A program made the translations under genes and the position numbers. A DNA stretch of 64,000 bases from Clostridia bacterium. Its GTDB lineage: Bacteria; Bacillota; Clostridia; Oscillospirales; Acutalibacteraceae. The notes under the pieces are model-generated. The model was not told the DNA's origin, did not search any database, and saw only the letters and a list, made by a program, of their open reading frames with translations. Shown piece by piece: positions 1 to 64,000 of this stretch; within the stretch, counting starts at the first letter, position 1, and each line of letters opens with the position of its first letter. The stretch is from the NCBI GenBank assembly GCA_017452785.1, contig JAFTLT010000006.1:32253-96252 (forward strand). Reading direction: 5' to 3'.

Positions 1-260
1 CCGCCAACGAGCAGATATTTATAGTCAGCCTTAGTCATTTTTTTATATTCGTCGGCTCTTGTCTTTTTCTTTACCGTATCCATAACGAATATAACGGGCA
101 ACAGTGCCACCGAGCCTAAAAGGCTCCTCATAGCAATAAATGTGAAAGGGCCAACGTGCTCTGCCCCCGTAGTCTGAGCAACAAAGGAGCTGCCCCATAT
201 TATAGCTGCAAGTGCAAGCAGCACTGAACCGATTAAACTGTTTTTTCGTGTCTGTGTCAT
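1..260 (-). CDS. DMT/EamA-family transporter, N-terminal part (cut by window edge)
   Basis: The reading frame starts at 260 and runs off the left edge, leaving about 86 codons. The visible protein opens MTQTRKNSLIGS, then has a hydrophobic helix (LLALAALIWGSSFV) and a second one (MRSLLGSVALLPVIFVMD). The motif WGSSFV in the first helix and a polar loop after the second are typical of drug/metabolite transporter (EamA) permeases, which usually have ten helices in two EamA repeats. The substrate cannot be read. It lies 10 bases after the DUF554 gene on the same strand and is probably co-transcribed with it. Confidence 0.75.
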   Translation of the reverse strand, partial: MTQTRKNSLIGSVLLALAAIIWGSSFVAQTTGAEHVGPFTFIAMRSLLGSVALLPVIFVMDTVKKKTRADEYKKMTKADYKYLLVG

Positions 261-270
261 AATAAACCTC

Positions 271-987
271 TTATGCCAATGCAGGAATATATTTGCCTAA
301 AAATTCAAAGAGATAGCACACAAAAGGTGCAAGCACAAGTGCAGGGAAATAGTTAGCAACCTTAAACTTTGCAAGACCTGTCAGATTAAGTCCGAGAGCT
401 AAAATCATAAGTGAGCCTACACATGTTATCTCTGCAACGGCACTCTCACTCAGAAGCGGCTCAAGAAGACCTGCTGCAAGCACTATTCCGCCCTGAAAAA
501 CTAAAACGAAAATTGCGGCAAAAATTACACCGATACCAAGGCTTGCACTGAGCATGCATGAAGAAAACAGGTCGAGTATACTCTTTGTAAAAATTGTTGT
601 GTGGTCCCCCTTGAGACCTGATTCAAGTGAACCGATAATTGTCATGGCTCCCACGCAGAAAAGCAAACTTGCAGTAACAAAGCCCTCAGCTATAGTGACC
701 TTATCTGTGTCACCCTTTTTCAGTTTTTTTGAAAGGAAATCGCCTGCGCCGCTGAGCTTGCCGTCAATATCAAGAGCAGTGCCGATAATGGCACCTATAA
801 CCATTGAGATAATAGCCACAAGCACATTTTCGCCCTTGAGCATTCCCTGAATGCCTATAAGCACAGTGCAAAGGCCTATGCCTATCATAACTGCATCCGT
901 ATATTTTTTTGATATACCCTTTTTGAATATAAGACCAATTGTGCTGCCGATTAAAACTGTGGCAACATTGACTATAACGCCTATCAT
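271..987 (-). CDS. DUF554 family membrane protein (YdfK/YqgA-like)
   Basis: A polytopic membrane protein of about 238 residues. It has glycine-rich hydrophobic segments throughout: an N-terminal GVIVNVATVLIGSTIGL, a central GAMTIIGSLESGLKGD motif and a C-terminal FPALVLAPFVCYL. The order and motifs match DUF554, an integral membrane family of unknown function, and the length is normal. I prefer the start at 987 to the ATG at 996, because the purine-rich AAAGAAG directly abuts the ATG at 996 but sits 9 bases before the one at 987. It is probably the first gene of a pair with the downstream DMT transporter. Confidence 0.8.
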   Translation of the reverse strand: MIGVIVNVATVLIGSTIGLIFKKGISKKYTDAVMIGIGLCTVLIGIQGMLKGENVLVAIISMVIGAIIGTALDIDGKLSGAGDFLSKKLKKGDTDKVTIAEGFVTASLLFCVGAMTIIGSLESGLKGDHTTIFTKSILDLFSSCMLSASLGIGVIFAAIFVLVFQGGIVLAAGLLEPLLSESAVAEITCVGSLMILALGLNLTGLAKFKVANYFPALVLAPFVCYLFEFLGKYIPALA

Positions 988-1135
988 TTTATACATCTTC
1001 TTTCATAAGAAACTAAGTAGCATTATATCACATCCGCCACCGAAAAGTAAATATATTTCTCTTACAGATTATGACTTTTTTCTATAAGGCATAAGATTAT
1101 AATTTATAGCGACTAAATCTGAAAGGTAGATAGAA

Positions 1136-3463
1136 ATGAAAATAAAAGACAAGGATATATCTTTCGGCGACACTGCCGAGCTTAATTTTGATCATTCAGA
1201 AGATACAGCAGAAAAAAGCATATATTATTATCTGAAAATTGCTCTGTTTTCTTTTGCAGGGCTTTGCTTTTCTTTGCTTGAGTGTCTTGGCACCATATCG
1301 CCCTTCACAGCCGCTTTTTTATCTGCAGTTGATTATTCATACTGCTTTCCTGCGTTTCTTTTCGGGTCTTTGGGCTACTTTATTTCTCAGCCATGGCAAG
1401 GTGCACTGAAATATACTTTTTCCTGCGCAGCTATCTGCATATTAAGGCTCATAATAAACAAGCGCTTTCATCACCTTGATAAGGGCAAGGTCAATTACAT
1501 AGGTGCTTTCCTTTGTATTTTTATTCCCGGCATTATCTTTCTTGCCTTTTCAGGCATAAACTTCACAAGCGTTTTCATGCTTATTTGCGAAAGTCTGCTT
1601 GCCTTTTGCGCTTCTCTGTTTTTTATCAGGAGCTTTAAAACACCCGTTATGCGAATAGGCATTTCTTCCCTCAGCATAAAAGACAGCACGAGCATTGTTA
1701 TATCTATAGGCATATTTCTTATGTGCATGTCAGGCTTCAACATTGAGGGGCTCTCCCCTGCCCGCATTCTGTCGAGTATTCTGATTATGTTCCTTTCGCT
1801 TTATAAAGGCAGCAGCCTTGGTGCTGTCGGCGGAGTTTTAGTGGGTAGTGCTCTTTGCATAGACAGCTCACTCAGATATCTTTTTCCCTGCTATGCTCTT
1901 GCCGGTCTAGTGTCAGGAGTTTTTTCACCTCTGGGTCAGATTGTCACTGCAATAGCCTACGGTGTCAGCTTTTCTCTTATATGCCTTATCGGTAACACAT
2001 CAAGTGATGTGCTTATATGTCTTGTTGAAACCGCAATAGCTTCAGCGTCTTTTATGCTTATCCCCTCACGGTGGATAACATCACTGCAGGACTATCTTTT
2101 AAAAAGCGGTATCGTTTCAGATAATCAGCTATCAAGTCAGGTGTCAGCCCAGCTTCACGCAGCAGCAAACAATATCTATGATGTAGCAAAGGTAGTGACC
2201 GGTGTGAGTGAAAAGCTTGACGGCATAATAAACCCTGAGGTTAACCGCCTTTTTGCAGCTCTGCAGCAAAGAGTGTGCACTTCCTGCACCAATAAAAGCA
2301 AATGCTGGCATAAAATGTTTGACTCAACAGCAAGTGACATTCTGTGTCTTGCAGGCATTGAAAAAAAGTCACCCGGCAAGCTGCCTATAGAAAAACGCTG
2401 CCCTCGCCGTGAATTGCTCATAAGTGAAATTCAGGCAGCACTTCCCGATTACACCAATAACATTGCCATGAAAATGAAAGTGCGTGAAATGCGAAAGGTA
2501 CTCACCGATGAATTCTGCGCTATGGGAGATTTTCTTAAGGAAACTGCTGACAAGGTACAAGGCAGTCGCATTGCAGACACGGCACGCTCCACTGCCGTGA
2601 GAACTGCTTTGCAAGATGCAGGAATTTACACCGATGCACTTTGCTTTTTTACAGACAATGACGGCAGAGTCACAATTGAGATAAGCATTATTGACCGTCC
2701 TTTTGAAACTGACCACAAAAAGCTGAAAAATATCCTGGAATTTTTGTCAAAGCGCAGATTTTCTGAGCCGACGATAGCTGTCAGCGAAATAAAAACAACT
2801 ATCATCTTTTATGAAAAAGCTTCATTTGAGGTTCAGTTCGGCTATAGCCAGAAGCCTTTGAAAAAAGGCGGTCTTTGCGGGGACAGTGTCAGCTTTATTC
2901 CGTGCCCCGACGGCAACAAGGCAGCACTTATAAGTGACGGCATGGGTACAGGCTCAAGAGCAGCTATTGACAGCACCATGACCTCATCAATAGCAGAAAA
3001 GCTGATTTCGGGGGGCTTTTCCGTAGCCGGTGCAATTAAAACATTAAACTCTGCTATGATTATGAAATCAACTGACGAGTCAATTGCAAGCGTGGACTGT
3101 GTGAGCATTAACACCTATACGGGTGTTGCTTCATTTTATAAGTCGGGGGCTGCCATCAGCTTTATAAGAAGCGGCAATGAGGTTTATATTGTTAAGCTCG
3201 AATCCTTACCCGTTGGCATAATCAGAAATATTTCCCCTGCAAGCGAGAGTGTGCAGCTCGAAAGTGGTGACATAATTTTACTCGTCTCAGACGGTGTAAC
3301 AGCTAAGGATTGCGGTTGGATAAATGACGAGCTTTTATCGTGGAGCACAAATAATATGGAAGACCTCGCCTCACATATAGCCTCTCTTGCCCTGCTTCGC
3401 AGCGATAAAAACACAAGAGACGATATAACAGCCGTGGCACTGAAAATAACAAAAAGCAAATAA
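1136..3463 (+). CDS. spoIIE: Stage II sporulation protein E, membrane PP2C-type phosphatase
   Basis: 775 residues, close to the usual SpoIIE length of about 800. The first 310 or so residues are a run of hydrophobic helices (the multi-pass membrane region). A linker follows with a cysteine cluster (CTSCTNKSKCW). The PP2C phosphatase domain occupies roughly residues 570-775. Metal-binding motifs are visible: DGMGTG at D601, SDG at D719, and DD at D762-D763. In spore formers SpoIIE sits at the asymmetric septum, binds FtsZ and dephosphorylates the anti-anti-sigma factor SpoIIAA, which activates SigF in the forespore. Its presence is the strongest sign that this organism sporulates. AAAGGTAG lies before the ATG, and a strong hairpin terminator follows the gene. 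Confidence 0.95.
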   Translation: MKIKDKDISFGDTAELNFDHSEDTAEKSIYYYLKIALFSFAGLCFSLLECLGTISPFTAAFLSAVDYSYCFPAFLFGSLGYFISQPWQGALKYTFSCAAICILRLIINKRFHHLDKGKVNYIGAFLCIFIPGIIFLAFSGINFTSVFMLICESLLAFCASLFFIRSFKTPVMRIGISSLSIKDSTSIVISIGIFLMCMSGFNIEGLSPARILSSILIMFLSLYKGSSLGAVGGVLVGSALCIDSSLRYLFPCYALAGLVSGVFSPLGQIVTAIAYGVSFSLICLIGNTSSDVLICLVETAIASASFMLIPSRWITSLQDYLLKSGIVSDNQLSSQVSAQLHAAANNIYDVAKVVTGVSEKLDGIINPEVNRLFAALQQRVCTSCTNKSKCWHKMFDSTASDILCLAGIEKKSPGKLPIEKRCPRRELLISEIQAALPDYTNNIAMKMKVREMRKVLTDEFCAMGDFLKETADKVQGSRIADTARSTAVRTALQDAGIYTDALCFFTDNDGRVTIEISIIDRPFETDHKKLKNILEFLSKRRFSEPTIAVSEIKTTIIFYEKASFEVQFGYSQKPLKKGGLCGDSVSFIPCPDGNKAALISDGMGTGSRAAIDSTMTSSIAEKLISGGFSVAGAIKTLNSAMIMKSTDESIASVDCVSINTYTGVASFYKSGAAISFIRSGNEVYIVKLESLPVGIIRNISPASESVQLESGDIILLVSDGVTAKDCGWINDELLSWSTNNMEDLASHIASLALLRSDKNTRDDITAVALKITKSK

Positions 3464-3562
3464 ACTGAAAGGGACTGTGCTTAAAACTGACACCCGATAA
3501 GAAAGCTTTTTAGAAAACAAGAGAGTTTCGCCATAAAATCGCCTATTTGTTGTATAAGACAA

Positions 3563-3612
3563 AACCACCCGAAGAAGAACGGAAAATTCTTTTTCAGGTG
3601 GTATCTTTTTCT
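3563..3612 (+). terminator. Rho-independent terminator after spoIIE
   Basis: A long stem pairs ACCACC and GAAGAAGAA with TTCTTTTTC and GGTGGT around a GGAAAA loop. It is followed by TATCTTTTTCT on the plus strand. Confidence 0.8.
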
Positions 3613-3800
3613 GTTAAGTTTCAAACCTACGGTTTGAAGTGAAGCTGTAACGCATTACAGTGAAGTATTTGCCTATTCAGGCAAATATGAAGTTAAGTTC
3701 GCCCTCAAAGTCAAAGCACTTGCAAAGCAAACTTCACTACGCAGTAACTTCTCTGCCTCATGGCAACTTCACTTGCCCGTCAGGGCAAACTTAGTTTCGG
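3612..3800. repeat. Array of short hairpins separated by GAAGT/ACTTC spacers
   Basis: About 190 bases with no plausible gene. They hold a succession of small palindromes, each with a different stem, joined by the short word TGAAGT or its complement ACTTCA. Stems seen in order include CAAACCTACGGTTTG, CTGTAACGCATTACAG, a TTTGCC/GGCAAA pair, a TGCCTCATGGCA unit and TTGCCCGTCAGGGCAA. The spacer word inverts about half way, so the whole block is itself roughly a palindrome. It does not fit a CRISPR (repeats too short, no equal spacers) or a known riboswitch. Similar blocks may be scattered in the genome as a REP- or MITE-like family. Confidence 0.6.
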
Positions 3801-3847
3801 CACAGTATGAAGCATTGCTCAGAACACTGCCTTATATCACTGTGCCG
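3798..3847. repeat. Nested inverted repeat (long hairpin)
   Basis: Outer arms CGGCACAGT and ACTGTGCCG are perfectly complementary. They enclose a second, nearly perfect pair (GCATTG with CACTGC). It sits directly after the hairpin array and downstream of the 40-residue gene on the minus strand. There it could act as that gene's transcription end or as the boundary of a mobile repeat. No strong T-run is seen on either side. Confidence 0.45.
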
Positions 3848-3874
3848 ATAACACAGTTCCTTAAAATATTCTGA

Positions 3875-3997
3875 TTAAACAGCTGCAGTTGTTTCTTCGT
3901 CAGTTGCTTCCTCATCACTTGGGAACATCTCGCCAAAATATCCTGCAAGAGCTTCAAAAATAGATATAAGAAGATCGATTAATTCACGGATTGACAT
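3875..3997 (-). CDS. 40-residue peptide with amphipathic helix and acidic tail
   Basis: A short frame encodes a 40-residue peptide. It begins MSIRELIDLL, continues with a hydrophobic and aromatic helix (ISIFEALAGYFGEMF) and ends in an acidic, threonine-rich tail (SDEEATDEETTAAV). Support is good for such a short gene. An AAAGGAG ribosome site lies 8 bases before the ATG. A SigA-like promoter stands just upstream (TTGATT, 17 bases, TATGAT). No function is recognised. The helix resembles the amphipathic helices at the C-termini of secreted proteins in this window, such as the last 20 residues of the 1210-residue protein. It could associate with membranes, which is inference. Confidence 0.6.
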   Translation of the reverse strand: MSIRELIDLLISIFEALAGYFGEMFPSDEEATDEETTAAV

Positions 3998-4037
3998 AAT
4001 TGTTTTCTCCTTTCATAATATTTTAATTTACAAAAAA

Positions 4038-4066
4038 ATCATATCACATAGATTATAAAAAATCAA
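4038..4066 (-). promoter_or_regulatory. SigA-like promoter for the 40-residue peptide gene
   Basis: Reading the minus strand, TTGATT (4061-4066) and TATGAT (4038-4043) are separated by 17 bases. Predicted transcription starts shortly before the peptide gene, just after the nicotinamidase stop codon. Confidence 0.55.
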
Positions 4067-4072
4067 CAGTTT

Positions 4073-4585
4073 TTAAACAATTTCAATCTGACACATTTTC
4101 ATGGCAGAGAGTGCGTTGTTGTGGCTTTCGGGGGTAACTCCTGCACAGCAAGCAGAGTCCACACTCATCTTAACTTCGGGGAGCTTTGCTTTTAAGAGCA
4201 TTGCGTTTGATATAACACATATATCTGTGCAAAGCCCGATGAGTTCAATTTCGCTTACACCATTTAAACCGGCAACATATTCACTAAGCTCAGTGGAGCC
4301 GAATGTGGGTTTATCTATAACCTTGCTGTCACCCACAGTCAGCTTGCTGCTTATCTGCCAACCATCAGTGCCTTTTATACAGTGTGGTACGGGTAGGTTT
4401 CTGCCCTCCTGAGTTTCCATATAATTATCGTGGTGCGTATCTCTTGTGAAAATCACCGTATCACCGTTTTTGCGGTAGGCTTCAATTTTATCCGCCACAT
4501 TTTTCACTATCGCCTCAGCCTCTTTAGTACCAAGAGCGCCGTCGATAAAATCGTTTTGCATATCAATTACACAAAGAACCTTCAT
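4073..4585 (-). CDS. pncA: Nicotinamidase/isochorismatase-family cysteine hydrolase
   Basis: 170 residues with the compact fold of the isochorismatase superfamily. The catalytic triad is readable: D8 in CVIDMQNDF, K92 in VIDKPTFGS, and C123 in GLCTDICV. Metal-site candidates are D49 and H51/H52 in FTRDTHHD and H68 in PVPHC. Together they match PncA, which hydrolyses nicotinamide to nicotinate and ammonia for NAD salvage. The start codon overlaps the stop of the upstream transporter by one base (TAATG), so translation is probably coupled. The transporter might bring in a pyridine or nucleoside-like substrate, but that is inference. Related hydrolases of this superfamily have other substrates, so the exact reaction is less sure than the family. 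Confidence 0.85.
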   Translation of the reverse strand: MKVLCVIDMQNDFIDGALGTKEAEAIVKNVADKIEAYRKNGDTVIFTRDTHHDNYMETQEGRNLPVPHCIKGTDGWQISSKLTVGDSKVIDKPTFGSTELSEYVAGLNGVSEIELIGLCTDICVISNAMLLKAKLPEVKMSVDSACCAGVTPESHNNALSAMKMCQIEIV

Positions 4586-6069
4586 TATGCTTCCACCTTT
4601 TCCATTTCCAGAGCTGCAGCCTCTCTCTTGAGCTTGAGCTGTCTTTCAACCTCAGCTATATGAGTCTGATCGTCTTTGAGGAAGAGAATGACTATGAGGT
4701 AAAGCACTGAGCCGATTGCGGGGCCGAGAATGAACTGATGCCAACGGTACTTGATAAATCTCGGTGCAACCTGAGCATTGATAACAGTCTGATTTGCTGC
4801 ATGCTTGATGTTGGGGTCAAAGCCGAGGAACTTAAGAACATAGCCCTGAATAAACTTGGGAATAGCGGCTGTGAGCTTTGAAACAAAGTTCTGCATTGAA
4901 AAAACGATGCCTTCAGTACGCTTGCCTGTTTCAAGCTCAACCTCATCAATTGAGTTTGTGAGAAGTGAACGGTGGGCGATATCCTTCATATTGGTGAATA
5001 CCTGTGCAGTACCGAGAAGAAGCATAACTATGCCGAGAGCACCGATATTGAGGAAACGGTCGTTTGCGCCAACAAAGAAAGCAAGAACACGGGCTACGAT
5101 AGTAATTGCCTCAGAGAAAACAAGCAGTTTTTTGTTTCCGCCAAGTCTCTTGATAAGCTTGATTGCAAAGAACATTGCTATTGCACCGGGTATGCCCATA
5201 ACAAAGCCATAAACCACCTGTGCCGTACCGCCGGAAATTTTACCGTTAAAATAGGAAACGCCCTGTGTTTCAAAGAAATATTCCCAAGGCAGCGCAATTG
5301 AGATACTCTGCACCGTTCTTGCAAGGCAGACAATAATGAGGGTTTTGTTATATCTGAGATCCAAGATGTCTTTCAGAATACTGCTTTTCTTTTCATCTTC
5401 TACGGGCTCAACCTTTTCTTTCATTCTGTAAGCGAGCATTGCTATAATCATACCGCCAAGGCCGAACACAAGTGCGCCAAAAACATATGTGTTCTTTTCG
5501 GTCATAATGTCATTTTTAACAAACATATCCTTGAAGGTGGGGAAAAGACCGCCAATAGTACCACCGAAACCTGCTGCAATAGTAATCCACTGAATAACTC
5601 GCCCACGCTCAGTCGAGTCGGGACTCGACATTGCCGCAATACCCCAGATGGAAATATCCTGCAAGGAATAGAACACATCGAAAAGTAGGTATAAAACAAG
5701 AACAAATGCGATTGTCTGGCTTTCTTTGAGGCCGAAGTCAATAAACATCAGGAAAACAAGAATACCGATAATAACCGGTGTCCACAAAAGGAAGGGGCGC
5801 ATTTTATATCCAGGCTTATGCTTTCTGCGGTCGATAAGTCCGCCTACAATAGGGTCGTTGATAGCGTCCCACAAGGTGCTGACACCTGTGATGATACCGG
5901 TTTTTTCTGAGGGTATTTTAAGAATGGTGTTAAGATAAACAAAGAGTCTGTTTGAAACAAAATTGTAGGTCATATTCTGACCTGTAAGACCCGCAGCATA
6001 TGAAAGCAGTCGGGTATTCGACACTTTTGTTTCAGTTTCCGTGTTATCAAAAAGGAAAAACTTCTTCAT
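4585..6069 (-). CDS. GPH-family (MelB-like) MFS cation symporter
   Basis: 494 residues with about twelve hydrophobic segments. The N-terminal half carries the typical glycoside-pentoside-hexuronide pattern: a start near LLSYAAGLTGQNM, then GVSTLWDAINDPIVGGLIDRR, in which NDP and the following acidic residue form the conserved helix II/loop motif, and a KMRPFLLW loop. Members import sugars or glycosides with Na+ or H+. Some clostridial paralogs are of unknown substrate. It is the first gene of a two-gene unit with the nicotinamidase. A promoter with TTGCTT, 17 bases and TATAAT lies upstream. Confidence 0.85.
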   Translation of the reverse strand: MKKFFLFDNTETETKVSNTRLLSYAAGLTGQNMTYNFVSNRLFVYLNTILKIPSEKTGIITGVSTLWDAINDPIVGGLIDRRKHKPGYKMRPFLLWTPVIIGILVFLMFIDFGLKESQTIAFVLVLYLLFDVFYSLQDISIWGIAAMSSPDSTERGRVIQWITIAAGFGGTIGGLFPTFKDMFVKNDIMTEKNTYVFGALVFGLGGMIIAMLAYRMKEKVEPVEDEKKSSILKDILDLRYNKTLIIVCLARTVQSISIALPWEYFFETQGVSYFNGKISGGTAQVVYGFVMGIPGAIAMFFAIKLIKRLGGNKKLLVFSEAITIVARVLAFFVGANDRFLNIGALGIVMLLLGTAQVFTNMKDIAHRSLLTNSIDEVELETGKRTEGIVFSMQNFVSKLTAAIPKFIQGYVLKFLGFDPNIKHAANQTVINAQVAPRFIKYRWHQFILGPAIGSVLYLIVILFLKDDQTHIAEVERQLKLKREAAALEMEKVEA

Positions 6070-6100
6070 ATTCTCGCCCTTTCATCTATGTAATAATATA

Positions 6101-6129
6101 ATTATACAATACAGAAAATAAAAAAGCAA
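6101..6129 (-). promoter_or_regulatory. SigA-like promoter for the GPH transporter-nicotinamidase pair
   Basis: On the minus strand TTGCTT (6124-6129) and TATAAT (6101-6106) are 17 bases apart, about 30 bases before the transporter start. Confidence 0.6.
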
Positions 6130-6267
6130 TAAAATGCAGTTATTTACATATTTTTTTGTTAATTATAAATAAAAGTCTTTATTTTCATTTGTGTAATACA
6201 AATTAAACAATGTTTTTATTTGTAATTTACACCAAAAACCGCTTCGTCATTTTGTATAAAAACTCAA

Positions 6268-6296
6268 TTGACAGTTAAAAAAAATTGTTATATAAT
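6268..6296 (+). promoter_or_regulatory. Consensus SigA promoter for the sigma factor gene
   Basis: TTGACA at 6268-6273 and TATAAT at 6291-6296 with a 17-base A/T-rich spacer are an exact match to the vegetative consensus. The -10 box overlaps an imperfect AT-rich inverted repeat that could bind a regulator. Confidence 0.75.
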
Positions 6297-6344
6297 AATC
6301 ATTATACTGTGGTAGTATAATTTCCCATTTGGAAGGACACATAA

Positions 6345-6914
6345 ATGACAGATTATTTGACTATGAGTGATGAACAGCTTTTGCAGCTTTACAGTGAAGA
6401 CTGTCAGCAGGCGCTGGAGACACTCACAGACAGATATATGAAAACATCAAAGCTCATTGCAAAATCATTAAGCATTCCCTCAAGTGAAACCTGCGATTAT
6501 GTTCAGGAAGGAATGCTCGGTTTTCTGTCAGCAGTCTATTCCTATGACAAGAGCAGACACACTAAATTTTCAACCTTTGCCTATGTCTGCATTAAAAACC
6601 GTATGCTCAGCGTGCTGAGAAAATCTGCCGCAAAGGGAAATATCCCCCAAGAGCTCACAGTTTCATATGAGGAGCAGGCACAAAACATTTTAAGTGACCT
6701 GACACCTGAGGAGCAGCTGATTTCCGAAAGAAACATCACCGATATTCTCAGTGCTATTGAAAAGCTCTCACCTCAGGAGCAAAAGGTTTTCAGACTTTAT
6801 CTCACGGGTCTGAGTTATGATGAAATTGCAGAAAAGCTTTCCGTAACGGCAAAAGCTGTTGACGGCACACTGCAAAGAGCAAGAAAAAAGCTGAGAAACA
6901 GTCTCAGCCTGTAA
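6345..6914 (+). CDS. RNA polymerase sigma-70 family factor (SigH-like)
   Basis: 189 residues. Region 2 shows the core-binding and -10 recognition pattern (YVQEGMLGFLSAVYSYD, then FSTFAYVCIKNRMLSVLRKS). The C-terminal region 4 helix-turn-helix is KLSPQEQKVFRLYLTGLSYDEIAEKLSVT followed by KAVDGTLQRARKKLR. The pattern around region 2 resembles Spo0H/SigH rather than ECF factors. SigH drives the onset of sporulation in Bacilli and Clostridia, but I cannot tell whether this is the orthologue or a paralog. A GGAAGGA ribosome site and an exact-consensus promoter precede it. The zinc-ribbon gene lies 89 bases downstream. Confidence 0.8.
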   Translation: MTDYLTMSDEQLLQLYSEDCQQALETLTDRYMKTSKLIAKSLSIPSSETCDYVQEGMLGFLSAVYSYDKSRHTKFSTFAYVCIKNRMLSVLRKSAAKGNIPQELTVSYEEQAQNILSDLTPEEQLISERNITDILSAIEKLSPQEQKVFRLYLTGLSYDEIAEKLSVTAKAVDGTLQRARKKLRNSLSL

Positions 6915-7003
6915 TATGCCCGATAGCTTAAAGTAGAGCGTTGATTACAAAGGGCCGGTGCAATTCCGACAGGGGCAATAAAAATCAAGAGAGGTAAAAA
7001 ACC

Positions 7004-7282
7004 ATGTACGAAGACAAAACACTCAAATGTAAGGAATGCGGAGCTGACTTTATTTTCACAGCCGGCGAGCAGGAATTCTATGCTGAAAAAGGCTTCCAGA
7101 ATGAGCCTCAGCGTTGCAGAGAGTGCCGTAATGCACGTAAGAATGCTGCAAGACCTGCACGTGAAACTTACACTGCTACCTGCGCACATTGCGGCGGCGA
7201 AGCTGTTGTTCCCTTCAAACCCACAGAGGGCAGAGATGTTTTATGCAACGACTGCTTCAAGAAGTCAAAAGAAAACGCATAA
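7004..7282 (+). CDS. Small zinc-ribbon protein (two CxxC modules)
   Basis: 92 residues with two zinc-ribbon modules. The first is C9-x2-C12 (CKECG) with CRECR some 26 residues later, and the second is CAHCGG with CNDC. The linker is basic (NARKNAARPAR). It matches the probable zinc-ribbon (zf-trcl/CxxC) family found in many Clostridia, whose members are small, of unknown role and possibly nucleic-acid binding. An AGAGAGG ribosome site precedes the ATG. A perfect 8-base-pair terminator follows. It shares its direction with the sigma factor and may be read from the same promoter. Confidence 0.8.
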   Translation: MYEDKTLKCKECGADFIFTAGEQEFYAEKGFQNEPQRCRECRNARKNAARPARETYTATCAHCGGEAVVPFKPTEGRDVLCNDCFKKSKENA

Positions 7283-7303
7283 TTGAAAAGATATAATGCG
7301 ATG

Positions 7304-7333
7304 CCGGAAACCCAGTGTTTCCGGTTTTCTTTT
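7304..7333 (+). terminator. Rho-independent terminator after the zinc-ribbon gene
   Basis: A perfect stem CCGGAAAC/GTTTCCGG with a 5-base loop is followed by TTTTCTTTT. Confidence 0.85.
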
Positions 7334-7415
7334 GTGCTTTTAAACAAATAAACCCTGCCTTTGAATGCAATATCAACAAAAATTGTTACCAAATTGTTAT
7401 TAAAACCGAAAGATA

Positions 7416-7444
7416 TTGAAATATTTAATTCATAATGTTATCAT
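7416..7444 (+). promoter_or_regulatory. SigA-like promoter for the GH-A-like hydrolase
   Basis: TTGAAA (7416-7421) and TATCAT (7439-7444) are separated by 17 bases, about 34 bases before the start codon. Confidence 0.5.
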
Positions 7445-7477
7445 ATTTTCACAACATTATGAAAAGGAGAAATCAAT

Positions 7478-8716
7478 ATGTCATTCCCACCAATCTTTGC
7501 AAAAATCGTAGGTTTTCTTCTTGCCGTACTCACACCTCTTTTAAGTTTCATTGTTATGGATGTAACAGGTCCGTGTAACAATCAGGTTGAAATCGCCCTC
7601 GAAAAAACAGACGGTTATATCAAAGGCGTTTGCCACGCTGACCCACAGTATGATCTTTTAAAAGAGGGCAATATCGAATGGTTCCGTGATGATATTCCCT
7701 TCCCCTATGACAAAGACGGCAACCTTTCGCAAAGCTATATTAACTGGAAAAAGTACGCTCAGGGCTATGCAGATAACGGCATAAGAATTTTTGCTGTTAC
7801 ACCCTACCCCGAAGATTTTATTGAATACGGCCTTGATCCGAGACTACCCGAAAACAGACAGGCAATTCAGGATATAGCCCGTTTTTATGTTGAAGACCTC
7901 AAAGGTATTGTAGGTGCTTTCCAGATTACCAACGAAATGGGTATAGACCGTTTCACATATCCTTTGACTATGGATGAAGCTTATGATTTCATCGGTATGC
8001 AACTTGAGGCTATGTACCCCATAAGAGGGGATATTCTCATAGGCTATAATCTTGCAGCTCTTTCTATTGCTACAATGCCCATCGAAATGAGAGAATATCA
8101 CCAATACTGCGACTATGTTGGCGTTGACCTCTATCTCGGTTGTTTTGAAAATCTACTCAAAAACGCTAACCAGTATATAACTATTCTCAATTATGTCAGA
8201 AAGGTAACACGCAAGCCCATTATCCTTTGCGAATTCGGTTATATCGGTCTTGGTGAACCTAAGAGTGATGCCCAAAAGAAAGAAATTCTTGAAAGCTACG
8301 GCTATTCAAGTGAGGAAGAAGCAAGAGCTGATATTGATAAATTCATCAGCAACCTGCCTCCCGAACTGGCAGACGAATTTGACCAGTATGCTGACGAAAC
8401 ATCTGAATACAGAGCTAATCTTATGTTTGAAGGCGAATTCTCCAACCACCTTTACAGAGAGCTCCACGACGGTTACGGTCTTTATGGCTTTGAGCATACT
8501 CCCGAAGGTCAGGCTGAGTTCTTCTCATATATTATTCCTAAGATAAGAAAGCTTGACTTTGTTATCGGCTCAATAGTTTATTGCTGGTCTGACAGCGGTG
8601 ACTGCTATGTCTGCGGTCAGGAGGACTGCCCCGTTGAAACAAAGTGGGGACTTGTTGACTGTGAAGGAAATCCGAAACCCGCATATTATGCAGTTAAAGA
8701 GGCTTTTGCCGATTAA
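7478..8716 (+). CDS. Membrane-anchored TIM-barrel glycoside hydrolase (clan GH-A-like)
   Basis: 412 residues. Residues 8-27 form a hydrophobic helix with no clear cleavage site, suggesting a signal anchor with the enzyme outside. The rest reads as a (beta/alpha)8 barrel of clan A. A candidate acid/base sits at E153 in FQITNEMG after strand 4. A candidate nucleophile sits at E252 in PIILCEFGY after strand 7, about 100 residues later, which is the usual distance. WSDSGDCY and the final AYYAVKEAF resemble the strand-8 end of such enzymes. The exact family and substrate are not recognised. AAAGGAG precedes the ATG. It is a single-gene unit with its own promoter and terminator. Confidence 0.65.
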   Translation: MSFPPIFAKIVGFLLAVLTPLLSFIVMDVTGPCNNQVEIALEKTDGYIKGVCHADPQYDLLKEGNIEWFRDDIPFPYDKDGNLSQSYINWKKYAQGYADNGIRIFAVTPYPEDFIEYGLDPRLPENRQAIQDIARFYVEDLKGIVGAFQITNEMGIDRFTYPLTMDEAYDFIGMQLEAMYPIRGDILIGYNLAALSIATMPIEMREYHQYCDYVGVDLYLGCFENLLKNANQYITILNYVRKVTRKPIILCEFGYIGLGEPKSDAQKKEILESYGYSSEEEARADIDKFISNLPPELADEFDQYADETSEYRANLMFEGEFSNHLYRELHDGYGLYGFEHTPEGQAEFFSYIIPKIRKLDFVIGSIVYCWSDSGDCYVCGQEDCPVETKWGLVDCEGNPKPAYYAVKEAFAD

Positions 8717-8734
8717 TAAGCAGATCAAATTTTA

Positions 8735-8767
8735 CCGGAGTATCCGTCAGGGTACTCCGGCTTTTTA
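8735..8767 (+). terminator. Rho-independent terminator between convergent genes
   Basis: A perfect stem CCGGAGTA/TACTCCGG is followed by CTTTTTAT on the plus strand. On the minus strand the tail is weaker, so it mainly ends the hydrolase transcript. Confidence 0.8.
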
Positions 8768-9397
8768 TATATCCTTGAAGGACTCAAATGCACCTTCGCA
8801 CGGTTTTGATGTGAATAACATAGCTTCTCCGCTTAAAGGGTGAATAAAGGAAATTGAGGTGGAATAAAGACCTATGTCACAGTTTTCTTTGCTGCCGTAT
8901 TTCCTATCCCCCACCAAAGGCATTTTCCTTGAAGCGAATTGCACTCTTATCTGGTGAGTTCTGCCCGTTTCAAGGCGTACCGAGTAAAGAGATCTGCCGT
9001 TCACAGTTTTAACAAGACGATAATGGAGAATTGCTTTTTTCACGCCCTTGCGCTCACGCCTTGCAATAAAGGATTTGTTTCTCTGCTTATCAAAAAAGAG
9101 CAAATCCTCCATGGTACCCTCAGCAGCAATATCACCTTCAGCCGTCACTGCAAGATAATTCTTTTTCATTGTTCTGTCGCTGACCTGCTTTGATAGTACC
9201 CCTGCCGCTTTTTGCGTTTTGGCATAGACCATGACACCGCTGACATCTTTGTCGAGTCTGTGCACAGGGTAAATTTGGCAGGCACATTTTTCACCGAGCA
9301 CCGCCACCATGCTTTGCGTACCCGGTGCACCCTCTTGTGAAATGAGACCTTTCGGCTTTATACAAACCACTATTTCATTATCTTCATAAATTATCAT
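8765..9397 (-). CDS. RluA-family pseudouridine synthase
   Basis: 210 residues, a compact RluA-type enzyme without an S4 domain. The hallmark is YPVHRLDKDVSG, with catalytic aspartate D49 in HRLD. It is followed by the GRTHQIRVQFA motif and GDRKYGS near the C-terminus, all standard for the family that isomerises uridines in rRNA or tRNA. The target base cannot be read. It ends within a few bases of the convergent terminator. A GAGGGATAA ribosome site lies before the ATG. Order and strand suggest it is transcribed separately from rny, since a strong hairpin stands between them. Confidence 0.88.
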   Translation of the reverse strand: MIIYEDNEIVVCIKPKGLISQEGAPGTQSMVAVLGEKCACQIYPVHRLDKDVSGVMVYAKTQKAAGVLSKQVSDRTMKKNYLAVTAEGDIAAEGTMEDLLFFDKQRNKSFIARRERKGVKKAILHYRLVKTVNGRSLYSVRLETGRTHQIRVQFASRKMPLVGDRKYGSKENCDIGLYSTSISFIHPLSGEAMLFTSKPCEGAFESFKDI

Positions 9398-9406
9398 AAT
9401 TATCCC

Positions 9407-9452
9407 TCAAAAAAAGAGTTGCATCCTCGGACACAACTCTTAGTTTTTTATT
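9407..9452 (-). terminator. Terminator after rny (bidirectional)
   Basis: The stem AAGAGTTG/CAACTCTT has T-runs on both sides (TTTTTTT on the minus strand, GTTTTTTA on the plus strand). Confidence 0.8.
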
Positions 9453-9508
9453 GCGTAGCAACTTTTTTTGCAATTCCGCCATGCATTCTATGCACAGATG
9501 AGGCGATC

Positions 9509-11062
9509 TTATTTTGCAAAATCTGTAGCTCTTGTTTCACGAATAAGATTAATCTTAATCTGACCGGGATACTCAAGCTCCTGCTCAATCTTTTCAACGA
9601 TGTTGCGGGCAACGAGTGCCATCTCATCATCACTGATTGCTTCAGGGTTAACAATAATGCGAACCTCACGGCCTGCCTGAATTGCAAATGCCTTTTCAAC
9701 ACCCTTAAAGGATTCTGAAAGCTCCTCGAGAGTCTTAAGACGCTTGATATAGTTTTCGAGATTTTCTCTTCTTGCACCGGGTCTTGCAGCTGAGATAGCA
9801 TCAGCAGCCTGAACAAGGCAAGCAATTATAGTCTTGGGCTCAACATCACCGTGGTGAGCTTCAATTGCATTGAGAATAATGTCGTTTTCCTTATACTTCT
9901 TAGCGTACTCAACACCGAGCTCTATATGTGAGCCTTCCTGCTGACGGTCAACAGCCTTGCCTATGTCGTGCAGAAGACCTGCTCGTCTTGCGAGCTTCAC
10001 ATCAACGCCGAGCTCAGCAGCCATAAGACCTGCAATATAAGAAACCTCAAGTGAGTGAGTGAGAATATTCTGACCGTAGCTAGTACGGTATTTAAGGCGA
10101 CCGATGAGCTTAACAAGCTCGTTATGAATGCCGTTTACACCTGCATCAATAACAGCTCTTTCACCTGCCTGCTTGATTGTCTGGTCAACTTCTCTCTTAG
10201 CCTTCTCATGGATTTTTTCAATGAGAGCCGGATGGATACGTCCGTCAGCAATAAGCTTTTCAAGAGTGAGTCTTGCAACTTCTCTTCTGACAGGGTCGAA
10301 GCATGAAAGAGTGATTGCCTCAGGTGTGTCATCAATAATAAGGTCAACACCTGTGATTGTTTCAAGGGCTCTGATGTTGCGGCCTTCACGACCGATAATG
10401 CGTCCCTTCATTTCATCGTTGGGCAGTGCAACAGCACTGACTGTAACCTCAGATGTGTGATCTGCAGCACAGCGCTGAATTGCTGTTGTGATAATCTCTC
10501 TTGCAAGATTTTCGCTTTCATCACGAATTTCCTGCTCATACTCCATAATTTTAACTGCTTTTTCTCTTTTAAGAGTTTCTTCAAGTGAATTAAGTAAATC
10601 CACCTTTGCCTGCTCTTTTGTATAGCCTGCTATTTTTTCAAGCATTTCACACTGGCTTCTTTTGATGCTTTCTGCCTCGGAAAGTTGGATTTCAGCCTGT
10701 TTTATCTTCTGATCAAGAGTTTCTTCTTTTTTCTCCAGAGTTTCAGTCTTTTTGTCAAGAGATTCTTCCTTCTGAATAATTCTCTTTTCCTGTCTCTGAA
10801 CTTCATTTCTTCTGTCACGAAGCTCACGCTCAGTTTCAGTTCTTAATCTATGAATTTCATCTTTAGCTTCAAGTACAGCTTCACGCTTTTTTGTTTCTGC
10901 CTCGTTAACAGCCTGATTTACAATGCGGGTTGCTTCTTCATTAGCTGAGCCTATAAGAGCTTCCGCAGTCTTTTTTCTGTGAGCTGAACCTGCAACAAAA
11001 CCGATTACTGCAAAAATTACAGCAGCAACAACAGCGATGATTATTGTAATTATCCAATCCAA
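9509..11062 (-). CDS. rny: Ribonuclease Y
   Basis: 517 residues with the full RNase Y layout. An N-terminal membrane helix (residues 3-25) comes first, then a long charged coiled coil (about 30-190). A KH domain follows with [15 protein letters not shown] at 220-234. The HD domain has H336 in ILTHSLEV and the HD pair H365-D366 in LLHDIGKA. It is the membrane-bound endoribonuclease that starts mRNA decay in Firmicutes. The start is a TTG at 11062, fixed by an AAGGAGGT site 8 bases upstream, and no other start fits. It is transcribed alone from a near-consensus promoter, with an untranslated leader of about 150 bases. Confidence 0.95.
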
Positions 11063-11218
11063 GTAGCAGCACCTCCTTCTTTTTCATAATTCAAATTTGG
11101 GTCAATCTAATGTAACACAGCATAAGCTGCGATTAAATAAATCCATTCCGAATTGTCATCAAAAGAATTACAGTATTATTACCCGAACGACAGTGCCACA
11201 AATAACACTATCTTGTAT

Positions 11219-11247
11219 ATTTTAAAACAAAACACGCAATATGTCAA
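11219..11247 (-). promoter_or_regulatory. SigA promoter for rny
   Basis: On the minus strand TTGACA (11242-11247) and TAAAAT (11219-11224) have a 17-base spacer. This leaves a leader of about 150 bases before the TTG start, in which I see no recognisable RNA element. Confidence 0.65.
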
Positions 11248-11330
11248 GCAAAAAACCGATAAAGTATATTATTTTTTATTATAAATTGTATAAAAATTCT
11301 CCCGGCAATAAAAATATCTTGTAAACAATA

Positions 11331-11364
11331 CAAAAAATCTCCCTCATATTTTAAATGAGGGAGA
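11331..11364 (-). terminator. Terminator after the 607-residue secreted protein
   Basis: A perfect 10-base-pair stem TCTCCCTCAT/ATGAGGGAGA with a 7-base loop is followed by TTTTTTG on the minus strand. Confidence 0.85.
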
Positions 11365-11373
11365 AATGTTCAT

Positions 11374-13197
11374 TTATTCTTCTGTTTCAGTTTCCTTACC
11401 GTTCTCAAGATAAGCCTCACTGTCACGGTGCTTTTTGTTCATAAGATAGCCCATGAAAGCGCCCACTGCTATAACACCTGTGGGTGCCACAACAACTTCG
11501 GGGTTTTCCTTAACAGCTTCAACTGTCTTTTCGATGAAGTTCTGCTCTGTTGTCTGCTCACTGTAGGTGAATGTGGGGGAAGTTACAATATTGCCGTTGA
11601 CATCGGTTGCATACACACCGTCGATGAGCTCCTCAAGATAGTCGAAATCAAATCTGTCACCACTGCCTGAAAGACCTTCGTTTGAAGCATAGGTCGGTGC
11701 GCTGTGTGTGTCTGCATAGGTTGTGAGAATACCCTCACCTACCTGAGCTGAAGTGTTATCCTGCACTGCCGAGTCAACACTCTGGAAAACTCCGTCAATA
11801 ATTGTGCTTGCTGTTTCATTTCCTGCAGGTACAATTGAGTTAACATACTGCTCAACACTTGCAACCATGTCGTTCTGTGAATTTGAATTGTTTTCACCGT
11901 TGAGAGCAGGATTTTTTATGATAAGGAACTCATAAACTGCACTGTCGTTTCTGTCGGGTGAATTGTAATTACACTCAAGATAAACAGTTTCCTGAGCCTT
12001 TGAGGGGTCAAGGACAACACCTGTTGTTGATGAAGGTGCAACGCTGTTACCTGCCAGCTTAAGTGTGAGATACTCTTCGCTGCTGCCGCTGAGCACACCT
12101 GCAAGAGGGAACGGAGTGAACCATATCTTAGTGCATTCCTGAGCAACCTCGATTTCATATTTCATAATATCGGTATAGAACTCCTCTTCAAGAGCGAACC
12201 AACCGTTTTTGCATGCCATATCAAAGAGCTCCTGACAGCTCATATCCATAGCATAGTCAACGCCTGACTCGTCAAGCATGGAGTAAAGGATAAGCTTCTG
12301 GAGTGCCAGGTCATCACTGCTCTGCATAGCAACAACCAACTTAACGGGATTAACCTGAACATCATATAAATTTGTCAGCAATGATGCATAATAAGCATAG
12401 TCAACATACTGCTTCTGTGCGGGAGTTGTAAGCTCATAAACCTCAACGGGAACTTCGTAATCGCTTGTTGCAGCCTTGATAACCTTTGCCCAATAGAAAA
12501 TTTCCTCTGTTGAAGGGTTTTCGCTGACAGGAAGGTCGCTGAAGGATGTGACATAAGTCTTTGTGCAATGAATGCCGTAGCCTGTGAGTGAATCAACACC
12601 TGAGGGCACCACTGTGCCTGTGAGAGCCGAAACAATTGTAACAACTGCACCGTCAAGACTTGTTCCCTTGGGGAAAGTTACATGTTTGCCGTAAAGAGCG
12701 TAAACTGCGTCGTACTTAATAGCCGCATAAACAACAGCAATTTCAGCTTTTGAAGCTGCTGAGTTTGCAGGCAGGCGAATGCCCTGCTCTGTGAGATATT
12801 CGCACATAATGTCGAGTTCTGTGGTCATGCCCATAGCAACAACAACATAATACATTGCGTTTACCACTTCATCGTACCCTGCCGCAACAGTGTTTTCGTC
12901 AATTGTAAGGAGCATTGAATAATTCTTTGACTCCTCGATAAACTCTTCATATGTATGGCTGTAGGGATAATCAGGTTTTGGAGTAATCTTTGACTGAAGA
13001 GCCGCCATGGGGTCATCTCTGATAATCATATTGTCAAGCCATGCGTAATTATACACAGGATTTTCAGCACGCACATTACCGGGATTGACAGAAACTGTGC
13101 TGAAATATGAAATCTGACCTTCCGATGCGAAGGCAGGACAAACCGACACTGCAAAAACCAGAGTGAGTGTCAGAAGAAAAACAAACAGTTTTTTCAT
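11374..13197 (-). CDS. Secreted, C-terminally membrane-anchored protein of unknown function
   Basis: 607 residues. A clear signal peptide (KKLFVFLLTLTLVFAVSV, then PAFAS with an AXA site near residue 24) and a C-terminal hydrophobic helix (APTGVIAVGAFMGYLM, followed by basic NKKHR) suggest a protein exposed on the outer face and anchored at its C-terminus. There is no LPXTG. An alpha-rich N-terminal half (about 60-340) is followed by a beta-sandwich-like stretch with a cadherin-like or Ig-like look (around EEYLTLKLAG to YEFLIIKN). A low-complexity Ser/Asn/Thr linker comes next. I do not recognise a catalytic motif or a named family. It has its own promoter, an AAGGAG site and a terminator. 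Confidence 0.75.
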   Translation of the reverse strand: MKKLFVFLLTLTLVFAVSVCPAFASEGQISYFSTVSVNPGNVRAENPVYNYAWLDNMIIRDDPMAALQSKITPKPDYPYSHTYEEFIEESKNYSMLLTIDENTVAAGYDEVVNAMYYVVVAMGMTTELDIMCEYLTEQGIRLPANSAASKAEIAVVYAAIKYDAVYALYGKHVTFPKGTSLDGAVVTIVSALTGTVVPSGVDSLTGYGIHCTKTYVTSFSDLPVSENPSTEEIFYWAKVIKAATSDYEVPVEVYELTTPAQKQYVDYAYYASLLTNLYDVQVNPVKLVVAMQSSDDLALQKLILYSMLDESGVDYAMDMSCQELFDMACKNGWFALEEEFYTDIMKYEIEVAQECTKIWFTPFPLAGVLSGSSEEYLTLKLAGNSVAPSSTTGVVLDPSKAQETVYLECNYNSPDRNDSAVYEFLIIKNPALNGENNSNSQNDMVASVEQYVNSIVPAGNETASTIIDGVFQSVDSAVQDNTSAQVGEGILTTYADTHSAPTYASNEGLSGSGDRFDFDYLEELIDGVYATDVNGNIVTSPTFTYSEQTTEQNFIEKTVEAVKENPEVVVAPTGVIAVGAFMGYLMNKKHRDSEAYLENGKETETEE

Positions 13198-13259
13198 TTT
13201 GGTTACTCCTTTTCCATATTGTTTATATCAAGACATAATTTCGTAATTATACATACTAT

Positions 13260-13288
13260 ATCTTACAACTTTCTAAAAGATATGTCAA
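13260..13288 (-). promoter_or_regulatory. SigA-like promoter for the 607-residue secreted protein
   Basis: On the minus strand TTGACA (13283-13288) and TAAGAT (13260-13265) are 17 bases apart. Confidence 0.6.
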
Positions 13289-13340
13289 CCGAAAAGGTAA
13301 TATTTTTCAAATTTTTAATCTTTATTTTTCCTTAATTTCA

Positions 13341-13370
13341 CAAAAGAGATGCCGCAAAACGACATCTCTC
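13341..13370 (-). terminator. Weak terminator after the ABC operon
   Basis: The stem AGAGATG/CATCTCT has an 11-base loop and a TTTTG tail on the minus strand. It is short, so only moderately convincing. Confidence 0.5.
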
Positions 13371-13380
13371 AGCTCAGTGT

Positions 13381-14823
13381 TTATTTTATTGTTACAATCA
13401 GGTCTTCCTCATCATCAAACACACCGGTGCAAAAATAAATACTGCTGCCGTTTGCTTCGGCACCTGCATCAAGGCTGCTTTTATAATTGCCGCAGTAAAG
13501 AGCCTTTTCGCTGTCGAAAACAGTCAGAGTAAAGCCACAGTTATAGCTAAGCTCATAATGGCCCCATAAATCTGTATCTTCTCTAGACTCATCATATTTT
13601 TTAACAGCAACAAGTCTTTCTCCGTCCCAATATATATTTGAGTCAAAAATAGTGTAGTCAGTATAAATATCGGCTTTCTTTTCATATGAGCCGTTATTCT
13701 CTTCAAAAAGAAGAATATCATTACCTGACTGCTCGCTGTAACGGGTAATGACAACATAGCCGTCATGTGCCGAGTGGAAGGAAACAGAGCCTTCGTTCAT
13801 ATCAAGCTCAAACTTCTGCAAATCTGTCATAGTTTTTTCGTCCACAACAGTGAAGTAATATTTGCCACCCTCATTTGTGAGAAGATAAATTTTCGTTTTA
13901 TCAAAGCTCGCCATCATTTCAAAGATATAATCGTCCTCACTGAGAGCATAAACCATTTCAAGCTTATCTGCGTGCACCTTTGTGTGGACTGTATCGTTTA
14001 TCAAATCCTCATCGGTGCTTCTGTCATAGGGCAGACGGTAAATGCCGTAGCCGCCGGGAATAAGGCTTGTGTCAATTTTCTCGTCGCTGTCGGGAAACTT
14101 ATTATCAAATGTAAAGTATGCGGCACTGTCACAGACAGCTGAAATTGTATTGAAAAAATAGTTGTGTGTTTTTTCCGTAATGGTTTCTATGTTTCCGCCG
14201 GCACCGTAGCTCACTGCTGCCTTAACAGTAGTGACCTCACTGTCGGGTACGGGAATTTTGAAGAACTCACGGAACTGCTTAACTACATTATCAGCAGCCT
14301 CATAATCAGCTTCGCCGTAAATGTTAGTACATTCAGGCAGCCATAATGATATGCCTATGGGATAATATTCATAATAATCCCTGAGTTTAAATGTTACAGT
14401 TACGGGATTATCAAGGCTATCCTTTGTCAATTCATCAAAGTCGTCCTGAAGCTTTTTTCTTTCCTCAGTGATTTTTTTATCATTTCTGACAGAGGAGCCG
14501 AAATCAGGGTAACTGACTGTTGAAAGCCATATGCTGTCATAATCAGGTCCGCCCTCATATTTCCAGCCAAAATCATAATAGGTAAAATCTGTCTCAGCCG
14601 TAACCTTGCCATCATTTATGCTGCAGACACTTTTCCACCGGGCATCATCTAAATGTATATTTCTCGTCACATCAATGCCGTCTGCATATTTTATATCGCC
14701 GTAAACAGTGCTTTCTGCAAAAATCACATTATCCTGCTCTTTATAGGCATCTGCAAACGTCCACACTGCACCCGACATGAGCAGTACGGCAAACAGGAGA
14801 AATATTGCAAGAGCTTTTTTCAT
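13381..14823 (-). CDS. Secreted protein, last gene of the GntR-ABC operon
   Basis: About 480 residues with a signal peptide (KKALAIFLLFAVLLMSGAVW, likely cleavage after TFADA). The C-terminal two thirds read as short beta strands with repeated turns (GSVSFHSAHDGYVVITRYS, GNDILLFEENNGSYEKK). This resembles a beta-propeller or DUF5050-like read-out domain, but no family is certain. The preceding ABC ATPase stop codon lies inside the ribosome site. GGGGAGGT abuts the ATG at 14829 and sits 6 bases from the ATG at 14823, so I take the latter. The position suggests a secreted partner or cargo-related sensor for the transporter, which is inference. Confidence 0.7.
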   Translation of the reverse strand: MKKALAIFLLFAVLLMSGAVWTFADAYKEQDNVIFAESTVYGDIKYADGIDVTRNIHLDDARWKSVCSINDGKVTAETDFTYYDFGWKYEGGPDYDSIWLSTVSYPDFGSSVRNDKKITEERKKLQDDFDELTKDSLDNPVTVTFKLRDYYEYYPIGISLWLPECTNIYGEADYEAADNVVKQFREFFKIPVPDSEVTTVKAAVSYGAGGNIETITEKTHNYFFNTISAVCDSAAYFTFDNKFPDSDEKIDTSLIPGGYGIYRLPYDRSTDEDLINDTVHTKVHADKLEMVYALSEDDYIFEMMASFDKTKIYLLTNEGGKYYFTVVDEKTMTDLQKFELDMNEGSVSFHSAHDGYVVITRYSEQSGNDILLFEENNGSYEKKADIYTDYTIFDSNIYWDGERLVAVKKYDESREDTDLWGHYELSYNCGFTLTVFDSEKALYCGNYKSSLDAGAEANGSSIYFCTGVFDDEEDLIVTIK

Positions 14824-14825
14824 AG

Positions 14826-15557
14826 TCATACCTCCCCGTCTGTCAGGTCATTCAGAGCCTTGCTGACTCTGTCAGAACGATAGTTATATGCCCTCTTGAC
14901 ATAGGAAACAAGATTATCCCCCTTTTCCATAAGCTCAAGAGTGGACACATCTCCGATAATTTCACCTGAGCGTATAAGCACCGCCCTACCGATAAAATCC
15001 GAGACCTCTTCAATAAGATGAGTTGAAAGAATAACCGTTTCATTTTCTCCCAGTATGCCGAGGAGCACCTTATAGAAATCCTCACGGTTGAATATGTCGT
15101 TGCCTGCAAAGGCTTCATCAATGAGAATGTAGTCTGCCCCCTGAGACAGAGCCATTATAACCTCAAACTGATTTTTCTGACCCAGAGAGAAGCTCCTCAA
15201 AGGTTTGTCGGGCAGCGAGAAAAACTCCATAAGAGACTTAAATCGTTTATCCGAAAACGAAGGAAAATGCTCCTTGTAGAAATCTCTGTGTGCCGAAGGC
15301 GTCAGATTAGGAATAAATGAATGCTCAGCCGTTGCAAAAGAGAGTTTATCTATATTTTTTTCGCTTATGCTTTCACCGTCAAGGGTTATAGAGCCCTCAA
15401 ACTTTATGAGCTTCAGCATTGATTTTAAAAGTGTGGTTTTGCCTGCGCCGTTTTCACCAAAAAGACCAACTATTTCGCCCCTTGGAAAGCTGATGCTTAC
15501 ATCCGAGAGAGCCTGCTTCGAGCCGTAGCTTTTACTTACATTTTTTATTTCAAGCAT
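14826..15557 (-). CDS. ABC transporter ATP-binding protein (YtrB-like)
   Basis: About 243 residues with all ABC motifs: Walker A GLFGENGAGKTT, a signature region reduced to SFSLGQKNQFEV, Walker B YILIDEAFAG, and the H-loop ILSTHLIEE. It lacks extra C-terminal domains, as in YtrB/EcsA-type exporters. The start at 15557 is fixed by AAGGAGG 8 bases upstream; the longer frame lies inside the preceding permease gene. It works with the two membrane proteins encoded just upstream under the GntR regulator. The family mostly handles antimicrobial peptide or cell-envelope stress. The actual substrate is unknown. Confidence 0.88.
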   Translation of the reverse strand: MLEIKNVSKSYGSKQALSDVSISFPRGEIVGLFGENGAGKTTLLKSMLKLIKFEGSITLDGESISEKNIDKLSFATAEHSFIPNLTPSAHRDFYKEHFPSFSDKRFKSLMEFFSLPDKPLRSFSLGQKNQFEVIMALSQGADYILIDEAFAGNDIFNREDFYKVLLGILGENETVILSTHLIEEVSDFIGRAVLIRSGEIIGDVSTLELMEKGDNLVSYVKRAYNYRSDRVSKALNDLTDGEV

Positions 15558-15571
15558 AGTTATTATCCTCC

Positions 15572-16054
15572 TTAAAATATCCTTACAAATTCTTCCGGTA
15601 CTATACTGATGTATTCCATAAAGCACACCGCCACAAGTCCCGCCATAACCGCAAGACATATTAACGATATAACGGCCGAGCCTGAAAGACAGCGTTTATA
15701 AAGCTCGCTTCTTTTCGGAAGTCTCTTCATAAGATAAATGCTTTTTGAGTGCTGATAGTGATAAAAATATCTGTAAACTGCCGTAATTACAGCGAATATG
15801 AACACAAGAGCAAATGACTGAAACTCACCGAGCAGACTGACAAAGGTCGGTACCTTATAAAATGCAGTTTCCTCAATTATTCTCACGCCGTCTATGTATT
15901 CTTGGGTGACCGATTCGAGAGCTAAGTTCAGGCCTGCACGAAACATAAGAAAAGCCCAGCCCGAAAGAAGCATGCACATCAGAGCCGTGATTATTATCTC
16001 AGGTCTGTAATCATAACCGAGAGGATAATACTTTTCAAGCTTCTTTTTCATCAT
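15572..16054 (-). CDS. ABC transporter membrane subunit, short
   Basis: About 160 residues with three hydrophobic segments: PEIIITALMCMLLSGWAFLMF, LVFIFAVITAVYRYFY and VISLICLAVMAGLVAVCF. A basic loop SIYLMKRLPKRSELY resembles loops in YtrC/YtrD-type permeases. The upstream permease gene overlaps it by about 20 bases. The GTG at 16060 is part of the ribosome site GAGAGGTG, so the ATG at 16054 (or 16051) is the likely start. It is probably one of two membrane partners for the ATPase downstream. Confidence 0.7.
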   Translation of the reverse strand: MMKKKLEKYYPLGYDYRPEIIITALMCMLLSGWAFLMFRAGLNLALESVTQEYIDGVRIIEETAFYKVPTFVSLLGEFQSFALVFIFAVITAVYRYFYHYQHSKSIYLMKRLPKRSELYKRCLSGSAVISLICLAVMAGLVAVCFMEYISIVPEEFVRIF

Positions 16055-16775
16055 AATCACCTCTCATTGTCCGCCACAGCGACGAAATTATCACAAGCAC
16101 CGCCCACACAGCCGGCAACACCTTTGTGCCCGCATCGTCACCCGAAGCAAAGCCCACAAGAACAATTGCTGTCATAATCACGAGGGAAAAGGCTATTTTT
16201 CCTCGTCTTTGCATATAAGGAAAAAGTGCCGAGGATGCCCCCATAGCCAGAACCCATATTATGTTTCTTACAAGATTCACCGTATCACTCAGCGGCAAAA
16301 GTGCACCTAAAAAGTCGTTGCGATAAAAAGACAGCATCAGCATCTGATTTGTGTAAATTTTCTCAGGCACATCGCTTAAATATAACTGCATAAGAACTCT
16401 TATTATGACGATTTCACAAAACCAGAACATAGCGTAAAACATTGTGTTGGCAGAAAACTGCATTAAATAGACTTTCTTTTCTTTTATTCTCAGCCTTCTC
16501 AGGGTGTAGCCCTGCTTGCCTGAAAACTCACTTCCCGCATAACAGAGAATTGCCGTCAGCAGCACAAACGCCACACCGAAAACAATAAATAAGCCGCTTT
16601 CTTGTAAGGTTTCCTCCACGCCGGCAAACTTGTGAGGCATATTAATTTTCTCCCATGTTCTCAGGAACAGCACCGTCTGCACTGCCGCCATAGCTGTCAT
16701 AAGCAAAATAAATTTGTAAATACTGCTTCTGATATAAATCATAAAAACCGATAAATATTTCTTCAAGTCAATCAC
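16035..16775 (-). CDS. ABC transporter permease-like membrane protein
   Basis: Up to 246 residues with about six hydrophobic helices (YKFILLMTAMAAVQTVLFL, GLFIVFGVAFVLLTAIL and others). An internal basic loop TLRRLRIKEKKVYLMQF resembles the one in the downstream permease. It begins one base after the GntR stop codon. The GTG start at 16775 overlaps GAGGTG, which would place the ribosome ideally for a TTG nine bases further in (16766), so the first three residues are uncertain. Its overlap with the next gene supports translational coupling across the operon. Confidence 0.7.
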   Translation of the reverse strand: MIDLKKYLSVFMIYIRSSIYKFILLMTAMAAVQTVLFLRTWEKINMPHKFAGVEETLQESGLFIVFGVAFVLLTAILCYAGSEFSGKQGYTLRRLRIKEKKVYLMQFSANTMFYAMFWFCEIVIIRVLMQLYLSDVPEKIYTNQMLMLSFYRNDFLGALLPLSDTVNLVRNIIWVLAMGASSALFPYMQRRGKIAFSLVIMTAIVLVGFASGDDAGTKVLPAVWAVLVIISSLWRTMRGDYDEKEA

Positions 16776-16776
16776 C

Positions 16777-17148
16777 TCAATCCCAATATTCGCTGATAAG
16801 TGCGAAGGCTTCTTCTTTTGTCACGCCCATCTGCTTTAAGGTACGCACCGCATTCTCAGCATCGGCATGAAGTACCTCCTGCCTGATTTTCTTTATTTTC
16901 TCCTGTGTCAGTGCCATATTACTTTTTGCACCGCTGTGAGAAACAATAAGTCCTTCATCCTCAAGCATTTTATATGATTTCTGCACAGTGTTAGGGTTGA
17001 CGCCAAGAAGTGCCGACAGCATTCTTCTTGAGGGAAGCTCGTCACCGTCTTTAACTGAACCTGCTATTACTCCCCTTTTGATATGAAGCAGAATCTGCAG
17101 ATAAATAGGTGAAGAGTCTTCCATAATAAAATTATCGAAACTGATCAA
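16777..17148 (-). CDS. GntR-family transcriptional regulator, YtrA subfamily
   Basis: 123 residues. An N-terminal winged helix-turn-helix (about 10-75) holds the conserved run PIYLQILLHIKRGVIAG, ELPSRRMLSALLGVNPNTVQKSY and LEDEGLIVSHSG. A short alpha-helical tail follows instead of a large ligand domain, which defines the YtrA type. Such repressors usually control the ABC operon in which they sit. The start is TTG at 17148 behind AAAGGCGG. Two palindromes and a perfect promoter immediately upstream indicate autoregulation. Confidence 0.85.
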   Translation of the reverse strand: MISFDNFIMEDSSPIYLQILLHIKRGVIAGSVKDGDELPSRRMLSALLGVNPNTVQKSYKMLEDEGLIVSHSGAKSNMALTQEKIKKIRQEVLHADAENAVRTLKQMGVTKEEAFALISEYWD

Positions 17149-17174
17149 AAAATAACACCGCCTTTCTCAAAAGT

Positions 17175-17192
17175 GTATTAGTTGACTAATAC
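17175..17192. promoter_or_regulatory. Candidate GntR operator, promoter-proximal
   Basis: A perfect palindrome GTATTAG-TTGA-CTAATAC lies between the -10 box and the regulator start, where a bound repressor would block transcription. Its arms share TATTA with the second palindrome. Confidence 0.65.
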
Positions 17193-17199
17193 GGTTTAC

Positions 17200-17225
17200 A
17201 ACTGTATTATACATATAATACAGTT
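17200..17225. promoter_or_regulatory. Candidate GntR operator overlapping the -10 box
   Basis: A perfect 11-base-pair palindrome, AACTGTATTAT with ATAATACAGTT around ACAT, covers the -10 hexamer and most of the spacer of the operon promoter. Confidence 0.7.
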
Positions 17226-17234
17226 CATTGTCAA
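17206..17234 (-). promoter_or_regulatory. Exact-consensus SigA promoter of the GntR-ABC operon
   Basis: On the minus strand TTGACA (17229-17234), 17 bases, and TATAAT (17206-17211) match the consensus exactly. The unregulated promoter should be strong, so control must come from the overlapping palindromes. Confidence 0.8.
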
Positions 17235-17242
17235 TAGTTTTT

Positions 17243-17280
17243 CAAAAAAAATAAAGAACACCCTTTAACGGATGTCCTTT
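17243..17280 (-). terminator. Terminator after aspS
   Basis: The stem AAAGGACATCC/GGGTGTTCTTT (one mismatch) is followed by an A-then-T8 run on the minus strand. Confidence 0.8.
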
Positions 17281-17309
17281 ATGGAAAGAAATGTATTTAC
17301 GAAAAGAAT

Positions 17310-19094
17310 TTATTCATCTTTAGCCACAACACCAATGCCAAGCATTTCAAGCTGATCATTGTCAACAAGAGCAGGGCATTCTGTCATGGGCTCGCTTGCA
17401 TTCTGAACCTTGGGGAATGCAATGCAGTCACGCAGTGTTTCAAGGCGAAGCATCTGCATAATAAGTCTGTCAAGACCAAGACCGATACCGCCGTGAGGAG
17501 GTGCACCGAATCTGAATGCATCTGTGAGGAAGCCGAACTTCTCGTGTGCTTCTTCATCGCTGAGACCGAGAAGATTGAAAATTCTCTTCTGAAGGTCGGG
17601 GTTAGTGATTCTGATTGAACCGCTTGCAAGCTCAATGCCGTTGAGCACAAGGTCATAGGCGTTAGCTCTGACCTTAGCCTTATCTGTTTCAAGATATTCA
17701 AGGCACTCTTCAAGAGGAGCTGTGAACGGATGATGCATTGCAACAAACTGCTGAAGCTCTTCGTCCCAATCGAAGAAGGGGAACTCAACAACCCAGAGAA
17801 GGTTATATTTATCCTGAGGAATAATGTCAAGCTTCTTTGCAACAGTCTGTCTGAGAGCACCCAGTACGCTGAGAACTGTATTGGTTTTGTCAGCAACAAT
17901 AAGGATAACGTCACCGTTTTCAGCACCGCACTTAGCCATAATAGCTTTCATTTCATCCTCTGTCATAAACTTAGCAAATGATGAAGCAACTGTGCCGTCT
18001 TCGCCTATTCTTGCCCATGCAAGACCCTTTGCACCGATACCTCTTACAAATTCTGTGAGCTTGTCAACTTCTTTTCTTGTCAGAGTGCTGAATGCATTCT
18101 TAGCTGTGATAGCTGAAACTCTGCCGCCGTTTTCAATAGCACCTGTGAATACACCGAAGCCACAGTCCTTTACTTCTTCGCTAAGGTCTGTGATTTCCAT
18201 AGCATATCTTGTGTCAGGCTTGTCTGAGCCGTAACGCTCCATAGCCTCTTTATATGTGAGTCTGGGAAGAGGTGTTTCGATATCAACACCGAGAGCTTCC
18301 TTAAACACTCTCTTCATAAAGCCTTCGATAAGGCCGAGAATATCTTCCATTTCGATGAAGCTCATTTCAATATCTATCTGTGTGAATTCAGGCTGACGGT
18401 CTGCACGGAGGTCTTCATCACGGAAGCAACGTGCAATCTGCATATATCTATCGAAGCCTGCAACCATTGAGAGCTGCTTATAAAGCTGAGGTGACTGAGG
18501 CAGAGCATAGAATGAGCCCTTGTGAATTCTTGAGGGCACAAGGAAGTCACGAGCACCTTCGGGAGTTGATTTAACGAGAATGGGAGTTTCAATCTCAATA
18601 AAGCCGTTATCATCGAAGTAGTCACGGATAATCTTTGTGATTCTGTGGCGCATAAGAATATTCTTTTGAAGGTCAGGGCGGCGAAGGTCAAGATAACGGT
18701 ACTTAAGTCTCGTCAGCTCTGAAGTCTGGCAATTTTCCACAATCTCAAAGGGAGGTGTTTCACTCTTGCCGAGCACACGAAGGTCTGTGACGAAAATTTC
18801 AACCTCACCTGTGGGAATTTCCATATTCTTTGAGCTTCTCTCTCTTACGGTACCCTTAGCCATGAGGACATATTCGCTTCTGACTGTGAAAGCCTTGTCG
18901 AAAACTTCCTTTGCTGTTGTGTCGTCAAATGCAAGCTGAACTATACCTGTTCTGTCACGAAGGTCAACGAAGATAAGAGCACCAAGGTCTCTTTGTCTCT
19001 GCACCCAACCTGCTACAACAACCTCTCTGCCGCAATCCTTAGCTGTGAAGTTGCCGCAGTAATCTGTTCTTTTAAGTCCTGTCATAAAATCCAT
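17310..19094 (-). CDS. aspS: Aspartyl-tRNA synthetase
   Basis: 594 residues, the normal bacterial length. An N-terminal OB anticodon-binding domain (VAGWVQRQRDLGALIFVDLRDR) comes first. Class II motif 1 follows, then motif 2 in FRDEDLRADRQPEFTQIDIEMSF, a bacterial GAD insertion, and motif 3 in GIGLGLDRLIM. It charges tRNA-Asp in the cytoplasm. It starts 17 bases after hisS and shares its T-box leader. The T-box specifier reads an aspartate codon, so this gene is the one whose substrate is sensed. Confidence 0.97.
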   Translation of the reverse strand: MDFMTGLKRTDYCGNFTAKDCGREVVVAGWVQRQRDLGALIFVDLRDRTGIVQLAFDDTTAKEVFDKAFTVRSEYVLMAKGTVRERSSKNMEIPTGEVEIFVTDLRVLGKSETPPFEIVENCQTSELTRLKYRYLDLRRPDLQKNILMRHRITKIIRDYFDDNGFIEIETPILVKSTPEGARDFLVPSRIHKGSFYALPQSPQLYKQLSMVAGFDRYMQIARCFRDEDLRADRQPEFTQIDIEMSFIEMEDILGLIEGFMKRVFKEALGVDIETPLPRLTYKEAMERYGSDKPDTRYAMEITDLSEEVKDCGFGVFTGAIENGGRVSAITAKNAFSTLTRKEVDKLTEFVRGIGAKGLAWARIGEDGTVASSFAKFMTEDEMKAIMAKCGAENGDVILIVADKTNTVLSVLGALRQTVAKKLDIIPQDKYNLLWVVEFPFFDWDEELQQFVAMHHPFTAPLEECLEYLETDKAKVRANAYDLVLNGIELASGSIRITNPDLQKRIFNLLGLSDEEAHEKFGFLTDAFRFGAPPHGGIGLGLDRLIMQMLRLETLRDCIAFPKVQNASEPMTECPALVDNDQLEMLGIGVVAKDE

Positions 19095-19111
19095 AACTGT
19101 ATATTCCTTTC

Positions 19112-20434
19112 TTACATAAGTGTTGATATGTCAAGTCCTTCAACCTCAAAGCCCTTAAGGGAATCGTTGATTGAAAGTCTCATAATTTCTTCTGCAATAT
19201 CATCAATATTCATTTCAGTTTCGCTGCCGTCTTCCATATTCTTGACCTTAGCTACACCTGCTTCAATTTCGCTGTCGCCGAGAACAACCGTATAAGCTGC
19301 GCCGATTTTGTTTGCGTACTTCATCTGTGCCTTGACACTTCTGCCAACAATATCAAACTGAGCATGCATGCCGTTACCTCTGACATCAGATGCAATCTGT
19401 GAAGCCTTAAGAGTTGCACCTTCACCCATTGATGCGATATAGAGGTCGCATTTAGCTTCGGGCGGGAACTCAATTCCCTGTGCCTGCATTAAGAGAAGCA
19501 GTCTTTCCATACCCATTGCAAAGCCTAATGCAGGAGTGTGGTTGCCACCGATTTCCTCGACAAGACCGTCATATCTGCCGCCACCGCAAACGGTACCCTG
19601 AGCACCGATTTCAGTTGAAACGAACTCAAACACTGTCTTGGTGTAATAATCGAGACCTCTTACAATTGAGGGGTTAACCTCGTAGGGAATATTCATTGCA
19701 TCGAGGTACTGCTGAACCTTCTGGAAGTGGTCGTGACACTCGTCACAGAGATAGTCTGTCACCTTCGGTGCGTCCTTGGCGATTTCTGAGCAGACAGGGC
19801 TCTTGCAGTCGAGAATTCTCATGGGGTTTCTCTCAAGTCTGCCAAGACAGGTGCCGCAAAGCTCGTCCTTTTTGCTCTCGAAGTATTCCTGAAGTGCCTT
19901 GTGATAGTTCTTTCTGCATTCGGGACAGCCGATGGAGTTAATCTGAATCTTGAGATTCTTCACATCAAGGAATGCGAAGATATCGTTTACAAGTGAGATA
20001 AGCTCCGCATCAGCAGCAGGTGAAGCAGTGCCGAAGCACTCACAGCCGAACTGATGGAACTCTCTGAGTCTGCCTGCCTGAGGCTTTTCATAGCGGTAAC
20101 AGGAGATGAGGTAGCAAACCTTCTGAGGCTGAGCCTCATTGAAAAGACCGTGCTCAATATATGAACGCACAACACCTGCAGTGCCTTCGGGGCGAAGTGT
20201 GATTGAACGGCCGCCCTTATCCTCAAAGGTATACATTTCCTTCTGAACAACGTCGGTGGTATCACCTACACCTCTCTGGAAAAGCTCCGTGTGCTCAAAA
20301 ACTGGCACTCTTATCTCTTTGTAGCCGTAATTTTTTGCAATTTCGAGAACTGACTGTTCAACGAACTGAATCTTGTAGCTCTCTGAGGGCAGCGTATCCT
20401 GTGTGCCCTTGATTGATTTTGTAACTAATGCCAT
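19112..20434 (-). CDS. hisS: Histidyl-tRNA synthetase
   Basis: 440 residues. Class II motif 1 lies around VFEHTELFQRGVGDTTDVVQKEMY, motif 2 in CYRYEKPQAGRLREFHQFGCE, the histidine-binding motif in VRGLDYYTKTVFEF, and motif 3 in ALGFAMGMERLL. A C-terminal anticodon-binding domain follows. An insertion with cysteines (CPECRK, CGTC, CSEI, CDECH) is visible at about 170-235, as in clostridial HisRS. A GGAGG site lies 7 bases before the ATG. The T-box is about 600 bases upstream, with a DUF2695 gene and repeats in between, so read-through across that insert is required for control. Confidence 0.97.
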   Translation of the reverse strand: MALVTKSIKGTQDTLPSESYKIQFVEQSVLEIAKNYGYKEIRVPVFEHTELFQRGVGDTTDVVQKEMYTFEDKGGRSITLRPEGTAGVVRSYIEHGLFNEAQPQKVCYLISCYRYEKPQAGRLREFHQFGCECFGTASPAADAELISLVNDIFAFLDVKNLKIQINSIGCPECRKNYHKALQEYFESKKDELCGTCLGRLERNPMRILDCKSPVCSEIAKDAPKVTDYLCDECHDHFQKVQQYLDAMNIPYEVNPSIVRGLDYYTKTVFEFVSTEIGAQGTVCGGGRYDGLVEEIGGNHTPALGFAMGMERLLLLMQAQGIEFPPEAKCDLYIASMGEGATLKASQIASDVRGNGMHAQFDIVGRSVKAQMKYANKIGAAYTVVLGDSEIEAGVAKVKNMEDGSETEMNIDDIAEEIMRLSINDSLKGFEVEGLDISTLM

Positions 20435-20479
20435 TATTTATCCTCCATAGTAGTAATATATAAATTGAATAATCTGCGT

Positions 20480-20540
20480 CTTTTGGTTACTTTTGGGCGC
20501 TAGCAAAAGTAACGCCCCGCGGCGAGCGTGGATAAAAAAG
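20480..20540. repeat. Short REP-like repeat near hisS
   Basis: The block holds GGTTACTTTTG, GGCGCTAGC and CAAAAGTAAC as an inverted pair, followed by GC-rich GCCCCGCGGCG. A related word (CAAAAGTAATGC, then GC-rich arms) occurs at about 31960-32050. This points to a dispersed repeat family. Its composition differs sharply from its neighbours. Confidence 0.5.
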
Positions 20541-20549
20541 TTGATTTCA

Positions 20550-20840
20550 TCAAACTATGTCATATTCTTCATAGCAATTTGACAAAACTTCACAGTCACA
20601 ATAGCCACCCATTTCTTCGATTTCTTCAATAGCACTTTCTATTTTTTCGGGAACTAAATTTTCTTTAAGCCACTGTTTCGTATAACGCAATGTATCATCA
20701 CAAGGATTATCATCTAATTGTGTTTCTAAATATTGAAACAAATCTTCTGCATTTGTTTTACTGAGATTGTACTTATTTTCTTTCTGGGTTTTCCATTCTT
20801 TCATCAAAAATTTCTTTTCTTCTTTTGATAAGTCTGCCAT
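20550..20840 (-). CDS. DUF2695 family protein
   Basis: 96 residues, charged and helical. The C-terminal signature is MGGYCDCEVLSNC, preceded by LRYTKQWLKEN, which matches DUF2695, a family of unknown function. Its A/T-rich codon use and location between the hisS T-box and hisS itself suggest it arrived as an insertion: dispersed repeats lie on both sides. It would be transcribed from the T-box promoter when read-through occurs. AGGTCAATT before the ATG is a weak ribosome site. Confidence 0.75.
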   Translation of the reverse strand: MADLSKEEKKFLMKEWKTQKENKYNLSKTNAEDLFQYLETQLDDNPCDDTLRYTKQWLKENLVPEKIESAIEEIEEMGGYCDCEVLSNCYEEYDIV

Positions 20841-20865
20841 AATTGACCTCCGTCATCCTCTATCG

Positions 20866-20945
20866 CCCTCGCCGGGCAGGCATTACTTTTTTGTTGACCC
20901 CTCTGTCACTTCGTGACATCTCCCCTTTCAGGGGCGACAAGACGT
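20866..20945. repeat. GC-rich dispersed repeat with small hairpins
   Basis: It contains GCCCTCGCCGGGC, TGTCACTTCGTGACA and TCCCCTTTCAGGGG, three small hairpins packed together. Such elements are common between genes in Clostridia. This one marks the upstream border of the DUF2695 insert. AATTCTGCACTCTGCATTCTGCATT-type sequence follows at 20999-21031. Confidence 0.55.
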
Positions 20946-21032
20946 AATCAAAAGAACTTTGCTTCCTCGGCGGGAAAAACCTTCCCTCCTCAACGGGATT
21001 TCCCCGCAATTCTGCACTCTGCATTCTGCATT

Positions 21033-21262
21033 AAAAAAGCTTCATCCACAATGCCTGCCGCATTGGGGATGAAGCTTTGCTCCACGGTACCACCCCGATT
21101 GAACGCATAATGTGCGCTCCACTCGATGCCTTAACGCGGCAAACGGACCTTTCGGTCAGCTCAGGAATGTCTTCGCATCTCCCCTGCACAAGCACTTCCA
21201 GCCTAAGGTGCTTTTCTCTGTAGTGTGGTGGAAAGGTTACTCTTTTCCGTCATAGCTTTTAG
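21033..21262 (-). promoter_or_regulatory. T-box leader of hisS-aspS, Asp (GAC) specifier
   Basis: On the minus strand a stem I region (GCTGGAAG, then GAAGAC-ATTCCTGAGC) is followed by the conserved T-box core GGGTGGTACCGTGG (about 21082-21098). A terminator follows (AAAGCTTCATCC paired with GGATGAAGCTTTTTT, ending near 21033). In T-boxes the specifier normally follows GAA and precedes A(C/T)TCCTGAGC, which makes it GAC at 21169-21171, an aspartate codon. Uncharged tRNA-Asp would stabilise the antiterminator and allow hisS-aspS expression. A CAT (His) triplet overlaps it two bases later, so dual reading is not excluded. Confidence 0.88.
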
Positions 21263-21281
21263 GTTATTTATTCTTTTCGGC

Positions 21282-21683
21282 TCAGCCGTTTCTTACAATT
21301 TCACGCCAATCAAGGTCGCCTCTTTCAAGAGCGTGGATAAGAGCCTCAGCCGTTGCAATGTTTGTTGCCACGGGAATGTTGTGAACATCGCAAAGTCTTA
21401 AAAGGCTTGCTTCGTTAGGCTCATCCTTTCTTGCTGTGATAGGGTCTCTGAAAAGCAGAAGTAAATCGATTTCATTGCAGGCAATTCTTGCAGAAATCTG
21501 TTCCTCACCGCCCTGATAGCCGCAAAGAAACTTTGTAATTTCCAGACCTGTTGCTTCGCTTACTATCTTACCTGTTGTACCCGTTGCGCAAAGGGTATGC
21601 TTGCTGAGAGTGCCGCAGTATGCTATGCAAAACTGTGTCATTAACTCTTTTTTTGCGTCGTGTGCAATAAGTGCAATGTTCAA
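21282..21683 (-). CDS. mgsA: Methylglyoxal synthase-like protein, catalytic residues altered
   Basis: 133 residues from a TTG start at 21683, fixed by AAAGGTGG upstream; it then opens MNIALIAHDAKK. The fold signature matches methylglyoxal synthase: AHD at 7-9, ATGTTG at 33-38 for phosphate binding, then NIPVATNIATAEALI. Several residues needed by the E. coli enzyme differ by my alignment: GGD becomes GGE (E60), and the HDPD motif reads D87-E88-P89-N90. The usual reaction is dihydroxyacetone phosphate to methylglyoxal. This protein may be inactive, altered or regulatory. It is the last gene of the mre-min operon, its common place in Firmicutes. Confidence 0.75.
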   Translation of the reverse strand: MNIALIAHDAKKELMTQFCIAYCGTLSKHTLCATGTTGKIVSEATGLEITKFLCGYQGGEEQISARIACNEIDLLLLFRDPITARKDEPNEASLLRLCDVHNIPVATNIATAEALIHALERGDLDWREIVRNG

Positions 21684-21792
21684 AATCACATCCACCTTTC
21701 TATCGTTATTCAATAATATAATAACAAAAAAAATGTCACAATGCAATAGATTTCGTGAAAAAATAACATAAAAATGTATTTTTATTCGTCTA

Positions 21793-22509
21793 TTATACCT
21801 TCAGCGCAGCAGATTTGCCACCTATTCTTTTTGCGATATTAGTCAGTGCCTTATATGACACCTGACCCTTTTTATAAATACTTCTTCCCATAGAGCCGAG
21901 TCTTATTTTCGGGTCTTCCGGTACTATGCCTATTAACTGAATCTGTGTTTGGTCAATAACTGAGTCGAAGTTAAGAAGTCTGCCCTTGACTATATCTTTT
22001 TTAGAGACTCTGTTTATAACGAGTCTTATATTGTCAACACCCTGTTTTTCTATCTCTCTGCCTGCAGTGCAAGCACTTCTGACGCAAACAAGGTCAGGTG
22101 TTGAAACAACGATTGCTCTGTCTGCAACAGTCACTGCAAGATGAAGTCCCCTGTCAATGCCTGCAGGTGCATCGAGCAAAATATAGTCATAATCCTGCTC
22201 ATACTTTTTTATCAGCCATGTCATTGAATAATCGCTTATATTATCATAGCTTTCAGGGCAAGTGATAACACTGAGTCCTTCATTTTCATAAACAGCCTGC
22301 TGTGCATCGCATCTGCCGAAAATGACATCACCGAAATTATATACCATTCTTTCAGTCACACCCATAAGAAGGTCGAGACTTCTCAGACAGTCACAATCTA
22401 TTAAAAGCACTTTGTTTCCCATTGTGCTCAGAGCCTTGCCGAGTCCCACACAAATTGATGTTTTTCCCACGCCACCCTTGCCGGAGGCTATAACAATTTT
22501 TTATGCCAT
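21793..22509 (-). CDS. minD: Septum-site ATPase MinD, with a stop at codon 3
   Basis: From the P-loop on this is a normal MinD: GKGGVGKTS, a switch region LIDCD, LDAPAGIDRGL, then VINRV and PEDPKIRLGS. About 239 residues are expected. The problem is the start. The ATG at 22509, well placed 7 bases after GAGGGG, is followed by GCA and then TAA, in frame with the P-loop. Without the TAA it would read M-A-x-K-I-V-I-A-S-G-K-G-G-V. Translation might begin at the ATT at 22497, at a GTG at 22470 (which would cut off most of the P-loop), or the gene may be damaged or the base misread. The C-terminal amphipathic membrane-targeting helix is basic (ALTNIAKRIGG). No minC or minE is adjacent. Confidence 0.75.
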
Positions 22510-22529
22510 ATATTTTCCCCTCTTTACAT

Positions 22530-24560
22530 TTACTTAAGCAGGCTGCTTTCGCTCTGCAGATTTTCCTGAGTGTCTTTTTCTGCAAAATACTGCTCTAAAA
22601 TTGCTGAAGCTATAGGTGCTGTTGAACCACCGCTGCCTGCACCCTCAACTGCAACGCAAACTGCTATCTCAGGCTTTTCATAAGGTGCAAAGGCGATAAT
22701 AAAGCCGTTATAGGTTTCTATCATGCTGCCACCAACTCGCTTTGCAACTGTTGTGGTACCAGTTTTTGCCGCAACCTTACAGGGTACATTATTAAAACGT
22801 GCATAGCTTTCAGTACCGACAAGAAGCATACCTCTGTGCACAAGATCCCAGTTTTCATCTGAGAAGTTTGCCTTTGAGAGTATCTGACTGCCTGTTTCCA
22901 TAACAGTTTCGGAAAGATCAGCACTTTTGACGCTCTTTATAACATGAGTTTTATAGCGTGTGCCTCTGTTTGCAATAGTTGAGGCATAAGCGCAAAGCTG
23001 AACGGGAGTGAACTGGTTGTCACCGTGACCGATGCCTGCCTGAATTGTAAGACCGGGAGTCCACATAACGCCGTTCTGTGTTCTGTGCTCAACGCTGTCA
23101 ACTGTGCCCTCACTTTCTGTGAGCTCTATACCTGTAGGTTCGCCAAGACCAAACATTGCAAAATAGTTGTTGAGCTTTTCTATGCCTAAAAGTCTTGAGG
23201 TTTCATAGAAGAAAATATTGCAGGAATTAAAAAGAGCCTTTACAACATTCTGATAGCCGTGAACATCTGTGCAGCCCGGCTGATAGTCCTGATAATATCT
23301 GTAGGTACCCGTGCAGACAACGCCTGTGTCGCCTGAAATCACACCTTCTTCAAGACCTGCCATTGCAACCGCAGGCTTAATGGTTGAACCCGGTGTATAG
23401 GTACTGCGAAGAGCTCTGTTCCATAAGGGTTTTCTTTCATCCTTAACCAGCTTATCATAGTTATCCTGATAAGTTGAGTTGTCATAGGTGGGATAGGAAG
23501 CCATTGCCAGCACTTCATTGCTGTTTGTATCCATAACAACCACTGAACCCGAAAGGCGGTAGCTTCTCTTGGTTGATTCCTGCAGCTTTGCAATGCCGTC
23601 TTTAAGAGCATCCTGAGCCACCTTTTGCAGATCTCTGCTTATTGTGAGGATAACTGTATCACCCTGCACGGGTTTTAAGGTGTATTGCTCTGTTTTATTG
23701 CCGTCGGCATCTGTTGTTATTGTCTTTTCGCCGTTTGTGCCACGAAGATAGCTTTCCATAGCCAGCTCAATGCCGCTTTTGCCTATAACATCATTGATGG
23801 TGTAGCCTTCTTCTTTTTTAGCTTCATATTCCTCTTCGCTGACATTGGCAACTATGCCGAGAATGTGAGGAGCCAATGTGCCGTCATAATATTCTCTTTC
23901 ACTTGTAACCTGCACATCAACGCCGGGAAAATGGTCGCTTCTCTCTTTAACAGCTGACACAAGCTCACTTGAAACATCTGATGCAAACTCATAGTTTCTG
24001 CCTGTGTTAAAGCCGTCTTTAACCATGGAATAGTAGACCGAAGCAATGTCTCTGGCATCATTGAGGCTGTAATCGGTGAGCTTATATTTATCACTCAGGG
24101 CATTGAAGCAGTCCTCAACATCGGCATAATAGTTAAGGTCGAGGAACGCCTCGCTCTTAAGATAGGAAACCTCGTTTTCCTTTTCAGTGTCAAACTTCAG
24201 CTTGCCGCTTTTTGTTATTTTAATGGGGAGCTCATCATTCCACTCAACCTTGTTTTTGTCAAACATTCTGATAAGCTCAATTATAATTTTATTTCTTTCA
24301 GTGTAATCCTTAGGGAAAGCGAGATAGTTGAATATTATTTTATTAACCTGCTTGTTTGTGACTAACGGATAGCCGTTTCTGTCTAAAATTTCACCTCTTA
24401 TGGGTGGTACCGAAACAGTAACAACCGAAACTGCAGAGTCATTATTTCTGTTAGTACCAACCACCTGCACATTAAATAAATGCACAAGAAAAGTGAAAAA
24501 CAACACGCCGATAACCGCAAACACTATCATATTTCTTTTTTTACCTACTTTGCCTGACAT
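22530..24560 (-). CDS. mrdA: Penicillin-binding protein 2 (elongasome transpeptidase)
   Basis: 676 residues. An N-terminal membrane helix (about 11-30), a PBP dimerisation domain (around 50-270; RGEILDRNGYPL) and a transpeptidase domain are visible. The catalytic motifs are S392-T-I-K395, S446-C-N448 and K599-T-G601. It cross-links peptidoglycan during side-wall synthesis together with RodA, MreB, MreC and MreD, and is a class B PBP. It follows mreD by about 50 bases. The length and motif spacing are normal. The RodA partner gene is not in this window. Confidence 0.93.
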   Translation of the reverse strand: MSGKVGKKRNMIVFAVIGVLFFTFLVHLFNVQVVGTNRNNDSAVSVVTVSVPPIRGEILDRNGYPLVTNKQVNKIIFNYLAFPKDYTERNKIIIELIRMFDKNKVEWNDELPIKITKSGKLKFDTEKENEVSYLKSEAFLDLNYYADVEDCFNALSDKYKLTDYSLNDARDIASVYYSMVKDGFNTGRNYEFASDVSSELVSAVKERSDHFPGVDVQVTSEREYYDGTLAPHILGIVANVSEEEYEAKKEEGYTINDVIGKSGIELAMESYLRGTNGEKTITTDADGNKTEQYTLKPVQGDTVILTISRDLQKVAQDALKDGIAKLQESTKRSYRLSGSVVVMDTNSNEVLAMASYPTYDNSTYQDNYDKLVKDERKPLWNRALRSTYTPGSTIKPAVAMAGLEEGVISGDTGVVCTGTYRYYQDYQPGCTDVHGYQNVVKALFNSCNIFFYETSRLLGIEKLNNYFAMFGLGEPTGIELTESEGTVDSVEHRTQNGVMWTPGLTIQAGIGHGDNQFTPVQLCAYASTIANRGTRYKTHVIKSVKSADLSETVMETGSQILSKANFSDENWDLVHRGMLLVGTESYARFNNVPCKVAAKTGTTTVAKRVGGSMIETYNGFIIAFAPYEKPEIAVCVAVEGAGSGGSTAPIASAILEQYFAEKDTQENLQSESSLLK

Positions 24561-24611
24561 AACCTGCAGCTCCTTTCTTAAAAATCATATGGTCATTATA
24601 TAAAACTGTCT

Positions 24612-25157
24612 TTAATTGAACCTTATCCTTTTATCGTCACTCGTAAGCTGCACAATAAGACGCAAAAGATAATAATAGATAAATGTAAACAGTACACTGT
24701 AAAAAGCACTTGGCAGATAAAAGCTCATAAGCACCTGAGAAGCACCCTCATAGCCTTTCACAAGTATAAAAATCATCCAGTACGACACATTAACCGCCAA
24801 GGAAAAAATGCCTGAAATAATAAGTGCTGAAAAAATATTATTGCGCATGAGATAGGTTATTACCGCACCTGATATAAAGCCGGTGATTGCAAGGGCAACA
24901 CTGAAAAAGCCATCGCCTCTTGCACTGGCGGCATCCCACAGCACTCCGCACAGCACACCGAATGCAAGACCGCCCATGCTTCTTTCAAACATGGCAATGC
25001 ACACACAAAGAGGGATAAGCAGCATAGCCTTGGCTGAGAAAAAATCAGGCACAGCTATATCTGTGTGCTGAAATGCCGCAGTCAAAACCGTCAGCAAGAC
25101 AAAAAGAGCTCGTCTGATATAAAGCTTTTTATTATCACCGAATTTCACTCTTTTCAC
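24612..25157 (-). CDS. mreD: Rod shape-determining protein MreD
   Basis: 181 residues with five or six hydrophobic helices, the usual length for MreD. The pattern RRALFVLLTVLTAAFQHTD at the start and FGVLCGVLWDAASARGDGFFSVALAITGF in the middle (with the conserved Gly-Asp-rich loop) fits the family. It is a membrane partner in the elongasome between MreC and PBP2. It lies about 30 bases after mreC on the same transcript. Confidence 0.88.
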   Translation of the reverse strand: MKRVKFGDNKKLYIRRALFVLLTVLTAAFQHTDIAVPDFFSAKAMLLIPLCVCIAMFERSMGGLAFGVLCGVLWDAASARGDGFFSVALAITGFISGAVITYLMRNNIFSALIISGIFSLAVNVSYWMIFILVKGYEGASQVLMSFYLPSAFYSVLFTFIYYYLLRLIVQLTSDDKRIRFN

Positions 25158-25188
25158 CTTCCTTGCTTTTTATCTTTAATTAACTGCC

Positions 25189-26046
25189 TTATTCTATTAT
25201 TTCTTCAATTCCCTGACCTTCAAAGTCAGTTATTATAAACAGATCTTCAAGTTCCTTGATATTTACGCCCGGTTCAACAACCGCATAGTTTGAAAGATCA
25301 TATTCACTCTCACAAACCTCATTTACCGTGCCGATTATGAGCCCCTTGGGATATGTGCCGCCGATGCCCGATGTGAGGATAATTCCTCCGGGTGAGACAG
25401 CTGTTGTTCTTTCAAGGCCCGAAAAAACACAATGACCCTTTTGTGAATAATCAATTGTTGTGGTCACATATGCTGTTTCTCTTGTTTTGCTGTCAAGGGC
25501 ACTTATGTTAACCTCAGGGTTGAGTATAGACTCAATAACACTGTATGAGGGATGTACCTTTTTGACGATGCCCACAACATAATTTCCGTAAACAGCAGGG
25601 TCGTTGACGCTTATATCATCGTTTGAACCCTTGTCAATAATCAGAGATGTGAACATATCAGCACTGTCCGTGCCGATAATACCCGCTCTTTCAAGAACAA
25701 AATCAGGGTTTTCTTCTTTAACACCCAGCATTGTTTCATAAGATGAGAGTTTCTGCTGCATTTCGTTATAGTCAACAAGCTGATTTTCATATTCTGCTAT
25801 CTGCTGTCTGAGACGCTCTATCTCTTTTTTATAGCTGCCTGAGCTTTCAAAGCTGTCACCGAGCCACTTCACATTATCTGCAACACTGCTGACAAGCTTC
25901 TGCACAGGGCTCAAAGCACTGCCAAGCACGTTTGTCACAGGCGAAGCTCCCTTAGATGAAACAACAGCTATAACTGCCCCGATCAGAAGGGCACATATTA
26001 CAAACATAAAGGTTTTAAACTTTCTGCTTTTTAAAAACTGAAGCAT
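25189..26046 (-). CDS. mreC: Rod shape-determining protein MreC
   Basis: 285 residues. An N-terminal membrane helix (FKTFMFVICALLIGAVIAV) is followed by a coiled coil (about 65-110). A two-lobe beta domain comes next, with IGTDSADMFTSLIIDKGSNDDI and the family-typical GGIILTSGIGGTYPKGLIIGTV. MreC forms the extracellular scaffold of the elongation machinery. Length and order are normal, 28 bases after mreB. Confidence 0.93.
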   Translation of the reverse strand: MLQFLKSRKFKTFMFVICALLIGAVIAVVSSKGASPVTNVLGSALSPVQKLVSSVADNVKWLGDSFESSGSYKKEIERLRQQIAEYENQLVDYNEMQQKLSSYETMLGVKEENPDFVLERAGIIGTDSADMFTSLIIDKGSNDDISVNDPAVYGNYVVGIVKKVHPSYSVIESILNPEVNISALDSKTRETAYVTTTIDYSQKGHCVFSGLERTTAVSPGGIILTSGIGGTYPKGLIIGTVNEVCESEYDLSNYAVVEPGVNIKELEDLFIITDFEGQGIEEIIE

Positions 26047-26074
26047 TTTTACACCCCTTTATACTGTCCTTACT

Positions 26075-27085
26075 TTAAAATCTCTTACCTACATTTCCGA
26101 GCACATCGCTCTCAAGATAAACACCGGTGCCGTCAACAACACAGTCAAGAGGGTTGTCAGCAACATGCACGGGCATGCCTGTCTGGGACGCGATGAGCTT
26201 ATCGATACCTCTTAAAAGTGCGCCGCCACCAGTGAGGGTTATGCCGTGTTCCATAATATCTGCCGAAAGCTCAGGCGGTGTCTTTTCAAGAGTGGACTTG
26301 ACAGCATCAAGAATCTGGTTGACACAGTCTGAAAGAGCTTCTCTTATTTCTTCACTTGTGATTGTGATGTTTTTCGGCAGACCGTCAACAAGGTTTCTTC
26401 CCTTAATTTCCATTCTGCCCTCGCCCTCATATTCCATGGCTGAGCCTATTTTTATCTTGATATCCTCTGCGGTTCTTTCGCCAACGAGAAGATTGTATTT
26501 TTTCTTTATATAAAGGCTTATTGCGCTGTCAAAGCTGTCACCTGCAGCTCTGACTGAGCGTGAGCAGACAATATCACCAAGGGATATAACTGCCACCTCA
26601 GATGTGCCGCCTCCGATGTCAACTATCATGCTGCCTATAGCCTGAGAAACAGGCAGACCTGCACCTATAGCCGCTGCCATAGGCTCCTCAATAAGGCTGA
26701 CATATTTTGCACCTGCTTCTATGGCAACATCGTGAACGTTTCTTCTTTCAACCTCTGTAACACCTGAAGGAATGCAGATAACTACTCTTGCCTTGGCAAG
26801 GTACGAGCCGCCAAGAGCCTTTGCAATAAACTTTTTAAGCATTTCGCATGTGATATCAAAATCAGCAATAACACCGTCTGTGAGTGGACGCATTGCAGTG
26901 ATTGAACCGGGGGTTCTGCCTATCATTTCTTTAGCCTGAGTGCCGACTGCAACAACCTTTGCAGGCTTAGAGCTGACATTTATTGCAACAACAGAGGGCT
27001 CACGAATTAAAATACCCTTGCCTTTAACAAAAACGAGTGTGTTGGCAGTTCCTAAATCTATACCTATATCCTGTGAAAATAACAT
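26075..27085 (-). CDS. mreB: Actin-like cell-shape protein MreB
   Basis: 336 residues with actin-fold phosphate loops. Phosphate 1 is [19 protein letters not shown], phosphate 2 is [19 protein letters not shown], and the adenosine motif is [15 protein letters not shown]. An N-terminal amphipathic stretch (MLFSQDIG) is compatible with membrane binding. It directs side-wall synthesis as the head of the mreB-mreC-mreD-mrdA-minD-mgsA operon. A GGGAGGAG ribosome site and an upstream SigA promoter are present. Confidence 0.96.
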
Positions 27086-27138
27086 ATATTAACTCTCCTC
27101 CCGGATAATGAAAATTAATGGGCACACTAAGATATTTT

Positions 27139-27167
27139 ATTATACAATAAAAACATCTCTTACTCAA
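27139..27167 (-). promoter_or_regulatory. SigA promoter of the mreB operon
   Basis: On the minus strand TTGAGT (27162-27167) and TATAAT (27139-27144) have a 17-base spacer. Confidence 0.65.
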
Positions 27168-27252
27168 TAGCAAAGAGAAAAAATTATTACTTTTTTAATT
27201 ATTAAAAAAGTTTATCCGATTAGAATTTTTGACAAAAGACAAAGTCTTAATA

Positions 27253-27302
27253 CAAAAAAATAACCGCTCTTTACAGTCATCATAAGACCGAGCGGTTATT
27301 TA
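27253..27302 (-). terminator. Terminator after the acyl-CoA ligase-like gene
   Basis: The stem AATAACCGCTC/GAGCGGTTATT is followed by eight Ts on the minus strand. Confidence 0.88.
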
Positions 27303-27306
27303 TCGT

Positions 27307-29010
27307 TTATATTGTTTTTGGCTGAGGAATAGGATCGGACAGCTTGACAAAATCAATCTTTTCCATTTTGGTTCTGGGCAGAAGATCCATAATAAAAATC
27401 TTTCTGGGGCAGGCATATGCTTCAACATTTTCTTTGCAATATGCCATAAGCTTTTTCTTTACCTCTTCGTGGTCTGCAGCAGGGTCTTTGAGTGAAACCA
27501 CCAATTTGACATAAGGCTTATCGTTTTCATCATAGCCCTGACAGGCACATACCTCATTGATATAATCAAGCTCAAGCACCTTTTCTTCGATAGTTGCGGG
27601 GTAAATATTATAGCCTGCTATAATAATAATTCTCTTTTTGCGGCTGGTAAACATAAGATGACCGTCTCTGTCAATGAAACCAACATCACCTGTTCTGACC
27701 CAGTTCTTTCCATTTTCATCTGTGTAAATGCCTGTTTCCTGAATAAAATCATCAGGAAGATAGCGGTTCATCATTGTTTCGCCGCTTATGACCACTTCAC
27801 CTATTTTGCCCATAGGCAGCTTATTGCATTCATCATCCCATATTTCAATTATTGTGCCGAAAATAGGCACACCTACCGTGGTTGTTCTTGGGTCGGAAAT
27901 GCCTGAGTTTGTTGTGCAGACAGCACACATTTCTGTCAGTCCATAGCCTCTTCCGAGAAATGCCCTTGATCCCAATGCTCCGATTTTTGTGTTGAAGAAA
28001 TTAACAAATTCGTTGCTGACAAAATCACCGCCCACTGAGAGAATAAGCAGATTTTTAACACCCTCATTTTCAAAGTTGGGAGCCTCAATCATTTTCTGGA
28101 ACATCTTGGGCACACCGAGAATTTCAAGCACGCAGTATTTTCTTATAAGCTCATTTGCCTGAATGGGATCAAACTTCGGAATCATAATGGGTCTGTAAGC
28201 GTTGCAAAGGGCATAATGCATTGAAACACCTAAGCCGTAAGCGTGAAAGCAGGGAAGCACACAAAGAGAATATGCATTTGTGTAATCATGTGCCGGGTCA
28301 AGAGCGTACATACTGTAAGCAAGAAAATTGAAAGAGTAGTTTGAATGAATAATTGTTTTACTTCTGCCCGTGGTGCCGCCGCCGTGAAGATAAATTGCAT
28401 CGTCCTTGCCCGGACGCTCTACCGACGGAACTCCCGGAAGGTCCATATCCATAATATCCATATACCTGTAAACATTTTTGTGTTCGGGTACATGAGCGTT
28501 CTGCAGTTCATTTCCTCTTGCGTACTTGTAAGCCATACCCTCACAGAAATCCGATGTGGAGCAGACAATCGTCATATGATTTTCAATTATGCTTTTATAG
28601 CCTGCCGCAAAAAGGTCAAGCATAAATATACCCTTGCTTTTTGTGTGAGCCATAATATCCTCAAGCTGTGCAGGCGGTGTGAGAGGATGCACAAAATTTG
28701 CAACAACACCCAATTTGATAAGCGAATAAAACGCTATAAAGGCATGGCCGCAGGTGGGCATAAATGCTGTGAAAACATCACCCTTTTTAAGTCCCTTTGA
28801 CGAGAGGAAAGCCGCCATTTTTTCAATATCACCTATAAGTCTTTCCATTGAGGTTTCACTTTCCACGGGGCCTACAGGCGTAACAAAAGCAGTATAGTCA
28901 CTGCCTATATCCTTTGATATTCTCTCATAGCTTTTAAGCATATAGTCATAACAGCTCTCATCTGTCGGTTTATGTAAATAGTTATTGGCTGATATTCTGA
29001 ATTCACGCAT
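27307..29010 (-). CDS. Class I adenylate-forming enzyme (acyl-CoA ligase family)
   Basis: 567 residues. The nucleotide loop is LHGGGTTGRSKTI, core motif A5 is GRGYGLTEMC, the hinge-region motif is WVRTGDVGFIDRDGH, and the C-terminal catalytic lysine is near K551 in PRTKMEKID. This is the ANL family: it activates a carboxylic acid as acyl-AMP and usually transfers it to CoA. The acid is not readable; fatty or aromatic acids are the usual choices. It stands alone with its own terminator. Interpretation as a CoA ligase rather than an NRPS-like loading module rests on the single-domain length. Confidence 0.85.
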   Translation of the reverse strand: MREFRISANNYLHKPTDESCYDYMLKSYERISKDIGSDYTAFVTPVGPVESETSMERLIGDIEKMAAFLSSKGLKKGDVFTAFMPTCGHAFIAFYSLIKLGVVANFVHPLTPPAQLEDIMAHTKSKGIFMLDLFAAGYKSIIENHMTIVCSTSDFCEGMAYKYARGNELQNAHVPEHKNVYRYMDIMDMDLPGVPSVERPGKDDAIYLHGGGTTGRSKTIIHSNYSFNFLAYSMYALDPAHDYTNAYSLCVLPCFHAYGLGVSMHYALCNAYRPIMIPKFDPIQANELIRKYCVLEILGVPKMFQKMIEAPNFENEGVKNLLILSVGGDFVSNEFVNFFNTKIGALGSRAFLGRGYGLTEMCAVCTTNSGISDPRTTTVGVPIFGTIIEIWDDECNKLPMGKIGEVVISGETMMNRYLPDDFIQETGIYTDENGKNWVRTGDVGFIDRDGHLMFTSRKKRIIIIAGYNIYPATIEEKVLELDYINEVCACQGYDENDKPYVKLVVSLKDPAADHEEVKKKLMAYCKENVEAYACPRKIFIMDLLPRTKMEKIDFVKLSDPIPQPKTI

Positions 29011-29192
29011 AGGGACTACTCCTTTATTTTGCCGTAATTATTGCAGATTTTTACATCATTGTGACAAATTATATCGGAAATGAATTTTCATGTCAATGTA
29101 TAATATTTATCTTTGTGTTATATTTGTTACACTTTGTATTAAATAGTAACAACAGTAACAAATGTTTTACAATTTATTAAATTAAATTACGA

Positions 29193-29232
29193 TAAAAAAA
29201 GCAGCTACACTCTTTTGAAAAGTGAAGCTGCT
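29193..29232 (-). terminator. Terminator after the GH57/38-like gene
   Basis: The stem AGCAGCTTCAC/GTGTAGCTGCT around a TTTTCAAAAGA loop is followed by TTTTTTT on the minus strand. Confidence 0.85.
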
Positions 29233-29238
29233 CCCCAA

Positions 29239-31731
29239 TTATTTTGTTTTAATCTGTGTCCACACAATGTGACCTATACCTCTGACACCTTTTGTTATAT
29301 ATTTGCCGAGGTTGCCGTAAAGGCCTGTCATAACGGGATTTTTTAGATCCTTTTCGCTCTTATTGTCCTTTTTGCTCTCCCCTACTCTGACATTATCCCC
29401 ATCAAAGGGTGACGCAATGCTCTTTTCGCCTGCCACCGCCACAGCACCATCTGCGAATGCACAGATTTCACTGAAAAGCTCAGCTGAAGGAGTACCCTCA
29501 AAAGCATAAAGACCAAGCATCGCATTTTCACCTGTGCCGTTATATGAGGGGGCAAGGGGTTTGCCCTGAGCCGCAACCAAGGTGTATGCGCCAAGCACCT
29601 GATCTTTTGCTCTGCCACGGTGATGACGCTGATTGCCGTAATATGTGCCAAAGGGATTCATTCTCACGGTCTTATCCTTTTCAAGGCGCATGGGACAGTG
29701 TGCCATTGATGAGAGCACCTGTCTTGCATTGGCAATAATAAGTCCGCTTTCACCGTCACAAAGACCCACCATACCTGACGTGAGCTGATGATTGAAAGAT
29801 GCAACATAGCTGTTTTTGCTGTCACATTCGGGGAAGGACTGTGTTCTGAATGAGGAAATATCATCCATAAAATTACGTTTGATTACACTTATATCGCCTT
29901 TGAATTTTGGGGTAATCTGAAAAGGCACAGCCTCCTGCCACTTCATATCCGTATATCTGCCGAGAGATGAGTTTTCAGTTGAAATCGACACAAGCTCAGG
30001 TGTATAGGGATAGTTTATCTGTGTTCTGACAAACACTGCATCACTGCCCACAGCAGTGAAGAAATCATAAGTGAAGCTGCCGCCTTTTTCTTCACCGGGC
30101 AGATGAATTTCACCCTTTATGCGTACACCCTCACCCGTACCTGCAACGCTGAGAGCCTTTGCTGAAACACTTTGGAAGGCGTACTTCTTGCCGCCGTAGG
30201 TGATGAAGCTCTGCAGAAATTCATCGGTGCCAAGCTTTTTATCGCCAAACTGAACCCATGTAATCTGACCTTTGTCACTGAAAAATATGCTGAGCTTACC
30301 TGAGGATAAAATATTGCTGAACTGCGGCTTTGCCTTTTCACCGTCAAGAGTAAATTTTATGTCGTACTTCTTTTTGTTTTCGCTGAATTTCAGCATCACA
30401 TAAGCCAATGAGTTGTCGTCAGCCATGCTCACTGCAGTGAAGCTGTCAAGATATTTGCCGCTGACATTAAGTTTTGAAATGTCGCTGAGCTTTTCTTTAA
30501 GTTCAACCTGCAAGCACTGCAAATTGCTGCCGTTTGTGTTGTATAGTGTGAAGCCCTCACTTTTTGGCATTGCAGCCTTTTCTTTTGCTATAACCTTTTC
30601 AGCCAAAGCCAAAGCAGTTTTTTCTCTTTGAATATTGAGCACAGGCGTTGCAAGACCGAAGTGAGTGGTTGAAAGAAGGATAACTCTGTCAAAAAACGAG
30701 GGAGACTCACTGTCTTTTTTTGCCGTAACCTTTGCCATGGCTCTTGCTCTTTCAAGGCTTGTCCATATTTTGCGGTTAAAGGGCTTTTCACTCCATGAAG
30801 CGTAGCCTGTAAAGTTGCCGTCGGCTGTGTCATGGGTAAAGTCTATCTCACCCACTGTTTCGTGGTTTTTAAGATAGCCGCCAACCGTGTCAAAAACAAC
30901 ATAAGGCAGGTCGGCAATTTCTTCAACAAGGCCTTTAATGCCGTCTGTGTTTGCAATTTTGCCTGTGAGCGGGCCAAGATTCATAGTCTCCCAGAAAATT
31001 GCATCAGCATCCATATTGATAAAAATAAGCATATCTCTGTTGGTTATTCCTTTTTCCTGCTTTTTGCGAAGGTCCTTAACCCATGCACGCAAGGTGCCTG
31101 CATCACAGACATCAGAGTTGCTGTAGGTAGGGATAATCGTCATGCTCTCGTTTTTATATGTATACTTAAGAGGATTAAAAGCGTATTCGTCGCAAAGCTC
31201 AGGAACAATTGTTCTGAAAGCATCAAAGGGCACACAGCTGTAATAAAGGCACAGTGCCTTAACGCCCAGTTTATTATAAAGGCTGACCTGAGAGGGCGTG
31301 AACATAACCTCCTGAGGTCTGACTATTTTTTCATATTCGCCGAAAATATCCTTAAGTCCTGAGCCTGCTTCGTTTGTCACTGCAAGCTCAATACTCGCCA
31401 CAAACTCATCCTCAGTCATTGCCGAGAGTGCACCGTTGTTATAGCCCATGATGATATTTTCATCGCCGTACTTTGCCACACGCTCTTTCATTTTCTCTAT
31501 AATTTCAGGTGCGTATTCGGGCAGTATTCTTTCAAGAGAAAAGAAGTTTTCGCTGTCCCATGTACCCTTGACAGGAATGCCTCTTTTATTGAAATCGGTG
31601 AGAGTGTCGAGAATTTTGTTTATTATTCTTATATCTGACCCGAAGCCTAAATTATCGTTGGTGTCACCTCTGTAGGAATGATAGCAGTTGACATGAAATC
31701 CGTAAGCAACGTGTATTTTGTTTTCTTGCAT
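29239..31731 (-). CDS. Large cytoplasmic GH57/GH38-like protein
   Basis: 830 residues without a signal peptide. The first 330 or so look like the (beta/alpha)7 barrel of the GH57/GH38/deacetylase superfamily. It opens with VAYGFHVNCYHSYRGDTND, continues with IPVKGTWDSENFFSLERILPE and MGYNNGALSAMTEDEF, and has MLIFINMDADAIFW as a possible active-site strand. A long beta-rich C-terminal region follows, as in mannosidase-like enzymes. A sugar-active role in the cytoplasm is a reasonable inference, but I cannot name the family or confirm catalytic residues. It is transcribed alone. Confidence 0.55.
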   Translation of the reverse strand: MQENKIHVAYGFHVNCYHSYRGDTNDNLGFGSDIRIINKILDTLTDFNKRGIPVKGTWDSENFFSLERILPEYAPEIIEKMKERVAKYGDENIIMGYNNGALSAMTEDEFVASIELAVTNEAGSGLKDIFGEYEKIVRPQEVMFTPSQVSLYNKLGVKALCLYYSCVPFDAFRTIVPELCDEYAFNPLKYTYKNESMTIIPTYSNSDVCDAGTLRAWVKDLRKKQEKGITNRDMLIFINMDADAIFWETMNLGPLTGKIANTDGIKGLVEEIADLPYVVFDTVGGYLKNHETVGEIDFTHDTADGNFTGYASWSEKPFNRKIWTSLERARAMAKVTAKKDSESPSFFDRVILLSTTHFGLATPVLNIQREKTALALAEKVIAKEKAAMPKSEGFTLYNTNGSNLQCLQVELKEKLSDISKLNVSGKYLDSFTAVSMADDNSLAYVMLKFSENKKKYDIKFTLDGEKAKPQFSNILSSGKLSIFFSDKGQITWVQFGDKKLGTDEFLQSFITYGGKKYAFQSVSAKALSVAGTGEGVRIKGEIHLPGEEKGGSFTYDFFTAVGSDAVFVRTQINYPYTPELVSISTENSSLGRYTDMKWQEAVPFQITPKFKGDISVIKRNFMDDISSFRTQSFPECDSKNSYVASFNHQLTSGMVGLCDGESGLIIANARQVLSSMAHCPMRLEKDKTVRMNPFGTYYGNQRHHRGRAKDQVLGAYTLVAAQGKPLAPSYNGTGENAMLGLYAFEGTPSAELFSEICAFADGAVAVAGEKSIASPFDGDNVRVGESKKDNKSEKDLKNPVMTGLYGNLGKYITKGVRGIGHIVWTQIKTK

Positions 31732-32070
31732 AGTATCACCTTCATAATGTTGTTAAGGTTATTGTAGCATTTCTCTTATGAAAGCGCAATGGATTTTATC
31801 GGTATTTTTTGAGAAAAAATATTGATATTCTGGGTCGACTGTGATAAAACATTTTGGCGATGTGAAATCAAATATAGTTTAACACAATAGGTAACACAGG
31901 TAAAAGTGTATTCCTTTATTATATACACTGAAGTGTCTATATTTAATAATTTTGCGTTGCGGCAAAAGTAATGCGTTTTTCGGTGCGTTCCGTTTGCCGG
32001 GGCGCACTTTTTATCTAATAATTCGGCGGCGGGAACAATCCTGCCGCTTTAACTGTTTATGGTGCGTACC
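31732..32070. repeat. Intergenic region with a GC-rich REP-like repeat
   Basis: About 340 bases without a gene. The part nearest 31731 is A/T-rich and should carry the upstream gene's promoter, although no clear hexamer pair is seen. From about 31958 the composition switches to GC-rich: CAAAAGTAATGCG, CCGTTTGCCGGGGCGCAC and an inverted pair GCGGCGG/CTGCCGC. The first word resembles the repeat beside hisS at 20480-20540. Confidence 0.5.
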
Positions 32071-32106
32071 AAAAAAGCAGCCCGAAAATTAAGTTCGGAC
32101 TGCTTT
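32071..32106 (-). terminator. Terminator after the P-type ATPase
   Basis: The stem AGCAGTCCGAA/TTCGGGCTGCT is followed by TTTTTTGG on the minus strand. Confidence 0.85.
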
Positions 32107-32120
32107 GATTTTATTTTGGT

Positions 32121-34826
32121 TTATGCCTTATTCTTGCTTGCTGCTCTCTGAATAGCCTTCACAATTTCAACTATGGGGATAATGAGAACTGAAAGGCCGA
32201 GTGAGATGAGATATGCCTTAAGGTCGAGATGTGCAAAGCCGAAGAGATTTGAAAGGAAGTCAATCTCAACAACTGCTGTTGTGAGAAGGAATGAGCCTAT
32301 CATAGCACCGTAAAGAGCTACATTGTGGTGACCCTTGAAGACCATAGCAACTGCTGAGCCTCTCTGTGAGCGCATATTGAATGAGTGGAAGATTTCACAC
32401 ATAGCCATTGTGAAGAATGCCATTGTCATACCTTCTGAGCTGTCGTGGATATTTGTCCATGCAAAGGCTGCACCTGTTTCGAGGCACTCAAGCCATTCGC
32501 CGATATAGAATGCTGCAACTGTGAGAACGCTGACAAGAATACCCTGATATGCACAGTCAAAGCCGAGGCCACCTGCAAAAATGCCGTCTGTCTTGCTTCT
32601 TGGCTTTCTTCTCATTATGTTTGCTTCAGGCTTTTCAAGACCGAGTGCAAGTGCGGGAATACTGTCTGTTACAAGGTTGATGAAAAGAAGGTGGGGAGCT
32701 TCAAGAATAGTGAAGCCCATAATTGTTGCAAAGAAGATTGAAACAACCTCTGAAAGGTTTGAGCCAAGAAGGAACTGAATTGCCTTACGGATGTTATCGT
32801 AAATTCTTCTGCCTTCGCCAACAGCTGAAACTATTGTTGCAAAGTTGTCATCTGTGAGCACCATATCAGCAACGTTCTTTGTTACGTCGGTACCGGTGAT
32901 ACCCATACCAACACCGATGTCTGCGCTCTTGATTGAGGGAGCATCGTTAACGCCGTCACCTGTCATAGCAGTTACATAGCCCTTGCTCTTCCATGCGTTA
33001 ACAATTCTTGTTTTATGTTCGGGCTGAACTCTTGCATAAACAAAGATGTTTTCAACTATCTTTTCAAATTCTTCGTCTGAGTACTTATCAATATCTGCAC
33101 CCATCATAGCCTGTGAGTCATCAGTGAGAATGCCAAGCTCTCTTGCAATAGCCTTAGCTGTGTTGATGTGGTCACCTGTAATCATAATAGGTGTGATGCC
33201 TGCTGTGCGGCACTCAATAATAGCATCTTTAACCTCAGGACGAACCGGGTCAATCATACCTGTAAGGCCGATAAAGGTCATATCATATTCAAGTGATTCT
33301 GAATCGTAAACAGTGGGAGCTGCACTATATTTCTTATATGCAACTGCAAATACACGAAGAGCCTTGTTGCCCATTCTTGTGTTTTCGGCTGAAATCTGCT
33401 CACGGTATTCGTCATTCATTTCGAAGACTTCACCGTTTATATCAATGTGTGAGCACTTCTTGAGAATTTCGTCAGGAGCACCCTTTGTGAACTGTACGAT
33501 ACCGTCAGCTGAATTGTGAACAGTTGACATCATCTTTCTGCCTGAGTCGAAGGGCACCTCACCGATTCTCGGATACTTTTCCATAAGAGCTGCCTTGGGA
33601 AGCTGAAGAGTCTTTGCATAGTTGATAAGTGCAACCTCATCAGGCTCACCTGTACCCTTGCCGTCCTCTGCAACCTCAGCATTTGTGCAAAGAGCCATAG
33701 CTGTTGCAAGCTGATTTTCATCGGGAGCATAGTGGTCAACAACAGTCATTACATTCTGTGTCAGAGTACCTGTCTTATCTGAGCAGATTATCTGTGTGCA
33801 GCCGAGAGTTTCAACCGCATTCATCTTACGGATAATCGCATTCTTTTTTGACATATTGGTAACACCAATAGAAAGAACGATGGTCATAACAGCAACAAGA
33901 CCTTCGGGGATAGCTGCAACTGCAAGAGCAATAGCAGTGATGAATGAATCAAGAGCTACCTCGTAGAACAGACCCTGTGAGCCGCCAACGAAATACATAG
34001 CAATGTTATAACCGAAGATAACCACGCAAACGCCGAGCACAAGCTTTGTCAGAATTTTTGAAAGCTGTTCGAGCTTGATTTCAAGAGGAGTCTTGCCTTC
34101 CTCTGCAAGTGAAATAGCGTTTGCAATTTTACCCATTTCGGTGTCCATTCCTGTTGCGGTAACAACAGCCTTACCACGACCGTAAACAAGGGTTGAGCCC
34201 ATATATGCCATGTTTTTACGGTCACCGAGAGCAACCTCATTATTATCCTTTTTGCCCATAAGAGCATTAACGAGCTTTGTTACGGGAACAGACTCACCTG
34301 TGAGAGCTGCTTCCTCAATCTTCATGCTTGCGCACTCAAAGATACGGCAGTCAGCAGGAATTGCGTCACCTGCATCAAGCAAAATAACGTCGCCCACGAC
34401 AAGGTCTTCACTCTTAACAGTTACAATTTTGCCGTCACGCAGAGTCTTTGTGGTTGCTGCAGACATTTTTTGCAGAGCTTCAACAGCTTTTTCAGCCTTG
34501 CTTTCCTGCATAACACCGAGCACGGCATTAATGATAACAACAGCAAGAATGATAAGTGTGTCTGTGGGGAAGAAGCTGTGACCTGCTGAGGAGGCTTCAA
34601 TATACTCTGTTACAGCAGAAATTGCAGCAGCAATGATAAGGATGATAATCATCGGGTCTTTCATCTGATCGAAAAACTTTTTGAAAATGGAATCCTTCTT
34701 TGCCTCTGCCAGCTTGTTTTTTCCGTTTTCCTGAAGTCGCTTTTCTGCCTCGGCGCTTGTCAGACCTGCAGCAGAGGATTTAACTTCAGCAAAAACTTCT
34801 TCGGCAGTGTGGAGATAATGTTTCAT
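32121..34826 (-). CDS. P-type cation ATPase (P2-type), likely Mn2+/Ca2+ exporter
   Basis: 901 residues with all P-type landmarks: an N-terminal cation ATPase domain (HTAEEVFAEVKSSAAGLTSAEAEKRL), the TGES loop in EAALTGESVPV, helix 4 with AIPEGL, the phosphorylation site D350 in CSDKTGTLTQN, and the hinge TGDGVNDAPSIKSADIGVGMG. About ten helices and residues such as NLVTDSIPALALG are typical of Ca2+/Mn2+ P2A pumps. The leader carries a yybP-ykoY riboswitch, which senses Mn2+. This points to Mn2+ export as at least one role, since relatives in lactic acid bacteria behave so. Confidence 0.92.
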   Translation of the reverse strand: MKHYLHTAEEVFAEVKSSAAGLTSAEAEKRLQENGKNKLAEAKKDSIFKKFFDQMKDPMIIILIIAAAISAVTEYIEASSAGHSFFPTDTLIILAVVIINAVLGVMQESKAEKAVEALQKMSAATTKTLRDGKIVTVKSEDLVVGDVILLDAGDAIPADCRIFECASMKIEEAALTGESVPVTKLVNALMGKKDNNEVALGDRKNMAYMGSTLVYGRGKAVVTATGMDTEMGKIANAISLAEEGKTPLEIKLEQLSKILTKLVLGVCVVIFGYNIAMYFVGGSQGLFYEVALDSFITAIALAVAAIPEGLVAVMTIVLSIGVTNMSKKNAIIRKMNAVETLGCTQIICSDKTGTLTQNVMTVVDHYAPDENQLATAMALCTNAEVAEDGKGTGEPDEVALINYAKTLQLPKAALMEKYPRIGEVPFDSGRKMMSTVHNSADGIVQFTKGAPDEILKKCSHIDINGEVFEMNDEYREQISAENTRMGNKALRVFAVAYKKYSAAPTVYDSESLEYDMTFIGLTGMIDPVRPEVKDAIIECRTAGITPIMITGDHINTAKAIARELGILTDDSQAMMGADIDKYSDEEFEKIVENIFVYARVQPEHKTRIVNAWKSKGYVTAMTGDGVNDAPSIKSADIGVGMGITGTDVTKNVADMVLTDDNFATIVSAVGEGRRIYDNIRKAIQFLLGSNLSEVVSIFFATIMGFTILEAPHLLFINLVTDSIPALALGLEKPEANIMRRKPRSKTDGIFAGGLGFDCAYQGILVSVLTVAAFYIGEWLECLETGAAFAWTNIHDSSEGMTMAFFTMAMCEIFHSFNMRSQRGSAVAMVFKGHHNVALYGAMIGSFLLTTAVVEIDFLSNLFGFAHLDLKAYLISLGLSVLIIPIVEIVKAIQRAASKNKA

Positions 34827-34912
34827 ACATTCTTTCCTTTCTTTTCGTCAGTTTCACTGATTTATTATTATTGACTTTTTTAAGAGAATATATCTTGCGG
34901 AGTGCTTTCACA

Positions 34913-35029
34913 TAAAAAAACCTTTAACAGAACTTTGTTCCGTTAAAGGTCTTGCTACCTGTTTAAAGGCCTGTAAACCAGCCTTGCGGCGGATGTTGAT
35001 TTACAGCTTAGAGCTACTCCCCTTTTTTT
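34913..35029 (-). promoter_or_regulatory. yybP-ykoY manganese riboswitch with terminator
   Basis: On the minus strand the leader reads AAAGGGGAGTAGC, then ATCAACATCCGCC, a GGCTGG arm, CAGGCC, and AGCAAGACCTTTAACGG. These are the conserved elements of the yybP-ykoY motif, in order. A terminator stem AACCTTTAACAGAAC/GTTCCGTTAAAGGTC with a following T8 run completes the switch. The class binds Mn2+ and turns on exporters when Mn2+ is high, in keeping with the P-type ATPase 87 bases downstream. Confidence 0.9.
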
Positions 35030-35058
35030 AAAAAAAGGCATTCTCTCAACAACAGATA

Positions 35059-35086
35059 TATTAACATAATTTGCCTGATTTGTCAA
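35059..35086 (-). promoter_or_regulatory. Promoter of the Mn2+ riboswitch-ATPase unit
   Basis: On the minus strand TTGACA (35081-35086) and TTAATA (35059-35064) are 16 bases apart. The -35 box overlaps the TGA stop codon of the upstream membrane-protein gene. Confidence 0.55.
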
Positions 35087-36537
35087 CAGGTGACTTTCTC
35101 TTTTTCGGTTACAGTTTTGTTATATTGTCCTGAATTTTTCTCATTTTTTCTGTTTCTTTCAAGTGTAATTAAGATAATGAAAAAGGACAGTATGCTTGTG
35201 GTCGAGGCAAGCGACATATCATACATAGTGTCGTATATGCGTATAAGCAACTCATTTCCCACTCCGTGACCGAAAAGTCTGTAAATAAGCACATTGTCAC
35301 CGGGTTCCCACATAAAGCCCTGATTTGTGGTGCCCCATATATAGTCACCGATAAACTCCGTCATTTCGTGAATGGGAATAATTGCAAGTGCAAAGCTCAT
35401 GGCAAAAAGGCTGATAACAAGGTTCTCTTTTTGTGAACGTGGTCTTACTAAGGTCCGGGCTATATAGTACCCTGCCGCCGCACCAATAAAGCCTGAAACG
35501 AAGTGAAGCAGAGTGTCAAATCTGCTGGCATAGGCATAAACACCCACATAGTTGCCGCAGTATGAGCCGAGAAAAGCAATAATGACAATAAGAGTCTGCA
35601 CTCTGTAGTTTATTTTGCAGAACATTGACTCTTTCGGGAAAACAAAGTGAATTATGCTGATTGCAAAGGTACCGACAAGAATTGCGCCGAGCAGGGTTGC
35701 TTCAGCTCTGCTTTCCATTGTCAGAAAAGCATAAAGCATTACTATTCTGACGCTCCACCATAAAAGTGTATCGAAAATATTTGTCTGCTGTTTCACCTTG
35801 GCTATCTCATATATTGCTTTAGCCTTAAAGCGTGACGGAATATCTCTAAATGAAATTTTAAACTGTATTTTTTCTTTTATAAATGCACCTTTATTTTTAA
35901 GGCGGATATAAATATAAAGCACTGCTGTTGCAATGAATGAACCGATAATACCCAAAGTGATGTCTTCGCTGAAATCTATGAGATACCACTGCTCAGGCAT
36001 GCTGCCGCCGGTGCCGACAAGACTGAAAAGCCAGTGGTCATCCTCAGGCATTTCACAGTGAAGAAGATTTCTGCCTGTGAAGTAGTCTGTAAAAAACTGA
36101 ATAATTTCTTTCGGTACAATAAGAGCACAAGAAACACAAAAGGATATAAAGGCAGTGAAATTAAAATCCTTGTTTGTTTCAGGTTTTCTCAGTGCAATGC
36201 TTATGTAATATCCTATTGCCACACCGATAATTCCGCCAAACAGGCTGAGAGGCACATCGTATTCAGGCAGCAGTTGAAACAAGTCAAAGCCAAAGCCGAG
36301 ACCTGAACCTAAAACAGCCGTAAGGCACACACAGGTCTGAAAGTGCGAGCTGAGATTTTTAATAAACTTGCCAAGTACACTGCCGAGAAAAGTTACGGCA
36401 AGAGCAAATAACACCATAAGCTTTTTGGGTGTTGTGGGTGCGGTGAAAACAGCCACGGCAAGAAAAACTCTTGCTATCCACCAAAGGCATGTTTCCCATA
36501 AGGGAGTGCCCTTCTTTTGTATCAGGGTTTTATTCAT
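35083..36537 (-). CDS. Membrane protein with internal duplication, unknown function
   Basis: 484 residues with about twelve hydrophobic helices. The two halves repeat the same pattern. FLGSVLGKFI then VLGSGLGFGFD then FGGIIGVAIGYYISIAL and a Pro-Glu-Ile/acidic loop before FFTDYFTG occur in half one. FLGSYCGNYVG then HFVSGFIGAAAGYYIARTL and HEMTEFIGDYIWG occur in half two. The LLHFVSGF segment resembles DUF2238-like membrane proteins, but the match is loose. An internal duplication/fusion is visible; the role is unknown. A GGAAGGTA ribosome site precedes the ATG. Confidence 0.7.
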   Translation of the reverse strand: MNKTLIQKKGTPLWETCLWWIARVFLAVAVFTAPTTPKKLMVLFALAVTFLGSVLGKFIKNLSSHFQTCVCLTAVLGSGLGFGFDLFQLLPEYDVPLSLFGGIIGVAIGYYISIALRKPETNKDFNFTAFISFCVSCALIVPKEIIQFFTDYFTGRNLLHCEMPEDDHWLFSLVGTGGSMPEQWYLIDFSEDITLGIIGSFIATAVLYIYIRLKNKGAFIKEKIQFKISFRDIPSRFKAKAIYEIAKVKQQTNIFDTLLWWSVRIVMLYAFLTMESRAEATLLGAILVGTFAISIIHFVFPKESMFCKINYRVQTLIVIIAFLGSYCGNYVGVYAYASRFDTLLHFVSGFIGAAAGYYIARTLVRPRSQKENLVISLFAMSFALAIIPIHEMTEFIGDYIWGTTNQGFMWEPGDNVLIYRLFGHGVGNELLIRIYDTMYDMSLASTTSILSFFIILITLERNRKNEKNSGQYNKTVTEKEKVTC

Positions 36538-36563
36538 AATAAATACCTTCCAATTCGTTTTAT

Positions 36564-36600
36564 GAAAAAATAATACCTTCCTAAATAACAGAAGGTATTA
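36564..36600 (-). terminator. Terminator after the GDYXXLXY-like gene
   Basis: The stem AATACCTTC/GAAGGTATT is followed by ATTTTTTC on the minus strand. Confidence 0.8.
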
Positions 36601-36662
36601 TAATACTATTCGGTTGTTTTGTAAATAATAGTAACGAAATTGTAATCTTTTTGTCAGTTTCT

Positions 36663-37220
36663 TTAGTTTTCCGCATGAATTGTTATAACTTTTTCATCTT
36701 CAATATATATTGCCGTTGGAATAAACACACCCTTATAGACCTTGGCTGTAACATAGGCATAACAGCCGTTTTCGTGAAAATTGCTTGTCCAGCCATGGGT
36801 TTCGTTTATTTCTTTTTTCAGCTTTGCTATATCAACACCCGGTTCATAACTGTAATCCTCTTCACGTAAAGTACAGTTCTTTTGGCAGTAATCATAGTCA
36901 AACCAACAGTTTGTCTGCATTCTGTTCTCCAGTTCAGCTAAATCCACAAATCCGTCTTCACCAATGGTAACAGCAATTTTTCGGTTATAAAAATTTCTTA
37001 CTCCGCCTACTTCTAAATTTATGGTTCCGCTGTGACTATCAGCATCCTCATCCATGTAATCATAGTCCCAGAAATCAATATCAAGAAGTTTGAACTTATA
37101 TTCTAAACTGTGGTTAAGAGCAAAGTTTCTTATTGTTGCATGATGATAGAGCATTCCCACGGGGATAAGCAACTGAATAATAAGTGTCAACGCTAAAATA
37201 ATCTTGAACTTTTTATTCAT
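36663..37220 (-). CDS. GDYXXLXY-like membrane-anchored protein
   Basis: About 185 residues from the ATG at 37220. An N-terminal membrane helix (FKIILALTLIIQLLIPVGML) is followed by an extracytoplasmic beta domain. A stretch LEYKFKLLDIDFWDYDYM sits where GDYXXLXY-family proteins carry their signature, although the motif itself is degenerate. These proteins are regularly encoded beside DUF2157/DUF4401 membrane proteins, and the next gene upstream fits that type. Its start overlaps that gene's end by 8 bases, so they are probably co-translated and interact. Confidence 0.6.
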   Translation of the reverse strand: MNKKFKIILALTLIIQLLIPVGMLYHHATIRNFALNHSLEYKFKLLDIDFWDYDYMDEDADSHSGTINLEVGGVRNFYNRKIAVTIGEDGFVDLAELENRMQTNCWFDYDYCQKNCTLREEDYSYEPGVDIAKLKKEINETHGWTSNFHENGCYAYVTAKVYKGVFIPTAIYIEDEKVITIHAEN

Positions 37221-38658
37221 CGCTCTGCACCTCCCCATTATTCTCTGTGACAGGTGTCTTTTGCTTTGCACGTGACAGCTTAAAGTTAATTGCAAGAAGC
37301 ACGCCGCCGAAAACAAGAAGCAGTATGCCGTTGCCCATCATTGACAAGCCTGACTGTGCAACCACAAGCACCGTAAGACCTGCAACTGAAATAAAGCCGA
37401 GATTTATGGGAAGCAGCTTCTTTTCTCTGCCGCCTGAAATCATCAGCAGAATATTTGCAACAAGAGCAATAATTCTCAACTCATTAATGAAATCTCTTGC
37501 TAAATCTGCATCATATTTTTCAGGCATAGCATAAAGGCTCACGGTGTAAACAATAAGCGATACAACGGCAACTGCAAGATAGGCTATGAGAAACTTATCC
37601 GTTTTTTTCGGCTTGACATAAGCAATAACCGCAGGAATTGCAAGGAAGCACACTGCTGTAAAAATAACAGTATATTTGTCGGTCTCAATATCGCCGGTAT
37701 AAAATGCACCGTAAAGGAAAATCATAACGCTCGTCAGCACAAGGCCGGGAATTTTATAAGGCATGGCCATATCACCGTCTTTGAGTGACAGCACAATAAG
37801 ACATATACCCGTTGCACCTATACTCATTAAGGGCAACACTAAGCCGCCTTCTATTCCTATACCTATAAAAATCGGAAAAATAAGCACTGCAAACATACTC
37901 AGCCAATGCGCAAAAAGACTTCTGTGGCTCTTGTTTTCATTTTTCAGCATAAAGGATGAGAAAATACAACCCACCACAATAAGTGCAATTGCGGCAATAA
38001 GAGCAAAGTAGGACTTCTGCTCATCAAGAAGTGCAACAATCCATGTAATAGCACAACCGTAATAAACAGCAAGAGGCGAAACACATTTAAGCAGTGCCAT
38101 TACGGGCAGAATTGATATGCAGACAAATATCAGCACGGTGTACCAGTATATTCGCAGGTCAAATATGTTATAAATCATTGTCAGTGTTGCAGCTATGCCT
38201 GCTGTCCACAGAACACTGCCGCCCTCACACCAAGGTGCTTTTTCTTTTTTCTTAAGCAGCACAAACACACCCGAAGCCTGACCGGCAAGCAATGGAATAA
38301 AAGACATTATTCCCTTTGAGAGCATAGGCATATCCTTCCAGAAGGTGACAAAAATCAGCACAAGTCCCGCACCGACTAAAAGTGCACCTAAAATCGAGAA
38401 AACAATCACAAGTGTGCTGTTGTAATTTGTCTTTTCAATTTCGAGAGCTGTATTTCTTTTTTTGCCGTAAATCAGTTCTTCTATGCTGACCTCAAAGACC
38501 TCTGAGAGCTTTTCAAGCATTTCGATATCCGGCTGCGTTCTGTCATTTTCCCAGTTTGAAACAGCCTGACGGGTTATATAGAGCTTTTCTGCAAGAGCAT
38601 CCTGAGTAAACCCTTTTTCGTTTCTGAGCCGTTTGATGTTTTTTGAAATTTTAGCCAT
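37213..38658 (-). CDS. XRE-type DNA-binding domain fused to a DUF2157-like membrane protein
   Basis: 481 residues. Residues 1-65 are a Cro/CI-type helix-turn-helix (IKRLRNEKGFTQDALAEKLYITRQAVSNWENDRTQPD). About twelve hydrophobic helices follow (e.g. LVIVFSILGALLVGAGLVLIF and APWCEGGSVLWTAGIAATLTMIYNIF). The membrane part resembles DUF2157-type proteins. A membrane-tethered regulator of this kind could link an envelope signal to transcription. It forms a unit with the GDYXXLXY-like protein. The fusion makes direct DNA binding from the membrane plausible but unproved. Confidence 0.7.
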   Translation of the reverse strand: MAKISKNIKRLRNEKGFTQDALAEKLYITRQAVSNWENDRTQPDIEMLEKLSEVFEVSIEELIYGKKRNTALEIEKTNYNSTLVIVFSILGALLVGAGLVLIFVTFWKDMPMLSKGIMSFIPLLAGQASGVFVLLKKKEKAPWCEGGSVLWTAGIAATLTMIYNIFDLRIYWYTVLIFVCISILPVMALLKCVSPLAVYYGCAITWIVALLDEQKSYFALIAAIALIVVGCIFSSFMLKNENKSHRSLFAHWLSMFAVLIFPIFIGIGIEGGLVLPLMSIGATGICLIVLSLKDGDMAMPYKIPGLVLTSVMIFLYGAFYTGDIETDKYTVIFTAVCFLAIPAVIAYVKPKKTDKFLIAYLAVAVVSLIVYTVSLYAMPEKYDADLARDFINELRIIALVANILLMISGGREKKLLPINLGFISVAGLTVLVVAQSGLSMMGNGILLLVFGGVLLAINFKLSRAKQKTPVTENNGEVQSDE

Positions 38659-38781
38659 GTAATCATCCTTTCGACAGAACAGTTTATTTCATCTCTGTCA
38701 AGTATATAATACTACCTATACACCTTAAAGTCACTAAAATTTCCTCAAAAAGCAACGACACAATTTGTTGCGCAGGTGTTT

Positions 38782-39264
38782 TCATTCCATAATAGAAAGA
38801 ATACTGTCAATTTCACGGGCGGTTTCACACAAAAAGTCACGGCAAGCCTCATCCGCGTACAAAAGGCGACCCACCTTTTTAACACGCCACAAAAAGCCTC
38901 TGTCAAACTTAACCTCACTGAAATGTGACACAAGAGGACACACATTGACACCCCTGATGTCGGGAATGACTTTGATTTTGCCCTTGGCAGTCACATAGGG
39001 AAAGAAAGGAAAAATTCTGCAGGAAAGAGGACGCTCGCTTCTGCTGCAATGGCCCTCACAAACTGCAAGGCGTACACCGTCTTTTTCTTTAACGGTGAGT
39101 GATGTCTCTTCAAAAGGAAAAAGCAGCATGCCCGTGTCAGAGTCACCCTTGCAGCAGGCTCCGCCGCAGACAGTGCCGCAGTCTTTTTTCAGCGGGGTCT
39201 TATCCCCTATCATTTTATTTGCTTTTTTATAAAGATCAATGTAATACTTTTCTTTTTCCGTCAT
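38782..39264 (-). CDS. YkgJ-family cysteine cluster protein
   Basis: 160 residues with the cysteine arrangement of the YkgJ/FliB-like zinc/iron cluster family. CGTVCGGACC lies near residues 29-38, CEGHC and the SCRIFPFFPY motif in the middle, and a later CPLV. Members are small cytoplasmic proteins of unknown function thought to bind a metal or Fe-S cluster. It is a lone gene facing away from DUF1846. Confidence 0.8.
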   Translation of the reverse strand: MTEKEKYYIDLYKKANKMIGDKTPLKKDCGTVCGGACCKGDSDTGMLLFPFEETSLTVKEKDGVRLAVCEGHCSRSERPLSCRIFPFFPYVTAKGKIKVIPDIRGVNVCPLVSHFSEVKFDRGFLWRVKKVGRLLYADEACRDFLCETAREIDSILSIME

Positions 39265-39334
39265 TTTTCCCTCCGATAAAAACTATTGTGCAATTATTAT
39301 ACAATAATTACTATAAGAATGTACAGTTTTATTA

Positions 39335-39363
39335 TTGAAAAAAATATCAATTTATGTTATATT
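39335..39363 (+). promoter_or_regulatory. SigA-like promoter for the DUF1846 gene
   Basis: TTGAAA (39335-39340) and TATATT (39358-39363) have a 17-base spacer, about 33 bases before the start codon. Confidence 0.6.
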
Positions 39364-39396
39364 TATTTTTGTAGTTTTCAAAAGGGGTGTATATAA

Positions 39397-40881
39397 ATGA
39401 AAAAGATTGGATTTGACAATAACAAATACATCACTACTCAATCAGAACAGATAAGAAACCGTCTGTCTCAGTTTGGCGGCAAGCTCTATCTTGAATTCGG
39501 CGGTAAGCTCTTTGACGATCATCACGCTGCAAGGGTACTTCCCGGCTTTGAGCCTGACAGTAAGCTCAAGATGCTTTTGCAGCTTAAAGACGAAGCTGAA
39601 ATTGTTATTGCAGTTAGTGCAAAGGCAATTGAAGAAAAGAAGCTGCGCCGTGACCTTAACATTTCATATGATAAAGAGGTTCTGCGCCTTATTGACCTTT
39701 TCAGAAGTGTGGGGCTTTATGTGGGCTCTGTTGTTATCACTCAATATGACGGTCAGGGTGCTGCCGATAACTTTAAAAATAATCTCAAGGGTCTTGGCAT
39801 CAAGGTTTTTACCCACTATAAAATTGCAGGCTACCCTTCAAATGTACCCCTCATTGTTTCTGAAAACGGTTACGGCAAAAATGAATATGTCGAAACCGAA
39901 AGAAAAATCGTTGTTGTCACTGCTCCCGGACCGGGAAGCGGAAAAATGGCAGTGTGTCTGTCACAGCTTTATCACGAGCATTTAAAGGGTATTGAGGCAG
40001 GCTATGCGAAATTCGAGACCTTCCCCATATGGAATTTACCCCTTAACCACCCTGTAAATCTCGCTTATGAAGCAGCAACTGCCGACCTTAACGATATGAA
40101 TATGATTGACCCCTTCCATCTTGAGGCTTACGGCAAACCAACAGTTAACTATAACCGTGATGTTGAAATTTTCCCCGTACTCAACGCAATCTTCACAAGA
40201 ATTTACGGCTCATCACCATATAAGTCACCGACAGATATGGGTGTAAATATGGCAGGCAACTGCATAATTGATTGTGATGTTGTCTGCAACGCTGCAAATC
40301 AGGAAATTATAAGAAGATATTATAATGCTCTTTGTGATGCACGCCACGGCGCTGACACAGCAAAAGAAACAGAAAAAATCCTGCTGCTTATGAACAAGGC
40401 AGGAATAACCGTTAAAGACAGAGCTATTATCAAGGTTGCAAATGATGTGGAAAAAGAAACCGGTGCCCCTGCTGCTGCAATTGAGCTGCACGACGGCAGA
40501 ATTGTTATAGGCAAAACAAAAGAGCTTTTAGGCTGTGCTTCTGCCTGCGTACTCAACGCTTTGAAGGCAATTGCAGGCCTTGACGATAAGCTGCTGCTTC
40601 TGCCCTCAAACCTTATTGAGCCCGTTCAGAACCTTAAGGTAAATTATCTCGGCTCTAAGAATCCACGACTGCATGTTGACGAGGTGCTCGTTGCTTTATC
40701 AGTAAGTGCTGCAACAGATGAAAATGCAGCAAAGGTGCTGTCTTGTCTGCCTATGCTCAAAGACTGTGAGGCACATATTTCCGTCATTCCCTCAAGTGTT
40801 GACAGAGCAATATTCCGCAAGTTGGGTATTCACCTGACAAGTGAACCCGAATATGAGAATGACAACCTTTACCATCTGTAA
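39397..40881 (+). CDS. DUF1846 family protein
   Basis: 494 residues, the usual length. The start FDNNKYITTQSEQIRNRLSQFGGKLYLEFGGKLFDDHHAARVLPGF and the glycine loop TAPGPGSGKMAVCLSQLYHE identify the DUF1846 family, structurally known but not assigned a reaction. An ATP-binding or transferase role has been guessed from the fold. AAAGGGG lies before the ATG. It ends at a strong terminator that is duplicated 855 bases away, on the far side of the HEPN/MNT pair. Confidence 0.9.
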   Translation: MKKIGFDNNKYITTQSEQIRNRLSQFGGKLYLEFGGKLFDDHHAARVLPGFEPDSKLKMLLQLKDEAEIVIAVSAKAIEEKKLRRDLNISYDKEVLRLIDLFRSVGLYVGSVVITQYDGQGAADNFKNNLKGLGIKVFTHYKIAGYPSNVPLIVSENGYGKNEYVETERKIVVVTAPGPGSGKMAVCLSQLYHEHLKGIEAGYAKFETFPIWNLPLNHPVNLAYEAATADLNDMNMIDPFHLEAYGKPTVNYNRDVEIFPVLNAIFTRIYGSSPYKSPTDMGVNMAGNCIIDCDVVCNAANQEIIRRYYNALCDARHGADTAKETEKILLLMNKAGITVKDRAIIKVANDVEKETGAPAAAIELHDGRIVIGKTKELLGCASACVLNALKAIAGLDDKLLLLPSNLIEPVQNLKVNYLGSKNPRLHVDEVLVALSVSAATDENAAKVLSCLPMLKDCEAHISVIPSSVDRAIFRKLGIHLTSEPEYENDNLYHL

Positions 40882-40893
40882 TTCAATTATGAA

Positions 40894-40930
40894 TTAAACC
40901 GACAGAGAGTTATTCCCTGTCGGTTTTATT
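40894..40930. terminator. Terminator between DUF1846 and HEPN, copy 1 of a direct repeat
   Basis: The stem AAACCGACAG/CTGTCGGTTT with loop AGAGTTATTCC is followed by TATTG. It serves both converging genes. The same 33-base sequence recurs at 41749 with one mismatch. Confidence 0.85.
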
Positions 40931-40932
40931 GT

Positions 40933-41331
40933 TCAGTATTTGGTATTTAAAAATTTTTCCACTTCTCTGACAAACAGCTTTGCGTTTTCAAGCTGTTCTG
41001 CAACCTCTTCTTTTGAGACAATATAAAAATCATCATAATCGCTGCCTTGGCGTATTTCCACAAGCGCATCAATTATAAATGACATTTTTTTTGGAAGGAG
41101 TCCTGTTTTCAGATATGTTTTTCTGAATTCTGCAATAACGCCTGAATGTTTCTTTGAGTCAAAGCCATCCAATGCCAACACCGCCCTCATAGCAGAAAAA
41201 ATTGCATAGTATGAACGGTTCGCCACTGTTTTGTAGTCACCCAATGCTAGAATATCGTCGGCAAACATAATTCTTTCCTTCGCTATTTCCAAGCGGATTT
41301 TTGAAAGGGATAGTTTTTCTTCAGACAGCAA
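40933..41331 (-). CDS. HEPN-domain protein (toxin-like, HepT type)
   Basis: 132 residues, all helical. The conserved stretch is VANRSYYAIFSAMRAVL followed by FDSKKHSGVIAEFR, which identifies the HEPN/UPF0332 type. In many active HEPN RNases an Arg and a His flank this motif (RxYYAxFHA). Here R39 is kept but the His position is S46, so RNase activity may be lost or changed. It overlaps the nucleotidyltransferase gene by about 11 bases, the classic HEPN/MNT toxin-antitoxin arrangement. Its TTG start at 41331 is likely but not certain. Confidence 0.75.
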   Translation of the reverse strand: MLSEEKLSLSKIRLEIAKERIMFADDILALGDYKTVANRSYYAIFSAMRAVLALDGFDSKKHSGVIAEFRKTYLKTGLLPKKMSFIIDALVEIRQGSDYDDFYIVSKEEVAEQLENAKLFVREVEKFLNTKY

Positions 41332-41662
41332 TTTTTATACCCTCCTTATTTACGATTTCATAAAAAGGTACTGCATTAAGATAACGGTTAAAGGTTTCGG
41401 TGTCTTTCAACGTGACGGTAACAACAACATCGTATAAAAGACCGAGTTCAGATGTCAATTCAGTAAAAGGCTTTTTATAAAGAGCAAGCTCCTTTGCTGA
41501 AACATCAGTCAAGACCATTATATCGATATCAGATTCAGTTGTTGCATCACCTCTGGCATATGAACCGTAAAGAATAACTGCATTAAGCTTTTTAGCAAAA
41601 ATGCTTTTAGATAGCAAAGCAACCTTATTTGTTATATCAGTAAGCTCTTGCAAACTGCACAT
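41321..41662 (-). CDS. Minimal nucleotidyltransferase (MNT, antitoxin-like)
   Basis: 113 residues. The nucleotidyltransferase core is ILYGSYARGDATTESDIDIMVL with G33-S34 and the metal-binding D45 and D47 spaced as in active enzymes. In MNT/HEPN pairs the nucleotidyltransferase silences the HEPN RNase, in studied cases by AMPylating it. I take the ATG at 41662 rather than the TTG one codon earlier, because AGAGGTG lies 8 bases upstream. The downstream HEPN gene overlaps it. Confidence 0.8.
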   Translation of the reverse strand: MCSLQELTDITNKVALLSKSIFAKKLNAVILYGSYARGDATTESDIDIMVLTDVSAKELALYKKPFTELTSELGLLYDVVVTVTLKDTETFNRYLNAVPFYEIVNKEGIKIAV

Positions 41663-41748
41663 CAAATAAACACCTCTTTCCTTTTATTATTTCATATATA
41701 TTATACCCACTTTAAACAAATATGTCAACGACAGTGCTGAAATTGCAA

Positions 41749-41790
41749 TTAAACCGACAGAGAGTTATCCCCTGTCGGTTTGTTGTTTTT
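41749..41790. terminator. Terminator, copy 2 of a direct repeat
   Basis: The stem AAACCGACAG/CTGTCGGTTT has one loop change from the copy at 40894 and is followed by GTTGTTTTT. It overlaps the stop of the RHH gene. On the plus strand it ends nothing obvious, so it looks like a duplicated element rather than one made for this place. Confidence 0.75.
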
Positions 41791-41968
41791 ATACATTTTC
41801 TTCTTCTTTTAAATTTTCCAATGCCACTCTTACGGCTTCAATAACAAATGCTGAAAAGGTGCACTGCTTGCCTGTGATAGCTATTTCAACTTCCTCGACA
41901 ACATCATTTGGAAATCTTATGCACTTGTTAATTGTCGGTGGTACCGACGGTATTCTAAATTTCCGCAT
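41789..41968 (-). CDS. Small ribbon-helix-helix-like DNA-binding protein
   Basis: 59 residues from the ATG at 41968 (GAGGTG 5 bases before). The order strand-helix-helix reads CIRFPNDVVEEVEIAITGKQ then TFSAFVIEAVRVALENL, typical for RHH/YlcI-type repressors or antitoxins. No toxin partner lies next to it apart from the HEPN/MNT pair downstream. TGCAATAC-type inverted repeats cover its upstream region, as expected for an autoregulator. Confidence 0.65.
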   Translation of the reverse strand: MRKFRIPSVPPTINKCIRFPNDVVEEVEIAITGKQCTFSAFVIEAVRVALENLKEEENV

Positions 41969-41979
41969 ACAGTCACCTC

Positions 41980-42035
41980 TGCAATACCATTGTATCGCAA
42001 AAAGTATCTTTTGTATGCATTGCAAGTGTATTGCA
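41980..42035. promoter_or_regulatory. Operator-like inverted repeats upstream of the RHH gene
   Basis: TGCAATAC/GTATCGCA (41980-41999, one mismatch) and TGCAA/TTGCA (42021-42035) repeat the same half-site, with further GTATGCA-like copies between them. This is the usual binding pattern for small RHH repressors. Confidence 0.5.
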
Positions 42036-42089
42036 TCATTTTGGATTATATAATGTTATAATTTACAAAAATCTAAAGAGGGACTTCTT

Positions 42090-42539
42090 ATGAGTAATCA
42101 TTTAAAACAAAAAATATCTTTGGTAATTATGGCTTTTATTTCAAGTCAGTTGTGGTATATTTTTTTAGTTGACGGACTTTGCGACACAGCAGCTGCCATT
42201 CCGGGGCTTATTGCTGCTCAGATTCTTGAAATAGCACTGCCGTTAATATGCTGCCTTATCTGGGATAAAATAACCGAGCGCAAACGATTTGCATTTGTGC
42301 TTGTATATTTTGTAGTGCTTAGCACATGTGATTATCTTCACAGCTTTTTATTCGCCATTTTTCACGAAATAGCATCATATTTCAACATAAACAATAATTA
42401 TATGCTATTAAAAAATCTGCTCACAGCCTTCATGGTTATTTTCAGAATGGTATTTTCTTACTCTCTTCTTTCATGGGTGTATAAATATATATTAATATTG
42501 GTCGTTCCTAAAGAAGACAGAAAAAAATATAAAAAATGA
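42090..42539 (+). CDS. Small membrane protein, unknown
   Basis: 149 residues with four hydrophobic helices (LVIMAFISSQLWYIFLV, AAIPGLIAAQILEIALPLICCLIW, FAFVLVYFVVLSTCDYLHSFLFAIF, LLTAFMVIFRMVFSYSLLSWVY) and a basic C-terminus. I see no family signature. AGAGGG precedes the ATG. It lies divergent from the RHH gene and could be under its control, which is inference. Confidence 0.65.
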   Translation: MSNHLKQKISLVIMAFISSQLWYIFLVDGLCDTAAAIPGLIAAQILEIALPLICCLIWDKITERKRFAFVLVYFVVLSTCDYLHSFLFAIFHEIASYFNINNNYMLLKNLLTAFMVIFRMVFSYSLLSWVYKYILILVVPKEDRKKYKK

Positions 42540-42550
42540 AACAGGTAAAA

Positions 42551-42607
42551 TGACGGGGCATTACTCCCCGTCACAATTCATAATTCATCATTCATAATTC
42601 ATAATTG
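42551..42607. repeat. Hairpin and ATTCATAATTCAT tandem words at the pdaA 3' end
   Basis: The stem TGACGGGG/CCCCGTCA is followed by several copies of ATTCATAATTCAT and its variants. The repeat runs into the pdaA coding region, where it encodes the last five residues (IMNYE). The same class of word, CTGCA-type, appears at 20999-21031. Confidence 0.6.
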
Positions 42608-43580
42608 ATTCAAACCTGTACCCCTCAGCTCTTGCCTTATCAATAATCTCTGCAAGCGCCGCCGCATTGTCCTTAGACACACTGTGAAGTAATATAACTG
42701 CACCCGGATGTAGGCGGGACATAACCTTTTCTATTGCATAATCCTTGCCACGTACATTATCTGTAGCCCAGTCATCATAAGCAACAGACCAGAAAACACT
42801 CATATAACCGAGGCTCTTGACAAGCTCCAGGGCACTCTCGTTATACTCCCCTGCCGGGAAACGGAAATATTTTGCCGCATAGCCGAATTTTTCCCTGAGA
42901 TAGTTTTCCGTCTGCTCAATTTCCTTTGCCATTTTTGTTCTGTCAATGGTGGCAAAGCTGGGGTGAGTGGTTGAATGGTTGCCCACAATATGACCCTCTT
43001 TAATCATGCGTGCAATTAAGTCCGTTTCTTTTTTTATGTGGTCAAGAGTGCAGAAAAAGGTTGCGGTTACACCTTTTTCTTTGAGAACATCAAGAACCTT
43101 GCTTGTGAGATTTTCATATTCATAACCGCAGTCGAATGTAAGATAAAGCACCTTTTCACCGGAAGTGTCAAGAGTGAGTGCACCGTATTTGTCAAACTCC
43201 TTTTGAAAAGCAACAACTGTGTGATGCGCAGTGCCGCCGCTTGCAGGCCCGTGTGAATGGCTCTTCTTTACTGTTGAAAGTCCACTGCTGTTATGAGGGT
43301 CACTGATATTATAGCTAACTTTTTCAAGTGGAGCAAAGCCTGAAAGAGTGGCAGGGTCAGCAGCACCCGTAATAATCATTTTACTTTTCTGAAAAGACAG
43401 ATTTTCATCATCAACCACAGTTGACTCAATAACTCTCGGTGTGTCAATCAAACTTTCAGTTGTTGTCTCGCTTTGAGCAGTACTGCCATAGTTTTGCGTT
43501 GTGGTTTTGTTGTCATTGCCACAGGAAGCAAAGCCCAAAACAAGGCTTGCTGTCAGTATAAATGCAGTTATTTTTTTCAT
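42588..43580 (-). CDS. pdaA: PdaA-like polysaccharide deacetylase (lipoprotein)
   Basis: 330 residues. An N-terminal lipobox ends at C20 (FASC), so the protein is probably attached to the outer face of the membrane. The NodB deacetylase domain has D150 in LTFDCGY, H202 and H206 in GNHSTTHPS, R240 in FRFPAGEYN, and a final HPGAVILLH motif. VFWSVAYDDW and VSKDNAAALAEI match PdaA-type enzymes. These remove acetyl groups from muramic acid to make the delta-lactam of the spore cortex. The low-complexity region 21-110 is a linker. It supports sporulation together with spoIIE. Confidence 0.85.
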   Translation of the reverse strand: MKKITAFILTASLVLGFASCGNDNKTTTQNYGSTAQSETTTESLIDTPRVIESTVVDDENLSFQKSKMIITGAADPATLSGFAPLEKVSYNISDPHNSSGLSTVKKSHSHGPASGGTAHHTVVAFQKEFDKYGALTLDTSGEKVLYLTFDCGYEYENLTSKVLDVLKEKGVTATFFCTLDHIKKETDLIARMIKEGHIVGNHSTTHPSFATIDRTKMAKEIEQTENYLREKFGYAAKYFRFPAGEYNESALELVKSLGYMSVFWSVAYDDWATDNVRGKDYAIEKVMSRLHPGAVILLHSVSKDNAAALAEIIDKARAEGYRFESIMNYE

Positions 43581-43644
43581 ATATAACCCCTCTTTATTTT
43601 ATAATATGTAACTCGGCAGGCTTTTGCCCACCGATAACAGATGT

Positions 43645-43821
43645 TTATTTAAACATATACTTAACGTCACCAACAAGGCCTTCCATACTTTTGATTGCTC
43701 TCTGAGCCTTTTTTCTTGCCTTGCGTTTCATGCCGCTGCCTGCCATAGCACCCTTGAGATACGCAGAAGCACCACCAACAGCCATGCCTATGCCTACACC
43801 TGTCATAATACTTTTCATCAT
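43645..43821 (-). CDS. 58-residue glycine-rich membrane peptide with basic tail
   Basis: 58 residues. Residues 5-30 are a glycine/alanine-rich helix (MTGVGIGMAVGGASAYLKG), followed by a strongly basic stretch (KRKARKKAQRAIKS). The GGGAGAG ribosome site lies 7 bases before the ATG at 43821. The glycine zipper resembles YtxH-like or small membrane proteins, but no name can be given. It lies immediately upstream of pdaA in the same direction and may share its transcript. Confidence 0.6.
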   Translation of the reverse strand: MMKSIMTGVGIGMAVGGASAYLKGAMAGSGMKRKARKKAQRAIKSMEGLVGDVKYMFK

Positions 43822-43976
43822 AGCTTTTCTCTCCCGTAATTTTGCTGTTCCCTTTCGGGACAGTTATATTTTTTTACACTGCAAAAATTTTATGTCAGAC
43901 AAAATTTAGTATTTGTATTTCTTTTTATTTTAATAAATGCTATAATAAATAACAGTTCAATTCACGGAGGCACAAA

Positions 43977-44474
43977 ATGTCAAAGTTAAATATAGTTCTG
44001 GTTGAGCCGCAGATACCTCAGAACACAGGAAATATAGCCAGAACCTGCGCTGCAACTGGAGCATCACTTCACCTTGTGAAGCCTATGGGATTCACTGTTG
44101 ATGATAAAAAGCTAAAAAGAGCAGGTCTTGATTATTGGTACCTTTTAGATATTACATATTATGACAGCTTGCAGGATTTTTTTGAGAAAAACAACGACGG
44201 CAAATTTTTTTATTTCACCACAAAAGGGCAGCATATTTATTCTGATGTTTCCTTCCCCGAAAATGCATATATAGTTTTTGGCAGAGAGGATGCAGGTCTG
44301 CCTGAAGAGCTGCTCAAGGCTAACCCTGACAGCTGCCTTCGCATGCCTATGATCGGCGATGCACGAAGCCTTAATCTGTCTAACACTGTTGCAATTGCCA
44401 CTTACGAGGTTCTTCGTCAGTGGGGATTTCCTGAGCTGCTGTGTCAGGGCAAGCTGACTAAATATGACTGGTAA
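43977..44474 (+). CDS. trmL: tRNA (cytidine(34)-2'-O)-methyltransferase
   Basis: 165 residues, a compact SPOUT methyltransferase. Conserved elements are PQIPQNTGNIARTCAATGA, YIVFGREDAGLPEELL and MIGDARSLNLSNTVAIATYE, forming the trefoil-knot SAM site. TrmL methylates the wobble base of leucine tRNAs using SAM. A CGGAGG ribosome site precedes the ATG and a TATAAT box lies about 32 bases upstream. It is followed by a membrane protein gene 11 bases downstream. Confidence 0.92.
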   Translation: MSKLNIVLVEPQIPQNTGNIARTCAATGASLHLVKPMGFTVDDKKLKRAGLDYWYLLDITYYDSLQDFFEKNNDGKFFYFTTKGQHIYSDVSFPENAYIVFGREDAGLPEELLKANPDSCLRMPMIGDARSLNLSNTVAIATYEVLRQWGFPELLCQGKLTKYDW

Positions 44475-44485
44475 AGGAGTACAGA

Positions 44486-44941
44486 ATGAATAAAAAATTC
44501 ACTAAAGAAGACATAATAAAAAAGCATCAGACTAATGTTAAATCCGCTCAGGGCGTTTTTGCCCTTGCAGGAATGCTTGGCATAATTTACATTGTCAGAT
44601 ACTTTATAACAGGTAATTTTGATTTTTATTTCAGCCTTAGCTTCACTCAGGTCTGGCTGACAAAAATTGCTGAGGGTACCGCAAGTGCTGATTTAGGCTA
44701 TTCACTTTCAGCCATATTTATTGTGGCATATTTTGCTTTGTGTGCAGTGAGTGCTAAAAAGGCCAAATATCTTTCAAATGCACTTTCACTGTATATTCTT
44801 GATTTTGCCGCTTTGATATACAGTCTCATCACAACCCCTTCTTTTTCGGCCGACAGCCTTATTGATGTTATTCTTCATGTGTTTGTCACTGTTTTTCTTA
44901 TAGCCGGCATAAAATCAGAAAAGGCTCTGAGAGAAAACTAA
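44486..44941 (+). CDS. Small membrane protein downstream of trmL, unknown
   Basis: 151 residues with four hydrophobic helices (SAQGVFALAGMLGIIYIVRYF, YSLSAIFIVAYFALCAVSA, LSLYILDFAALIYSLI, VILHVFVTVFLIAGI). No family signature is visible. A GGAG ribosome site lies before the ATG, 11 bases after trmL, so both share a transcript. A convergent terminator follows. Confidence 0.65.
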   Translation: MNKKFTKEDIIKKHQTNVKSAQGVFALAGMLGIIYIVRYFITGNFDFYFSLSFTQVWLTKIAEGTASADLGYSLSAIFIVAYFALCAVSAKKAKYLSNALSLYILDFAALIYSLITTPSFSADSLIDVILHVFVTVFLIAGIKSEKALREN

Positions 44942-44949
44942 AAGCAAAA

Positions 44950-44990
44950 AATTGAGGACAGGAACTTAAAAATTCCTGTCCTTTAATTAT
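44950..44990. terminator. Bidirectional terminator between convergent genes
   Basis: A perfect stem AGGACAGGAA/TTCCTGTCCT with loop CTTAAAAA has an A-run on one side and TTTAATTA on the other. Confidence 0.8.
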
Positions 44991-44995
44991 TTAAT

Positions 44996-45949
44996 TTACC
45001 AAGTTATATCATATATAAGCATATCGTTTATAAGTCTTGCCGAGCCGACAATATCTGCTGAAAAGACCTTGACATCTGCTGAAATATCAATTGCTATATT
45101 ATGTGTGATTGATTTGACTTCATCAGTTTTCGGGTCATAAACACAGCTGAAAACGCAGTCACGGTAAATAAGGTCAAAGGTGTTGAGAGTTATGCCGGGC
45201 AGCTTGCTGACAACCTTGTCAACCTCTGCCTTGATATCCTTTATTGCCACCGGCTGCATAACTGCACCGTGTGCCGAAGGCGCAACAAGAGTATCGGCAG
45301 GTGTAGGCTCAGCGTTATGCTCCTCTTTAAGAGAAAAGCTTATTTTATATGTACCGTCGCCTAAATCTTCACATTTTGCCCACTCAACTGCATCGTAATC
45401 AGTTAAGGTGCAGCCCTTTTCAGCGCCGTGGATAGGCATATCATAGAGTATTTCCTCTGAACCTGCTTCACGGATCAATTCTTCGCAATCCTCCTCAGAA
45501 ACCATATAGTTTGCAGCTATACCGAGCACTGAGTTGATAGCTGAGCTGAATTCACGGTTTTCTTCGGGGAGCGCCTGATATTCCTTCTTTTTGTATGCGG
45601 GCTTTTCCTTTTTGAATTTATCAACAAGCAAAGTATACTTATCAATTATCTCCTTGGTTGAGGTTAATGGAGCATCCTTGCTGACATTTTCGCTGTTTGG
45701 AGCAGTGGCCTGCTCGCCACCTGAATTGCCGTTTTGTGTGGGAGCCTGAGTGGTAGGCTGAGTTGTTGCCTGAGTTTGAACATTCACTTGAGTGTCAGGC
45801 ATCTGCACAGAGGCTTCACCTGAGTGCTTAATATTAAGTGTGCCCTCTGCTGCAAAACCAATGTTGCCAACAGTAACAGAAATAACGGCAATAAAAAGAC
45901 AGCAAACAGCAGCAATAAGACCTGACAGAATATAATCGTTCTTTTTCAT
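44996..45949 (-). CDS. Membrane-anchored extracytoplasmic protein, unknown
   Basis: 317 residues. A single N-terminal helix (SGLIAAVCCLFIAVISVTVG) acts as signal or anchor. A Thr/Gln-rich linker with repeated TTQPTTQAPTQ follows (about 55-90). A globular domain of about 220 residues ends in a beta strand (LINDMLIYDITW). Similar architecture is seen in other clostridial secreted hypothetical proteins, but I recognise no family. GGAG precedes the ATG. Confidence 0.65.
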   Translation of the reverse strand: MKKNDYILSGLIAAVCCLFIAVISVTVGNIGFAAEGTLNIKHSGEASVQMPDTQVNVQTQATTQPTTQAPTQNGNSGGEQATAPNSENVSKDAPLTSTKEIIDKYTLLVDKFKKEKPAYKKKEYQALPEENREFSSAINSVLGIAANYMVSEEDCEELIREAGSEEILYDMPIHGAEKGCTLTDYDAVEWAKCEDLGDGTYKISFSLKEEHNAEPTPADTLVAPSAHGAVMQPVAIKDIKAEVDKVVSKLPGITLNTFDLIYRDCVFSCVYDPKTDEVKSITHNIAIDISADVKVFSADIVGSARLINDMLIYDITW

Positions 45950-46062
45950 TATAACCTCTCCTTAATGTTTTCTCGTGCCATTATATCATATCTTTTTCTC
46001 TTTTTCAATTGTTAATGACAGATTAACTTATAAATCATAATATTATTTAAGGTCTGCACAGA

Positions 46063-46094
46063 TAAAAAAGAAAGCCCCGAATTTTCATTCGGGG
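46063..46094 (-). terminator. Terminator after the giant surface-protein gene
   Basis: A perfect stem CCCCGAAT/ATTCGGGG with a four-base loop is followed by CTTTCTTTTTT on the minus strand. Confidence 0.9.
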
Positions 46095-46103
46095 TCTCTT
46101 TTA

Positions 46104-49100
46104 TTAATAGTGGATAGAACCGCAATAGCATTCCTTATGAACACGGAACAGCTTCCAGAAGAAACGAACTATACTATAGATAAATTTGATAAACCAGTTG
46201 TTCTTATGGCAGAGACATCCGCAATCGTTATCGAATGTTGCACCGCAAACATCGCAAACGAGATCGCCGTTCTTATCTGTGTGTCCTGTTGCATAGAGAA
46301 CTTCTTTCTGCTGAGTGCCGCACTTGCAGGCATAAGCAATATATCCGTTATCTGTGCAGGTAGGCTCTAGTCTGCCTTTATCAATGGTGAATTCGTGTTC
46401 GCCTGTTGAAGGAATAACTACCACACGTCTGCTGATTTCGCTGCCGCATACTAAACAGTTGATTACTGAAGTGTATTTGCCGTTCTTTCCGCAGGTAGCA
46501 GGAGTTTCATTCTCTCTTATTTCATCAGCAGGTGTATGCTCTGCCTTAGCAATGCTCTTGCGCTCTGTGCTGAGAGTCTTGTCGCATACTGTGCAGAATA
46601 CTGTAATTTCGCTTACACCTTCCTTTGTGCAGGTAGGTGCCTCAACAGTAGCGGTTATTGTTTCCTTGGTGTGTCCCTTTGCGGGGATGACCTTCTGAGC
46701 TGTGATCACTGTGCCGCATACCTCACAATGTGTGCCCTCTGTGAGACCTGTTGTTTCACAAGTGGGCTCAACTGCCTTGGTTTCAACCACGCTGTGCTTA
46801 AGAGCAGGAAGAACTATTGTGCGTCTGCTGATTTCTTCACCGCAAACTGAGCAGCTTGTTACGCCGATGCGATAACCGTCAGCCTTGCAGGTTGCTTTGA
46901 CTTCTTCAATAATAACTTCCTTATCGGCTGCATGTTCGAGCTTTTCAATGATCTTGCCTTCTGTGCTGAGTACCTTGCCACATGTCTCGCAGTAGGTAAC
47001 TAAATCATAGTAGCCTTCCTTCTGACAGGTTGCAGGGTCAATATTTTCTTTTCTGGTTGCCTCGATATGTCCTGTTGCGGGGAATTCTATCTGTGCCTCA
47101 AAGACCTCACCGCATACTGAGCAGTAGCTGCCCTGTGAGAAGCCACCCTCTTCACAAGTAGGTGCAAGAGCTTCTTTGATAACAACATTATGACCGAGAA
47201 CTCCGCCTGTTGTTTCACCGCAGACTGAACATGTTGCAGGTGAAGTGCAGGTTGCTGCATCCCACTTATGACCGAGTGCTTCACCTTCGGTTTCGCCGCA
47301 GACTGAGCAGGTTCTGGGTGAATCACAGTCTGCTGCTATCCATGAGTGACCATTTGCATCCACATAGCTGTCTACATAGCTATCACTACATCTTGAACAT
47401 GTGTGAGTTGTATAGCCGTCTTCTGTGCATGTGGGATCTGTTATAACAGCATCATAATCGTGACCGAGTGCTTCACCGTCTGTCGCATCGCAGACTGAGC
47501 AGGTTTTGGGTGAATCACAGTCTGCTGCTATCCATGAGTGACCATTTGCATCCACATAGCTGTCTACATAGCTATCACTACATCTTGAACATGTGTGAGT
47601 TGTATAGCCCTCAGCTGTACATGTGGGATCTGTGACTACTGAGTCGTAGTTGTGGCTGAGCTGAGGAATTTCTTCTGCTGCTGTCTCATAGTCGCAGACT
47701 GTACATTCCTTATGCTTTGAACCTGCATGTGTGCAAGTTGCTTCCTCGTCAATCACATATTCGCCAAGGTTATGATTGCCTGTTGCAGGAATTGTCTTAT
47801 CCTCACTGCTGAGAACTTCTTTACAAACTGAGCAATATGTTACAAGTACATATGAACCGTCTGCACCGCAAGTTGCTTCAACACTGTTTTCTTCTCTTGT
47901 TGCATTTGTGTGACCGAGTGCGTCAACCTTATCATCTGTGTATTTATCACCACAAGCTGTACATGTGTAAGTTGTAAAGCCGTCTTCTGTACATGTGGGA
48001 TCTGTTACTACTGATTCGTAGTTATGGCTGAGCTGAGGAATTTCTTCTGTTGCTGTCTCATAGTCGCAGACTGTACATTCCTTATGCTTTGAACCTGCAT
48101 GTGTGCAAGTTGCTTCCTCGTCAATCACATATTCGCCAAGAGTATGGTTACCTGTTGCAGGAATTGTCTTATCCTCACTGCTGAGAACCTCTTTACAAAC
48201 TGAGCAATATGTTACAAGAACATATGAACCGTCTGCCCCGCAAGTTGCTTCAACTTCATTTTCTCGAACTGCTTCACCTGATGTGTGACCGAATTTTTCA
48301 AGAATATCTGTATAAGCATGTTTGATATCATTCTTACATGTATAGGTTTCGTAACCATCTTCGGTACAAGTTGCATCCTTACGGTCTGTAATTTCATAAT
48401 CGTGTCCAGTTCTGTTTACTTTTGAGCCGATCTGAACAATTTCATTACACTTAGCACAACGCACATCACCGGTATAACCATCAGTTTCACATGTTGCATC
48501 AACTTTATCAGTGGTTGTGGTTCCGTAGCCGGTATGTTCACAAATAAGAGATGAACAACGATCACAACGACCATTATTGTCCTCATCAATATGACCCAGA
48601 GGAGCTATATCGTCTGTGTAGGTATGACTTGCATCATTCTTACATGTGTATGTCATTACACCCTGTTCTGTACATGTGGGTGCTGTTGTTTCTTTGCCTT
48701 CGTAGTCATGGCCTGTTGCAGGAATTACTTCCTGTTTAACAAGAACTTCGCCACAGATATCACAGTGTGAACCTTCTGTAAGACCTGTTTCTTCACACTT
48801 GGGTGCTACTGCTGCATCAGCTACTGCTGTGTGGCCTGTTGCAGGAACAATTTCCTGTGCAACGAGAACCTTATCACATACTGAACAGTGTGAGCCTTCT
48901 GTAAGACCTGTTTCTTCACACTTGGGTGCTACTGCTTCGTCAGTTACTGCTGTGTGGCCTGTTGCTGAACCTTCATCTGCTACTGTATCAGTAACTTCAC
49001 ATCTGTCACACTTTGCAGTCTTTGTGCCGTCTTCTGTGCAGGTTGCATTGCCGTCTGACACATAGTTTGTGAAGCTATGACCGAGTGCAGTACCTGTTGT

Positions 49101-52100
49101 TGTGCCGCAGACAGTACATGTTGCAGGCTTGAGGCAGTCTGCAGCACCATAGCTGTGCGCAACGAGTGCTGAACAAGCATCGCAAAGGCAATCACTGTCT
49201 GAATCTGAATCAGCACAATTTTCTGTTACTACTCTGCCTTCTTCATCTTTGCAAACTGTACATGTCTTGGTGTGTGTACCGTCATTATTAGCAGCCCAAT
49301 CACCATAGCTATGACCGAGTGCATCAACAATATTATCTACATACTGTGAACCGCAATTGCTACATGTGTGGGTAGTGTAACCCTTATCATTACATGTAGG
49401 AGCAGTTACTGCTGATGTGTAATTGTGACCCTTTTTAGTGATAACTACATCTTCAGCAGTTGTTTCAGTTGTTGCAGCTGCATCTTTAAAGAGCTTGCCG
49501 CAAGTTGAACATGTCCAGTATTCGATATTACCGTCAACATCACATGTTTCAGTCTTTGCTTCTGTCTTTGTGAGTGTGTGTGCAGCTGCCACTGTATCTC
49601 TGTCTTCAGTTTTTTCGCAACGTGAGCACTTATATGTTGTGTAACCGTCAACTGTGCATGTGGGTGCTACTGTTTTTACAAATACTGAGAAATCGTGTTT
49701 GAGAGCGTCAACGGTTGTTGTGTCTCTGCTGATTTCATCACCGCAGACTGTACAGTAAACTACGGTATCATATGAGCCGCCATTTTCACAGTCGGGATCA
49801 ACACTGTTTTCTATCACTGCTTCGCCTTTTGTGTGACCGGGAGCAGTAAGAGTCTCTTCCTTGGTTGCAGTACAATAGTCACACTTTGAGTTTTTATAAC
49901 CGTCTTCTGTGCAGGTTGCATCCTTGCTATCTGTTACATTCCACAAGTGAGCTGTTGTTTCGGTATGACCGCATATACAGGTTGCTGTATGGTTGCCATC
50001 GCCGTCATCGGTGTATATTACGCCTGCGCCATAGCATGATTCACCTGCACTAAGTTTATCAACACCGTTAAACTTTGCACCTCGAGCCTCACAGAAATCA
50101 CACTTATAATCATGGAAAGATGTTGAATTTGCTTTAGGCTGAACATCTGTGTTAAATGTATGTGCACCTTCTTCGTATGCTGTGCAATTGTTGCAGGTGC
50201 GTCTATGGGTATCTCCGCCCAGATACTGTGCCCAGTCACCGTATTCGTGATCAAGCATTTTTGTTTCTGTCTGTACTACTGTTACAGTGCCGCAAACTGA
50301 GCACTCCTTACCTTCTGTAAGACCTGTAGATGTGCAGGTTGCTGCCACTGCGGGGATGATTTTTTCTGTGTGGCCGGAAGCAGGAATATCCACCTTTGTT
50401 GTGTAATCACACTTTGAGCAGTACTCATATGCATTCCAACCATCTTCTGTGCATGTGGGTGCTTTTGCTTGTACCTGTGTGAGAGTATGAGCAGCATCTT
50501 TGTAGTTCCGCTTTTCTGTTTCAGCACACTGAGCGCACTTGTAAACATCATAACCCTGCTCTGTGCAAGTAGGAACAACTGTCTCAACAAATACTGTGTA
50601 AGTGTGAGTACCTGTTGCGGGGATTTCTTCAGTATATGTATCACCGCAAGCACATGTGTAAGTCATAACACCCTGCTCTGTGCATGTGGGTGCTTTTGTT
50701 TGTGCTGATGTGTAAGCGTGATCCTTTGCAGGAACTTCTGTCTGTGCCACAAGAACAATGCCGCAAACTGAGCAGTGTGAACCCTCTGTTTTACCGGGTG
50801 TTGTGCAAGTTGCATCTACTGCTGCATCGGTAACTACTGTATGCTCACCGATTGACTCTGTTTCCGTATAAGTTACATCGCCTGTAACAGCTTCGATTGC
50901 AGGCCAAGCAAAGGTATGGTGACCTGCTGCATCGTTATAAGCTGCTGTATTTGCGGGAGCAGTGGGTGTTGTGCCGTAGTCGTATGTTTCTTCTGATACT
51001 GTTGTATCTGCTGCGTTGACAAATTTAACAGTGTACTGGTTGGCTGTCCATGTAGAATAAAGATTTTTTGCGCTTGAAGCACTACATACAGTACCGTCTG
51101 TTACAGCATTTCCCTGAGCATCAACCCAACCTGCAAATGTATAGCCGGTTCTGGTAGGTGTGGGAAGTGCACCATAAGCTGAACCGTAAGTTACCTTTTT
51201 GGATGTCTCATAAGAAACATTATCCGCTACTTTACCTTCTTCATAAACACGGATATTGCTGAAGGACACTGCATTATTTGAGCCGTTAGCATCAACACGG
51301 ATTTGTGCTTTTACAACTTCCGATTTGTCCGGAGCAGTAAAGACAGCATTTTCTTTATCTATGCCGGTAGAAGCGTTAGATGAGTATCTGTTAGTCGGAC
51401 CGTCTGCGAAATCTACCCAAGTGCCGTTTGCATCACAGAAGAAAATGTAAACATCCCAGCCGTCGCCTTCAAAATCTATGTCAATCTTATAGGATTTACC
51501 GGGTTCAACTGCGAAAAAGGGTGAAGCGCTTGTACCTTCATCGACATCGGCATTTGAAGTAAGAGTAAAGCCATTGTCGGTAACATTTGAAATAACACCA
51601 TTACTTGCTGTTGTAGTGTTCCAAGAGCTGAAATCAATAAGGTTATCAAAAGTTACATCATATGTTCTGTATTCAAGAGCTGATTGAGCACTTACGAGAG
51701 CAGTTGCAAGATTGCCAACTGTTGTTGCATCTGAACTATACTGAACATTGCTGCCGGAAGGATTAAGTGCAGCCATATGTCCTCTTGCGGCACTATAGGC
51801 ATTCACAAAGTTTGTCCACGAAGCATCAGTATAAGGAGCACCACCAGCGTTGTAAATTGCATCAGCATTTGAAATAGCAGATATAAGGTCTGTGTACTTT
51901 GGAGTTACAGTAGCAAGATTTGCTGCTGTTGTTTTTGCATTTGAAAGATAAGCACCTACACTTGCTAAATCGTTTGCCCAATTTGAAACTGCTGTTAAAA
52001 TACTACCTGTGGCTGCAAAGCCATAGTTGCTGTAATCAAGATTATAGTTTTGTGCAGCAGTATCAAGGTAACCCAAGGCAGTCTGAGAAGTTGTTGAATA

Positions 52101-53111
52101 AACATAACCGCTGTAATCGGCAAGCGAAATATTCGGGATAATGCTCTTCCAGTTTTCATAGTTGTCTATGTAAGGATGCATATAAACCTGATAAACATAG
52201 CCTTGATTTGCATTGGAGGCGTAGACATTTTCATTTTCTCTATCCGAGTTTTTTGTTACGAGACGAAGGCCTACATCCGCATAGGATGAAAGCGTCGATG
52301 AATCTACACTTGCAATAACAGAAGCATAAGTTGATGCATAATACAACTTTCCGTTGCTGCCAGAAAAGTAACTATTACTACTGCTGGTTGTAGCACTACC
52401 CAACGAAGTTCCTGTTCCATCATAAATCCACTGACCAAAGCCTTCATAGCTTGAGCTTGATGTAGGAGTGGTACCGCCAAGTGTCCAGGTACTTGCAGGT
52501 GTAAATCTGTCTGTATTTAGAAATCTAAAACCTTCAAGGTTTGTATTATTTGCATTTGGATAATAAAACACCTGGAAAGGCACCGTTGATGTTTCACCGC
52601 TAACTATACCGACTACAATATTCTGCATATTCCATACCATTGTCTGATTGTCTCGGCTAACAGTTCTTATACCCGTGTCATATTCAAAATCATAAGGATG
52701 ATAGATAACATTATTAGCATATGCATTAGGCACAGAAGTGCCGTTCTTTTCAGTTACGGTTGTATCTATAAACTTTACAAAAGTGGTTTCGGCATTTACA
52801 GCACTGTTATTAAAAGCTGTTTCCAAGGCTGAAACATAAGTTGAAGCACTTGAGCCGACATAACCGCCATAAGTCACAGCATCATAATATCTTTTTGCAT
52901 TATTATAAGCTGTTGAAAGCTCAGCAAGATTTCCCCAATATCCGACATTGTTAGCATCAAGCCAATATTCGGTATCAGTAATCCACTGCTTGAGTGTGGT
53001 TAAATCTTCAGCCGCCTCAGCCTTCTGAGGTGCAACAAACACCCAGCATGACATAATCATAAGCACTGTCATGATGAGCGATATTGATTTTTTAAAATAG
53101 TGTTTTTTCAT
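46104..53111 (-). CDS. Giant secreted protein with about thirty CxxC repeats
   Basis: 2335 residues. A signal peptide ends at AEA near residue 33. The N-terminal 750 residues hold all-alpha FIVAR-like segments ([17 protein letters not shown]), a carbohydrate-binding-like beta domain ([10 protein letters not shown] to [11 protein letters not shown]) and InlB/Listeria-Bacteroides repeats ([13 protein letters not shown]). Roughly thirty units follow of the form [18 protein letters not shown]...IPATGH, each with two Cys pairs. Several copies are nearly identical in DNA, with offsets of 192 and 372 bases. The last 40 residues are a distinct module: CGCLCHKNN, an aromatic amphipathic helix ([17 protein letters not shown]) and CYCGSIHY. 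A surface adhesin or metal-binding role is inference. There is no LPXTG. Confidence 0.85.
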
Positions 53112-53206
53112 TTAAATATCATCTCCTTAAAGATCTTTATAGGTTTTTGATCGAAATGATTTCCTTCGTATCTTTTGCTTCGGAGTTTTCTTTGACAGCT
53201 ACACAT
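53108..53206 (-). CDS. Possible 32-residue leader ORF overlapping the giant gene
   Basis: A frame starts ATG at 53206, four bases after AAGGAGG. It reads [20 protein letters not shown], continues for twelve more residues, and stops at a TGA that overlaps the giant gene's ATG (ATGA). The basic, Cys-containing peptide has no known family. The good ribosome site and the exact stop-start overlap suggest translational coupling, but the short spacing (4 bases) and lack of comparison keep this tentative. The giant gene also has its own AAGGAG site within the leader ORF. Confidence 0.35.
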
Positions 53207-53294
53207 CTGACCTCCTTGTGCTTTGACAGCAATCAAGAGAGCTTTTCAGCAATTTAAATCGGCATATGCTTCTGCCGACAAGTATACATTATAA

Positions 53295-53323
53295 ATTATA
53301 ATCTTTTGTTTACAATTCGTCAA
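53295..53323 (-). promoter_or_regulatory. SigA promoter of the giant surface-protein gene
   Basis: On the minus strand TTGACG (53318-53323) and TATAAT (53295-53300) have a 17-base spacer. This gives a leader of about 180 bases containing a TCGGCA/TGCCGA hairpin and the candidate leader ORF. Confidence 0.65.
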
Positions 53324-53344
53324 TAGTTTATAATATAAAAAAAC

Positions 53345-53377
53345 AAAAAATTCAGGCGATTTCCGCCTGAATTTTTT
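53345..53377 (-). terminator. Terminator after the seven-gene operon
   Basis: A perfect stem TTCAGGCG/CGCCTGAA with a 5-base loop is followed by TTTTTTG on the minus strand. Confidence 0.88.
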
Positions 53378-53401
53378 GCTGAATTGTTAAGATTTGAAAT
53401 A

Positions 53402-53977
53402 TTAAAATTTAACACCTGATACCATATACATTTTTTCGTCAGAAATCATAACATCAATTCTGAAAAATGATGACATCATTTCCGCAAGCTTTTCTTTTGA
53501 CGGAAGAGGGCTTGAAACCTTGCCTGCTTTTTCTGAATGGCACTTCTGCAGCTCCTTTTCGCTCATGCCGTGAGCCACAGTGAGTCTGCCTTTTATTTTA
53601 AGGGCACTGTGCAAATTTTCAAATAAACGCCGAGGCTCATCAAAGTGCGGAAAAGCATTATATATCATTACGGCATCAAACTGCTTTGCAAAATTATAGG
53701 TCTGGGCATCGGCACAAATCACCTGTACGTCCGGAAATTTATCTTTTGCCGCCTTTACCATTTCAGGTGAAATGTCAATGCCCGTCACTTTTACATCACG
53801 GTTTATATAGTCAGGGAAAAGCGCCCCCGTACCGCAAGCAACATCAAGTATATGCACACCCTCTTTGACTTCACCCTTGTTTAATATTATTTCAATTGCT
53901 TCTTCATTACGTATAAGATCTTTGTCCCATTCGGGTGCCATTCTATCAAAAAATGCGATTATTTCTTTTTTATCCAT
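53402..53977 (-). CDS. Class I SAM-dependent methyltransferase
   Basis: 191 residues. The SAM-binding loop is HILDVACGTGALFPDYI (motif I), then VTGIDISPEMVKAA (motif II, acidic end) and FDAVMIYNAFPHFDEP (motif IV). The substrate is not readable; the family is UbiE/MetW-like. It is the last gene of the operon, 2 bases after the acetyl-CoA-synthase-like gene. Its position with corrinoid-like or Ni/Fe-S machinery suggests a link, but a generic methyltransferase is possible. Confidence 0.8.
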   Translation of the reverse strand: MDKKEIIAFFDRMAPEWDKDLIRNEEAIEIILNKGEVKEGVHILDVACGTGALFPDYINRDVKVTGIDISPEMVKAAKDKFPDVQVICADAQTYNFAKQFDAVMIYNAFPHFDEPRRLFENLHSALKIKGRLTVAHGMSEKELQKCHSEKAGKVSSPLPSKEKLAEMMSSFFRIDVMISDEKMYMVSGVKF

Positions 53978-53979
53978 AA

Positions 53980-54675
53980 TTACATTTCCCTCATTGCTGC
54001 ACTTTTAAAATGAAGCTCCTTCATGCCCTCAATTTCGTCGCAGACCGGCTTTAAATTGCAGCTGTCGCAGTCAAACTTCACGCTGTTCATAACATGGTTG
54101 AGGGTTTCGGTTATAGTGTTGTTTTTCTGTGCCAGTGCTTCGAGCTTGCCGTAGTCAGCATCTTCGGCAGTGATATAGATAACTCTTACACCCTTTACGG
54201 CAGGGTTCTCTTTATATTTGTTAATGAGCAGGCTACCGATTTTTCTGAAGGTGATGCCCTTTTTAATTGCAGACTTTGCCACACGCACAGCCTCTTTGTG
54301 AGACCGTGAGGAGGTTCTTATCATATACCCTTCGGGAAAATGATGATATTTGACATATTCAATTTTCCTGATAAGGTTATATGCCTTTTGCTGATCCTGC
54401 TCGTCCTCTATCTGCACAAGTGAAACCCTTGCGAATTTGCGGTTATCACCGATGCTGTCAAGATCATCACCTATCAGGGTTATACCGTCGCTGACAGGCT
54501 CACTCGTCACCAGATTAAAGCCTGTGCCGCCAAGCTCAAAGGCAGTGTCACGCTGCAAAATCACCTGACTGTAGCCCACATCCTGCCACAGCTCATCTGA
54601 GCAGGAGAAATCCTTATACGGCAGCTTTTCTGTCAGAAGAGAAACATCTCTGATTAAAGAGTCAAAAAAATTCAT
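53980..54675 (-). CDS. Acetyl-CoA synthase/CO dehydrogenase beta-like protein (CdhC-like)
   Basis: 231 residues. Motifs FELGGTGFNLVTSEPVSDGI and FARVSLVQIEDEQDQQ resemble the small proteins annotated as carbon monoxide dehydrogenase beta subunit-like in Clostridia. The protein is far shorter than a full ACS and lacks any visible A-cluster region apart from a C-terminal CDSCNLKPVC group, a plausible Fe-S ligand set. Its start overlaps the 52-residue gene's stop by one base. Neighbours encode a CooC-like ATPase and dehydratase subunits. I regard the family call as moderate and the reaction as unknown. Confidence 0.55.
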   Translation of the reverse strand: MNFFDSLIRDVSLLTEKLPYKDFSCSDELWQDVGYSQVILQRDTAFELGGTGFNLVTSEPVSDGITLIGDDLDSIGDNRKFARVSLVQIEDEQDQQKAYNLIRKIEYVKYHHFPEGYMIRTSSRSHKEAVRVAKSAIKKGITFRKIGSLLINKYKENPAVKGVRVIYITAEDADYGKLEALAQKNNTITETLNHVMNSVKFDCDSCNLKPVCDEIEGMKELHFKSAAMREM

Positions 54676-54833
54676 TACAGCTTTTTATCCCTTTTCATTT
54701 TGTCATAGCGTTTTTTCCACAGCCAGTCATAAACTATTCTCACAAGCTTCATATCAAGGTTAAACCAATAAATTGCAAATGTCAGAATAAACAAGCAAAG
54801 TATAACTGCAAGTATAATTAAAACAACGTCCAT
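54675..54833 (-). CDS. 52-residue membrane peptide inside the dehydratase operon
   Basis: 52 residues. One N-terminal membrane helix (VVLIILAVILCLFILTFAIYW) is followed by a basic, aromatic tail (VYDWLWKKRYDKMKRDKK). The ATG lies one base after the activator's stop, and its own stop overlaps the next start as TAATG. Such exact packing makes a real gene likely. It could anchor the cytoplasmic enzymes to the membrane, as inference. Confidence 0.7.
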   Translation of the reverse strand: MDVVLIILAVILCLFILTFAIYWFNLDMKLVRIVYDWLWKKRYDKMKRDKKL

Positions 54834-54834
54834 A

Positions 54835-55635
54835 TCAGTTCACCTTGCTGAGACCTTTCTGTCTTGCGTACTCTGCCGCACCGAGGGCACCCATAAGCTG
54901 AGGGTCGGTTTTCAGCTCAACAACCTTGATTTTCAGCACCTTTTCAATAGCAGCCTTAAGACCGTCATTTTTTGCACAGCCACCTGTGAGAGTGATGCTG
55001 TCTGTTGCACCTGCTTTTTTAGCCATAACGAAGCATCTTTTTGCAACTGCAAGCTGAATGCCCGCTGCAATTTCATCCATAGGCTTGCCCTCACCAACAA
55101 GTGAGATAACTTCACTTTCAGCAAAAACAGTGCACTGTGCCGTGATGGGAATTGTGTTTTTTGCACCAAGAGACAGCTTTGAAAACTCAGGAAGAGTCAT
55201 TTCAAAAGCATTAGCCATAGCTTCGTAAAATCTGCCCGTACCTGCAGCACATTTATCATTCATAGCAAAGTTTTTAACTGTGCCGTCAGTGTCAATTGAG
55301 ATACCCTTAACGTCCTGACCGCCAATATCAATAATTGCCTTAACCTCAGGGTTTGTTACATGAACACCCATAGCATGGCAGCTGATTTCTGATATATTTT
55401 CATCAGCAAAAGGAACCTTGTTTCTGCCGTAGCCGGTGCCGATAAGATAACTGATATCCTTTGCTGACTCAAGACCTTCAACCTGAGCCACAGCATCACC
55501 TAAAGCGATTTCAGCACTTGCCACAGGGTTAATTTTACTTCTGTTGGTAACATTGGCAACCATTTTGCCGTTTTCATCTAAAATAACGCATTTTGTGTAG
55601 GTTGAGCCTACATCGCATCCACCGAAATATTTCAT
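54835..55635 (-). CDS. 2-hydroxyacyl-CoA dehydratase activator ATPase (HgdC/BadF type)
   Basis: 266 residues from the ATG at 55635, chosen because AAAGGAG lies 9 bases upstream. It has an actin/hexokinase-type ATPase fold: GGCDVGSTYTKCVILD, IDIGGQDVKGISID, and SITLTGGCAKNDGL. Cysteines in NDKCAAGTGRF and in the GGC motif match the two ligands per subunit for the bridging 4Fe-4S cluster of a homodimer. It uses ATP to drive an electron into the dehydratase, a radical mechanism. It directly follows the dehydratase subunits. Confidence 0.9.
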   Translation of the reverse strand: MKYFGGCDVGSTYTKCVILDENGKMVANVTNRSKINPVASAEIALGDAVAQVEGLESAKDISYLIGTGYGRNKVPFADENISEISCHAMGVHVTNPEVKAIIDIGGQDVKGISIDTDGTVKNFAMNDKCAAGTGRFYEAMANAFEMTLPEFSKLSLGAKNTIPITAQCTVFAESEVISLVGEGKPMDEIAAGIQLAVAKRCFVMAKKAGATDSITLTGGCAKNDGLKAAIEKVLKIKVVELKTDPQLMGALGAAEYARQKGLSKVN

Positions 55636-55649
55636 AGTTTTAATCTCCT

Positions 55650-57179
55650 TTACCAAGCTAAATCGTCTTCAAAATCTACAAGTGAGGGATCCAAGGGCTC
55701 CTCCTGAAGAACTGTCTGCATATATTTGTTAACCTGCTCACGCATATCTCGTCTTGATATGGTTCTCGGATCCATAAGGTCCTGCTTGACCCAGATGAAG
55801 TTGATGTTTCTTTCTCTTGCCTGATCGTCAAATATACCTGTCAGACCGTCCATACCCTTGCAGGAAATCTGGTCATACATAATAACTGTGTCAGCGTTAT
55901 ATTCTTCCACAATTCTCCACAGCTCATCAACAACATGACGGTAACCGCCCTTGGTGTGCTTACGCATTATAGAGCGCTGATAGGTTTTTGCAAGGTCTTT
56001 AAGAGACTGCTCTTTATCCTCTGTGTCAATTTCAAGATATGAAATCATTGTTTCCATATCCATAACTACATTCATGCCCCAGCAGTTTTCAAGCCAATTT
56101 GCAAAGGATGTGTAGTAGTTTGCAGGACAGCTCCACACAACAGCTCTATGGCGCATTTCCTTTGATACGGGAGTTTTCTTTTCATATGCCTTCATCATTA
56201 TCTTGTTAACCTTTTCGTCAACCTTGAGGAATTTCTCATTTGAGCCGCCCGAAAGATTGAAATAGAAAATTCTGTAAAGCCAGAAGGCTGCACCTGTCAT
56301 CTGAGGATAGGGAGTTTTGTTGATATCCCATTTTTGACGCTCATATTCAAGCTGCTTATTATAGTCCTTCATTCTTGAGAAGTAGACATCCCAATCGAAT
56401 TTCTCACCTGTCTGCTGCTCAATAAACTCAATGAGCGCCTTGATTTCGTCAACAGCATATTCCTGAACATCATCACCGTCATAGCGAAGGGGTACACCAA
56501 AACAGTGTGTTGGCAGATTAAGTCTTCTGTCAAGGAAGGATGAATTCATAATCGAACCGTCGCAGGGCATATTTGTGCCTATCATGCAGCAGCCCATTTT
56601 CGGATAATCGTCTTCAATTGCAACGCCGGCCTCAGCGCTGGGCAAAGGGCAAACGTCGGCGGGTACACCAAAGCTCTCTGTCACCTCAAGATAAGGCGGT
56701 GTGATTTGCTGGTCAACCATTGAAGACAGGAAAATAGGCAATGTCTGCAGCGGCATGGGAATGAGGTTGGGAAAGCCTGTGAAAACCTCGTTAGGTACTA
56801 TTTCATCCATAAGCACAATCTTTTTTGACAGCTTGTTTCCCGGATTGATTTTTTCATCTGCACGCAGTGAAATATTTATCAGCTTTGTGGTGTGCTTGAC
56901 TATCATATTATAGTGGAGATGTGCTATGCGAAGATGTGAGCCTCTCAGACCTGCAACATGTCTGTCAACAAAAGACGGTGCCGAAAGATATGATGCCATC
57001 CAGCGGTAACGCCAGATGCCCTTCACTGTTGAAACAGGAGCCTTAAGCACCATTTTTATCATATCTTTCCATGTCACAAGCCAGCGATAATAGTCATACA
57101 TTGTGTCTTTGAAGCCACGCCACTCTCTGTGCTTGAGTATAGCAGTGCGTTCTTTATAAAGATTGCCGTAATTATCCAT
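55650..57179 (-). CDS. 2-hydroxyacyl-CoA dehydratase-family subunit, large
   Basis: 509 residues from the ATG at 57179, which overlaps the previous gene by 8 bases. Longer starts lie inside the previous gene. Family features include LIPMPLQTLPIFLSSM, the CPLPSAEAGVAIEDDYPKMGCCMIGTNMPCDGS loop with clustered cysteines, SCPANYYTSFANWLENCWG, and IMYDQISCKGMDGLTG near the C-terminus. These match the HgdB/BcrC-type fold that binds a 4Fe-4S cluster. The substrate is not readable, and a dehydratase, benzoyl-CoA-reductase or double-cubane role are all possible. Confidence 0.8.
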   Translation of the reverse strand: MDNYGNLYKERTAILKHREWRGFKDTMYDYYRWLVTWKDMIKMVLKAPVSTVKGIWRYRWMASYLSAPSFVDRHVAGLRGSHLRIAHLHYNMIVKHTTKLINISLRADEKINPGNKLSKKIVLMDEIVPNEVFTGFPNLIPMPLQTLPIFLSSMVDQQITPPYLEVTESFGVPADVCPLPSAEAGVAIEDDYPKMGCCMIGTNMPCDGSIMNSSFLDRRLNLPTHCFGVPLRYDGDDVQEYAVDEIKALIEFIEQQTGEKFDWDVYFSRMKDYNKQLEYERQKWDINKTPYPQMTGAAFWLYRIFYFNLSGGSNEKFLKVDEKVNKIMMKAYEKKTPVSKEMRHRAVVWSCPANYYTSFANWLENCWGMNVVMDMETMISYLEIDTEDKEQSLKDLAKTYQRSIMRKHTKGGYRHVVDELWRIVEEYNADTVIMYDQISCKGMDGLTGIFDDQARERNINFIWVKQDLMDPRTISRRDMREQVNKYMQTVLQEEPLDPSLVDFEDDLAW

Positions 57180-58377
57180 TTTCTTTTGCCTGCCTCTCTC
57201 TTTGTATCTTTTTGATTTCAAGGCTCTCAACAAAAGCCTGCACTCTGGTGCGAAGCTGTCCTGAAGCTGAAGCAGTATACTGTCTGTCAACAGCCGCAGT
57301 CGGCACACCGTAGTCGTTACTCATAACATAAGATGCCAGAGCTCTCTCATAGCCCCAATATTCGCAGAATTTAAGCTGCTCATACATAACACCGTCTGCG
57401 TGGTACTCCTCAACAAGCTTCTTTACATAGTCACGTCTTTCCTGCACCTTTTCGTGGCTCATATATCTGGGGCACTGACTAGTTCTGAGATAGTGAAGAC
57501 AAATCTGTGTCAGCACATCCTCGCCCTCTTTGATAACAATTTCCTCTCTGCCGGGCAGTGCACCGAAGCAGTATCTGTCAGCAACAACCAGTGCTCCGCT
57601 GTCTTCAATAAGTGAGGTGAAATCAGGGTCATCCATTTCTGAGCCTACAACCACAATTTTTGCTCTGTAGTTCTTTTTGGCATCAGGCTCTCTTGTTTTA
57701 AGCTCCTCAGCCGTTTCACGCAGGGCAGGGAGTATAAGTGACTTGGGGCAACAGTATGTAATGAGGCTGAGAATATGATATTCATATCCCGTAATGCGTG
57801 GATTGTCTTCCTTACGGTAGTTGCCTATTTCTGTCATAAGTCGGCAGACCTCATTATGCTCCTCAACAGCCTTTAAAAGAGCTTCATCGGAAGTATCAAC
57901 ACCGTAAACCTCACTGAGTTTATCAAGAATTTTCAGTCTTGTCTGCTTGACATAGTGTTTAACTGTGTGCTGCTGAAGTTTAAAAGGCATATCAAGGAAT
58001 GTAACAAAAAACTTTTCTTCTGCAGCAAGATCAAGAAGCTCAAAATGCTCTGCTGTTCTGTTCATTTCTGAGCAGGTTTCTGAAGCTAAAAAGGCATTAA
58101 GGAAATTGTAGCCACCCTCAATGGCTCTTTCGAGTATAGCCTTAGAATAACCGCAAAGGAAATTACTCATATAATAGGTTGCAATGTCCATTGAGCCCGT
58201 TCTCGGTGCACGCAGTCTGACCGAAAAGCAGTTGCCGCAGTTGAGCAGAACCTCAGGAATATGATAGCAGGTGTAACCTAAAGCAATGCCGCCGTATGCC
58301 TTTGCCTTTTTAACAAGGTCGTTGTTGGCATCCAGCAGAAGTTTTTCAAATTCATAAAGATGTTTAAGATCTTTCAT
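57172..58377 (-). CDS. 2-hydroxyacyl-CoA dehydratase-family subunit, small
   Basis: 401 residues. Motifs include IALGYTCYHIPEVLLNCGNCFSVRLRAPRTGS (N-terminal cysteines as cluster ligands), AFLASETCSEMNRTAEHFELLD, and LKFCEYWGYERALASYV near the end. These are the HgdA-like pattern. It pairs with the larger subunit, whose start overlaps its stop. An AAGGAG site lies before the ATG, 11 bases after the CooC-like gene. Confidence 0.8.
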   Translation of the reverse strand: MKDLKHLYEFEKLLLDANNDLVKKAKAYGGIALGYTCYHIPEVLLNCGNCFSVRLRAPRTGSMDIATYYMSNFLCGYSKAILERAIEGGYNFLNAFLASETCSEMNRTAEHFELLDLAAEEKFFVTFLDMPFKLQQHTVKHYVKQTRLKILDKLSEVYGVDTSDEALLKAVEEHNEVCRLMTEIGNYRKEDNPRITGYEYHILSLITYCCPKSLILPALRETAEELKTREPDAKKNYRAKIVVVGSEMDDPDFTSLIEDSGALVVADRYCFGALPGREEIVIKEGEDVLTQICLHYLRTSQCPRYMSHEKVQERRDYVKKLVEEYHADGVMYEQLKFCEYWGYERALASYVMSNDYGVPTAAVDRQYTASASGQLRTRVQAFVESLEIKKIQRERQAKENG

Positions 58378-58388
58378 AGCCTTCTCCT

Positions 58389-59153
58389 TTATAAAATATC
58401 AAGTTCTTTAAGAGCCTTTCTTGCACCCTCAACCACATTTGAGTCATCGGGAAGCTTTGTTATATCCTTTCCCTCAATATCATAAATGGCAAGGTTTTTA
58501 TCGTTTTCAATATATGACAGAACGGGAATACCGTTTGTATTTATATGCTCAATAACACTTGTGTCGGGCAGTCTGTTGACAATGGCACCGATTTTCTTAT
58601 ACATAACCAACTCATCTGCAACACTCTTTATAGTTGAAATAACCTGAGTGCCCTTTTTGCTTGCATCTGTTATAAGCAGAAGGTGTGTTACCTTTTCCAT
58701 AACTCTGCGGTTAATCTGCTCAACACCCGCTTCACCGTCAATAACCACATAATCAAAATCAGCTGATAAAAGGCTGATAACCTCTTTTAAATAAGAATTG
58801 ATTTTGCAGTAACAGCCTGCACTTTCGGGTCTGCCGACAGCAATAAAAGCAAACCCGTCTGTTTCAACAAGTGCATCAAATATCTTATATCTTGCATCTC
58901 CCAAAAGCTCAACAGCGGCTTTTGTGTTGCCATCCTCAACAGTTGCCACTATTTCTTTTCTGATATCGTCAATTGTTGTTTCAATCTCAATGCCCAGTGC
59001 AGTTGAAAGCCCCACTGCCGGGTCAGCGTCAATAGCCAATATCTTCTTATCCGGGTACGCCTGAACTAGCAGCTTGACTATAGCAGCAGAAATTGAGGTT
59101 TTGCCGACTCCGCCTTTTCCGGAAAGAGCAATAATTGTTGCATTATTATCCAT
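58389..59153 (-). CDS. CooC-like MinD/ParA-type ATPase
   Basis: 254 residues. Walker A is the deviant ALSGKGGVGKTS at about 9-20. IDADPAVGLSTALG follows, as in CooC-type nickel-insertion ATPases, then FDYVVIDGEAGVEQINRRV and IVNRLPDTSVIEHIN. A CGRPESAGCYC stretch (here VGRPESAGCYCKINS) matches the C-x-C nickel site of CooC. In CO dehydrogenase maturation CooC loads nickel. Here it heads the dehydratase operon, and no CO dehydrogenase catalytic gene is present in the window. AAGGAG precedes the ATG. Confidence 0.8.
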   Translation of the reverse strand: MDNNATIIALSGKGGVGKTSISAAIVKLLVQAYPDKKILAIDADPAVGLSTALGIEIETTIDDIRKEIVATVEDGNTKAAVELLGDARYKIFDALVETDGFAFIAVGRPESAGCYCKINSYLKEVISLLSADFDYVVIDGEAGVEQINRRVMEKVTHLLLITDASKKGTQVISTIKSVADELVMYKKIGAIVNRLPDTSVIEHINTNGIPVLSYIENDKNLAIYDIEGKDITKLPDDSNVVEGARKALKELDIL

Positions 59154-59184
59154 GCCGTTTTCTCCTTATGTTTTGTTAAATTTT

Positions 59185-59213
59185 ATTATAACAAAGTTTT
59201 CAGCATTTTTCAA
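59185..59213 (-). promoter_or_regulatory. SigA promoter of the seven-gene operon
   Basis: On the minus strand TTGAAA (59208-59213) and TATAAT (59185-59190) have a 17-base spacer, about 30 bases before the CooC-like gene. Confidence 0.65.
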
Positions 59214-59265
59214 CACAAAGAAAGTAAAATTACGCTCAGCTGACGGGAAGAATATCAAGCTGTTC

Positions 59266-59311
59266 CAAAAAAGAATTTAACCCCGATCTGCAAAAGCAAA
59301 TCGGGTTAAAC
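59266..59311 (-). terminator. Terminator after the BspA-like surface-protein gene
   Basis: The stem TTTAACCCGATTTGC/GCAGATCGGGGTTAAA is followed by TTCTTTTTTGG on the minus strand. Confidence 0.85.
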
Positions 59312-59334
59312 TTTAAGCTTTTATACTTAAATCA

Positions 59335-62300
59335 TTAGAATTTGAACCAGCCGGCAATCATAGCAAAGAAATCTTTAATTGCCTTTACAATTCTCTGAAT
59401 CAGGCTCATAGACTCGTCAACATCGGGCGCCTCAACGGGAATACCCAGTGCACCGATAAGAAGATATTTATCGGCAACAACTCTGACATAGCCGTTCTCA
59501 TCGGGTGTCATTGCTTTTCCGTTAACATAGAACGTGAAGGGGTCGCCCACCAGATCTCTGGCTTTTATGATAACTTCTGTTCCGTGCTCAACCTCTAAGT
59601 GTGAGTTGCCGTATACGGGGAAGAAGCTTTTTCCGCCGTCAAGTGAAACATTATACCAGCCGATATGCTCTGTTCGGCCGAAAACAATATAATGCTTGGT
59701 GTCATAAGCTGAATCTGCATAAACGGTAATCACCACAAATCCGTAAATAGCAGGGTTAGCAGCCGAGCTGATTTTTATCTTAGCCTTACCTGCACCAATA
59801 GCTTTTACATTTCCGTCAGCATCAAGCTCAACCACAGAGCTGCCTTCTTCGACAGTATAATTAAGCTTCTTATTTGATGCACTGCCGTTTACATATGCTT
59901 CCAGAATTGCTTCTTCGCCTAAAACCATAGTGAAGTCTTTTGGCACCACTATACTTGTTGCTGCACCGGGCATCATAGTCCATCTGCCCACAATAACAAC
60001 ATCGTTATTGATACTAAACTTTCCGTCTGAAATATTAGCATCAGTTGTTGTCCAGCCTGAGAATTCATAACCGATAAATGAAGGTACCGCAGCAACTGTT
60101 ACCTCTGAGCCTTCTTCATAGGTCTTTTCAGCGGGCAGTTCAGGCACATTTACAGGTATATCACCCTTATATTTATAAGTAACCTTGTAATAATTTATTA
60201 TCTTTTCCCACTTACCAACGAACTCAACATCATTGTAAATATCAAACTTACCGTCTGCAACTGTTACGTCCTTTGTCTCCCAACCTGTGAAGATATAGCC
60301 GTCAAGTGTGGGATTTGCTTCAACTGTAACTGTTGAGCCTTCTTCATAAGTCTTTTCTGTGGGCACTTCGGGAGCATTTGTGGGAACGTTTCCTTCGTAC
60401 TTATAGGTTACATCATAGTAGTTGACGATCTTTTCCCACTTGCCGACGAACTCAACATCATTGTAAATATCAAACTTACCGTCTGCAACTGTTACGTCCT
60501 TTGTCTCCCAACCTGTGAAGATATAGCCGTCAAGTGTGAGGGTTGCTTCAACTGTAACTGTTGTGCCCTCTTCATAGGTCTTTTCTGTGGGTACTTCGGG
60601 AGCATTTGCAGGAACTTCGCCTTCGTACTTATAAGTTACATCGTAGTAGTTGATGATCTTTTCCCATGAGCCGACAAAGTGCACATCGTTATAAATGTTA
60701 AACTTGCCGTCCTTGATATCAGCATTATCTTTTGTTGACCAACCGGAGAAAATATAGCCTTCTGCTGCAGAATCAGCTTCAACTGTAGCCTCTTCACCGC
60801 TGTTATATTTACCGCCATCGGGAGCCTTGACGCTGTCAGGAATAACATCACCGATAAATTCATATGTAACCTTATACATTACAACTGTAATTGTAATTGT
60901 CTCTGTAATATCAGGGTTATCCTTTGATGTAACAGTGATTGTAGCTGTACCCTCACCAACCGGCGTAACTTTGCCGTACTCGTCAACCTTCACAACATTT
61001 TCATTATCTGAAGTATATTCAAGCTCTTTCACCGAAGCAGTGTCAGGATTAACAGTAACATTAAGCTGAAGCTCTTCGCCTATTGCTATTTCAGTGTCTT
61101 CATTCTCAATAACAATATCTTCAACAGGGATATTAACCTTAACTATAATACTGTCTTTCTTTGTGGGCTCATCCTCTGAAGTTACAGTGATTGTGGTTGT
61201 GCCATCACCCACGGCTGTGATATTTCCGTTTTCATCAACGGTTACTATGCTGTCATCACCGCTTTCCCAGATGAGCTTCTTATTAGTGGCATCATCGGGA
61301 TTTACAGTGACATTAAGCTGCTCTGTTTCATTAATATAAAGGATAGTCTTTTCTTTTTCGAGAACTACCTCACTAACAGGCTTTTTAACAGTAACGGTAA
61401 TTGTATCCTTCTTTGTCGGGTCATCCTTTGAAGACACTGTAATTGTGGTTGTACCCTCACCCACAGCTTTGATGTTGCCGTTATCATCAACGATTACAAC
61501 ATTTTCATCGCCTGATTCATATAAAACATCTTTAATCGTTGCATCTTCAGGATTTACTGTGATTTCAAGCTTAATTTCGTCACTTTCATTAAGAGTGACA
61601 TTGCCTGTATTAATAACAACACCTGAAACAGGCTTTTTGAAATAGCCGTAAAGAGTAACATCTTTTTCAGGCATTATGAAATCGCCACCGGTAGTTACAA
61701 CATCCTGTGTTGTCCAACCCACAAATGCATAACCCTGCACTTGCGGTGCGTCACTGACTAAAATATTTTCGCCTGCTTTATATGCTTTTGTCGCAGGTAC
61801 TTCCGGAGCCTCGGCAGGAACCTCGCCTGTGTACACATAATAAACATTATAAGCTCTTGACCACTCACCTGTGAAAAGAACATCATCAGTTAAAGTAAAT
61901 TCGCCGTCTGTTACAGTCACATCGTCTGTTGACCAGCCTGAGAAGGTATAGCCATCGGGCACTTCCGGTGCGGCTTCAACAGATACATTTTCGTTCTTTT
62001 CATAATATAAGGTATTGGGAGCTTCCACGCCTTCAGGAACATCCCCGGTAAATTCGTATTCAACCTTTAATCTGATTTCAAGGTTTCCTTCAGGCTTTGC
62101 CACTGCATAATAAGCTGTTTCCTGAGGATTTTTATCATATTCATCCTTGCCGCCTCTGATAGCATAGCAGCAATTGAAAACGCTTTCGTTAAGGTTGGCT
62201 ATGGACTCATTTGTCCAACCGCTGCCAATATAGATATTTGTCAGTTCTCCTGCTCTGTAGAACATAAAGTACATTGTGGTGACTTTTGACGTGTCAAAGC

Positions 62301-62967
62301 TTCTCAGGTCAACTTCCTTAAGGGCAACACAGTTATAGAACATATAAGACATATCCGTGACATTACTTGTGTCCCAGCCGTGAAGGCTGACATACTGAAG
62401 CATTTTGCAGTTATAGAATAGATTTTTCATGCTTGTTGCCGATGAGGTATCAAGAGCACCTAAATCAAGAGTTTCAAGAGAGGAACAGTTGCTGAACCAA
62501 TCTTTAAAGCTTTTTACCTTTCCCGTATGAAAATTTTCCAAACCGCTTACAACCTCAAGCTTCTGAAAAGCGTAAAACATATGAGTTGTGTCTTCGTGAG
62601 CCTGAACACCGCCTTCACCGCCGACATATATATCATATCTGTCAGCGCCTGCAGCAACAGTTTCAACTTCATTTTTCTGCGCCCATGCCATAACACTTCC
62701 GTCACCGTTATAAGAGACATCCCATGAAGCTACTGTATCAGCTGAAGCAATAGCATTATTGTCAATATAGCCAAGGAAGGTTACAGAATAGACCTTGGAA
62801 TAGTATGCAACTGCATGGTAATCCCCTGCAGAAGAAACGTTATAGACCTGCATAACAGGGCAATCTTCCTCAGCAGCTGTGGCAAATAAAGCCGTTGGTA
62901 ACATCGCAAACATCATAAGCACCGACAGCATCAGCGCCAATAATCTTTTGCATTTTGAATTTTTCAT
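59335..62967 (-). CDS. Surface protein with BspA-type LRR, Ig-like and InlB repeats
   Basis: 1210 residues. A signal peptide (KRLLALMLSVLMMFAMLPTALF) ends near ATAAEE. Residues about 150-270 are BspA/DUF285 leucine-rich repeats (LDTSSATSMKNLFYNC, WDTSNVTDMSYMFYNC, FDTSKVTTMYFMFY). Then come InlB/Listeria-Bacteroides repeats (GYTFSGWSTDDVTVTDGEF), three Big_2-type Ig domains (NVTLNESDEIKLEITVNPEDATIK, AVGEGTTTITVSSKDDP) and at least four more InlB-like repeats of 76 residues, two of them almost identical in DNA. The final 20 residues form an amphipathic helix (IQRIVKAIKDFFAMIAGWFKF). A cell-adhesion role is inferred. No LPXTG is seen. Confidence 0.85.
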   Translation of the reverse strand: MKNSKCKRLLALMLSVLMMFAMLPTALFATAAEEDCPVMQVYNVSSAGDYHAVAYYSKVYSVTFLGYIDNNAIASADTVASWDVSYNGDGSVMAWAQKNEVETVAAGADRYDIYVGGEGGVQAHEDTTHMFYAFQKLEVVSGLENFHTGKVKSFKDWFSNCSSLETLDLGALDTSSATSMKNLFYNCKMLQYVSLHGWDTSNVTDMSYMFYNCVALKEVDLRSFDTSKVTTMYFMFYRAGELTNIYIGSGWTNESIANLNESVFNCCYAIRGGKDEYDKNPQETAYYAVAKPEGNLEIRLKVEYEFTGDVPEGVEAPNTLYYEKNENVSVEAAPEVPDGYTFSGWSTDDVTVTDGEFTLTDDVLFTGEWSRAYNVYYVYTGEVPAEAPEVPATKAYKAGENILVSDAPQVQGYAFVGWTTQDVVTTGGDFIMPEKDVTLYGYFKKPVSGVVINTGNVTLNESDEIKLEITVNPEDATIKDVLYESGDENVVIVDDNGNIKAVGEGTTTITVSSKDDPTKKDTITVTVKKPVSEVVLEKEKTILYINETEQLNVTVNPDDATNKKLIWESGDDSIVTVDENGNITAVGDGTTTITVTSEDEPTKKDSIIVKVNIPVEDIVIENEDTEIAIGEELQLNVTVNPDTASVKELEYTSDNENVVKVDEYGKVTPVGEGTATITVTSKDNPDITETITITVVMYKVTYEFIGDVIPDSVKAPDGGKYNSGEEATVEADSAAEGYIFSGWSTKDNADIKDGKFNIYNDVHFVGSWEKIINYYDVTYKYEGEVPANAPEVPTEKTYEEGTTVTVEATLTLDGYIFTGWETKDVTVADGKFDIYNDVEFVGKWEKIVNYYDVTYKYEGNVPTNAPEVPTEKTYEEGSTVTVEANPTLDGYIFTGWETKDVTVADGKFDIYNDVEFVGKWEKIINYYKVTYKYKGDIPVNVPELPAEKTYEEGSEVTVAAVPSFIGYEFSGWTTTDANISDGKFSINNDVVIVGRWTMMPGAATSIVVPKDFTMVLGEEAILEAYVNGSASNKKLNYTVEEGSSVVELDADGNVKAIGAGKAKIKISSAANPAIYGFVVITVYADSAYDTKHYIVFGRTEHIGWYNVSLDGGKSFFPVYGNSHLEVEHGTEVIIKARDLVGDPFTFYVNGKAMTPDENGYVRVVADKYLLIGALGIPVEAPDVDESMSLIQRIVKAIKDFFAMIAGWFKF

Positions 62968-63014
62968 AATTATTCTCCTTTTCTCCGGAAACGAATATAT
63001 TCCCTAATAAAACC

Positions 63015-63043
63015 AATATAGCATACGCACATATATAAATCAA
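63015..63043 (-). promoter_or_regulatory. SigA-like promoter of the BspA-like gene
   Basis: On the minus strand TTGATT (63038-63043) and TATATT (63015-63020) are 17 bases apart. The rest of 62968-63286 is A/T-rich, with no further gene or structured RNA that I can see. Confidence 0.55.
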
Positions 63044-63286
63044 CACAAACCCTCTCGAAGAGTCAGCTTTCACATTAGATTTAAAAAATCATTCAAATTA
63101 AGTTAATTAAAAGTTTATCGTGTGCAAAGTAAAACAATACTCACACAAGTCGACTGCAGCAAAAAACGACTTGTCAACCTTATCAAAAATATCATGTAAC
63201 TATCAAAATTTAAACGCAACTTATGAGAAAAACTTTTTACAAAACGAAATCTTGTAAAGTTTTGTTAAGTTTTTCCTTCCAAAAAC

Positions 63287-63321
63287 GCAAAAAATCACCT
63301 GTTCATCTCTGAACAGGTGAT
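63287..63321 (-). terminator. Terminator after the GGGtGRT gene
   Basis: A perfect 12-base-pair stem ATCACCTGTTCA/TGAACAGGTGAT is followed by TTTTTTG on the minus strand. Confidence 0.88.
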
Positions 63322-63356
63322 ATGCTTAAAAGGCTGAAAACCCTTTATTTATTTAA

Positions 63357-64000
63357 TCATTTGCTAGCTTCTTCAATTGCAACAGCACAAGCAACAGTAG
63401 CACCAACCATGGGGTTGTTACCCATACCGATAAGTCCCATCATTTCAACGTGTGCGGGAACTGATGATGAACCTGCAAACTGTGCGTCTGAGTGCATTCT
63501 GCCCATTGTGTCTGTCATACCGTAGGAAGCAGGGCCTGCTGCCATGTTGTCGGGATGAAGAGTACGGCCTGTACCGCCGCCTGAAGCAACTGAGAAGTAA
63601 CCAACGCCGTTTTCTACGCACCACTTCTTATAGGTACCTGCAACGGGATGCTGGAAACGTGTGGGGTTAGTTGAGTTACCTGTGATGGAAACACCAACAT
63701 TTTCGAGCTTCATGATAGCAACGCCTTCGGGTACATTGTCTGCACCGTAGCAACGAACCTTAGCTCTGTCACCCTCTGAGTAAGCTGTTTCGTTAACAAC
63801 CTTAACTGTTTCTGAATAGGGATCAAATTCAGTCTGAACATATGTGAAGCCGTTGATTCTTGAAATGATCATAGCAGCGTCCTTACCGAGACCGTTAAGG
63901 ATAACACGGAGGGGCTGAACTCTTACCTTGTTTGCGTTAAGAGCAATTTTGATAGCGCCTTCAGCAGCAGCGAAGCTTTCGTGACCTGCAAGGAAGCAGA
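63357..64000 (-). CDS. GGGtGRT family protein (cut by right edge)
   Basis: The frame runs in from the right edge without a start (the visible part reads CFLAGHESFAAAEGAIKIAL before the internal Met at 63872) and ends at 63357, so at least 214 residues are present. The signature SVASGGGTGRTLHPDN gives the GGGtGRT family its name. Members occur across Clostridia, are of unknown function and have a length near 300. The sequence is highly conserved in composition, with high-usage codons (CTT, GGT). This suggests strong expression. Confidence 0.85.
   Translation of the reverse strand, partial: CFLAGHESFAAAEGAIKIALNANKVRVQPLRVILNGLGKDAAMIISRINGFTYVQTEFDPYSETVKVVNETAYSEGDRAKVRCYGADNVPEGVAIMKLENVGVSITGNSTNPTRFQHPVAGTYKKWCVENGVGYFSVASGGGTGRTLHPDNMAAGPASYGMTDTMGRMHSDAQFAGSSSVPAHVEMMGLIGMGNNPMVGATVACAVAIEEASK

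Follow-up and report, generated by a model that had tools for sequence, protein, structure and literature searches.

What kind of enzyme is encoded by an operon that combines a CooC-like ATPase, a pair of 2-hydroxyacyl-CoA dehydratase-type (HGD-D) proteins, their ATPase activator and a protein resembling acetyl-CoA synthase (ACS)? We addressed this question in the window, a stretch of 64,000 nucleotides from a Clostridia bacterium contig. No published account of the gene set was recognised in the literature searched, most subscription papers being outside its reach. In their accessible parts, PMC10418091 and PMC13101534 proved unrelated and PMC7306483 concerns an ordinary DCCP, and PMC10134865 mentions that an Acetobacterium MAG has an extra ACS beta subunit, which may be a relative.

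The operon and its flanking signals

After re-reading the sequence, we confirmed seven open reading frames, all on the minus strand and separated by gaps of 1-14 bases or overlapping by 1-8 bases, together with one candidate signal at either end:

59213-59185, minus strand: candidate promoter TTGAAA-17-TATAAT, matching the scanned consensus at 11 of 12 positions and with TG ahead of the second hexamer; it lies about 31 bases upstream of gene one
59153-58389, minus strand: CooC/AcsF-like ATPase, 254 aa, first gene; then an 11-base gap
58377-57172, minus strand: HgdB1, 401 aa, double-cubane subunit of the reductase pair; then an 8-base overlap
57179-55650, minus strand: HgdB2, 509 aa, second reductase subunit; then a 14-base gap
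55635-54835, minus strand: BcrAD/HgdC-type ATPase activator, 266 aa, ATG start; then a 1-base gap
54833-54675, minus strand: 52-aa peptide with one predicted transmembrane helix; then a 1-base overlap
54675-53980, minus strand: CdhC-like protein, 231 aa; then a 2-base gap
53977-53402, minus strand: class I SAM methyltransferase, 191 aa, lineage-specific seventh gene (PF13649, 71.9 bits)
53380-53342, minus strand: terminator-like hairpin of 18 pairs followed by a T tract (pattern scan; visible in the sequence)

For the activator, an alternative TTG start at 55656 is likewise open. Scanning the region gave 18 promoter-like sites, compared with 13.4 in shuffled sequence, and 9 terminator-like sites, compared with 5.1; the two that flank the operon are consensus matches and candidates as to function. 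Coordinates, spacing, promoter-like site and terminator-like hairpin were all found as the earlier note had described them in proposing one expression unit. Its family calls were upheld by profile matches: a MinD/CooC-type ATPase, two HGD-D proteins, a BcrAD activator, a CdhC protein (PF03598) and a SAM methyltransferase.

Six genes form the conserved core

The family is a common one, encoded by 478 stretches of species-representative contigs, and the best 80 of these 478 loci were kept, so that closer relatives weigh more. Herbivore gut samples are named in many titles among these best 80 of 478. The core order CooC-HgdB1-HgdB2-activator-CdhC-like was found in 53 of 59 related loci, namely those relatives whose sequence extends 5.6 kb or more upstream of the CdhC-like gene, and because it recurs so often the unit goes well beyond chance. 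In 71 of 74 loci the CdhC-like gene was preceded, at the same place, by a transmembrane peptide 46-70 aa long and strongly hydrophobic over one stretch; the peptide in the window carries an F-N-L-D-M-K motif and matched no known family over the cut-off in family profile searches. Of the 45 closest loci (L009-L053), 10 had the methyltransferase immediately downstream in the same orientation and 5 had it near the operon on the opposite strand; no match to it was found in 35 further loci (L054-L088). The unit described earlier is therefore real, but its conserved set comprises six genes, the methyltransferase being a lineage-specific extra. The same six-gene set is found in many anaerobic Clostridia.

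Among 391 sampled genomes of the class, the seven with a stand-alone CdhC-like gene were the same seven that carry the HgdB2 subfamily (E <1e-100), and HgdB2 was present in every one of 53 genomes that encode a CdhC-like protein. Together with the 53 of 59 loci, these results showed that CooC-like, dehydratase-type and ACS-like genes do co-occur, as the earlier note had supposed. Where the reductase genes do not lie between them (L037, L060, L071 and L087), the CooC-like gene stands immediately before the CdhC-like gene.

We also clustered the neighbours of the 80 loci and found that those reaching ten loci were an ene-reductase flavoenzyme (10) and a transporter-like protein (10; judged by eye), followed by core peptide variants (7 loci). 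The genome search for the ene-reductase covered 22 genomes, 19 more distant ones and three of Lachnospiraceae type. In many Lachnospiraceae-type loci the adjoining ene-reductase may act in the same pathway as the operon. A fixed substrate pathway beside the operon was rejected, because no common substrate emerged from the 80-locus neighbours or from single contexts. Individual surroundings included AOR, iron alcohol dehydrogenase and CoA-ligase genes at L102, a 972-aa oxidoreductase with HypA at L103, and O-demethylase-like and methyltransferase genes at L112/L113.

The CooC-like ATPase and the CdhC-like protein

The CooC-like ATPase has the deviant P-loop (GKGGVGKT) and the CXC motif of CooC/AcsF ATPases, the latter as C114-x-C116 and in 64 of 64 alignment rows (in all alignments, copies under the length limits were left out). 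Its closest PDB relative was CooC (3kje, E 5e-16). By score it was nearer to AcsF-position ATPases (120-121 bits) than to CooC-position ones (86-90 bits), with identities of 31-34% to two of the former and 33-35% to two of the latter. ATPases at the acsF position of ACS loci insert nickel, and a role for nickel is suggested here by the CXC motif and the AcsF kinship; unlike AcsF and CooC, however, the operon's ATPase has no CO dehydrogenase (CODH) or ACS client detected in its genome. Of the idea of a metalloenzyme requiring nickel or an unusual Fe-S cluster, the joint, conserved system with activator, CooC-like ATPase and ACS relative is supported, and the nickel is putative.

The predicted fold of the CdhC-like protein is that of the ACS middle domain (structure comparison), so that it is a genuine ACS relative and not an unrelated fold. 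The domain is followed by C203-x2-C206-x5-C212, which was invariant in 82 of 82 rows and lies in a tail modelled with low confidence; the protein ends 19 residues past the third cysteine, with no C-x-C in that tail. Compared with the ACS beta subunit (AcsB/CdhC), the spacing to the third cysteine is C-x5-C instead of C-x8-C, and the fourth cysteine and the catalytic domain with its Ni-binding C-G-C are absent. Since this C-terminal Ni-binding domain is missing, the protein cannot be an ordinary ACS partner, and the partner role suggested in the earlier note is not supported in that form. Selenocysteine was considered and rejected, because the TGA of G419 falls outside the protein once the frame is read.

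To relate helpers to reductases, we counted genes in 53 genomes (all but G206 of the 14 positives from earlier genome screens, hence 13, and 40 of the 41 CODH-tested relatives, G592 being left out because its contig and that of G175 are equally long) and found 104 HgdB2, 55 CdhC-like and 54 activator matches. One CdhC-like gene accompanied 2-8 HgdB2 matches in 20 of the 53; G587 and G597 were exceptions, each with two CdhC-like genes for two HgdB2, and no activator over the threshold was found in G614 and G623. The frequent occurrence of one CdhC-like gene and one activator with several reductase pairs points away from a catalytic partner and towards a helper that the pairs share. We favour the reading that the CooC-like and CdhC-like proteins together load metal for ATP-driven reductases, as one module common to them. 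Against this reading, in G382 a CXC-bearing CooC-like ATPase is encoded in another HgdB-type operon with two activators, from which the CdhC-like gene is absent, suggesting that the CooC-like ATPase may act on the reductase directly.

The presence of one CdhC-like and usually one activator gene per genome, regardless of the number of pairs, would also suit a different role, which we regard as doubtful: a shared electron carrier or docking protein, whose three-cysteine Fe-S cluster feeds the activator or the pairs, while the CooC-like ATPase does no more than mature that cluster. The invariance of the C-x2-C-x5-C motif is consistent with such a carrier, and so is the core order, in which the CdhC-like gene adjoins those for the activator and the peptide. 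However, three invariant cysteines are one under the usual [4Fe-4S] ligand set, and the nearest relatives of the ATPase sit at the nickel-inserting acsF position.

CODH and ACS are missing from most host genomes tested

The CODH catalytic subunit (PF03063), which the earlier note had found lacking at the locus, was absent from the operon's own genome (89.8% complete). Among 41 tested relatives, CODH over the cut-off was absent in 39 and present in 2, and a third relative, G621, had two partial CODH pieces (231 and 87 bits) below the cut-off. In the same 53 genomes as above, the ACS catalytic domain was missing from 51, and two acetogen-type genomes carried both the operon and a canonical ACS. 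On the strength of these 51 of 53 and 39 of 41 genomes, we conclude that the system is not a CODH/ACS. The same PF03063 results led us to reject, for most hosts, the possibility that the CooC-like ATPase serves a CODH encoded at another place in the genome.

It also seems very improbable that the CdhC-like protein and the reductase pair substitute for CODH/ACS as an alternative CO/CO2- or acetyl-CoA-handling enzyme. Such a substitute would fit the ACS kinship of the CdhC-like protein, the scarcity of CODH and ACS in the hosts and, as described in the accessible part of PMC7000372, acetogenic labelling in a Lachnospiraceae organism in which CODH/ACS genes are absent; yet the Ni-binding C-G-C and the entire ACS catalytic domain are gone, one CdhC-like gene is common to several HgdB2 copies, and the operon stands alongside canonical ACS in the two acetogen-type genomes.

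The HgdB1-HgdB2 pair resembles a reductase

Both subunits have the HGD-D fold, and HgdB1 matched PF06050 with 307 bits. HgdB1 C37/75/102/270/302/338 align with the six cysteines C36/73/100/263/293/327 that ligate the [8Fe-9S] double cubane of BzdN (accessible text of PMC11971306), and were kept in 67 of 67 rows (66 rows from 72 matches, plus the window). In HgdB2, C177, C206 and C440 were invariant in 72 of 72 rows (71 from 80 matches, plus the window) and are the counterpart of the three cysteines of the catalytic [4Fe-4S] cluster. They align with MbdO and BzdO, C206 being ambiguous by one residue and the stretch from C440 to BzdO C380 not significant alone. At the place of the catalytic His131 of BzdO, the aligned HgdB2 residue is Gly or Ser (S209 in 72 of 72) and not His; the region of Glu65 is not alignable. 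The activator matched TIGR00241 with 211.6 bits (cut-off 125.4), and its C129 and C168, cysteines of the kind that hold the cluster, were found in 70 of 70 rows (69 from 75 matches, plus the window).

Two known systems come closest. The BZD-type class I benzoyl-CoA reductase (BzdN/BzdO; PDB 8s02) likewise consists of two HGD-D subunits with an ATPase activator, six double-cubane cysteines in one subunit and three cluster cysteines in the other; the operon differs in scoring far under the equivalog cut-offs, in lacking the histidine, in the N-terminal extension of HgdB2, and in the additional ATPase, CdhC-like protein and membrane peptide. The double-cubane cluster protein DCCP and its reductase (PDB 6eno, 7yzm) gave the best NCBIfam model for both subunits (NF040772, cut-off 350; HgdB1 137 bits, HgdB2 54 bits) and share the double-cubane ligands with HgdB1, whereas the operon has two different subunits with the six ligands in only one, as well as extra genes. 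Both subunits were below every curated cut-off of the named BCR, HAD and DCCP equivalogs.

Because HgdB1 has all six double-cubane ligands, the supposed dehydratase pair looks like a reductase pair instead, although the HgdB2 fold is about equally near a dehydratase subunit. An ordinary 2-hydroxyacyl-CoA dehydratase of amino-acid fermentation with passenger genes, for which the identical superfamily and activator class and the top Z of the HgdB2 model (HadB 29.1, BzdO 27.9) could speak, is hardly probable given these six ligands, the loss of the double cubane in dehydratases (PMC11971306, accessible text), scores under the dehydratase cut-offs, and conserved CooC-like and CdhC-like genes that are hence not passengers.

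A putative ATP-driven reductase with a metal-loading helper

Gene order, folds, conserved ligands, co-occurrence and copy numbers are the basis of our proposal. Tentatively, and with slightly less than even confidence, we propose a six-protein, ATP-driven, membrane-tethered Fe-S reductase of the benzoyl-CoA-reductase/double-cubane family, in which the AcsF/CooC-like ATPase probably loads nickel into an ACS-related helper that would serve one or several pairs. We infer the electron flow, the use of nickel, the role in maturation and the anchoring to the membrane as follows. Driven by ATP hydrolysis, the activator would deliver electrons of low potential to the [8Fe-9S] double cubane of HgdB1, from which they would reach the open-site [4Fe-4S] cluster of HgdB2, the putative place of substrate reduction. 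The small peptide may anchor the pair to the membrane, and the CooC-like ATPase and CdhC-like protein would act as a shared module that loads or repairs the metal centre, nickel or an Fe-S cluster, of the cell's reductase pairs. BzdNO was obtained by heterologous production, and the accessible text of PMC11971306 mentions no helper of the CooC/CdhC-like kind; a standard double cubane may therefore do without such a helper. A more specific version, which we consider unlikely, is that an ACS fragment has turned into a nickel-loaded maturase that, with the AcsF-like ATPase, builds or arms a nickel active site in membrane-anchored ATP-driven reductases.

The ACS middle domain is, to our knowledge, known only from enzymes making or breaking acetyl-CoA. 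Here it persists without the Ni-binding half, in association with reductases of a type that carries out Birch-type chemistry. Metal loading, if that reading is true, would give the double-cubane superfamily a branch with nickel maturation and would explain how several such reductases per cell are run from one helper set. Should the unlikely nickel-maturase version hold, nickel dependence would be seen for the first time in the benzoyl-CoA-reductase/double-cubane superfamily, and the HgdB2 paralogues, as many as eight in a cell, would act on different substrates.

Organization of the operon and conservation of its gene set

The operon occupies positions 53402-59153 on the minus strand, where seven genes are tightly packed, neighbours being separated by 1-14 bases or overlapping by 1-8 bases. 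The family calls of the earlier note agreed with our searches throughout: a MinD/CooC-type ATPase (CooC-like), two HGD-D proteins (HgdB1 and HgdB2, a predicted reductase pair), a BcrAD-type activator, a short hydrophobic peptide, a 231-aa PF03598 (CdhC) protein related to the middle domain of acetyl-CoA synthase (ACS), and a methyltransferase. The signals at both ends of the unit, and the two very long surface-type proteins that flank the operon (their nature judged by eye), are as follows.

Features of the operon and its flanks
59213-59185, minus strand, promoter-like site at the upstream end of the seven-gene unit
53380-53342, minus strand, terminator-like hairpin of 18 pairs with a T tract at the downstream end of the seven-gene unit
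46104-53111, minus strand, surface-type protein of 2335 aa with many Cys-rich repeats, judged by eye
59335-62967, minus strand, surface-type protein of 1210 aa with repeated segments, judged by eye

Species-representative contigs were searched with a profile of the 231-aa protein, which yielded 478 encoding stretches, and the best 80 of these were kept. Of these 80 loci, 59 had 5.6 kb or more of sequence upstream of the CdhC-like gene, and 53 of the 59 showed the order CooC-HgdB1-HgdB2-activator-CdhC-like on one strand. Five of the six exceptions (L037, L060, L071, L077, and L081) had no reductase genes directly upstream, and HgdB2 was present elsewhere in all five genomes; in the sixth, L082, HgdB2 and the activator were each broken into two open frames. 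A peptide of 46-70 aa with one strong hydrophobic stretch lay between the activator and CdhC-like genes in 71 of 74 loci, and methyltransferase matches among the loci compared came from close relatives only. The earlier note had described a seven-gene operon; its packed core is indeed conserved, but because the core order and the peptide recur whereas the methyltransferase is confined to close relatives, the conserved unit comprises six genes. No published description of this gene set was recognised in our search of the available literature.

A divergent, rearranged order (HgdB1-HgdB2-activator-CdhC-like-ATPase) was observed in Acetobacterium-type genomes at L112:8348-13204 and at L113, with O-demethylase-like and ene-reductase genes adjoining. 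At L113, a transposase-like insertion (by eye) separates the activator from HgdB2.

Distribution of the gene set

The 231-aa protein was present in 8 of the 200 genomes searched from the organism's own family, and a class-wide sample of 391 genomes gave 10 with a match. Three of these ten matches were weak and formed part of larger open frames of 537, 716, and 716 aa, which is what canonical ACS would give, and the remaining seven genomes were exactly the seven that carry the HgdB2 subfamily, whose copies in this sample scored E values of 4e-119 or better, the next HGD-D protein reaching 9e-24. Since the set is spread over few, distant families, transfer or frequent loss is suggested.

The system is not a CODH/ACS

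The operon does not encode a CO dehydrogenase (CODH)/ACS system. No PF03063 protein was found in the organism's own genome (89.8% complete), and CODH scored over the cut-off in 2 of 41 related genomes, with partial pieces in one more. The ACS catalytic domain occurred in 2 of 53 genomes, both of the same genus and with several ACS genes each; these two are probably acetogens. Acetogenic labelling in a Lachnospiraceae organism that has no CODH/ACS genes is reported in PMC7000372.

The CooC-like ATPase

The deviant P-loop and the CXC motif of the CooC-like ATPase were kept in all 64 aligned rows. Compared with the ATPases of two acetogen ACS loci, it scored 120-121 bits against those at the acsF position and 86-90 bits against those at the cooC position, names that we assume from gene position. 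At L037, L060, L071, and L087, with no reductase genes between them, the CooC-like gene directly precedes the CdhC-like gene. A second HgdB-type operon was observed in the complete genome G382 (L146:7770-14473); it encodes two activators and a CXC-bearing CooC-like ATPase, has no CdhC-like gene, and is adjoined by acyl-CoA-type genes. Counting against the reading favoured below, this arrangement links the ATPase with the reductase and not with the ACS relative; CooC-like ATPases may accompany such HgdB-type reductases more widely.

Neighbouring genes

No common substrate emerged from the neighbouring genes of the operon loci. A gene for an ene-reductase flavoenzyme (PF00724) adjoined the operon in 8 of the 22 genomes tested, which contained 0-8 PF00724 matches each (60 match rows in total, where one gene could account for more than one row). 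The adjoining gene was the only PF00724 gene of the genome in G611 and in G621. By a rough estimate, chance adjacency would be expected in well under one genome. The adjoining ene-reductase genes suggest a reductive pathway with an unsaturated intermediate. Among the ORFs listed around the window's own operon there was no ene-reductase neighbour.

Two further neighbourhoods were observed. At L103:10733-14018, genes for a 972-aa FAD/Fe-S oxidoreductase and the nickel chaperone HypA directly follow the CdhC-like gene; this oxidoreductase is perhaps related to IsrA, described in PMC10134865 as a putative isoprene reductase. At L102, the operon is flanked (1133-5080 and 14470-18692) by genes for a tungsten-type aldehyde ferredoxin oxidoreductase, an iron alcohol dehydrogenase, and a CoA-ligase, together with 2-oxoacid oxidoreductase-like genes (by eye).

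Copy numbers and the role of the CdhC-like protein

Genome-wide copies of HgdB2, the CdhC-like protein, and the activator were counted in a set of 53 genomes that all encode the CdhC-like protein. HgdB2 gave 104 matches (1-8 per genome, a few partial), the CdhC-like protein 55, and the activator 54, some partial; no activator match was found in G614 and G623. Several HgdB2 matches occurred in 22 of the 53 genomes, 20 of which had one CdhC-like gene, while G587 and G597 each had two HgdB2 and two CdhC-like genes. Extra reductase pairs at L056, L069, L083, L104, and L145 were accompanied by the peptide but not by an adjacent ATPase, activator, or CdhC-like gene.

The CdhC-like protein may be an electron carrier shared by the reductases. 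Counting against a helper role, BzdNO has been made heterologously, and helpers of the CooC-like or CdhC-like kind go unmentioned in the available part of PMC11971306. Mainly because of the copy numbers and the extra pairs, we favour the reading that the CdhC-like protein would be a helper of the reductases and not a substrate-specific subunit; with the CooC-like ATPase, it may serve in the metal loading of several ATP-driven reductases in one cell.
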